A program made the position numbers and the translations under genes. The notes beneath the pieces are model-generated. The model saw only the letters and a list, made by a program, of their open reading frames with translations, did not search any database and had not been told where the DNA came from. From contig JACREF010000016.1 in the NCBI GenBank assembly GCA_016218365.1, positions 1 to 33,900 on the forward strand: a stretch of DNA of 33,900 nucleotides, given 5' to 3'. Shown here piece after piece: positions 1 to 33,900 of this stretch. This DNA is from Gammaproteobacteria bacterium. Lineage in GTDB: Bacteria > Pseudomonadota > Gammaproteobacteria > SZUA-140. Within the stretch, counting starts at the first letter, position 1, and each line of letters opens with the position of its first letter.

Positions 1-103
1 ACTGTGCAGCAGCAAACCCGGTCACGTCCGCAGCCTGGGCCACAGATACACCACCGGTTACAGCAGCGGCCACGGCCAGTGCGATCAGTTTTTTATTCAT
101 CAT
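1..103 (-). CDS. Outer-membrane porin, N-terminal fragment (partial)
   Basis: The gene begins at ATG 103 and runs off the left edge, so only about 34 residues are visible. They form a clear Sec signal peptide: two Met, Asn-Lys-Lys, a hydrophobic Ala/Val/Leu core and an Ala-Gln-Ala cleavage site, followed by Ala-Asp-Val-Thr. This pattern is typical of trimeric general-diffusion porins of gammaproteobacteria, but no barrel sequence is visible and other secreted proteins could start this way. A GGGAG ribosome binding site lies 9 bases upstream of the first of two consecutive ATGs. Secretion is well supported; the porin assignment is an inference. Confidence 0.6.
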   Translation of the reverse strand, partial: MMNKKLIALAVAAAVTGGVSVAQAADVTGFAAAQ

Positions 104-162
104 TTTGAGTTTCTCCCTCATTATGTTTAGGACTCGAGCTCAGCTAAAGCTCCGTTGTCAGT

Positions 163-176
163 GTTTAAGCTTAAAC
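163..176. promoter_or_regulatory. Perfect palindrome GTTTAAGCTTAAAC in the porin leader
   Basis: A 14 bp perfect palindrome lies 60 bp upstream of the porin start codon, with GAGCT/AGCTC arms at 136-152 just beyond it. Its position suits an operator for a dimeric regulator of the porin gene, but no regulator or promoter could be assigned. Confidence 0.25.
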
Positions 177-367
177 AACAACAGCGATGTTTTATCGCAC
201 CGCTATCAAAAACGCAACAATTTTTCGACCCAGAAACACGAATTTGCAATCTATGTCGCATAAATACGACACTCTGGAGGGTGTTTTGGATACTATATAT
301 ACATTCACTGCCCACCGGCACCGAGGGCTGCACCCGGACCCGTCCGCCCGTCTACATAAAGAAAAAA

Positions 368-395
368 CCCATCCTGCCTCCATGGCCAGGATGGG
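368..395 (-). terminator. Rho-independent terminator, minus strand, with no obvious gene upstream
   Basis: On the minus strand a 9 bp stem (CAGGATGGG against CCCATCCTG, 9-10 nt loop) is followed directly by TTTTTTCTTT. This is a textbook intrinsic terminator. A second hairpin, TACCCGT-C-ACGGGTA at 401-415, comes just before it in the same transcript direction. No minus-strand coding gene lies within 350 bp upstream, so it may end a small RNA or act as an attenuator in a long porin leader. Confidence 0.6.
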
Positions 396-719
396 CAAAA
401 TACCCGTCACGGGTATAGAGGGTAATACCTCAGCTGCACGCGCTCCCAGTACACTGTCTTCCGTGAGTGCGGGATTCCTCCATGGGTCGTCAGACGCGAG
501 CACAAGGCACGATAGCGCAATTCCAGGACCGGAAATATCCCCCAAAAGGATTAGCGCGCCACTGAATACACGTGGAGGGGCCGCACGGGCAGTGGTAGCG
601 CAAACCGTCCACCATCAGACAGAAAGGCAACAACCCCGAGTTTTCTACTGCAAGCCGGTCACCGAAAAGGAAAACCCGGATGGGTGCGCCGCGTTGGCCA
701 TAACCGGCATGCGCCGCCG

Positions 720-748
720 TTGAACAAACTCGTTATGTCCTCTATAGT
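720..748 (+). promoter_or_regulatory. Sigma-70 promoter of the toxin-antitoxin pair
   Basis: A -35 hexamer TTGAAC (720-725) and a -10 hexamer TATAGT (743-748) are separated by exactly 17 bp. Transcription should start about 7 nt after the -10, at or next to the ATG at 755, leaving essentially no 5' leader. Confidence 0.55.
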
Positions 749-754
749 TCAGCT

Positions 755-988
755 ATGGAACAAAACTCGCCTCAACAACGCATCACACTTGAATCGGGCA
801 AGCGCGGTGGGCGTCCTTGCATCCGCGGCCTGCGCATCAGTGTTTATGATGTATTGGAGATGCTTGCCGAAGGCATGAACGAGGCGGACATCCTGGGCGA
901 CTTCCCGGAACTTGAGGTTGCCGACATCCGCGCCTGCCTCGCCTATGCGGCTGACCGCGAGCATAACCTCTATACCCTGGCGGTATAA
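755..988 (+). CDS. DUF433-family antitoxin
   Basis: This 77-residue protein has the DUF433 (PF04255) pattern: an Arg-Ile-Thr start, Gly-Gly-Arg-Pro-Cys-Ile-Arg-Gly, the helix VYDVLEMLAEGM, and the PELEVADIRACLAYAADRE segment. DUF433 proteins are small helix-turn-helix-like proteins usually encoded next to DUF5615/PIN-like toxins and are thought to act as antitoxin and autoregulator. The stop overlaps the next start (TAATG), which suggests translational coupling to the toxin. There is no Shine-Dalgarno sequence before the ATG, and a good promoter ends 6 nt upstream, so the message is probably leaderless. Family call is firm; antitoxin activity is inferred from the pairing. Confidence 0.85.
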   Translation: MEQNSPQQRITLESGKRGGRPCIRGLRISVYDVLEMLAEGMNEADILGDFPELEVADIRACLAYAADREHNLYTLAV

Positions 989-1329
989 TGAAGTTGCTGC
1001 TCGACGAAAATCTGTCGAGGCGTATTGTCCCGCTGCTCCAAACAACCTTCCCCGACTCATCACACGTTGCCCTGCTGGGACTCGAACGCGCCAGCGACCT
1101 TGAAATCTGGCAATACGCAAAAGACAACGGGTTTGTGATCGTCAGCTGCGATTCTGACTTTCATGAGCGGTCACTGATTGAAGGCCATCCTCCACACGTG
1201 GTTTGGCTGAAAATCCCCAACCAGTCCAAAACGGTTGTCCTTAACATTCTGCTGGAACACAGCACAGAAATCGAACAGGCACTCAATCGGGAGAATAGGG
1301 CCTGCGTTGAGATCAGCGCTCTTGCTTAA
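988..1329 (+). CDS. DUF5615 PIN-like toxin
   Basis: The 113-residue protein matches the DUF5615 PIN-like family: an N-terminal LLLDENLS (Asp6, Glu7), an LGLERASDLEIWQYA segment, and VSCDSDF (Asp55, Asp57) supplying further acidic metal-binding positions. The family is a predicted ribonuclease toxin related to the Mut7-C/PIN fold, partnered with DUF433. It is translationally coupled to the antitoxin. The TAA stop is part of the TTAA that bounds the left end of a MITE-like repeat, so the last residues may have been changed by that insertion. Toxicity is not shown by sequence alone. Confidence 0.85.
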   Translation: MKLLLDENLSRRIVPLLQTTFPDSSHVALLGLERASDLEIWQYAKDNGFVIVSCDSDFHERSLIEGHPPHVVWLKIPNQSKTVVLNILLEHSTEIEQALNRENRACVEISALA

Positions 1330-1482
1330 TGAAGCTCTGAATAATTCCATCCTGGAATTCTCAGGGCACGGAAAGCGGAAAACGTGGTTTTCACTTTCCT
1401 TCACTACCATGACCTGCTGTCATGGTAGTGGCGGCACATCCGTGGGCCGCAGGAACCTCTGAATTGATCAGAGGTTCCTTAA
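1326..1482. mobile_element. MITE-like element A, copy 1 (157 bp, no transposase)
   Basis: The element starts and ends with TTAA and has imperfect ~22 bp terminal inverted repeats (18 of 22 match; core CTCTGA, AATTC). Inside are consecutive hairpins: AATTCCA/TGGAATT at 1343-1359, an A-rich arm pair at 1371-1398, a perfect 12 bp stem with 5 nt loop at 1402-1430, GCGGC arms at 1431-1450, and another perfect 12 bp stem with 5 nt loop at 1451-1479. It has no coding capacity. It is 97% identical (4 mismatches, no gaps) to copy 2 at 12683-12839. It lies between the toxin gene and eptA. Confidence 0.75.
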
Positions 1483-1492
1483 CAGTTATATT
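1464..1492 (+). promoter_or_regulatory. Hybrid promoter in front of eptA
   Basis: TTGATC (1464-1469), inside the right arm of element A, and TATATT (1487-1492), just outside the element, are 17 bp apart. This gives a predicted start near 1499 and a leader of about 31 nt before the ATG at 1531. At the same offset after copy 2 the -10 position reads AAAATT, so the promoter depends on the local flank. Confidence 0.5.
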
Positions 1493-1530
1493 TTGCGACC
1501 AGCGCCCTACCCGGAACCCCTTGACCCTCC

Positions 1531-3129
1531 ATGCAGCTACGGCCTTTACCCTCTACCATCCCGGTCCTGCTGACCTCGTTGTGGCTGCTGCTGGCGTGCA
1601 ATCTGCCGTTCTGGGCTGCGCTGATCGAGGCCGACGCCGGCCTGACCGCCCAGCGGCTGCCGTTCCTGTTCGCAGCCGGGATCGCGCTGTGGGCCTATTT
1701 CAACCTGGTGCTGACGCTGCTGGCCTGGCGCTGGATCGGCAAACCGCTCATCGTCATCCTGCTGCTGGTCTCCGCGGTTGCCACCCATTTCATCCAGCAA
1801 TACGGCGTCCACATCGACGTCGACATGATGCGCAATATCATGCGCACGACCCCGGGCGAGGTCAGCGAACTGCTGGGTCCACAACTGCTGCTGAGTGTGC
1901 TGGTGCTGGGCGTGCTGCCGGCCACCGTGGTGGCGCGCTGGCCGATCGCCTGGCGGCCGTGGCCGCGCGAGGCACTGAGCAAGCTGATGGTGTCAACGGC
2001 ATCGCTGCTCATCATCGGCGCCATCGTCTATCTCTATCAGCAGGATTTTGCCCGGGTCCGCCAGAATCATCCGCTGCTGACGCCGGTCAATGTCGCGTTC
2101 GCCGCCGACCGCTATCTGAACGAACAGTCCCATATCAACGGCGAGCTGCTGGCCATTGGGCAGGATGCCCATCTGGCAGCAAATGCGCAGCACCAGCCAA
2201 CGCCCACCTTGCTGGTCGTGGTCATCGGCGAATCGGCGCGCGCCGATCATTTCGGGCTCAATGGCTATAGCCGCGACACGACACCGCAGCTGGCCCGCGC
2301 GGGACTGCTCAACTTTCCGGATGTCAGCGCCTGCGGCACCTCGACCGCGATCTCGCTGCCGTGCATGTTCTCGAACCTGACCCGCGACCACTACTCGGCT
2401 GCAGCGGCCGCCAACCGGCAGAACCTGCTCGATGTGCTGTCCCATGCCGGCATCGCTGTGCAGTGGCGGATCAACACCAATGATTGCGAAGGGGTATGCG
2501 CCCGCGTCGCCCAGGAAGATATGCCCAGCCTCGGCGACCGCACGCTGTGTCAGCACGACAGCTGTCTGGATGAGATGCTGCTGCATCGTCTGCCGGAGCG
2601 GATCGCCGCCATCAAGGAAAACACCGTGCTGGTGCTGCATCAGCGCGGCAGCCATGGCCCGGGTTATTTCCTGCGCTATCCGCCCGCGGCGGCGCGCTTC
2701 CTCCCTGACTGCCAGCACCAGGAATTGAAGCAGTGCTCACAGCAGGAAATCATCAACGCCTATGACAACAGCATCGCCTACACCGACCAGATACTGGCCA
2801 GCATCATTACCATGCTGAAGACCGACAACCACCCGCTCAACAGCGCGCTATTGTATGTCTCGGACCATGGTGAATCGCTGGGCGAATACGGCCTGTATCT
2901 GCACGGCACGCCCTATGCCATCGCGCCCGCAGCGCAGAAACAGGTGCCGATGCTGGCCTGGCTGTCGCCAAACTTGCTGCGTGATACCGGCATCAACAGC
3001 CGCTGCACGCAGCGGGTCGCCACCCAGTCCTATTCCCATGATAATTTCTTTCATACCGTGCTCGGCATGATGCAGGTCGAGACCACGGCCTATGATCGGG
3101 GGCTGGATATCTTTGCCGCATGCCGGTAG
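1531..3129 (+). CDS. eptA: EptA-type phosphoethanolamine transferase (lipid A modification)
   Basis: This 532-residue inner-membrane enzyme moves phosphoethanolamine from phosphatidylethanolamine to lipid A, lowering surface charge and polymyxin binding. Residues 1-175 hold about five membrane helices; 220-532 form the periplasmic sulfatase-fold domain. Visible catalytic positions line up with MCR-1/EptA: Glu234 (in VIGES), Thr272 nucleophile (in CGTST, followed by SLPCMFS), His375 (GSHGP), Asp445-His446 (SDHGES) and His458 (YLHG). Several cysteine pairs are typical of the family. The commonest form of the first motif is GET; here it is GES. The Shine-Dalgarno sequence is poor. The gene has a probable hybrid promoter from element A. 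Core versus outer sugar specificity (EptA, EptB or EptC) cannot be settled by eye. Confidence 0.88.
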   Translation: MQLRPLPSTIPVLLTSLWLLLACNLPFWAALIEADAGLTAQRLPFLFAAGIALWAYFNLVLTLLAWRWIGKPLIVILLLVSAVATHFIQQYGVHIDVDMMRNIMRTTPGEVSELLGPQLLLSVLVLGVLPATVVARWPIAWRPWPREALSKLMVSTASLLIIGAIVYLYQQDFARVRQNHPLLTPVNVAFAADRYLNEQSHINGELLAIGQDAHLAANAQHQPTPTLLVVVIGESARADHFGLNGYSRDTTPQLARAGLLNFPDVSACGTSTAISLPCMFSNLTRDHYSAAAAANRQNLLDVLSHAGIAVQWRINTNDCEGVCARVAQEDMPSLGDRTLCQHDSCLDEMLLHRLPERIAAIKENTVLVLHQRGSHGPGYFLRYPPAAARFLPDCQHQELKQCSQQEIINAYDNSIAYTDQILASIITMLKTDNHPLNSALLYVSDHGESLGEYGLYLHGTPYAIAPAAQKQVPMLAWLSPNLLRDTGINSRCTQRVATQSYSHDNFFHTVLGMMQVETTAYDRGLDIFAACR

Positions 3130-3581
3130 CAGGGTGCCACCTTGCGCCCTTGGCGCCTCACCACCAGCCGCAATGGGTAGGGCAATAACCAACCGCCATT
3201 GCCCTCCCCCAACCCCTCCCCCATAAATGGGAAAGGGGGCGTCGAAAAGGCTGCTCAGGACGAGCGGGGCGGAAGAAAACCGTTCGTGGTGAGTAGGCGC
3301 AGAGCGCCGTATCGAACCATGGACGGTCCTTCGATACGTGCTGCGACGCAGCACTGCTCAGGACGAACGGGGAAGTCGCTCTTGAAAATCCAACCCGCGA
3401 GCAGGGAAATAACCAACGGGCATTGCGCCGCATGGATGCCGCACCTCCGGTGCAATTCGCTGCGCTTATTGCCCTACATCGATGCTGGACCCCACGATCT
3501 CGGTAGCCGATTGAGGCGGCGCAAGGCTGGATTCCGGATCGCCGCGGCAAGCGGCGTCCGGAATGACGGTGCATACGGGCG
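3130..3581. repeat. Intergenic repeat region between eptA and the RND permease
   Basis: This 452 bp gap between two converging genes contains no gene. It holds a 7 bp stem GGGCAAT/ATTGCCC at 3180-3204, a C-rich tract at 3202-3222 (G-quadruplex motif on the minus strand), two REP-type palindromes of the TTCGATACG/CTCAGGACGAACGG family at about 3280-3371, and a GGATTCCGG/CCGGAATGAC hairpin at 3529-3567, just downstream of the permease stop. Confidence 0.65.
3529..3567. repeat. GGATTCCGG-type REP hairpin
   Basis: ATTCCGGA-CGCCGC arms pair with GCGGCG-TCCGGAAT, giving a long GC-rich stem. It lies 14 bp after the stop codon of the leftward RND permease gene, so it could stabilise or end that message, though no T tract follows. 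Related hairpins occur at 12936-12972 and 26958-26995. Confidence 0.6.
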
Positions 3582-6500
3582 TTATCCCCCGGCGTGCGCG
3601 TGGCGCCGCGCAAGAAAACGCTGCCAGCGCATCAGGCCATCATCGAGTAACGAATACACCGCCGGCACCACCACCAGCGTCAGCAAGGTGGAGGTCACCA
3701 TGCCGCCGATGACGGTGATCGACAGCGGCATATTGCTCTCGGCGCCGGCACCGGCGCCGATCGCGGCCGGCAACATCGCCAGGATGATGGTCAACGATGT
3801 CATCAGCACCGGCCGCATGCGGATCGGACAGGCCTCGAGCAGGGCCTGCCTAACCCCGTGGCCGTCGGCGCGCAGCTGATTGGTCATATCGACGAGCAGG
3901 ATCGAGTTCTTCGCCACCAGCCCGACCAGCAGCACCATGCCGATCATCGAATAGATGTTCAGCGTGTTGCCGGTGACGTATAACGCGACGACGCCGCCGA
4001 TGATCGCCAGCGGCTGCGCCACCATGATGATCAGCGGCTGCATGAACGAATTGAACTGACTGGCCAGCACCATATACAGCAGCAGCAGCGCCATGCCAAA
4101 GGCAAACATCATGTAACCAGCAGTCTTGGCCATCTCCTCGGCCTCGCCGGCCGTCTTCAGTTCATAACCCAGCGGCAGCAGCTCAGCGCCGAGCTGCCGG
4201 ACCTTGGCGGCCGCCTCGCCGAGCGGCATCGTCGGGGTCGAGAAGAAGTTGGCCGCATAACGCAGATCCTTGCGGGCAATGATCGCCGGCCCGGTGCTGG
4301 AGGTCAGCTCGGCCACCGAATCGAGCCGCACCCGCTGGCCGTCACGGCCACGCAGGAAGATCCGCGAGAAATCGCTCACCATCTGCAGCTGCTCCTCACT
4401 GGCGCGCAACCTGATCTCATAACGTTCACCATCGCCGGGGACATCGTTATAACGTGCAACATTGACGCCGCCGCCAAGCAGACTGACCGCATAGGCGATA
4501 TCCTGCGGCGTCAGCCCCAGCGACGCGGCGCGCACCCGGTCGATGTGCAGGTCGAGCTGCGGCAGGTTCAGCTGCAGATCGAGGTCGACGCGCCCCAGTT
4601 CCGGCAGCGTCGCCAGCCTGCCCTTCATCTGCTCGGCCAGCGCGCCGACCCGGTTCAGCTCCGGCCCGGTGATGCTGAACTGCAGCGGCTCACCGCGCTG
4701 ACCGCCGACGATCGGCACCTTGCCGGGAAAGGCGCGGACGCCCGGGATCGTCGCCAGCTCATCGCGCAGCGCCGCCATGATCTCGAATTGTTTCAGCGTG
4801 CGCTGGTCCTTGCCGACCAGCCGGACGAAGGCGATGCCCTGATTGACCTGCCCGGCCTGGCCGAGGCCGATGGCGGTGAAATAGCTCCTGATCTCGCGAT
4901 GACCCGCCAGCTTCTGTTCGACCAGATGCAACCGCCCCTCGGTATAATCGATATTCGAGCCCAGCGGTGTCTTGATGAACACCATAAAGCGGCCCTCGTC
5001 TTCCTCGGGCACAAACCCCTTGCCGACCTTGGCAAAGAACAGGCCGCTGGACAGCACGATGGCCAGCGCCGTCAGCACCACCTGCCAGCGGTGGTCGAGG
5101 CTCCACGCCAGCGCCCGGCGATAGGACTCATCGAGCCGGCGGAACGCCTCATCAAGAAAACGGTAGACCGGCCCGTGGCGCGGCGCCACCTGCAGATAAC
5201 GCGAGCACAGCATCGGCGTCAGGCTCATCGCGACAAACCACGACGTCAGCACCCCGACCGTCACGACCACGGCGAAGGATTCGAAAAATCTTCCGATGAT
5301 GCCCTGCATGAAGATCACCGGGGCAAAGATCGACACCAGCGTCAGCGTCGAGGCCAGTACCGCGAACACCACCTGCCGCGAACCGTTGATGGCCGCGCTT
5401 TGCGGGTCGGGGTCGAGGTACTGGCGATGGCGAAAGATGTTCTCCAGCACCACGATCGCATCGTCGACGACGACGCCGATCAGCAGCAGCAGCGCCAGCA
5501 GGGTCATGGTGTTGAAGGTGTAGCCCGAGAAATACATCGCCGCGACCGCCGCCAGCAATGACACCGGGATCGCCACGGCAATGATCAGCATCGAGCGCAG
5601 GCTCTTCAGGAACAGGAACACCACCAGCGCCGCCAGCACCGTGGCCTCGACGATGTGTTCCTTCAAGGTCGCCACCATCTCGCGGATGAAGATGGAGTTA
5701 TCGGATGACACGGTGATCTTCATGCCCGGCGGCAGCTGCGGGATGATCTCGCTGTCGAGACGCTGGTAGACCGCGTCGATCATCGCCACGGCATTGGCAT
5801 CGCGCACCATGACCACACCAAGACCGACGGTCGGTGCGCCATTGAAACGTGCCACCTGGCGGAAATCGGCCAGGCCATCGACGATCTGCGCCACATCCTG
5901 CAGCAGGATCGGCGCCCCGGCACGGTAGGTCACGACCAGATGACGCAAGGCATCGAGGTCATGGGCCTCGGCATCGAGATTCAGGATGGTCTCGACCTGC
6001 TTGCCGACCAGAAAACCGCCCGGCAGCTTGACATGTCCCTCGGCGAAGGCGCGCTGCAGATCCTGCGGCGCGATGTCGAGCGCCGCCATGCGATTGATGT
6101 CGAGATTGACGCGGATCTGGCGCCGCCGCTCGCCGCCGATGATGATGCCGCCCACGCCGTCGATGTTCTCCAGCCGCTTCTTGACGACATTGCGCGCATA
6201 CAGGTTCAGCTGTTGCAAGGTGCGGTCGCCCTGCAGCGACAGCCACAGCACCGGTGAGGCGCCGGTCTCCATCTTCGACACCACCGGCACATCGGCGTCT
6301 TCCGGCAACAGGCGCACACTCTGGTTGATCTTGGCCTGTACCTCATTGAAGGCGACATCGAGATCCTTGCCGAGCTCGAACTCGATGCCGACCACCGACA
6401 CCCCCGGCGATGACGAGGACTGGACACTCTTGATACCCGGCACCGAGTTGATGGCCGATTCGATGATACTGGTGACGCTGGCATCAATGATGTCGGGGTT

Positions 6501-6662
6501 GCCGCCCTTCAGCGTCGTCGTCACCGAGACAAACGGGAATTCCACCTGCGGGAAACGGTCCATGCCGATGCGCAGATAGGCAATCAGGCCGAACAGCACC
6601 AGCACGCCGCTCAACATCCATGCCAGCACATGGCGCTTGATCGATAATTCTGGCAGCGTCAT
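3582..6662 (-). CDS. RND-family efflux permease (HAE1 type)
   Basis: The 1,026-residue product has the full length and layout of an AcrB/MdtB-like proton-driven exporter: a first helix near residue 13, two large periplasmic loops and twelve helices. The proton-relay Asp pair is present as Asp400-Asp401 in GVVVDDAIVVLEN, and the TM10 lysine sits in LVAKNSILLVD. I chose ATG 6662 because a GGGGGA ribosome binding site lies in the 13 bp gap after the adaptor stop; a start 14 codons earlier would overlap the adaptor gene. It forms an operon with the adaptor. No outer-membrane factor gene is nearby, so it probably borrows a TolC-like channel. Substrate unknown. Confidence 0.93.
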   Translation of the reverse strand: MTLPELSIKRHVLAWMLSGVLVLFGLIAYLRIGMDRFPQVEFPFVSVTTTLKGGNPDIIDASVTSIIESAINSVPGIKSVQSSSSPGVSVVGIEFELGKDLDVAFNEVQAKINQSVRLLPEDADVPVVSKMETGASPVLWLSLQGDRTLQQLNLYARNVVKKRLENIDGVGGIIIGGERRRQIRVNLDINRMAALDIAPQDLQRAFAEGHVKLPGGFLVGKQVETILNLDAEAHDLDALRHLVVTYRAGAPILLQDVAQIVDGLADFRQVARFNGAPTVGLGVVMVRDANAVAMIDAVYQRLDSEIIPQLPPGMKITVSSDNSIFIREMVATLKEHIVEATVLAALVVFLFLKSLRSMLIIAVAIPVSLLAAVAAMYFSGYTFNTMTLLALLLLIGVVVDDAIVVLENIFRHRQYLDPDPQSAAINGSRQVVFAVLASTLTLVSIFAPVIFMQGIIGRFFESFAVVVTVGVLTSWFVAMSLTPMLCSRYLQVAPRHGPVYRFLDEAFRRLDESYRRALAWSLDHRWQVVLTALAIVLSSGLFFAKVGKGFVPEEDEGRFMVFIKTPLGSNIDYTEGRLHLVEQKLAGHREIRSYFTAIGLGQAGQVNQGIAFVRLVGKDQRTLKQFEIMAALRDELATIPGVRAFPGKVPIVGGQRGEPLQFSITGPELNRVGALAEQMKGRLATLPELGRVDLDLQLNLPQLDLHIDRVRAASLGLTPQDIAYAVSLLGGGVNVARYNDVPGDGERYEIRLRASEEQLQMVSDFSRIFLRGRDGQRVRLDSVAELTSSTGPAIIARKDLRYAANFFSTPTMPLGEAAAKVRQLGAELLPLGYELKTAGEAEEMAKTAGYMMFAFGMALLLLYMVLASQFNSFMQPLIIMVAQPLAIIGGVVALYVTGNTLNIYSMIGMVLLVGLVAKNSILLVDMTNQLRADGHGVRQALLEACPIRMRPVLMTSLTIILAMLPAAIGAGAGAESNMPLSITVIGGMVTSTLLTLVVVPAVYSLLDDGLMRWQRFLARRHAHAGG

Positions 6663-6675
6663 CGCCGTCCCCCGG

Positions 6676-7761
6676 TTACGGCTGCTTGACCTGGATCGGC
6701 GCACCGTCGGTCAGGAAACCGGCGCCATCCAGCACCACGGCCTCGCCCTGCGTGACGCCGCTGAGGATCTCGACCTTGCCCTGCTGATGCAGGCCAGTGC
6801 TGACCAGCCGTGCCACTGCCTTGCCGCCGCTGGCGATATAGACAACCACGCCATCCGGTCGCTGCACCAGACACTGCTCGGGCACCACCACGGCATCGTT
6901 GTGCACCGCCGTCACGACCTCGGCAGTGACGCTGGCGCCGGCCGGCCAGCCCAGGGATTCCGGGCTGTCGACGATGACATCCAGCGCGCGGTTGCTGGCG
7001 GTGATCATCGGCCGGATATCGGTGATCTGTCCGGTATAGGAACGGTCGGGATCGACCGGGCTGCGCATCCTGACCGGCTGCCCCAGCTGCAGACTGGCGG
7101 CCAGCGTCTCCGGAAACGGCAGGTGGACACGGGTCGGCAGGCTGCCGACGATCAGGAACAGCGGCTTGCCAACGCTGACATAATCCCCGGCCGACACCAG
7201 CCGGCCCTGGATCATGCCGGCCACCGGCGAGGTGATGCGGGTCTTGTCGAGATTGCGCCGGGCGATATCGAGCTGGGCGGCGGCCGCCGCCCGCTGCTCG
7301 TTCAGTGATGACAGCACTGTCGAGGCCTCGTCGACCTGGCTGCCGGTGACAAAGCCCTGCGCCTGCAACGATTCCAGTCGTTTCAAGGTGCGCTGCTGGT
7401 TGTCGGCCTGTGACTGCAGACGGCGCAGCTCGGCGTCACTGGCCTTCAGCGCCAGCTTTTGATCCTTGTTCTCCAGCATCGCCAGCGTCTGGCCCACCTT
7501 GACCTTGCTGCCAATGTCCACCAGCACCTGGTCCACCTGGCCGGCGACCTCGGCGGTGATCTGCGGCGTGCTCTGCGAGTCGACCTGGCCGATCGCCTGC
7601 TGCACGGCCTCCATCACCATCAGCTGCGCCGTGACCACGGTCACTGGCGAGGCGCGCATCCCGCCACCGTCCTTCTTGCCACCGGCCTGTTCCTTGCTGC
7701 AGGCCAGCAGTGACAGCACCACCACGCCCATCATCAGACCGCACCATAGGCCACGCATCAT
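6676..7761 (-). CDS. RND efflux periplasmic adaptor lipoprotein (HlyD/AcrA family)
   Basis: The 361-residue protein begins with a lipoprotein signal ending in LSLLAC (Cys21), so it is probably anchored in the inner membrane. It then shows the membrane-fusion-protein order: a barrel strand, half a lipoyl domain (VAGQVDQVLVDIGSKVKVGQTL), an alpha-helical hairpin rich in Gln/Ala/Leu (about 105-170), the second lipoyl half (RITSPVAGMIQGRLVSAGDYVSVG), and beta-barrel and membrane-proximal domains. A GAGGGA site precedes the ATG-ATG start. The RND permease follows after 13 bp, and the cation exchanger lies 48 bp upstream on the same strand, so all three may be co-transcribed. Confidence 0.9.
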   Translation of the reverse strand: MMRGLWCGLMMGVVVLSLLACSKEQAGGKKDGGGMRASPVTVVTAQLMVMEAVQQAIGQVDSQSTPQITAEVAGQVDQVLVDIGSKVKVGQTLAMLENKDQKLALKASDAELRRLQSQADNQQRTLKRLESLQAQGFVTGSQVDEASTVLSSLNEQRAAAAAQLDIARRNLDKTRITSPVAGMIQGRLVSAGDYVSVGKPLFLIVGSLPTRVHLPFPETLAASLQLGQPVRMRSPVDPDRSYTGQITDIRPMITASNRALDVIVDSPESLGWPAGASVTAEVVTAVHNDAVVVPEQCLVQRPDGVVVYIASGGKAVARLVSTGLHQQGKVEILSGVTQGEAVVLDGAGFLTDGAPIQVKQP

Positions 7762-7809
7762 GTTCCCTCTTCATATCCCGTTACGGCACACTGAAGTCTG
7801 CCAGACAGT

Positions 7810-8820
7810 TCAACCGGCCAATGTGATCGTCAGATAGGTCACGTACAACACGCCATTACACAGCAGCGCCCACACCGGCAGGCCATGGGCCCGGGCCTGC
7901 AACCGCAGCCAGCCGGCCGCCAGCAATGTGATCACCACGCCGGTCAGGACCTCGATCCGTGGCTCCCACGGTGTCAGCATGATGCCGATCGCCGGCAACA
8001 AGGTGCCCTGAAAGACCATGGCACCGGTGATGTTGCCAAAGGCCAGCGTATCCTTGCCGCGGCGGATCCACAGGATGCTGTTGACCTTCTCCGGCAGTTC
8101 GGTCGCGATCGGGATGATCAGCAGCGACAGCAACAGCACCGAGATGCCAAGCAGATGCGACACCCCTTCGATGCCGTGGATAAAGCCCTTGGCGCCCATG
8201 ACCAGCAACACCAGACCGAGCGTCAGTTGCAACAGTATCGTCAGCATGGTGGTCGGCAGGCCGAGGCGCGACAATAACATCTTCTCGTCGGCCTCCGTGC
8301 CATGACCGTCCTGGACCAGCTTTTCCGAGGCATGCAGCGTCATCAGGATATAGACGAAATAGGTCAGCACCAGGCCAAAACTCAGGGCGCCGCGCAGATA
8401 ACGCGCCTCCGGCGGGATATACATCGCGATCGCCGCCAGCGTGAAGGCCAGCAGGAAGAAATTCAGATCACGGACGAAACCGCTGCGCTCCGGCACCACC
8501 AGCCCCGAGACGCCACGCCGGCGCAATATTGCCACCGCCATCAGACAGGTCGACAAGGTCGACAACATCAGTGGCGCCCCGAGGATCGCGCCGACACCGA
8601 TCTCCTCATTGACCTGGGCATTGGTGGTGCCGGCAAAGATCGCCAGCACCGGCACCAGCGTCTCCGGCAACGCGGTGCCGACAGCGGCAAACAGCGATCC
8701 GGTCACCCCCTCCGAGATCTTCAGCCGTTCGCCCAGGTGTTCCAGGGCGTTGGTAAATATCTCAGCCGCCACCAGGATGACGACCAGCATCAGTACGAGT
8801 TCGAGCAGTAGTGTTGCCAT
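7810..8820 (-). CDS. Sodium/calcium exchanger-family membrane protein (CaCA)
   Basis: The 336-residue polytopic protein has about ten helices and the two inverted alpha-repeats of the CaCA superfamily: GTALPETLVPVLAIF with GVGAILGAP in the first half, and PIATELPEKVNSILWIRRGKDTLAFGN with GAMVFQGTLLP in the second. The acidic residues in ALPE and ELPE sit where exchangers bind cations. It probably swaps Na+ or H+ for Ca2+ across the inner membrane. An extended cytoplasmic loop lies between the halves (about 165-190). It is first in a likely three-gene run with the RND adaptor and permease, although a functional link to efflux is not evident. Confidence 0.85.
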   Translation of the reverse strand: MATLLLELVLMLVVILVAAEIFTNALEHLGERLKISEGVTGSLFAAVGTALPETLVPVLAIFAGTTNAQVNEEIGVGAILGAPLMLSTLSTCLMAVAILRRRGVSGLVVPERSGFVRDLNFFLLAFTLAAIAMYIPPEARYLRGALSFGLVLTYFVYILMTLHASEKLVQDGHGTEADEKMLLSRLGLPTTMLTILLQLTLGLVLLVMGAKGFIHGIEGVSHLLGISVLLLSLLIIPIATELPEKVNSILWIRRGKDTLAFGNITGAMVFQGTLLPAIGIMLTPWEPRIEVLTGVVITLLAAGWLRLQARAHGLPVWALLCNGVLYVTYLTITLAG

Positions 8821-8857
8821 AATCCAGCCAACCTTAATTCATCACTATGAGCCCGGG

Positions 8858-8884
8858 ATGATAGCAAATTCCGGTATGTGACAA
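8858..8884 (-). promoter_or_regulatory. Possible promoter of the exchanger-efflux genes
   Basis: On the minus strand TTGTCA (8884-8879) and TATCAT (8863-8858) are separated by 15 bp, about 38 bp before the exchanger start. Both hexamers are close to consensus, but the spacer is 2 bp short. Confidence 0.3.
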
Positions 8885-8942
8885 AGGGTGTCAGAGAAAT
8901 AATAACGGCCTGGCAGCAGGGCCTCCCCAGCAGCCTGCCTGC

Positions 8943-11900
8943 TCACGGAGGAAGCAGCGCCAGCCCCGGGACCGGCTCACCCCCAACGGCGGTGAAGAGG
9001 CCGCCGGCATACACCGCATTACCGACGACCGCGAGCGCATTGACGGTATTGTTGGCATCCGGGTCCCAGGATGTGAGCGCCCCGGCGGCATCGACAGCGG
9101 CCAGGTGACTGCGCGTCACACCGCCGATCGCTGTAAAGGCCCCGCCTGCATATACGGCACCGCCTGAGACGGCGAGCGCATTGACGGCGCCGTTGGCAAC
9201 CGGGCTCCAAGTTGTAATCGTGTTGCCGCGGGCCAAATCGAGCGCTGCGAGGTATTGGCGAGTCAGGCCACCGATGTTGGTGAAAACACCACCGGCGTAA
9301 ACGGTGCTACCCGAGATCACCAAGGTGTTGACAGCAGCATTGGCCCCGTAGATCCCCCAGCCGGGGGTCGGCGCTCCATTGAATGCATCGAGGGCAACCA
9401 GGCGCTGGTACGATGGATCGCCATTAATCGTTGTGAAGTTTCCACCGGCGTACACCGTCGCGCCCGATGCAGCAAGCGTGTAGACATGATTACTGGCGGA
9501 CGGGCTCCAGGCCGAATCCAGTGTGCCGGTGGCGGTATCAACTGCGGCCAGGTAGCTGCGCGGCACACCGCTCACAGACGTAAACATCCCGCCCGCGTAC
9601 ACCCTGCCGCCCAAGGCAGTGAGCGCAAAAACAGTTCCATTGGCGTCCGGATTCCACGCCGCATCCGGCGCACCGCTGACGGCATCGATCGCCGCCAGAC
9701 GATTGTAGGGGGCGCCACTCATGAACGTGAAGGCGCCCCCGGCGTACACCCTGCCATTTGACAGCGCGAGCGCATGGACGGTGCTGCCGGCATTCGGATC
9801 CCAGGCCGTGACGATCCCGTGATTGCTGTTGAGCGCCGCCAGGCGATTTCGCGTCACACCACGGACGGCCGTGAAACCGCCCCCTGCATACAGTGTGTTG
9901 CCCGCGACCGCAAGGGCGTAGACAGCGGCGTTGGCATTCGGGTACCACGTTGTCAGCGCTCCGCTGCCCGCATCGACCGCTGCGAGATAATTGCGCTCCA
10001 CATTTTGCAGCGTCGTGAAGTTGCCGCCCACATACACCGTTCCACCCGATATCGCGAGTGCGTTGACGGCCGGATTGGAGCCGATAATGCCGACCGCATT
10101 CGGATCCCAGCCTGTATCCAGTGCACCGGTGCCGGCATTGAAGGCGGCGAGATGATTGCGCGGACTGCCACCGGCATTGGCGAAGTAGCCGCCGGCATAG
10201 ACCCGTCCTGCAGCGACGGCCAGCGCCGACACTGTGTTGTCGGCCCCAGGGTTCCATCCGAGCAGCGTCCCTGCGGTAATGTCGAAGGCGGCCAGGCGGC
10301 TGCGGCCAACAACATCCACCGATGTAAAATTGCCACCTGCGTACACGATATTAGCCGAGACCGCCAGCGCATAGACCGCCGGCGTGGTGTTGATGTTGCC
10401 GCCACTGATAGTCGGCCCCCATATCGGGGCCCCGGCATTATCAAGCGCAGCAAGTCCGGCATAGGCTGCGCCGCCTATGCTGGTAAATGCCCCGCCGGCA
10501 TACACGGTGGCGCCGGACACCGCGAGGGCGTAGACGGCGGCATTGGCATTAGGTGCCCAGGGAGTGGCCAAGCCGGCACTATCGAGCGCAGCGATGTTGC
10601 TGCGTGCCACTCCGCCTATTGTGGTGAATGCGCCGCCCGCATACACGGTATTGCCCGAGACCGCGAGCGCAAACACCACACCGTTGGCATTCGGATTCCA
10701 CGACATATCCAGCGCGCCATTGGCCAGCACATGGGCCAGATTGTTGCGAACTACGCCTCCCGCCGCCGTGAACGTCCCGCCGATATACCAGCCGCCGCTG
10801 CCATCGGCCGCCACGGCGTTGACGGTCCCGTTCACCAGCGGGAAGGCGCCGATATCACCATTCATGGCATCGATCGGCACCCCGCCGCCGCTGCGCACAC
10901 CGATATGGGTGAAATTACCGCCGAGATAGGTCATGCCGTTCGCATCGGCAACGATGGCGCGGACATCCTTGTTGGTCACCAGCCGGTCAGGGCGTGCGCC
11001 GATCTCGGCAGAGATCGCCGACCCGCCACTGACGACCGCTTCGACCCTGAACCAGTACGGCTGGCCATTGCTCAACCCGGTCAGCAGATACGGCGATGAG
11101 ACGCCGGTCTTCATCATGCCGCCCAGACACGAGGCATAGTTGTGCGGGTCACAGCCCGGCGCGGTGGAATAATACAGATTATAGCGGGCCGCGTTGGTCG
11201 CGCCCCAGCTCAGCGTCACCGAACCGGAATTGGCCTGCGACCTCGGCAGCGGGATATCGACACATACCACGCTGATGGCAGTGAGATGGAAATTCAAACC
11301 CTTGCCGATCCCCGAACCATTATTCACGGTACAGCTCTGCCCGGCCGGCTGGGTCAGTACCGTGGCATCAAACGTATCGCCGTAGCTGATAAGTCTGGAA
11401 AAATCAAAACTGCCATCGGCGGCAATGACAAGCTCATCGGTTCCGTTATTCCGCAAGAGGGCCTGTTTGCCGACACCCAGGCCCGACACTGCGCCACCGA
11501 TGGTATAGGTGTGCGTGACACAGCTCACCGTAATATCGCTGATGCCGACGGCATCCACGGTGCCGGCCGCATTGCTGACCGTGCAGGTCTGCCCCTCCGG
11601 CTGGGTGCGCACTGCAATATGGTAATCCGTCCCGCTATCTACCGGCTTGCTGAAGGAGAAACGGCCATTGCCCGGGATCATCAGGTCATCAGCGCCGTTG
11701 TTTTGCAGCACAACATTCCAGCCGTCGCCCAGTCCGGTGACGGCGCCCCCCACCGGGTAGCTGTTGGTGATGCAGGTCACGGTGATATCACCGACAATCG
11801 CAGCCGCAACGACCCCGGAGCCGTTGGTCACGGTACAGGTCTGCCGCTCCGGCTGGATCTCGATCGTGACATTGTACGCGCCACCGCTGGCAACAGGCTT

Positions 11901-12440
11901 GCTGAAGGCAAAGCCGCCATTGTCGACGACCGTGACATCATTGCCGCCGTTATTGCGTAACGTGACGGTCTTGCCGCTGGTCAGCCCGTTCACCGCACCC
12001 GCGATCGAATAGCTGGCCGGCGGCGGGACCGCCGCCGTCATGAAGCCGGAAGAAAAGGCGTAATCCATGCCTCTGTCATCACTGTCCCGGACATCGGCGC
12101 TGACCGTCAGCGTATAGCGGGTGCTGTAGTCCAGCGGGCGCGCCGGCGTGAAGGTGGCGCTGCTGCCCGAGCAGGCGATCGTCCCTGCCACCGCGCCAGC
12201 ATCAGCGGCCAGTACGACATTGGCCAGGGTGATGGCAGAACACTTGACCGCCCGGGAGAAGTTCGCCGACACCGTGGTGCTGATCGCGATATCCGTTGCA
12301 CCGTCTGGCGGCGTGATGCCTGTCACTGTCAGCGGGGTGGTGTCGCGTTGTCCATCATCATGACTGGACGATCCGCCACCACAGCCGGTGAGCAGCGCGG
12401 CCAATATCAGACTTATGATCCATCTCTCTTGTATCTTCAT
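8943..12440 (-). CDS. Large repeat lipoprotein with Ig-like, FN3 and delta-60/propeller-type repeats
   Basis: The 1,165-residue product starts with a lipoprotein signal (lipobox LLTGC, Cys20; Gly at +2, so outer-membrane sorting is plausible) and a Gly/Ser linker. Domains in order: an SbsA-type Ig-like domain (36-135, ITPPDGATDIAIS); three ~80-residue repeats (144-224, 227-308, 310-395), each ending in a Cys-Thr-Val-x-Asn and CVT/CIT motif; an FN3-like domain (401-486); then fourteen ~47-residue repeats (about 493-1165) carrying the signature VYAGGxFT followed by LAALD and WxPxANxxVxALA. These match delta-60/DUF5122-like propeller repeats. ATG 12440 fits the lipobox; an upstream in-frame start at 12521 would bury it. 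Likely a surface-exposed binding or adhesion protein; ligand unknown. Confidence 0.75.
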   Translation of the reverse strand: MKIQERWIISLILAALLTGCGGGSSSHDDGQRDTTPLTVTGITPPDGATDIAISTTVSANFSRAVKCSAITLANVVLAADAGAVAGTIACSGSSATFTPARPLDYSTRYTLTVSADVRDSDDRGMDYAFSSGFMTAAVPPPASYSIAGAVNGLTSGKTVTLRNNGGNDVTVVDNGGFAFSKPVASGGAYNVTIEIQPERQTCTVTNGSGVVAAAIVGDITVTCITNSYPVGGAVTGLGDGWNVVLQNNGADDLMIPGNGRFSFSKPVDSGTDYHIAVRTQPEGQTCTVSNAAGTVDAVGISDITVSCVTHTYTIGGAVSGLGVGKQALLRNNGTDELVIAADGSFDFSRLISYGDTFDATVLTQPAGQSCTVNNGSGIGKGLNFHLTAISVVCVDIPLPRSQANSGSVTLSWGATNAARYNLYYSTAPGCDPHNYASCLGGMMKTGVSSPYLLTGLSNGQPYWFRVEAVVSGGSAISAEIGARPDRLVTNKDVRAIVADANGMTYLGGNFTHIGVRSGGGVPIDAMNGDIGAFPLVNGTVNAVAADGSGGWYIGGTFTAAGGVVRNNLAHVLANGALDMSWNPNANGVVFALAVSGNTVYAGGAFTTIGGVARSNIAALDSAGLATPWAPNANAAVYALAVSGATVYAGGAFTSIGGAAYAGLAALDNAGAPIWGPTISGGNINTTPAVYALAVSANIVYAGGNFTSVDVVGRSRLAAFDITAGTLLGWNPGADNTVSALAVAAGRVYAGGYFANAGGSPRNHLAAFNAGTGALDTGWDPNAVGIIGSNPAVNALAISGGTVYVGGNFTTLQNVERNYLAAVDAGSGALTTWYPNANAAVYALAVAGNTLYAGGGFTAVRGVTRNRLAALNSNHGIVTAWDPNAGSTVHALALSNGRVYAGGAFTFMSGAPYNRLAAIDAVSGAPDAAWNPDANGTVFALTALGGRVYAGGMFTSVSGVPRSYLAAVDTATGTLDSAWSPSASNHVYTLAASGATVYAGGNFTTINGDPSYQRLVALDAFNGAPTPGWGIYGANAAVNTLVISGSTVYAGGVFTNIGGLTRQYLAALDLARGNTITTWSPVANGAVNALAVSGGAVYAGGAFTAIGGVTRSHLAAVDAAGALTSWDPDANNTVNALAVVGNAVYAGGLFTAVGGEPVPGLALLPP

Positions 12441-12610
12441 GGGCAGTAGGTGCTCGTTGATGACTGGACAGGCAAGCCTTGCGTCGCGACACCCGTGAGC
12501 GCCGCCACAAAAACAAATCACACCGCGCCGGACAGCGGGCTGCCGGCTGGCCCTATGACTGCATGGCTGGACGCTTGATAATTTACCAGACTGAAGGATG
12601 GTACGAGATA

Positions 12611-12637
12611 GGTTTCCGGGGATATACCCCGGAAACC
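12611..12637. repeat. Near-perfect palindrome with 11 bp stem
   Basis: GGTTTCCGGGG and CCCCGGAAACC flank a 5 nt ATATA centre. It could be a hairpin terminator-like structure or one arm of a decayed insertion element. There is no T tract on either side. Confidence 0.5.
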
Positions 12638-12682
12638 CCTGTGTCAGAGCGTCGGATTAAGCTCTGCTTAAGGAAACCCTGA

Positions 12683-12839
12683 TTAAGGAAGCTCTGAATA
12701 ATTCCATCCTGGAATTCTCAGAGCACGGAAAGCGGAAAACGTGGTTTTCACTTTCCTTCACTACCATGACCTACTGTCATGGTAGTGGCGGCACATCCGT
12801 GTGCCGCAGGAACCTCTGAATTGATCAGAGGTTCCTTAA
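12683..12839. mobile_element. MITE-like element A, copy 2 (157 bp)
   Basis: Same length as copy 1, with four substitutions and no gaps, and in the same orientation. It seems closer to the ancestral form: its fifth base (G) improves the terminal inverted repeat, and its GCGGCAC/GTGCCGC stem pairs perfectly where copy 1 has a mismatch. It is preceded by another TTAAGGAA motif and followed without a gap by element B. Confidence 0.75.
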
Positions 12840-12976
12840 TTCAAAAATTACCGCGGCCGCCATTCCCGCCCCCCGATTGGGTCGAGGGCAGGCTGCAGCG
12901 GGAATTCATCATTGAGTCTCTGGTCTATCAAATATGGATTCCGGGTCGCAGCGTGGCTGCACCCGGAATGACAGTC
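12836..12976. repeat. Dispersed element B, copy 1
   Basis: The stretch begins TTAATTCAAAAATTACC and continues with CCCGCCCCCCGATTGGG, GAGGGCAGGCT, CAGCGGG and ATGGATTCC in the same order as the element at 29102-29240 (with inner sequence compared in the opposite orientation). It ends in a GGATTCCGGG/CCCGGAATGAC hairpin. It is clearly more diverged than the other copy. Confidence 0.5.
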
Positions 12977-13026
12977 AAGGAGATTTTGCGGGTTGTGTGC
13001 CGTGGACGGGCCTATGCAACAGCTTG

Positions 13027-14859
13027 TCAGTTCACTGCATTATCTGGCCGCTGCACAAAATTCCCATAGATATAATCAAAGCCATTCTTCCATAACAGGC
13101 TGTAGGTTTCTGCATCCTGCACAAAGGGGACAATCAGCTTCTTGCCAGACTCGCGAGCGATCCTGGCACAGTCGAGCAATTTCGCGAGCCTTCCAGGATC
13201 GATGGCAATATTATGAATCAGCGACCTGTCGAACTTGACATAATCCACCGGGATCGATTTTAACAGGGCCGCCGGGTTGTCATGCACACCGAAGTTCTCG
13301 ATCAACGTCAAACAGCTCAACTTGCGCAACATATCCACAATTTTTGTCACTTGCTCCGGATGAGAAACAGCGTCCCGTTCCCGAATCTGGAACACGATAT
13401 TGATCTTGCGTGTCTTCGATATCCTCAGATAGTCGACCAGCCAGGGCATAAACGTGTCATCCAGGATGGATTGACAGGATATCTTGACGAACAACCTTGC
13501 CCCGGTACTGATAAACATGTTCTGATGAATATACTCGAGCGCACGTACGACAACCCAGCGATCGATGTCGTGCATCATCCGCAGCTGCTCCGCCACCGGA
13601 ATGAAATGTGCAGGGGAGATCTCCGCATTATCTTCGCCGGTCAAACGCAACAATACTTCATAATCGCTGAAGGTATCTGCCACCGCGCTGCTGGCTATCG
13701 GCTGCAACCGCATCCTGAAACGGTTATTTTTCAGCGCATCTATCAACACTGTCTTGATCTGCTCCCCGGCATCTGCCGCGCCATGCTCGCCAGCATCAGT
13801 CGCCGGATCGTAGACATGGATGGCCCCGGCCTTGCCGGCCAGCGCCCGCCGTGCCGCGACATGTGCCTCGGCGATCACCCGGCGCAGGTCCACATCCCGG
13901 CGTAATGTTTCAGCATCCGGTCGTATCAGCCTGACACCCAATGCCATCGATGGCAGCAGACCGCCACGGACCCCGATCGGCAGCGCCGCCGTCACTTGAG
14001 CCATGACCTGGCCGGCCACACCGATCAGGCCCTCACCACCCGGATCAGCGGCCAGTGCGACGACCTGTCCTTCATCCACCTCGGTGACAGCCAGCAGTGA
14101 CAGGTCAGCACCCCTGAGTCGCTGCAGCAGCAATTTCTTCAGCCGCTGATAACCCTGGACACCATGGGCCTCGACGATGGACGCCGTGTCTTCAATGATC
14201 AAACTCAGGATGGCCAGCTTTCTACTGCCGGGTTCATCAATCGCCTGGTGTACAAACCTCAGGAATGGCTCCAGGCTCAGCATCCCGGCCCATTGATTAT
14301 CCTGTACAGCATCGTGAAGCAACAGATCTGCGGCCGGGATCTCTTGCTCGCCACCTGCCCGCTTGTCCCGGGCATCCGCCGCGGCCTGCGGCCTGCTCCG
14401 TACCTCGCTGGTGACCGGAGCGGATGACGCGATGCGGTCGCTGACAGCCGGTGCCTTGTTTTTTCGCGTCAGAAGCTCCAACTGTCGTTGCAAACTGATT
14501 TCCTTAACCACATTACCAATCTTTGCCAGCAGAATAATGGCTTCGTCGGACACGACATCCACCGCGCCGACATGCAGCGCATGCATGAGGCCGCGTTCTG
14601 TGACTGTTTTTACCAGAGCAAAGATATAGGTTGATTTTGCCGCCATCTTCGACAGCGGCGCAAAGGTGTTCAGCTCGGCCAGCTGTTCGGCCTGGCACAG
14701 GATGATATTCCAGCTCTGGTTACTCAGCTCGTATAACGCCTCCTTCAGCGAAACCGCGCGGATGATGCGCCATTCCGGATAACGCTGGAGTATCGTATCG
14801 CTGATCGCCTCGGTCCGTGAGCGCGATTCATCAATGATCAGCACTGATAATCGCTTCAT
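13027..14859 (-). CDS. FimX-like degenerate REC-GGDEF-EAL protein, predicted c-di-GMP receptor
   Basis: This 610-residue protein has three domains, none of which looks catalytic. Residues 3-115 fold like a receiver but have Cys55-Gln56 where the phosphorylated Asp belongs. A low-complexity linker (130-180) follows. Residues 195-350 resemble a GGDEF domain without the GGDEF motif. Residues 365-610 are an EAL domain with EVL (401-403), ENFG in place of DDFG, and IVPFVQDAET; these features, with FVKISCQSILDD and the ending GFDYIYGNFVQ, resemble FimX, a non-catalytic EAL receptor controlling type IV pili. Unlike FimX I see no PAS domain. ATG 14859 starts right at the receiver; a GTG 13 codons upstream is the alternative. 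It diverges from the cheY-like gene. Confidence 0.75.
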   Translation of the reverse strand: MKRLSVLIIDESRSRTEAISDTILQRYPEWRIIRAVSLKEALYELSNQSWNIILCQAEQLAELNTFAPLSKMAAKSTYIFALVKTVTERGLMHALHVGAVDVVSDEAIILLAKIGNVVKEISLQRQLELLTRKNKAPAVSDRIASSAPVTSEVRSRPQAAADARDKRAGGEQEIPAADLLLHDAVQDNQWAGMLSLEPFLRFVHQAIDEPGSRKLAILSLIIEDTASIVEAHGVQGYQRLKKLLLQRLRGADLSLLAVTEVDEGQVVALAADPGGEGLIGVAGQVMAQVTAALPIGVRGGLLPSMALGVRLIRPDAETLRRDVDLRRVIAEAHVAARRALAGKAGAIHVYDPATDAGEHGAADAGEQIKTVLIDALKNNRFRMRLQPIASSAVADTFSDYEVLLRLTGEDNAEISPAHFIPVAEQLRMMHDIDRWVVVRALEYIHQNMFISTGARLFVKISCQSILDDTFMPWLVDYLRISKTRKINIVFQIRERDAVSHPEQVTKIVDMLRKLSCLTLIENFGVHDNPAALLKSIPVDYVKFDRSLIHNIAIDPGRLAKLLDCARIARESGKKLIVPFVQDAETYSLLWKNGFDYIYGNFVQRPDNAVN

Positions 14860-15116
14860 ATGTACAGGATGTCTCCATGCCAGGGTTCGCTGCGACACAC
14901 AACGCCGCCAGCATTAATTATCGCCCAAGCCGTGGAATTATTTACATAGTATTCATGCCCATATCAGAAACGAACGCGCTTCGGGCCCGCACCCGGGACG
15001 TACCATTCCCGCCTCTGATGACCGTCTATCATCTTCCTCATGCCATACCGGGTGGGTGCCGATAAATTGGATGTCAGGTTTTACAGATCAAATGGTTATA
15101 CGGGCGGGGCGACAAG
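14860..15116. promoter_or_regulatory. Divergent promoter region between the FimX-like and CheY-like genes
   Basis: The 257 bp region must hold both promoters but neither can be set with confidence. GCCGATAA at 15058-15065 equals the -10 consensus of flagellar sigma-28, but the upstream TAAAGTTT-like element is missing at the right spacing. Confidence 0.3.
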
Positions 15117-15491
15117 ATGAAAAGGATTTTAGTGATTGATGACTGTGAAACGATGCGGCTGACGCTGCGGCTTGTCCTCGAAAATGCCGGGTTTGCGATC
15201 ACCGAGGCGAGCGATGGCCAGGACGGCCTGGCCAAGGCCGACGCTGGCGGCTATGACGCCATCATCGCTGATATCAACATGCCGGTGATGGACGGTCTGA
15301 CCTTCCTGAAGCAGATCCGGAACCGGGCCCTCTACAAGGCCACGCCGATACTGATGCTGACCACCGAAGCCAGGGAAGAACGCAAGGATCAAGGCCGGAG
15401 TTCCGGCGCCACCGGCTGGATCATCAAGCCGTTCCACGGCGATAAACTGATCACCGCACTCCGACAGCTGCTCGACACACCACAGGCCTGA
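15117..15491 (+). CDS. CheY-like single-domain response regulator
   Basis: The 124-residue protein is one receiver domain with all phosphorylation residues: Asp8-Asp9, phospho-acceptor Asp52 (in ADINMPVMDG), Thr82/Thr83 (LMLTTEA) and Lys104 (IIKPF). It has no output domain, so it would act by docking, as CheY or PilG do, or as a phosphate sink in a phosphorelay. It is the only plus-strand gene in the signalling region. It converges with the hybrid kinase at 15672, whose Hpt domain is a possible phosphate donor (inference), and diverges from the FimX-like gene. The closest functional class cannot be fixed by sequence. Confidence 0.9.
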   Translation: MKRILVIDDCETMRLTLRLVLENAGFAITEASDGQDGLAKADAGGYDAIIADINMPVMDGLTFLKQIRNRALYKATPILMLTTEAREERKDQGRSSGATGWIIKPFHGDKLITALRQLLDTPQA

Positions 15492-15497
15492 CGTAAC

Positions 15498-15671
15498 ACC
15501 CACACCCATTGACATCCCCGGGTTTCGCAACTGCGCTCAACCCATATACGATTTCTCTCCTTGCCGGCGGTCTCCAGACGGTAGGTTGGGCCGAATGCAA
15601 TGAGGCCCAACGTCCACACCCGTTGACATCCCCGGGCGTCGCACACACCGCTCAATCCAGGCTACGATCTC
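15498..15671. repeat. Direct repeat pair with GTTGGGC hairpin between converging genes
   Basis: Two imperfect ~55 bp direct repeats (from about 15498 and 15615), both containing TTGACATCCCCGGG and CGCTCAA, flank a hairpin GTTGGGCC/GGCCCAAC at 15585-15611. This belongs to a REP family that recurs in the window. Its place between two converging stop codons suits a two-way transcription barrier. Confidence 0.5.
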
Positions 15672-18461
15672 TTACAAAGGTTTCAATAATCCTTCCAGCG
15701 CCGCTATCTGGCCATCAATCTGTTGCCAGATACCTTCCTTGCAGGCGGTCTCCAGCGCCTGGCAGATCTCTGCCAGCTCCGCTGCCCCGACCAACCTGGC
15801 AGCTGATTTGAGCTGATGGGCCGCCGAGGCCATCTGTTGCGAATCATCGCTGCTGTGACCCTGATGTATCCCGTCGATACATTCCCGCACCGTCTGCAGG
15901 AACAGCTCAATGAAATGGCGCTGGGTCGCGGGATCATCCCCGACAAACTCCTGCAGTGTGGCCTGATCCACCAGCTGCTCTGCAGCGTTTGCGACCGGAG
16001 TCTCTGCAGGTGGCGCCGGCGGTGCCGCACTGACCGCTGCTGCGGGTGCGGCACCTGATGCCTGCGACAGCCAGCGGGCCAGCACGCTGCCCAACTGCTG
16101 GATGTCGATCGGCTTGGCAAGATAATCATCCATGCCGGAGGCCAGGCAACGCTCGGCCTCGCCACTCAAGGCATTGGCGGTGATGGCAACGATCGGGACA
16201 TGCCCGCCCTGCGTACGCTCGATGTCGCGAATGGCCGCTGCCAGTGTGTAACCATCCATCTCCGGCATATTGCAATCGGTCAGGATGACATCATAATGAC
16301 CGGCCTGCCAGGCCTGCAGCGCCTGTTTGCCATTGGCAACAATCTCTGCCTCGCACCCCAGCGTATTCATCTGGTGACTGATCAGCTGCTGGTTCAGCAG
16401 GTTGTCTTCCGCCACCAGCACCGTGCCGGACAACCGGGACAGCGGGGCCACTGCCCCCGCCGCTGGCCGGGCGGCCGCCCGCACGGCGCCCGGCGGGCAG
16501 TGCGGCAGTTCCACCCAGAAGGTCGTCCCCTCACCGACAGTACTGACCAGCCCCAGCTGTCCGCCCATGCTCTCGACCAGCCGCTTGGTCAGCACCAGGC
16601 CGATGCCGGTCCCCTCGATGTTGCTGCGCTCCTTGCCCATCCTGTTAAAGGGCTGAAACAGCTGGGTCTGCTGCTGCGCGCTGATGCCATTGCCGGTATC
16701 CCTGACATTGACCCTGATCCGGCCCGCCGCAGCAGGGCTGCAATAAACATGCACTGCGCCCTGTTCACGATTGTATTTGATGGCGTTGGACAGCAGGTTC
16801 AGCAGCACCTGCTTGAGCCGCAGCGGATCGGCGCTCACCCATGCGTCATCACACCCGGACAGCTCAAAATGCAGCGTGACGCGGTATTTTCCGGCCACCG
16901 GGACAGCCAGCGTATGGCAGGACTCAATGACCTCGGGCAATGATACCGGCCCGATCTGCAAGGCCAGGTGGCCGCTGTCAACGCGCCCCAGATCGATGAT
17001 ATCGTCAATCAGCCCGAGCAGATGTTTGCCGCCACTGTAGATCTTGCGGGCAGTATCCCGGTGCACCTCGCTGAGATCAGCGGCATATTCAAAGAGCTGG
17101 GCAAAGCCCATGATGGCATTCAATGGCGTGCGCAATTCATGACTCATCGAGGACATGAAACCCGATTTGGCCTTGTTGGCCTGTTCGGCGTCCACCTTGG
17201 CGGCCTCCAGCTCGCTGTCATGGCGCTGGCGCTCGGTGATGTCACGGATCACGCCGGTGAACAGCACCTTGTTGCTGATATTCGTGCGGGTAATGGAGAT
17301 CTCGATCGGGAAGGTCTCACCATCCTTTCTTCGCCCGTTGAACTCCCGCACCCGGCCCAGCACATGGGTCGTGCCGAACTGCAGGTAGTTGCGCAGGCTG
17401 TCATCATGGGTGCTGTGATAGGGCTCCGGCATCAGCAGGCTGACATTGCGGCCGATCACCTCGGCGCGGGCATAGCCAAAGATCTGCTCGGCCGCCGGAT
17501 TGAAGGATTCAATGATGCCTTGTCCATCTATCGTGACGATGGCATCGGCGACCGTCTGCAGTATCGAGCGGTTCTTGGCCTCGCTCTCCTCCAGCGCCGC
17601 CGTCCGCGCCCTGACCTGCTCCTCCAGCAGCAATGAAGTGTCCTGGATCTTGGACGTCATGTCGTTGAATACCTGGATCACACTTCCCAGCTCATCGTTT
17701 TCCGCTTCTTCGATCCGGTAGCCAAGATTACCCGACCTGATCTTCTCCGCCGCATTTTTCAGATTCGTGACTGGGGCCAGCAGGCGGCGCCCCATGTAGC
17801 GGCCCAGCAGCAGTGCCAGCAGCAGCGACGCCGTCAGGACGGCGACGGTGGAATAGACCAGCAGATCTTCCGAGGCCGTGACATCCTCGGCCGTCATATC
17901 GATGCCCAGCACCGCCTCCAGGCTGCCGTCGCTGCGGTAGATCGGCGCATAGGCCGACATAAACTCGCCCCACTTGTCGGTATACGGCGCCTGATCGCTG
18001 AACGGCGCCTTGATAGTGCGCAGCGCGGCCGGGAGAAATGCCGGGGCAGAATCATAGACATCGCCCAGATTGCTGATGTCTTTGGGATCCGAGCCATCGA
18101 CGACGAAGATGATCTGCCCGGCGGCATTGACCCGCATCGTGTAAATGAAATGCAGCTTGGGATTGGCCTGCATGATCGCCCGCAAGCGGTCGCGGATCCG
18201 GTGGTAATCAGCGCCAGATTGCTGCGAGGGCTCGGTCAGCCGGCTGTGCAGGTCGCCATCGACCTGCAGCGCCGCGGTCGCGGCAAAGCTGGTCAGATAG
18301 CCGCGCAGCTTTTCGGCATCAATATGCTTTTCGACGACATAATACGCCGCGGACAGTGCCACCGAGGTAAACACCGACACCGCGATCAGATACAGGCTGA
18401 AGCGCGCCCGGATCGTCAACGGCCCGGCAAACATATGCGGCATCCTGATGCTGATCGCCAT
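15672..18461 (-). CDS. Membrane hybrid histidine kinase (sensor-HAMP-PAS-HisKA-HATPase-REC-Hpt)
   Basis: The 929-residue kinase has a helix at 20-43, a Cache-like periplasmic sensor (about 45-198), a second helix (203-222), HAMP (223-275), a PAS domain (290-412), HisKA with His441 in SHELRTPLN, HATPase with N box Asn559 and G boxes DTGNGIS and GTGIGL, a receiver with Asp729 (TDCNMPEMDG) and an Hpt domain with His882 (AHQLKSA). It can therefore run a complete His-Asp-His relay and pass phosphate to a separate receiver. The single receiver encoded 2 bp upstream is the obvious candidate, with the facing CheY-like protein as another. It is the last gene of the eight-gene operon. Signal unknown. 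Confidence 0.9.
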   Translation of the reverse strand: MAISIRMPHMFAGPLTIRARFSLYLIAVSVFTSVALSAAYYVVEKHIDAEKLRGYLTSFAATAALQVDGDLHSRLTEPSQQSGADYHRIRDRLRAIMQANPKLHFIYTMRVNAAGQIIFVVDGSDPKDISNLGDVYDSAPAFLPAALRTIKAPFSDQAPYTDKWGEFMSAYAPIYRSDGSLEAVLGIDMTAEDVTASEDLLVYSTVAVLTASLLLALLLGRYMGRRLLAPVTNLKNAAEKIRSGNLGYRIEEAENDELGSVIQVFNDMTSKIQDTSLLLEEQVRARTAALEESEAKNRSILQTVADAIVTIDGQGIIESFNPAAEQIFGYARAEVIGRNVSLLMPEPYHSTHDDSLRNYLQFGTTHVLGRVREFNGRRKDGETFPIEISITRTNISNKVLFTGVIRDITERQRHDSELEAAKVDAEQANKAKSGFMSSMSHELRTPLNAIMGFAQLFEYAADLSEVHRDTARKIYSGGKHLLGLIDDIIDLGRVDSGHLALQIGPVSLPEVIESCHTLAVPVAGKYRVTLHFELSGCDDAWVSADPLRLKQVLLNLLSNAIKYNREQGAVHVYCSPAAAGRIRVNVRDTGNGISAQQQTQLFQPFNRMGKERSNIEGTGIGLVLTKRLVESMGGQLGLVSTVGEGTTFWVELPHCPPGAVRAAARPAAGAVAPLSRLSGTVLVAEDNLLNQQLISHQMNTLGCEAEIVANGKQALQAWQAGHYDVILTDCNMPEMDGYTLAAAIRDIERTQGGHVPIVAITANALSGEAERCLASGMDDYLAKPIDIQQLGSVLARWLSQASGAAPAAAVSAAPPAPPAETPVANAAEQLVDQATLQEFVGDDPATQRHFIELFLQTVRECIDGIHQGHSSDDSQQMASAAHQLKSAARLVGAAELAEICQALETACKEGIWQQIDGQIAALEGLLKPL

Positions 18462-18463
18462 GC

Positions 18464-18889
18464 TCAGCCCCCGGTGTCCTTGCCCGGCGCTGCTGCCGCC
18501 TGCCGTGCCGCCAGATATTTGTCCAGCACCGCCTCGATCCGGCTGCCCTTGTACGGCTTGACGACAAAGTCGCGGGCGCCGGACTGCAGAGCGGCCTGGA
18601 CATTCTTGCCGGTGCCGTCACCGCTGACGATGACGACAAAGGCCTGCGGGTTGATGGCCAGGATCTCCGCCAGCACGACAAAACCGTTCTTCTTCGGCAT
18701 GTTGATATCGAGCATGACGATATCGGGGCGCTTGTCGCGGTAGCGCTCTGCCACATGCTCGCCATTGAATTCCGCATGCACCTCCCGGCAGCCGAAACCG
18801 GCCAGCAGATGTTTCATCAGATCGAGCATCATGCCGCTGTCTTCGGCCAGCAGTATCCGCAGCTCACCAAACCTGTTTATCACCGTCAT
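18464..18889 (-). CDS. Single-domain response regulator
   Basis: A 141-residue receiver with Asp16-type acidic pocket (LLAEDSG), phospho-acceptor Asp61 (MLDINMPKKNG), Ser/Thr switch in IVSGDGT and Lys in VVKPY, followed by a short Ala/Gly-rich tail. It has no output domain. A GGGGAGG site lies 9 bp before the ATG. It is 2 bp from the hybrid kinase gene and 18 bp from the preceding gene, so it is almost surely co-expressed with the kinase and a likely relay partner. Confidence 0.9.
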   Translation of the reverse strand: MTVINRFGELRILLAEDSGMMLDLMKHLLAGFGCREVHAEFNGEHVAERYRDKRPDIVMLDINMPKKNGFVVLAEILAINPQAFVVIVSGDGTGKNVQAALQSGARDFVVKPYKGSRIEAVLDKYLAARQAAAAPGKDTGG

Positions 18890-18907
18890 GACACCATACC
18901 TCCCCGT

Positions 18908-19618
18908 TCAACCTTCACGCTGCGTGCCGGCCCCGGCCGCAAACAGATAACCCAGTTCCGCCAGCCGATCGGCGATGCTGTACGGAACATCCTTGGCAAA
19001 CAGATCAAGCAGTACCACCGCATTGACCGCCGCGTCCTGGCCACAGGCCGCCTTCAGCCGACCGGCAAACGCCCGGTTGACGGCCTGCAGCCCCTGATAG
19101 CTGTCGCCCAGCCCGGACAGATCGAGGGCGGGCACGCCGTCCGCGTCAGCGGCGAAATAGCGCGACAACAACCAGGTGGACACGGCGCGGAAGATGGTCT
19201 CCTCTTCGGAGGCGAACGGCAGATGAAATTTCGCCATCGGCCGCAGAAAGCGCATGTGCGGGCAGGCGCTGGTCGCCATCACCAGTCCGAGCAGCGAGCT
19301 CAGGCCACGCTGTACTGTGGTGTCCCGGCTGTAGCTGCGCTCCGCGGTCGTCACGACGACCCTGGCCTGCTGGTATGACAGCAGCCCGCCGCATTCGCTG
19401 ATCAGCGGCATCAGATTGACCGCCACCGGACACCACGGCGTATCCTGCGCGGTGAGCGGACAGTTGGCACACTGGTGAAACCCCAGCCGCGTCCACTCCG
19501 GCAGCGCCGTGTCCTGGTTGCCGGCGTGCTGCAGCAGGCTGCGGGCATCCACACGCACATCGAAGCTGGAGCGGCGGTCGCCGAAGTCAAAGCAATAGTT
19601 GATGGTCAGCTCTGTCAT
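18908..19618 (-). CDS. Conserved protein of unknown function, DUF6901-like, with Cys cluster
   Basis: The 236-residue soluble protein has no signal peptide or membrane segment. It opens with a beta-rich segment and then PEWTRLGFHQCANCPL with Cys50, Cys53 and Cys63 and a nearby His48. A second conserved-looking block, LSSLLGLVMATSACPHMRFLRPMAKFHLPF (Cys119, His121), follows. The rest is helical. From memory this resembles the DUF6901 family; I cannot confirm it. The Cys/His set could bind a metal. It is 13 bp after the REC-PilB gene and 18 bp before a response regulator, so it belongs to the operon and may be an accessory factor of the ATPase. Confidence 0.6.
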   Translation of the reverse strand: MTELTINYCFDFGDRRSSFDVRVDARSLLQHAGNQDTALPEWTRLGFHQCANCPLTAQDTPWCPVAVNLMPLISECGGLLSYQQARVVVTTAERSYSRDTTVQRGLSSLLGLVMATSACPHMRFLRPMAKFHLPFASEEETIFRAVSTWLLSRYFAADADGVPALDLSGLGDSYQGLQAVNRAFAGRLKAACGQDAAVNAVVLLDLFAKDVPYSIADRLAELGYLFAAGAGTQREG

Positions 19619-19631
19619 CGCCAGCGGCCGC

Positions 19632-21869
19632 CTACATCACCACCTGCGGCCCGAGCACCCGCAGCACCTCTTCCACCGTCGTCAGCCCGGCATTGACCTT
19701 GTCGCGGGCATCCTCGATCAGGCTGGTGATCCCCTGTTGCTGGGCCAGTTTCGCGATCTCGATAAACCCGGCGCCCGAGGCGATCAGCTCCTTCATCTCG
19801 GCGCTGGGGATCAGGATCTCATACAGCGCGACGCGGCCGGCATAACCGCTCTTGTTGCAGCGCGGACACCCTTCCCCCTTGTAGAACTTGATCTCCGGCG
19901 CCTGGAAATGCTCGCCGAGCTTGTGACGCAGCTCGGCGGCGATCGCCACCGGCCGGCGGCAGCTGCTGCAGATCTTGCGTGCCAGCCGCTGGGCGATGAT
20001 GGCCTCGATTGCCGAGGCCAGCACATAGGGTTTCAGCCCGAGATCGAGCAGCCGGGCAATGGTGGCGATGCTGGAGTTGGTGTGCAATGTCGAATACACC
20101 AGATGACCGGTCAGCGCCGCATGAAACGCCACCTCGGCGGTCTCGAAATCGCGGATCTCGCCCAGCAGGATGACATCCGGGTCCTGGCGCAGGATCGCGC
20201 GCAGCACGGTGGAGAAATCCAGGCCGATCTTCTCCTTGATCATCACCTGCCCGGCCATGTCGAGATAATATTCCACCGGGTCCTCGATGGTCACATAGTT
20301 GCGTTCCGGCGTCGCGTTGTGCTGCAGCATCGAATACAGCGTCGTGGTCTTGCCGCTGCCGGTCGGGCCGGTGGCCAGGATGATGCCCTGCGGTTTGCTG
20401 ACGACGTTCTCCACCTTGATGATGTTCTCGGCCGACAGGCCGAGGTCGCTGATCTTCTGCACACTGGCATTGCGGTCCAGCAGCCGCATCACCACCTTCT
20501 CGCCGTTGATCGTCGGCAAGGTGCTGATGCGCAGGTCGATGATGCGCAGCGGCGTCTTGACGGTGATGCGGCCATCCTGCGGCCGCCGCCGCTCGGTCAG
20601 ATCCAGCTCCGCCATCACCTTGATCCGCGACACCAGCGCCAGATGGATGTTGTGCGGGAACTGGATCTTGTCCTGCAGCACGCCGTCGATACGGTAACGG
20701 ACCACGACGCTCTTGGTGCGCGGATGGATATGGATGTCGCTGGCACCAAGCCGCACCGCCTCCAGCATGATGACATTGGCGAGGCGGATCGCCGGCGGCT
20801 CTTCGGTGCCATGCAGCAGCTCCTCGAGACCGATATCGTCATCATCCTCGATGACAATCTCGATACCGTCCGCGGGGTCATCGCCGCCCAGTACCGTCTC
20901 CAGGTCCTCGAACGACAGCGTCTCGCCATGGATCGCCGCGATCTTTTCCTTGATGTCACGGATGTTGGCCATCACCGGCTGGATCTCCATGCCGGCGGAG
21001 AACTTCAGGTCGTCGATCAGGCCCAGGTCCATCGGGTCTGCCATCACCAGTACCAGTCGCCGCTGCTCCAGCCGCAATGGCAGCACCAGCTGTTTGTCGC
21101 AGAATGACCGTGGCAGCAGTGCCGTGACGACCGGCTCGATGTTCATCTCCGCCAGGTTGACCTCCTCGATCAGCAGGTCTTTTTTCAGCACCTCGCGGAT
21201 CTGCTGTTCGCTGACCCAGCCGCTTTTCAGAATGAGCTGGATCACCGGCTCCTTACGCTGCTGTTGCTGGGTGTAGATCTGCTGCACCTGCTGCTGATTC
21301 AGCAGGCCCTTGCGGTGCAGCAGGATCGCCAGCTGACTGCGGTTGGTGACCGTCAGTTTTGACAGCGCCTTGATCTCCCGGCTCTTGCTGTCGTTCTGCT
21401 GCCGCAGCGCCCGGTTCTTCCGCAACAGGTCATGCTGTTCCAGCGCCAGCGCCACCGACACCCGCAGATCATCATCATTCCACGGCTTGAGGATGAACTT
21501 GTAGACCGCGCCATCCTTGATCGCCCCCATCACCGCCTCGGTGTTGGCCTGGCCGGTCAGCATGATGCGCATGACGCCGGGATATTTGTCCCGGACCTGG
21601 CGCAACAACTCGACGCCATTCATCGTTGGCATCATGAAGTCCGCAATCATCAACTGGCAGGGCTGCCGCTCCAGCAGTGCCAGCGCCGCCGCGCCGCTCG
21701 CGACACTGTGGATCTGGTAATTCTCGTTACGAAACACCCGGCGCAGCGCATTGACGATATTCTCCTCGTCATCGACCAGCAGCAGATGATAGGGCACGGT
21801 CTTGCCGGGCCCGGGCACCCCCCCCGGCGTTGCGGCGCCGTCTGAAAACAATGAGCCGAATCGGTTCAT
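19632..21869 (-). CDS. Receiver-fused PilB/GspE-type assembly ATPase
   Basis: The 745-residue protein fuses a receiver (28-145; phospho-acceptor Asp77 in MIADFMMP, Lys in ILKPW) to a type II secretion/type IV pilus ATPase. After a coiled linker come a GspE/MshE-like N-terminal domain (about 176-310), an N2 domain (GASDIHIHP) and the motor: Walker A 501-508 (GPTGSGKT), Walker B (DPDVILLGEIRD), a His box, and a four-Cys zinc site (Cys634, Cys637, Cys668, Cys671). PilB and GspE normally lack a receiver, so motor activity may be under phosphorylation control. No pilin, PilC or secretin gene is in the window. Pilus extension and secretion are both possible roles. Confidence 0.88.
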   Translation of the reverse strand: MNRFGSLFSDGAATPGGVPGPGKTVPYHLLLVDDEENIVNALRRVFRNENYQIHSVASGAAALALLERQPCQLMIADFMMPTMNGVELLRQVRDKYPGVMRIMLTGQANTEAVMGAIKDGAVYKFILKPWNDDDLRVSVALALEQHDLLRKNRALRQQNDSKSREIKALSKLTVTNRSQLAILLHRKGLLNQQQVQQIYTQQQQRKEPVIQLILKSGWVSEQQIREVLKKDLLIEEVNLAEMNIEPVVTALLPRSFCDKQLVLPLRLEQRRLVLVMADPMDLGLIDDLKFSAGMEIQPVMANIRDIKEKIAAIHGETLSFEDLETVLGGDDPADGIEIVIEDDDDIGLEELLHGTEEPPAIRLANVIMLEAVRLGASDIHIHPRTKSVVVRYRIDGVLQDKIQFPHNIHLALVSRIKVMAELDLTERRRPQDGRITVKTPLRIIDLRISTLPTINGEKVVMRLLDRNASVQKISDLGLSAENIIKVENVVSKPQGIILATGPTGSGKTTTLYSMLQHNATPERNYVTIEDPVEYYLDMAGQVMIKEKIGLDFSTVLRAILRQDPDVILLGEIRDFETAEVAFHAALTGHLVYSTLHTNSSIATIARLLDLGLKPYVLASAIEAIIAQRLARKICSSCRRPVAIAAELRHKLGEHFQAPEIKFYKGEGCPRCNKSGYAGRVALYEILIPSAEMKELIASGAGFIEIAKLAQQQGITSLIEDARDKVNAGLTTVEEVLRVLGPQVVM

Positions 21870-21878
21870 GACATTGCC

Positions 21879-23117
21879 CTAGTCCCGCACCGGCAGCAGG
21901 ATCGTGAACACCGTCCCCTGTCCCGGCGTGCTGTGCACGGTGATGTCGCCGCCATGCGCGGTAATGATGTCGCGGCTCACCGTCAGGCCGAGGCCGGTAC
22001 CGCTGCCGACATCCGCGGTGGTGAAGAACGGATCAAAGATGCGCGGCAGGACCTCGGCGCTGATGCCGACACCGCTGTCGGCAATCTGCAGCCGCAGCCG
22101 GCCATCATCCAGCGCGGTGGTTACGGTGATCGTGCCCTGTCCGGTGATCGCCTTGCCGGCGTTCAACAGCATGTTCAGCAGCGCCTGGCCCAGATGCGCC
22201 GGCCGGCAGCGCGTGGCCGGCAGGCCGTCGGCCAGTTGCAGCTGCAGCCCGGCATGGCGGGTGATCTCGCGCAATACGATATTGCACACACCGCGGACGA
22301 TGCCATTGAGGTCGGCGACCTCCTCGTCACTGCCATCGATATTGGCAAAGCCCTTCAGGTTCCTGACGATGGCCGCGATCCGCTGCGCCCCGCTGCTGCT
22401 CTCGGTCAATAACTTCTGGAAATCATTGAGCACGAAGACCAGGTCCTTGCGCTGCATCACTGCGCTGATGTCCGCCGCCGCGGCGCCCTGGGCGATGCAC
22501 TCCACCACCTCGGCCAGATCGCTGACATAGGACTGCGCCGTCACCAGATTGCTGTTGATGAAACCGATCGGATTATTGATCTCATGGGCCACGCCGGCGG
22601 CCAGCTGCCCGACCGCGGCCATCTTCTCCGCCTGATACAGCTGCAGCCGGGTGTGCTCGATCGTCCTGAGCTGCTCCGCGACCCGCTGCTCCAGCGTCGC
22701 GGCCAGCTCCTTGTAGCGCGCCTCCGATTCCAGCAATGCGCTGTGCTGCGCCTGCAGCCGCGCATAGTCATCGTTGACGGCATGCAGATGCAGCGTCGAG
22801 GCCATCTGGTAACGCGCCGCGCCCTGCAGCAGCAGCTCGATCAGTGTGGCGGCGGCCGGCGCGTCATCCTCTTGCTGCACCAGCAGATAACCGACGGTCT
22901 CCAGCTCGGCGCGCAGCGGCACGCGGCATATTGCAGTGTCCAGCGCCTCGCCGACCAGGCATTCCCCGTTGACTGCGCACAGCGCAAACGGTGCGCCCAG
23001 CAACTGGCGCAGCGCGGCCGCCAGTCTTTCTGTATTGATGCCGGCCAGCAGCTCGCGCAGCTCCAGCGCGCGGTCAAAGGCCGGCAGCGGCAGTGTGTCC
23101 TGCGCATTACTGGCCAT
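21879..23117 (-). CDS. Soluble histidine kinase
   Basis: The 412-residue kinase has no membrane segment. Residues 1-115 form a small alpha/beta sensor-like region that I do not recognise with certainty (weakly GAF-like), then a coiled coil (120-165), HisKA with His178 ([11 protein letters not shown]), and HATPase with DSGVGIS and GTGLGL. ATG 23117 is chosen because GGAGGG lies just upstream; a start 58 codons earlier would lie inside the GTPase gene. It overlaps the MglA-like gene by 11 bp, which implies translational coupling, and precedes the REC-ATPase by 9 bp. That receiver is the most natural target for its phosphate, by position. Confidence 0.88.
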   Translation of the reverse strand: MASNAQDTLPLPAFDRALELRELLAGINTERLAAALRQLLGAPFALCAVNGECLVGEALDTAICRVPLRAELETVGYLLVQQEDDAPAAATLIELLLQGAARYQMASTLHLHAVNDDYARLQAQHSALLESEARYKELAATLEQRVAEQLRTIEHTRLQLYQAEKMAAVGQLAAGVAHEINNPIGFINSNLVTAQSYVSDLAEVVECIAQGAAAADISAVMQRKDLVFVLNDFQKLLTESSSGAQRIAAIVRNLKGFANIDGSDEEVADLNGIVRGVCNIVLREITRHAGLQLQLADGLPATRCRPAHLGQALLNMLLNAGKAITGQGTITVTTALDDGRLRLQIADSGVGISAEVLPRIFDPFFTTADVGSGTGLGLTVSRDIITAHGGDITVHSTPGQGTVFTILLPVRD

Positions 23118-23766
23118 GCGACCCTCCGAGCAGGCCGGTGATAAACTGCTGCTGATCCAGTCCATGATCCTTGCCCAGAGCCAGCCGCGGATCGACTGCC
23201 TGATACACCCGGCCCAACAGCTCGGCCAGTGTCTCGATGACACCACGACCCTGCAAGGCACAGGCAAACAGCACCGGCCACGGCGTGCCACGCCATTGCT
23301 CCATGATCTGCTGCTCGCTGAGGATCTCCGGCAGGTCGCGCTTGTTGAATTGCGCCACCAGCGGCAGCGTCGCCGGATCCTGGCCGACCCGGCCGATATT
23401 GTCGATCAGGTTCTCGAATGACCCGGCATTGTTGATAGCCTGGTTGCGCTGCGAATCGGCGACAAAGACCACGCCGTCGGCACCCGACAGCACCGCCTTG
23501 CGTGTGCTGTCATGCGCCACCTGCCCCGGTACCGTGAACAGCCTGAGCTTGATCAGCAGGCCGGATGGCGCGCTCAGCCCGAGCGGCAGCAGGTCAAAAA
23601 ACAGCGTGCGGTCGTTTTTGGTCTCCAGCACCATCATCTCGCCCTTGAGCTCCGGCGCCAGCAGGTCATGCAGCCGCACCAGATTGGTGGTCTTGCCGCT
23701 CAGCGCCGGCCCGTAATAGACCAGCTTCAGCGTCAGCCGGTGTGCCTGTTCATCAAGATCCGCCAT
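23107..23766 (-). CDS. mglA: MglA-like Ras-superfamily small GTPase
   Basis: The 219-residue protein has the MglA signature: P-loop GPALSGKT (19-26), NDRTLFFD containing Arg53, TVPGQ (78-82) with Gln82, VFVADSQ, and the guanine-specificity motif NKRD (141-144). Arg53 and Gln82 fall on the same numbers as the intrinsic arginine finger and catalytic glutamine described for MglA. MglA sets cell polarity and drives type IV pilus and gliding motility in Myxococcus and Thermus. ATG 23766 is chosen because of the GAGAGGG site before it. No mglB-like (roadblock) partner is nearby. The C-terminal tail after residue 185 is Gly/Gln-rich. The family is clear; the role in polarity is inferred. Confidence 0.9.
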   Translation of the reverse strand: MADLDEQAHRLTLKLVYYGPALSGKTTNLVRLHDLLAPELKGEMMVLETKNDRTLFFDLLPLGLSAPSGLLIKLRLFTVPGQVAHDSTRKAVLSGADGVVFVADSQRNQAINNAGSFENLIDNIGRVGQDPATLPLVAQFNKRDLPEILSEQQIMEQWRGTPWPVLFACALQGRGVIETLAELLGRVYQAVDPRLALGKDHGLDQQQFITGLLGGSHGQ

Positions 23767-23798
23767 CGACCCTCTCCGCTGCCAAGCCATCCATTTTT

Positions 23799-25112
23799 CT
23801 ACCCGTCAACCCCTTTGATCTGCTTCATCAGCACATAGATCTCCAGCTGCTCTGCTGACGACTTGGCGAACAGCGCGATCTTGTCAATCAGCATCCGGTC
23901 GAGGATATGGCCCTCGGCCAGCACCAGGATGCCCTCCTTGGTGATCAGGTCGCGCGCCAGCACCATGCCCGGCCGCAGCTCGGCCTCGCCGATCCGGATC
24001 GGCGGGATTGTCACCGCCCTCTTTTCCGTCACCACGTTGTCGTCAAGGAAGGCGTCGACGACCCGCGGGTCATACAGCCGGCCCTTGTTGATGATCAGGT
24101 ATTCACGGGCCTCAGCCGGCAGCAGCCGCTTCGGCACCAGCAGGCCCTGTTGCAGCGCATCATAATCATTGACCACCGCCAGGATCCGCGCCCCAAGCGG
24201 GATCGCCTCGCCGCTGATGCCAGCCGGATATCCCGAGCCATCCAGATATTCATGGTGACTGCGGATCATCCTTGCGGCCTCGTTCAGCGGGCCGAAACCC
24301 AGCAGCAGCACCTCACCGAGTGCCGGGTGCCGCGCCACCGCCTGCTTCTCGGCGCCCCCCAGCGCCGCGAACGGTTTTCTGGCCAGCTCATCGGGCAGGC
24401 TGATCTTGCCGATGTCGTGCAGCAGCGCGGCAAAGAAGATCTGCTGGATCTGTTCCTTGTCGAGGCCGAGCCGCAGCGCCACCTTCTGCGCCCCTTCGGC
24501 GACCCGCTTCGAATGGCCGGCCCCGGTGCCCTCGCGCAGCCCGATCAGGTTCGAGAAGGTCTTGATCGATGAAAAATAACTCTTGCGCAGCGACTCGTGC
24601 GCGGCGCGCAGCTCCCGGGTCCGCTCCTCGACCTTTTTTTCCAGATTCGCGTTCAGATCCTTGAGCTGATCATTCTGCTGTCGTGTCAGCGCCAGCAGCC
24701 GGTCGCGCTCGGCCTGCAGATGTTTGGCCTCCAGCGCATGCTGCACCGTCAGCCTGATGTCATTGTCTTCCCACGGCTTGCTGATGTATTTATAGATGCT
24801 GCCTTCATTGACGGCGCGGATCGTCGAGCCGATGTCGGCATAACCAGTCAGCAATATCCGCACCGTCTGCGGCCAGCGCTGCGCCACCTGGGCCAGCAGC
24901 TCGGCGCCGTCCATCTCCGGCATCCGCATGTCGGAGATCAACAGATCAACCGGCTGCTGCTCCAGCAGCGCCAGCGCCTCGCGGCCCGAGCCGGCGGTCA
25001 GGATCTGGTGGCCGGTGGCGCGAAACAGCCGCTTCAACGACGACAGGATGTTCTGTTCGTCATCAACAAACAGCAGCGTCGATTTCAGGGTGTCCTGGCT
25101 CTCGGTCGGCAC
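23799..25112 (-). CDS. REC-HD-GYP response regulator, c-di-GMP phosphodiesterase
   Basis: The 437-residue protein has a receiver (12-130; Asp61 in ISDMRMPEMDG, Lys in ISKPW), a coiled-coil linker (130-180) and an HD-GYP domain. The metal and catalytic motifs are intact: His232-Asp233 (LLHDIGK), HHEYLDGSGYP (286-296) and the downstream NDYDAL. This is the RpfG type of enzyme that degrades c-di-GMP, with activity set by phosphorylation of the receiver. Translation starts at GTG 25112, 8 bp after a GGAG; no in-frame ATG is available. It is 28 bp after the REC-kinase and 32 bp before the GTPase. Confidence 0.93.
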   Translation of the reverse strand: MPTESQDTLKSTLLFVDDEQNILSSLKRLFRATGHQILTAGSGREALALLEQQPVDLLISDMRMPEMDGAELLAQVAQRWPQTVRILLTGYADIGSTIRAVNEGSIYKYISKPWEDNDIRLTVQHALEAKHLQAERDRLLALTRQQNDQLKDLNANLEKKVEERTRELRAAHESLRKSYFSSIKTFSNLIGLREGTGAGHSKRVAEGAQKVALRLGLDKEQIQQIFFAALLHDIGKISLPDELARKPFAALGGAEKQAVARHPALGEVLLLGFGPLNEAARMIRSHHEYLDGSGYPAGISGEAIPLGARILAVVNDYDALQQGLLVPKRLLPAEAREYLIINKGRLYDPRVVDAFLDDNVVTEKRAVTIPPIRIGEAELRPGMVLARDLITKEGILVLAEGHILDRMLIDKIALFAKSSAEQLEIYVLMKQIKGVDG

Positions 25113-25140
25113 GGTCCATGCTCCTGGAAGAATGATCTGG

Positions 25141-26379
25141 TCAATGGTCGGCCTTCGGTATCGCCTGCTTCACCGGCAGCGTGATGGTGAAGGTCGTGCC
25201 CTTGCCGACCTCGCTGTGCACGTCGATCGAGCCGGCATGGCGTTCGATGATGCCATAGGACAGCGACAGGCCGAGGCCGGTGCCCTTGCCGACCGGTTTG
25301 GTGGTGAAGAACGGGTCGAAGATCTTGCGCAGGTTCTGCTCCGGGATGCCCTTGCCGGTGTCGCTGATCTTGATCCACACCTTGTCACCGCTGACGCCGG
25401 TGCTGAGGGTGATGGTGCCGCGCTGCTCGATGGCCTGCGCGGCGTTGACCAGCAGGTTCATGATGACCTGGTTGATCTGCGAGGCGATGCACTCGACCAA
25501 GGGCAGCGTGCCGTAGTTCTTGATCACCTCGGCCTTGTACTTGATCTCGTTGTGGACGATGTTCAGCGTGCTGTCGATGCCCTTGTGCAGGTCGGTCCAC
25601 TGCCATTCGGCCTCGTCGACGCGCGAGAAATCCTTCAGGTCCTGGACGATCTGCCGCACCCGGGTCACCCCCTCGCGTGATTCCTTCAGCAGATCGGTGA
25701 TGTCCTGCTTCAGAAAGCCCAGATCGGTCTGCTGCTTCAGCGTCGCGACCTCGGCCTTGGCCGGGTTGCCGTCGGCGATACTGGCCTCCATACGCTCATA
25801 GGCCTCGAGGATCCGGAACAGCTCATCGATATAACCCTGCAGCGCGCCGATGTTTGAGGTGATATACCCGACCGGATTGTTGATCTCGTGCGCAACACCG
25901 GCCGCCAGCTGGCCGATCGCCGCCATCTTCTCTGACTGCAACAGCTGCCCCTGCGCCTCTTCCAGCTTGCGGTAGGTGCGCGCCGACTCGGCATGGGCCT
26001 CGCGGTTCCTGATCGCCAGCTTGAGCTTCTCGTGCAGCTCGGGAAACTGCACCGGCTTGACCAGATAATCGCTGCCGCCGGCCTTGTAGCCGATGATCTT
26101 TTCCTCGGCGGAATTGTTGGCGGAGATGAACAGCACATCGATGTCACGCAGCTCCGGGTGCTGCTTGAGCCGGCGGCAGGTCTCGTAGCCATCGATGCCC
26201 GGCATCATCACATCCATCAGGATCACATCCGGCCGCGGGTTGCGCGCCGCCAGCTCCAGCGCCTTGGCGCCGCTGGTCGCCGCCAGCACCGCGTAGTCCT
26301 GCTTCAGGTTCTCCATCAGGATCTGGATGTCGTTGGCCGAATCGTCGACGATCAGCACCCGCTTCTTTTCAGCCGTCAC
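25141..26379 (-). CDS. REC-histidine kinase fusion
   Basis: The 412-residue soluble protein has an N-terminal receiver (7-125; Asp56 in [11 protein letters not shown], Lys in LVKPV), a coiled coil, HisKA with His164 ([11 protein letters not shown]) and HATPase (DTGKGIP, GTGLGL). Receiver-first kinases often relay signals from another kinase. It starts at GTG 26379, 7 bp after AGGA. It is the first gene of the eight-gene operon. Its receiver is about 72% identical, without gaps, to that of the protein at 29233-30366, and part of the DNA is nearly identical, so the two are recent duplicates or have undergone gene conversion. Confidence 0.92.
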
Positions 26380-27037
26380 CCGCCATTCCTCCCGTTGCCG
26401 CTGCGGCTGCGCCGCATCGAACTATATATCCATAGCTCATTAACGGCACTGCGGCTGGAAAATTGACTGGCCGGCGCGACACAGCACGGCGCGGTGTTAT
26501 GCGGAGAAATCTGACTGAAAAATGACCGCCAGTGACCCCTGGTTCGGATCCTTCGATATGCGGCTTACGCCGCTACTCAGGACAGGCCCTTCGATCCTTC
26601 GATACGCGCTGCGCGCTACTCAGGATGAACGGGGGGGCCGAATGTGGTGAGTAGGCCCTTCGATACGCGGCTGTGCCGCTACTCAGGACAGGCCCTTCGA
26701 TACGCGCTACGCGCTACTCAGGATGAACGGGGAGGTCCGAATGTGGTGAGTAGGCGCCCTTCGGTACGCAGCTAGCGCTGCTACTCAGGACGGGCTCGAG
26801 CGCCGTATCGAACCATACGCGGCTGCGCCGCTACTCAGGATGAACGGGGCCCTTCGGTATGCGGCTTACGCCGCTACTCAGGGCGGAGGGAGAAAGCCGT
26901 TCGTGGTGAGTAGCGCTGCGTAGCAGCGCGTATCGAACCATGGACGGCGGGTCGTCTGGATTCCGGGTCGCAGCAAGCGCTGCGCCCGGAATGACAGCTT
27001 ATTCAGACCACGGCGTGTATGTCAGTCACTGCAGCTG
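26380..27037. repeat. REP array, about eight palindromic units (26,540-26,945)
   Basis: The 658 bp gap holds no gene. From 26,540 to 26,945 it carries about eight copies of CTTCGATACG-(variable palindromic core)-CTACTCAGGA, some with the GTGGTGAGTAG arm; most point the same way and the last is inverted. A GGATTCCGGG/CCCGGAATGAC hairpin follows at 26958-26995. The segment 26,380-26,530 next to the operon start must contain its promoter; ACTATATATC at 26421-26430 gives a TATAGT-like -10 on the minus strand but no clear -35. Confidence 0.7.
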
Positions 27038-27901
27038 TCAGGCCAGCAACTCCGCCAGCGCGCGTTTGGCCTCGACATCGGCCAGCCACGTTCGCAAGGC
27101 CGTGGCGTCGAGCCCGAGCCGGTGCACACTGGCCCCCGGCAGTGCCTGCAGCGGGTCTTCACCCGGCAGCGGCGCGGTGGACAGCGCAGCGGCCAGCTGC
27201 ACGATATCGACGATCGGGTCCGGCGCAGTCTCTTGCGTGTCATCCGGACCGGCAATCGCCTGCCGGATCACGGCCGGCAGCGCCCACTGCTGCGCCACCC
27301 GCAGGCCGAGCAGGCGGTGATCGATGCCGAACACCGCCTGCTCGGCCTGCTGCCGCGTCCCGTGGTGCAGGCCCTGCCAGGCCTCGACCTGTTGCAGCGC
27401 GTCGCTGAAACAGCAGGCCATGACCATCGTGCCCAGATCATGCAGCATGCCGGCGGTGAAGGCGGTCTCACCGTCGCGGTGACAGCGCTGCGCCAGCGCC
27501 TGCGCCGCGATCGCCCGTTCCATCGCCTGGCGCCACAACGGCCCGAGTCGCGACGCCTCACCCATACTGAAGCAGTCGCGGATGCCGATGGCCGCGGCCA
27601 GATTGCGCACGGCATTGTTGCCGAGCACGACGCAGGCCTGCCTGATCGACGTGACCTGTCCGGCCAGCCCGAAGAACGGCGAGTTGGCCAGCCGCAGGAT
27701 GCGCGCGGTCAGTCCCGGATCCTGGGCCAGTACCCGCGACACCTTGCCGATGTCGACGTCCTGCTGCTGCGTCAGCCCCAGCACCTGGGTCACCGTCGTC
27801 GACAGCGCCGGCAGCCGTTTCAGTCCACGTTCGATGTCCCCCGGTGTCAGCACCTGCATGCCTCCTGCTGCCTTTCCCATGTGTTCAACATTGCTCATCA
27901 T
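27038..27901 (-). CDS. HDOD-domain protein
   Basis: The 287-residue protein is one HDOD domain (about 20-215): LPALSTTVTQVLGLT, DPGLTARILRLANSPFFG, IRQACVVLGNNAVRNLA, and an HD pair in MLHDLGTMVM. HDOD proteins are non-enzymatic or poorly understood relatives of HD-GYP that occur in bacterial signalling, motility and c-di-GMP networks. The C-terminal 70 residues are a less conserved helical tail. The start is uncertain: ATG 27901 and the next codon have no ribosome binding site, while ATG 27859 has AGGAGG almost touching it. The gene stands alone between two REP arrays of opposite orientation. Confidence 0.88.
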   Translation of the reverse strand: MMSNVEHMGKAAGGMQVLTPGDIERGLKRLPALSTTVTQVLGLTQQQDVDIGKVSRVLAQDPGLTARILRLANSPFFGLAGQVTSIRQACVVLGNNAVRNLAAAIGIRDCFSMGEASRLGPLWRQAMERAIAAQALAQRCHRDGETAFTAGMLHDLGTMVMACCFSDALQQVEAWQGLHHGTRQQAEQAVFGIDHRLLGLRVAQQWALPAVIRQAIAGPDDTQETAPDPIVDIVQLAAALSTAPLPGEDPLQALPGASVHRLGLDATALRTWLADVEAKRALAELLA

Positions 27902-28234
27902 AGATCATCATCAGCATCCGCCCCTACCGTTTGTCCTGAGCAGTGCTGCGCAGCAGCACGTATGGTTCGATACGCGCTGCTATGCAGCGCTACTCACCAC
28001 GAACGGCCTCATTCACCGCCTGTCCTGAGTAGCGGCCGCAGGCCGCATATCGAAGGGCCTGTCCTGAGTAGCGGCGACAGCCGCATACCGAAGGGCCCCG
28101 TTCATCCTGAGTAGCGGCGCAGCCGCGTATGGTTCGATACGGCGCTGCCGCGCCTACTCACCACATTCGGACCATTCCCCGGTCGCCCTGTCCCACAACG
28201 TTGGGCCTTGTGCCTCGGCCCAACCGATCACAAA
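27902..28234. repeat. REP array in opposite orientation, with a terminal GTTGGGC hairpin
   Basis: The 333 bp gap has no gene. About five or six units of CCTGAGTAGCGG-(core)-CGTATCGAAGG and GGTTCGATACG-(core)-CTACTCACCACG lie at 27,930-28,170, mostly the reverse complement of the array on the other side of the HDOD gene. A hairpin GTTGGGCC/GGCCCAAC at 28200-28224 sits 10 bp after the stop of the REC-PAS gene. Confidence 0.7.
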
Positions 28235-29053
28235 CTACCTGTGTTCCTGCGGCACCAGCATCAACACGGTGCCATGCCCCTGCGATGACCGGCCAATCCG
28301 GCTGCGCAACACCTGCAGCGCCGTGCTGCCGGTCTGCAGGGTACAGCCCGCTGCACCGTCCCCCGGCGGACGCGCCAGGCAGTCGAGCAGCGGCGCCGGT
28401 AACACATCCTGCGCCAGATCGCCGATCAGCAGTGGCCCGTGCTGCCCCAGCAGCTGCTGCGCCGCCTGGTTGGCGACGACCAGCATGCCCTGATCATCGA
28501 CGCCGATGACGCCGAGCGGCAGGTTGTCGAGGATCTCCTGCTCCATCTGCAGCACCGTCAGCCGGCGCTGCGCCTTGCCCGACTCCTCGGCCACCTGGTG
28601 CTGCAGGCCCTGGTTGACGGCGCTGAGCCGTTCGTTGGCCTGACGCAGCTCTTCGGTCAGCCGGGCATTCTCTTTTTTCAGTTCAAAGCGGTGGAAGGCC
28701 TCGCCGACGTTCTTGCGCAGCAGCTCGTCATCCCACGGCTTGGTCAGAAACTTGTAGACCGCGCCACGGTTGATGGCATCGGTCACTGAATTGAGGTCGG
28801 TGTAGCCGCTGAGCACGATGCGCACCGTGTCGGGATGGCGCTCCTTGACCTGACTCAGAAACTCGACCCCGCTCATCTCCGGCATCCGCTGGTCGGAGAT
28901 GATGACGCCGACCTCGTGCTGCGCCAGCAGCGCCAGCCCGGCCGCGCCGCCAGTGGCGCTGAGGATCCGGTAGCCGTCGCGGCGCAACAGCCGGGTCAAC
29001 GCCGCCAGGATGTTTTCCTCGTCATCAACCAATAATAAGGTCCGTTCCGTCAT
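28235..29053 (-). CDS. Response regulator with C-terminal PAS domain
   Basis: The 272-residue protein has a receiver (4-120; Asp54 in ISDQRMPEMSG, Lys in LTKPW) of the same subtype as the HD-GYP regulator, a coiled coil (125-170) and a PAS-like domain (about 175-265: NLPLGVIGVDDQGMLVVANQAAQQLLG). It has no enzymatic output and ends soon after the PAS, so it may be a scaffold or sensor. It could also be a shortened relative of longer REC-PAS-HD-GYP or REC-PAS-kinase proteins. A GGGAG site lies 6 bp before the ATG. Confidence 0.88.
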   Translation of the reverse strand: MTERTLLLVDDEENILAALTRLLRRDGYRILSATGGAAGLALLAQHEVGVIISDQRMPEMSGVEFLSQVKERHPDTVRIVLSGYTDLNSVTDAINRGAVYKFLTKPWDDELLRKNVGEAFHRFELKKENARLTEELRQANERLSAVNQGLQHQVAEESGKAQRRLTVLQMEQEILDNLPLGVIGVDDQGMLVVANQAAQQLLGQHGPLLIGDLAQDVLPAPLLDCLARPPGDGAAGCTLQTGSTALQVLRSRIGRSSQGHGTVLMLVPQEHR

Positions 29054-29101
29054 GGCGCACTCCCTGTGTTGTTCTTTGGAACCTGATTAATTAAGGGAAC
29101 T

Positions 29102-29240
29102 CTGATTAATTCAAAAATTACCACGGCCGTCATGCCCGCGAAAGCGGGAATCCAGGTATCACAGGCATTCATGGACGCCCGCTGGAGCCTGCCCTCGCCC
29201 CCGATCGGGGGCGGGCATGACGATAATACGAATTAATCAG
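29102..29240. mobile_element. Element B, copy 2: inverted-repeat-bounded non-coding element
   Basis: The 139 bp stretch is bounded by a perfect 11 bp inverted repeat, CTGATTAATTC/GAATTAATCAG. A second inner inverted repeat, GTCATGCCCGC/GCGGGCATGAC, is also perfect, and a GCCCCCGATCGGGGGC palindrome lies near the right end. It has no coding capacity. Its right terminal repeat contains the TAA stop codon of the response regulator gene to the right. Inner sequence matches 12836-12976. Confidence 0.65.
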
Positions 29241-30366
29241 CCCCCTGATGTCCGGGCTTGCCGGAAAACTGTTGCAGCCGCTCAATGATGCCGCGCAGCT
29301 GTTGGTCGATCTCGATCCCCTTCTCGAAATTGTCCAGCGATTTGTCGATGCCGGTCTGCACCACCTGCATCAGCTTTTCCTCCTGGTCATCGGTCAGACC
29401 GTAACTGAGGAACGAGGCCTGCAGCTGGATCATCACATTGTCCATGATCGACAGCGCCGTCTGCTTCTGTTCCTTCTGCAGCGATTCGATCTGTTGCAGT
29501 GTGTGATTGGAATCCACGACCAGCCGGGCCAGTTGCTGTTCCATATCCAGCGCGTGCAGCCGGGCCTCGGCGCCCTCGATCAGGATCGCCAGATGGTCGC
29601 GCAAGCGTCCGCATTTGTCGGGATTGTCCACCGGCATGTTCTTGATCAGCTGCGACACCGCGCCGAAATTCAGCACCAGCCGGGCACCGTTTTCCCTGAT
29701 CCGGCCGACGGTCGCCAGTTTTGACAGCAGCTCCTGCTCCAGCGGCGACACCATGCCGGTGCTGCTGGCATGCACCAGCTCGCGCGAGCCACGCAGCTGC
29801 ACGCTGTTCTCCAGCATATAACTGCCGGTCGCCTCGACGATCAGATCGGCCAGGCCCTGGACGCTGTCCACCAGGAAACTGCGGCGCATGAAGCTGAGCA
29901 CCACACCCTGCTCGCCGGCGCTGGACATCGCGGTCATCGCCGCCTGCATCGCCATGGTCTTTTCGGCGGCGGTGGCCAGGTAAGTCTCGCGATTCTTGAT
30001 CGCCACCTTGATCTTCTGCAGCAGCTCGACCGGCTGCACCGGCTTGATGACATAATCACTGCCGCCGGCATCATAGCCGGCGAGTTTTTCCTCGGTGCTG
30101 TCATGGGCCGAGACAAAGATCACATCGATGTCTCTGGTGTCCGGGTTGTCCTTCAGCCGGCGGCAGGCCTGATAGCCGTCCATCTCCGGCATCATCACAT
30201 CCATCAGGATGACATCGGGATGAGGCGTCTTCGCGGCCAGCTCCAGCGCCCGCGCGCCGCTGGTCGCGACCAGCACCGCGTAGTCCTGTTTCAGGTTCTC
30301 CATCAGGATCTGGATGTCGTTGGCCGAATCGTCAACGATCAGGATCTGTTTCTTGCCGTCACTCAT
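29233..30366 (-). CDS. Response regulator with long helical C-terminal domain
   Basis: The 377-residue protein has a receiver (7-125; Asp56 in LMDVMMPEMDG, Lys in VIKPV) and a ~250-residue, mainly helical region that I do not recognise. This includes a segment LSFMRRSFLVDSVQGLADLIVEATGSYMLENSVQL (about 155-190) and two long coiled-coil stretches (270-375). No catalytic motif is visible. The receiver is a close duplicate of that in the REC-kinase at 25141-26379. ATG 30366 is chosen for its GAGGGG site; an ORF start 17 codons earlier has none. The stop codon lies in the terminal repeat of element B. Confidence 0.85.
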   Translation of the reverse strand: MSDGKKQILIVDDSANDIQILMENLKQDYAVLVATSGARALELAAKTPHPDVILMDVMMPEMDGYQACRRLKDNPDTRDIDVIFVSAHDSTEEKLAGYDAGGSDYVIKPVQPVELLQKIKVAIKNRETYLATAAEKTMAMQAAMTAMSSAGEQGVVLSFMRRSFLVDSVQGLADLIVEATGSYMLENSVQLRGSRELVHASSTGMVSPLEQELLSKLATVGRIRENGARLVLNFGAVSQLIKNMPVDNPDKCGRLRDHLAILIEGAEARLHALDMEQQLARLVVDSNHTLQQIESLQKEQKQTALSIMDNVMIQLQASFLSYGLTDDQEEKLMQVVQTGIDKSLDNFEKGIEIDQQLRGIIERLQQFSGKPGHQGAD

Positions 30367-30576
30367 CACCGCATACCCCTCACCGTTTGTCACTGTCCCT
30401 ATTCCGCAGCGCGCCATACCTATTGGTTATTGCGCCCTGCTACTGCTGCCCCGGCAATGTTGGGCCTCGTGCCTCGGCCCAACCTACTACCCTCTCCTCC
30501 GCATGACAACCCGCGTAGGTTGGGCTGAGCGGTTTCCGCGAAGCCCAACATGGCGCTGTCGTGCAGCCGGCTGATA
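30367..30576. repeat. Two GTTGGGC-type REP hairpins in tandem
   Basis: The 210 bp gap between two minus-strand genes holds hairpins GTTGGGCC/GGCCCAAC (30459-30483) and GTTGGGCT/AGCCCAAC (30519-30549). They are the same family as those at 15585 and 28200. The second lies about 28 bp after the kinase stop codon. Confidence 0.65.
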
Positions 30577-33500
30577 TCAGGCCGCGCGCAGCCGCTCGAT
30601 GATCGCCTTGGCCGCGTCGATATCAAAACCGTTCAGCGCCTGTTCCAGTTCACCGGCCCCGGCGGCATAGCCGCTGCCGGCCACCTGCTGCTGCAAGGCC
30701 GCCAGCCGATCCTGCGCCTGGCCCAGGTCACTGTCCAGACATTCCAGCACCTGGTCGAGCAACGTCTGCCAGGTCTGCGGATCGACAGCGCGCGCCGCGC
30801 CCGCGGCAACACCGGCATTATTATTCAGCGCCTGCAGGCCGGCCATGACCTCGGTCAGGCTGGCACGCAGCGCCTCGAAGGTCGCGTCACCGACCGTCAC
30901 CTCGCGCCTGCGGCAGGCCTGCTCCAGCGCCGCAGCGCTGTGGTACAACCCGGTGGCGCCGAGGTTGCCGCCACTGCCCTTCAGCGTATGCGCCAGCCGC
31001 GTCGCCTCGTCCCACTCGCCGGCACGCAGCTGCTGCTCGAGCCGCGCCGCCGCATCGGCCTGCTGCTTGTGAAAGCCCTGCAGGATCCGTTTATAGCTGG
31101 CCCAGTTGCCGTTCAGCCGCGCCAGGCCATCGGCAAGATCGATGCCGGGCAGCGCGGACGGCGGACCGTCATCGACAGCGGACGGCGCAGTGACGGCTGT
31201 GGCCTGCGGCGGTTTCTCGCCCGGCGTGATCCAGCGCGCCAATTCACGGAACACCGCCTCGGGATCGATCGGCTTGGTCAAATGACCGTTCATGCCGGCC
31301 GCGAAGCTCTTGTCCGACTCGCCATCCAGCGCATGGGCGGTCATCGCGAGGATCGGCAGCGTCGCAAACCGGCCGCCGAGGGCGCGGATCTGCCGCGTCG
31401 CCTCCAGCCCGTCCATCACCGGCATCTGGATGTCCATCAACACCACGGCATAATCGTGCTGCTGCACCGCCTGCAGCGCCTCGGCGCCGTTCTCCCGGAC
31501 CTCGACAGTCAGGCCGGCCTCGCCAAGGATCTCACTGGCCACCTGCTGATTGACGAGGTTGTCCTCGACCAGCAGCAGCCGGCTGCCGTTGAACCACCAG
31601 CCGCCGGCGGGGCTGCTGGCGGGCGCCAGCTCGGTGCTCACCGGCGACTGCCCGCCAATCAATTGCACCAGCGTGTTGTACAGCTCGGAACGCCGCAACG
31701 GCTTGGCCAACCAGCCATTGACGGCCGGTTCCGGCCCGGGCTGCTCAACGGCGCTGACCATGACCAGCAACATCCCGTTCAATGCCGGCTCGCTGCGTAT
31801 GCGGCGCGCCAGCTCCAGACCGTTGATGTCCGGCATCACGACATCCAGCAATGCGATGTCATACGGCACACCCGCCGTGGCCGCAGCACGCAATTGCTGC
31901 AGCGCGTCCCGTCCCCCTTCGGCCACTCCTATTTTCACAACCTGCCAGCTCTTCAACACGGCCCGCAGCAGATTGCGCACGTATGGATTGTCATCGACCA
32001 CCAATACCCGCTGGCTTGACAGCAGCGCGGAGACCCGCATCTGGGTCCCCTCGTCGTCGCTTGCGGTCTCCAGCGGTAACTCGAAACTGAAATCGGTGCC
32101 GGCCCCCGGGCTGCTGACCACCGAGATCTCGCCGCCCATCGTCGCGACCAGCCGCTGGCAGATCGCCAGCCCGAGGCCGGTGCCGCCGTATTTGCGGGTG
32201 TGCGAGCTGTCGACCTGGCTGAAGGCCTGGAACAGCCGCTGCCGCTGCTCGTCGGAGATGCCGATACCGGTATCCCGGACACCGAAACAGATCCGGTTGC
32301 CGGGCGCCGGTTGCGCATACACCACCACCTCGCCGCGCCCGGTGAACTTGATGGCATTGCTGATCAGATTGGTCAGAATCTGACGCAACCGCGTCGGGTC
32401 ACCGTTGACCCGCGACGGCACGGCGGGATCGATGACCGTCAGCAACTCCAGCCGCTTCTCATGGGCGCCCTTGGCCTGCAAGGCCACCGTTTGTTCCAGC
32501 AAGGTCACCAGATCAAACGGGATCGTTTCCAGCTCCACCTTGCCGGCCTCGAGCTTGGAGAAATCGAGGATGTCGTTGATCACTGTCAGCAGCAACTCGC
32601 CGGAACCGACCGCGGTGGCGACATGGCGCCGCTGCTTGTCGTCGAGCTCGCTCCTGGACAACAGGTGCAGCATGCCAAGCACACCGTTCATCGGCGTGCG
32701 GATCTCGTGGCTCATCGTCGCCAGGAACTGGCTCTTGGCCAGCGCCGCGGCCTCGGCGGCCTCCTTGGCCTGCTGCAGCCGCAGCTGGACCTGCTTGCGC
32801 TCGCTGACATCGCGGAAGGCCCACAGATGGCGGCGATGGACATTGCCCTGTTCGTCCTCGACGATGACCGGCACATAGTCCTGCTCGAAGAAGCGGCCGT
32901 CGGCCAGCGCCAGCTCCGCGCTGCTGACCACCCGCTGCCCGGCCATGCAGTCGTGCCGGAGCTGCAGGAACGCCGCCGCGTCGGCAAACAACAGCCGGTT
33001 GTCCTCGAACTGCTGCGCGGCGGATTCACCCTCGATCATCAACGGCATCTCGGCCTTGTCGAACAGGTCACAATACGTCTGGTTGACCACATGGATCTTG
33101 CCCAATTCATCCTCGACCAGCACACCTCTCTGCATGTTTTCGACCAGTGCCGTCATGAAACTGTTGCTGCGTTTCAGCGCCAGCGCGGCGGCCTTCTTGT
33201 CCCGTTCACTGCCGATGGCGCTGATCAGCTGGGCGCAGGTGCTGAGCAACGGCTGCAGCCGCTCGATGACCGCCTGGTCATAACCGCCACGCCGGTTGGC
33301 CAGGCCGATGATGCCCACCAGCCGTGGGCCCAGCAACAGCGGCAAGCCGAGAAAGGTCTCAAGCGGCGGATGGCCGCCCGGCAGCCCGCCGCTGTGCGGA
33401 TCGTGGGCCGGGTCGTTGCTGATCACCGGCTGCCCGGTCATGATCACCCGGCCGAACAATGTGGCGGGATTGCGGAACTCCAGCCCCTGCTCCTTATGCT

Positions 33501-33900
33501 GATCGTAGAACGTGCGCGAGGCCTGGTCCCACGCGATGTCGCTGACCGCCAGGCTCCGGGCATAACGGGTACCGTCGGCCGCCGTCACGGCCTCGGCGAT
33601 GAAACCGAACTCGCTGCCGGTCAGCGTCAGGATATCGGGTAACAGCGACTCGAAAAACTCGCGCGGGTCGCCGCCGGCGATGAAGCTGGACTGGATGCGG
33701 TTGATGATGCTGATCAGGTGCTGCTGCGTGACCAGCTCCAGCTCCATCTTTTTACGCGCGGTGATGTCGCGGCCGATGCCAATGAATATCGACCGCTTGT
33801 TGACCAGCGCGCCGCTGATCGACAGCTCCAGCGGGAACGCCGTGCCATCCTTGCGCAGGCCGTGGATCTCGCGGATCGTGCGCTGGGTGCCGCCCTGAAA
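30577..33900 (-). CDS. Hybrid histidine kinase, PAS-GAF-PAS-HisKA-HATPase-REC-REC-Hpt (partial, N-terminus off the edge)
   Basis: The reading frame is open to the right edge, so the 1,107 visible residues lack the true start; the ATG at 33747 is internal. The first 51 residues are the end of a PAS domain (RKDGTAFPLEL, GIGRDITARKK). Then come GAF (about 60-230), a second PAS (245-370), HisKA with His398 (SHEIRTPMNG), HATPase (DTGIGIS, GTGLGL), two receivers with Asp686 (LLDVVMPDING) and Asp823 (LMDIQMPVMDG), and Hpt with His971 (AHTLKGSGGN). No membrane segment is visible in this part. The layout is that of BarA-like multistep kinases. It is upstream of the other signalling genes on the same strand. 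Confidence 0.92.
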   Translation of the reverse strand, partial: FQGGTQRTIREIHGLRKDGTAFPLELSISGALVNKRSIFIGIGRDITARKKMELELVTQQHLISIINRIQSSFIAGGDPREFFESLLPDILTLTGSEFGFIAEAVTAADGTRYARSLAVSDIAWDQASRTFYDQHKEQGLEFRNPATLFGRVIMTGQPVISNDPAHDPHSGGLPGGHPPLETFLGLPLLLGPRLVGIIGLANRRGGYDQAVIERLQPLLSTCAQLISAIGSERDKKAAALALKRSNSFMTALVENMQRGVLVEDELGKIHVVNQTYCDLFDKAEMPLMIEGESAAQQFEDNRLLFADAAAFLQLRHDCMAGQRVVSSAELALADGRFFEQDYVPVIVEDEQGNVHRRHLWAFRDVSERKQVQLRLQQAKEAAEAAALAKSQFLATMSHEIRTPMNGVLGMLHLLSRSELDDKQRRHVATAVGSGELLLTVINDILDFSKLEAGKVELETIPFDLVTLLEQTVALQAKGAHEKRLELLTVIDPAVPSRVNGDPTRLRQILTNLISNAIKFTGRGEVVVYAQPAPGNRICFGVRDTGIGISDEQRQRLFQAFSQVDSSHTRKYGGTGLGLAICQRLVATMGGEISVVSSPGAGTDFSFELPLETASDDEGTQMRVSALLSSQRVLVVDDNPYVRNLLRAVLKSWQVVKIGVAEGGRDALQQLRAAATAGVPYDIALLDVVMPDINGLELARRIRSEPALNGMLLVMVSAVEQPGPEPAVNGWLAKPLRRSELYNTLVQLIGGQSPVSTELAPASSPAGGWWFNGSRLLLVEDNLVNQQVASEILGEAGLTVEVRENGAEALQAVQQHDYAVVLMDIQMPVMDGLEATRQIRALGGRFATLPILAMTAHALDGESDKSFAAGMNGHLTKPIDPEAVFRELARWITPGEKPPQATAVTAPSAVDDGPPSALPGIDLADGLARLNGNWASYKRILQGFHKQQADAAARLEQQLRAGEWDEATRLAHTLKGSGGNLGATGLYHSAAALEQACRRREVTVGDATFEALRASLTEVMAGLQALNNNAGVAAGAARAVDPQTWQTLLDQVLECLDSDLGQAQDRLAALQQQVAGSGYAAGAGELEQALNGFDIDAAKAIIERLRAA

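What the first reader, a model, noticed from the sequence alone, without database searches (positions are those of the whole stretch)
15672..26379. Eight-gene operon joining an MglA GTPase, a receiver-fused PilB/GspE motor, c-di-GMP hydrolysis and a phosphorelay
The order is REC-kinase, REC-HD-GYP, MglA, kinase, REC-PilB/GspE, Cys-cluster protein, REC, hybrid kinase, with gaps of 28, 32, -11, 9, 13, 18 and 2 bp. MglA is known for polarity control of type IV pili and gliding in Myxococcus and Thermus. Here it is encoded with an assembly ATPase that carries its own receiver. I infer a self-contained control unit that turns kinase and c-di-GMP signals into polar switching or activation of a pilus or secretion motor. 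I do not know of a described system with this exact set.
Basis: partly seen in the sequence, partly recalled or inferred. Interest (0 to 1): 0.85.

Follow-up and report, generated by a model that had tools for sequence, protein, structure and literature searches.

The report
GTPase–kinase–receiver-PilB motor operon
This stretch encodes a three-protein unit, conserved in many beta- and gammaproteobacteria, that puts a Ras-like switch (MglA type), a histidine kinase and a pilus-type motor ATPase carrying its own receiver domain side by side, so a signal could act directly on a pilus motor; no description of it was found, and its function is untested.

Summary
The eight genes are present as described, on the minus strand. 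The eight-gene set is not the conserved unit. Among the 80 closest GTPase loci, from many beta- and gammaproteobacteria, the same three genes follow one another wherever the contig is long enough: MglA-type GTPase, histidine kinase with its own N-terminal domain, receiver-MshEN-PilB/GspE ATPase. REC-HD-GYP joins in 58 of 80. DUF6901 is adjacent in a few; the last two genes (REC, hybrid kinase) have no clear counterpart. Two genes upstream of the stated range (HDOD, REC-PAS) belong to the wider cassette. In 369 genomes of the class, full receiver-PilB occurs in six, all with the GTPase; a seventh GTPase is a decaying remnant. One exception (G748) has GTPase and kinase but no receiver-PilB. Catalytic residues of the three core proteins are invariant. 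The ATPase is a distinct clade, below PilB and GspE cut-offs; the host also has canonical PilB, PilC, PilM, PilT and a separate GspE, and no MglB. Best reading: a phosphorylation- and GTPase-gated second assembly motor, probably for the host's type IV pilus. The target machine, the GTPase–motor contact and any polarity role are inferred. New variant of a known kind.

The parts
23107..23766 (-). Core gene 1: MglA-type Ras-like GTPase, Group 1 by motifs (219 aa; an ATG at 23790 would add 8 aa)
   Evidence: MglA structures 1e-42 to 1e-43; P-loop, Arg61, TVPGQ and NKxD invariant or nearly so in 84 sequences
21879..23120 (-). Core gene 2: histidine kinase with a family-specific N-terminal alpha/beta domain (413 aa)
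   Evidence: directly after the GTPase in all 80 loci; His179 and ATP-lid glycines invariant; AlphaFold2 pLDDT 91.5
19632..21869 (-). Core gene 3: REC-MshEN-T2SSE assembly ATPase (receiver-PilB, 745 aa)
   Evidence: phospho-Asp77, Walker A, Walker B/Glu, His box and four Cys invariant in 75 sequences; own clade at 100% SH-aLRT
23799..25112 (-). REC-HD-GYP phosphodiesterase, NCBIfam NosR-family response regulator; the commonest extra member
   Evidence: NF053512, 532 bits, cut-off 400; in 58 of 80 loci; its receiver is 49% identical to that of the ATPase
25141..26379 (-). REC-histidine kinase of the upstream cassette
   Evidence: counterparts in 24 of 80 loci
27038..27901 (-).
   Evidence: PF08668; counterparts in 26 of 80 loci
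28235..29053 (-).
   Evidence: counterparts in 31 of 80 loci at about 52% identity
18908..19618 (-). DUF6901 protein with four invariant Cys and one invariant His; occasional companion
   Evidence: PF21842, 244 bits; near the module in L025, L027, L039, L055, L060 and G259; Cys50, 53, 63, 119 and His132 invariant in 40
18464..18889 (-). Single receiver (CheY-like); local addition
   Evidence: only generic REC-level matches (about 30%) in relatives
15672..18461 (-). HAMP-PAS-HK-REC-Hpt hybrid kinase; local addition
   Evidence: no counterpart in the 80 loci

Best explanation
A conserved signalling unit that gates a second, dedicated assembly ATPase. Shown: GTPase, kinase and receiver-ATPase are co-inherited and keep every catalytic residue. 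Inferred, step by step: (1) the kinase, which looks cytosolic, phosphorylates the receiver on the ATPase and probably also the closely similar receiver of the neighbouring HD-GYP enzyme, so one signal lowers c-di-GMP and switches the motor; (2) the MglA-type GTPase, in its GTP form, recruits or licenses that motor at the pilus base, doing directly what MglA does through SgmX and FrzS in Myxococcus; (3) the motor drives extension of the host's type IVa pilus alongside, or instead of, ordinary PilB, because the module does not bring its own pilin, PilC or secretin.
For: Core order in all 80 loci with enough DNA, kinase often overlapping the GTPase, ATPase usually within 0-80 bp. Three of four more distant, complete genomes keep it too. 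Co-occurrence in 369 genomes: six of six receiver-PilBs have the GTPase; the next-best ATPases fall from 1e-172 to 1e-49 and lack the receiver. The single GTPase without it in that sample (G055) has decayed motifs and is followed by a truncated remnant of the kinase N-terminus, so the unit decayed together. Catalytic residues of all three proteins invariant. Receivers of ATPase and HD-GYP are 49% identical against 20-31% for the ATPase's receiver and the other receivers of the operon. Host has canonical PilB and PilC, PilT/U, PilM, and a separate GspD/GspE; all seven relatives tested have PilM. MglA recruits PilB through SgmX in Myxococcus (PMC11580455); a second extension motor is known in Acinetobacter (PMC8213720).
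Against: No experiment. G748 has an intact-looking GTPase and kinase followed by a REC-EAL-REC protein, and no receiver-PilB in the genome, so the GTPase-kinase pair can have another output. No interaction was tested. The ATPase scores below PilB, GspE and TfpB cut-offs, so its machine is not identified; the host also has a third PilB/GspF-like pair on C22. PilM was not base-lined in the class, so 7 of 7 is weak. Distances of the three proteins correlate (r 0.80-0.88), but shared descent alone would give that.
Confidence: 0.5

Rival explanations
1. The GTPase and kinase form a sensing pair whose output is exchangeable; the receiver-PilB is one of several possible outputs and the GTPase never touches the motor. 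The kinase's N-terminal domain reads the nucleotide state of the GTPase and passes it on as phosphate.
For: In G748 the pair persists without receiver-PilB and is followed by a REC-EAL-REC protein. The kinase N-terminal domain has no Pfam match and was seen here only beside the GTPase, and the kinase gene overlaps or abuts the GTPase gene in most loci.
Against: One exception among the loci examined; the ATPase is otherwise present and next to the pair.
Confidence: 0.25
2. The receiver-ATPase powers a type II secretion or other pseudopilus machine rather than a type IV pilus.
For: It scores almost equally with PilB (555 bits) and GspE (540 bits) models, both below cut-off. The host has a GspD-GspE-type system.
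Against: It carries an N-terminal MshEN-like domain, as PilB/MshE-type ATPases often do. The host T2SS has its own GspE. All seven module-bearing relatives tested have PilM; T2SS presence in them was not tested.
Confidence: 0.15
3. The linkage is ordinary clustering of signalling genes, with no joint function.
For: The wider neighbourhood is full of kinases and receivers, and the cassette is modular: L176 has HDOD, kinase, REC-HD-GYP and REC next to DUF6901 without the GTPase core.
Against: Flanking genes of the window other than the cassette are found in at most one of 80 loci, while the core is in all. Phyletic co-occurrence and joint decay in G055.
Confidence: 0.05

Closest known systems
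Myxococcus xanthus MglA-SgmX-FrzS-PilB pathway (PMC11580455, PMC7519303)
   Same: Group 1 MglA GTPase and a receiver-type protein act upstream of a PilB extension ATPase.
   Different: There mglA is not near the genes of its receiver partners (PMC4316618), the receivers are separate proteins (FrzS, RomR) and MglB is the GAP. Here GTPase, kinase and ATPase are neighbours, the receiver is fused to the ATPase and the host has no Roadblock protein.
Acinetobacter baylyi TfpB, a second extension motor (PMC8213720)
   Same: A PilB-family ATPase distinct from the canonical PilB encoded in the same genome.
   Different: TfpB model score 440 bits against a cut-off of 850; no GTPase or kinase partner is described for TfpB in what was read.
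Streptomyces conservons (Group 2 MglA: CvnA kinase, CvnB, CvnC, CvnD) as described in PMC4316618
   Same: Histidine kinase and MglA-family GTPase encoded together.
   Different: Conservons have an MglB homologue, CvnC and Group 2 GTPase motifs and no motor; here Group 1 motifs and a receiver-ATPase.
Group 3 MglA systems of beta/gammaproteobacteria (PMC4316618)
   Same: Overlapping taxonomic range; GTPase linked to a receiver-like protein.
   Different: Group 3 has MglB, a receiver-wHTH protein and GTPGQ; a locus of this look lies elsewhere in G266 (L204) and is separate.
c-di-GMP control of PilB-type ATPases through FimX/PilZ or MshE (as reviewed in PMC11580455, PMC11656802)
   Same: Signalling input acts on the extension ATPase; a c-di-GMP hydrolase is encoded beside it.
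   Different: Input here is a covalent receiver domain; the MshEN c-di-GMP motif is degenerate in the family.

Membership tests
MglA family, Group 1 (PMC4316618) | Intrinsic arginine next to the G2 threonine | tested here: met
   Arg61 in DRTLFFD, 84 of 84 sequences
MglA family, Group 1 (PMC4316618) | TVPGQ in G3 and [NT]KxD in G4 | tested here: met
   TVPGQ 84 of 84; NKxD 99-100%
   No PF03259 in the host; one of seven relatives has one, in a separate Group 3-like locus
Type IV-A pilus ATPase PilB (TIGR02538) | Score above the equivalog cut-off of 675.65 | tested here: not met
   555.2 bits; outside the clade of the host's canonical PilB
Type II secretion ATPase GspE (TIGR02533) | Score above the equivalog cut-off of 630.25 | tested here: not met
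   539.7 bits
TfpB second extension motor (NF053534) | Score above the equivalog cut-off of 850 | tested here: not met
   439.6 bits
T2SSE/PilB-type assembly ATPase superfamily | PF00437 with Walker A, Walker B/Glu, His box and tetracysteine | tested here: met
   427 bits; motifs invariant in 75 sequences
c-di-GMP-binding MshEN ATPases | Intact MshEN nucleotide-binding motif | tested here: inconclusive
   PF05157 matches, but the RLG and G positions vary: Q or R, A or G, N or G
Phosphorylatable receiver domain (of the ATPase) | Phospho-Asp, acidic pair, Thr and Lys | tested here: met
   Asp33/34, Asp77, Thr105 and Lys128 in 75 of 75
NosR-family REC-HD-GYP (NF053512) | Score above cut-off 400 | tested here: met
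   532.5 bits
NCBIfam T2SS_HK (NF038348) | Score above cut-off 450 | tested here: not met
   387.7 and 243.6 bits for the two kinases; upstream kinases of relatives also below
DUF6901 (PF21842) | Score above gathering cut-off 27 | tested here: met
   244 bits
Conservon (Group 2 MglA system) | CvnB (MglB homologue) and GTPGQ-type GTPase | tested here: not met
   No Roadblock in the host; TVPGQ GTPase

The most novel reading that the evidence does not exclude
A self-contained Ras-like/two-component switch that acts directly on a dedicated pilus motor: MglA-GTP binds the receiver-PilB or its kinase without MglB, SgmX, RomR or FrzS, giving beta/gammaproteobacteria a GTPase- and phosphorylation-licensed alternative extension motor.
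Probability: 0.4. Interest if true: 0.8.

Novelty: new variant of a known kind. Interest (0 to 1): 0.64.

Why it matters
[quoted passage not shown] Here the GTPase, a kinase and the motor are encoded next to each other with the receiver fused to the motor, also in culturable Rhodocyclales and Burkholderiales. That makes a direct GTPase-to-motor or phosphate-to-motor link testable with three proteins.

Tried and rejected
Kinase-motor fusion: long ORFs in L067, L071, L080 and L085 looked like kinase-PilB fusions, but the kinase lies in a separate frame; rejected. Roadblock-like kinase N-terminus: no Pfam match beyond chance at E up to 10, no PDB sequence match; the model shows helix, four strands, helix, without the middle helix of Roadblock (from my knowledge of that fold), but the domain was not folded or searched alone. 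Kinase model against PDB: the list is filled by the kinase core, so the N-terminal domain is barely tested. DUF6901 model: no convincing PDB match, best Foldseek E 0.3 and VIA Z 4.0; function left open. T2SS_HK as a named home for the kinases: scores below cut-off. DUF6901 as a core part: it is in 41 of 369 genomes, mostly without the module. Sigma-70 promoter and terminator scans: no more hits than shuffles. Papers: none found describing this gene set; DUF6901 and NF038348 are not mentioned in any held paper. The library lacks most subscription journals, so absence is weak evidence. Plasmid search with the GTPase: one distant Deinococcus MglA only.
Full report
Observation. The eight genes are there, in the order given, on the minus strand. 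The genome is an unnamed assembly of 2.26 Mb, 97% complete. Its closest named loci are gammaproteobacterial metagenome assemblies such as Chromatiaceae L013.

What is conserved. A scan of about 85,000 species genomes with the GTPase gave 80 loci at 60-71% identity, from Burkholderiales, Rhodocyclales, Nitrosomonadales, Chromatiales-like gammaproteobacteria and a Hahella assembly. In every locus a histidine kinase follows the GTPase, and the receiver-MshEN-PilB/GspE ATPase follows the kinase wherever the contig goes on. Exceptions are contig ends (L050, L088), frameshifted assemblies (L014, L019) and one extra double-receiver gene between kinase and ATPase (L037). With a coverage rule of 70%, counterparts were found for GTPase 80, kinase 78, ATPase 72 (the rest cut or frameshifted), REC-HD-GYP 58, REC-PAS 31, HDOD 26, REC-kinase 24, DUF6901 5, hybrid kinase 0; the single REC had only generic matches. 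The gene at the far upstream edge of the window appears once in 80, so general synteny does not explain the core. The wider cassette therefore reads REC-PAS, HDOD, kinase, REC-HD-GYP, (small REC), GTPase, kinase, receiver-PilB. It starts at 29053, upstream of the range given, and DUF6901, REC and hybrid kinase are local additions.

Co-occurrence. In 369 genomes drawn evenly from the class, the GTPase (E 1e-25 or better) is in seven and the full-length receiver-PilB in six, all among those seven; the next-best ATPases drop from 4e-172 to 2e-49 and match only outside the receiver. The seventh, G055, has a GTPase with broken motifs, followed by a fragment of the kinase N-terminus that runs into a stop: a joint remnant. 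A second sample of 398 genomes of the phylum gave four more distant GTPases (52-59%). Three (G506, G541, G737) have the core intact; G748 has GTPase and kinase followed by a REC-EAL-REC protein and no receiver-PilB anywhere. The module is patchy: two of twenty genomes in the host's own family have it.

Are the parts alive? GTPase: P-loop, Arg61 of G2, TVPGQ and NKxD are kept in essentially all 84 sequences, the signature of Group 1 MglA (PMC4316618); the nearest solved structures are MglA of Thermus and Myxococcus. It has a C-terminal tail of about 25 residues beyond the MglA core, with His209 in 84 of 84 and Phe216 in 82 of 84; in the more distant G737 the His is replaced, by eye. Kinase: His and ATP-binding glycines invariant. 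ATPase: phospho-Asp77, Thr105, Lys128, Walker A, GEIRD, His box and four Cys all invariant. The MshEN c-di-GMP motif is degenerate. So kinase, receiver, GTPase and motor all look active.

What kind of motor. Receiver-PilB forms one clade at 100% SH-aLRT with a long stem, apart from the host's canonical PilB and from its GspE. It fails the PilB, GspE and TfpB cut-offs. The host has canonical PilB with PilC (C11), GspD/GspE (C24), another PilB-like/GspF-like pair near a PilM-like gene (C22), an orphan MshEN ATPase (C18), PilT (C25), a PilT/U (C26) and PilM (C23). Seven of seven module-bearing relatives tested have a strong PilM, though the base rate was not measured. Since the module brings no pilin, platform protein or secretin, it must work on a machine encoded elsewhere; the type IVa pilus is the best guess. 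The receivers of the ATPase and of the adjacent HD-GYP are 49% identical, against 20-31% for the ATPase's receiver and the others, so one kinase may serve both.

MglB. The host has no Roadblock protein, nor do six of seven relatives. The one in G266 sits in a separate locus with a GTPGQ-type GTPase and a larger protein of the Group 3 kind. How GTP hydrolysis is stimulated here is unknown; the kinase N-terminal domain is a candidate but showed no Roadblock similarity.

Mechanism. In Myxococcus MglA-GTP recruits SgmX, which brings PilB to the pole by an unknown mechanism, helped by FrzS, a pseudo-receiver protein (PMC11580455). Here the same kinds of parts sit side by side with the receiver on the motor itself. 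I infer that the kinase phosphorylates the motor, and perhaps the HD-GYP enzyme, and that the GTPase licenses or places the motor. Shown: linkage, co-inheritance, conserved catalytic residues, host pilus genes. Not shown: any interaction, the signal, the target machine, any polarity role. G748 warns that the GTPase-kinase pair may also work with a different output.

DUF6901. Four Cys and one His invariant in 40 sequences suggest a metal site; a confident model had no convincing PDB match. It occurs in 41 of 369 genomes, mostly without the module, but in five of the six genomes that have receiver-PilB; by arithmetic on these counts the chance of that is below 1e-4, not corrected for genome size.

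Novelty. Wuichet and Sogaard-Andersen surveyed MglA neighbourhoods and reported that Group 1 neighbourhoods vary widely, apart from occasional PATAN proteins (PMC4316618). Searches of the held papers found no description of this set. I rate it a new variant of a known kind: known component families in a conserved arrangement that I could not find described.

Noticed in passing
L203 (G748): GTPase and kinase of this family are followed by a REC-EAL-REC protein, and the genome has no receiver-PilB: a natural output swap or loss.
   Followed up: partly
L129 (G055): Decaying GTPase followed by a truncated kinase N-terminus next to an intact kinase/REC-HD-GYP cluster: a remnant of the module.
   Followed up: yes
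L176 (G294): REC, HDOD, kinase, REC-HD-GYP and small REC cassette joined to DUF6901 without GTPase or receiver-PilB; the cassette is modular.
   Followed up: partly
18908-19618: DUF6901: widespread in the class (41 of 369 genomes), invariant Cys50, Cys53, Cys63, Cys119 and His132, confident model without a convincing PDB match.
   Followed up: partly
L139:9057-10856: An orphan MshEN-PilB-like ATPase (600 aa) on a very long branch of the ATPase tree, convergent with an hpnE hopanoid gene in the host genome.
   Followed up: no
13027-14898: Protein with a C-terminal EAL domain and an N-terminal part resembling a degenerate receiver, just downstream of the operon on the same strand; possibly a further c-di-GMP component.
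   Followed up: no
30577-33747: GAF hybrid kinase with two receivers and Hpt upstream on the same strand; counterpart in only one relative (L013).
   Followed up: partly
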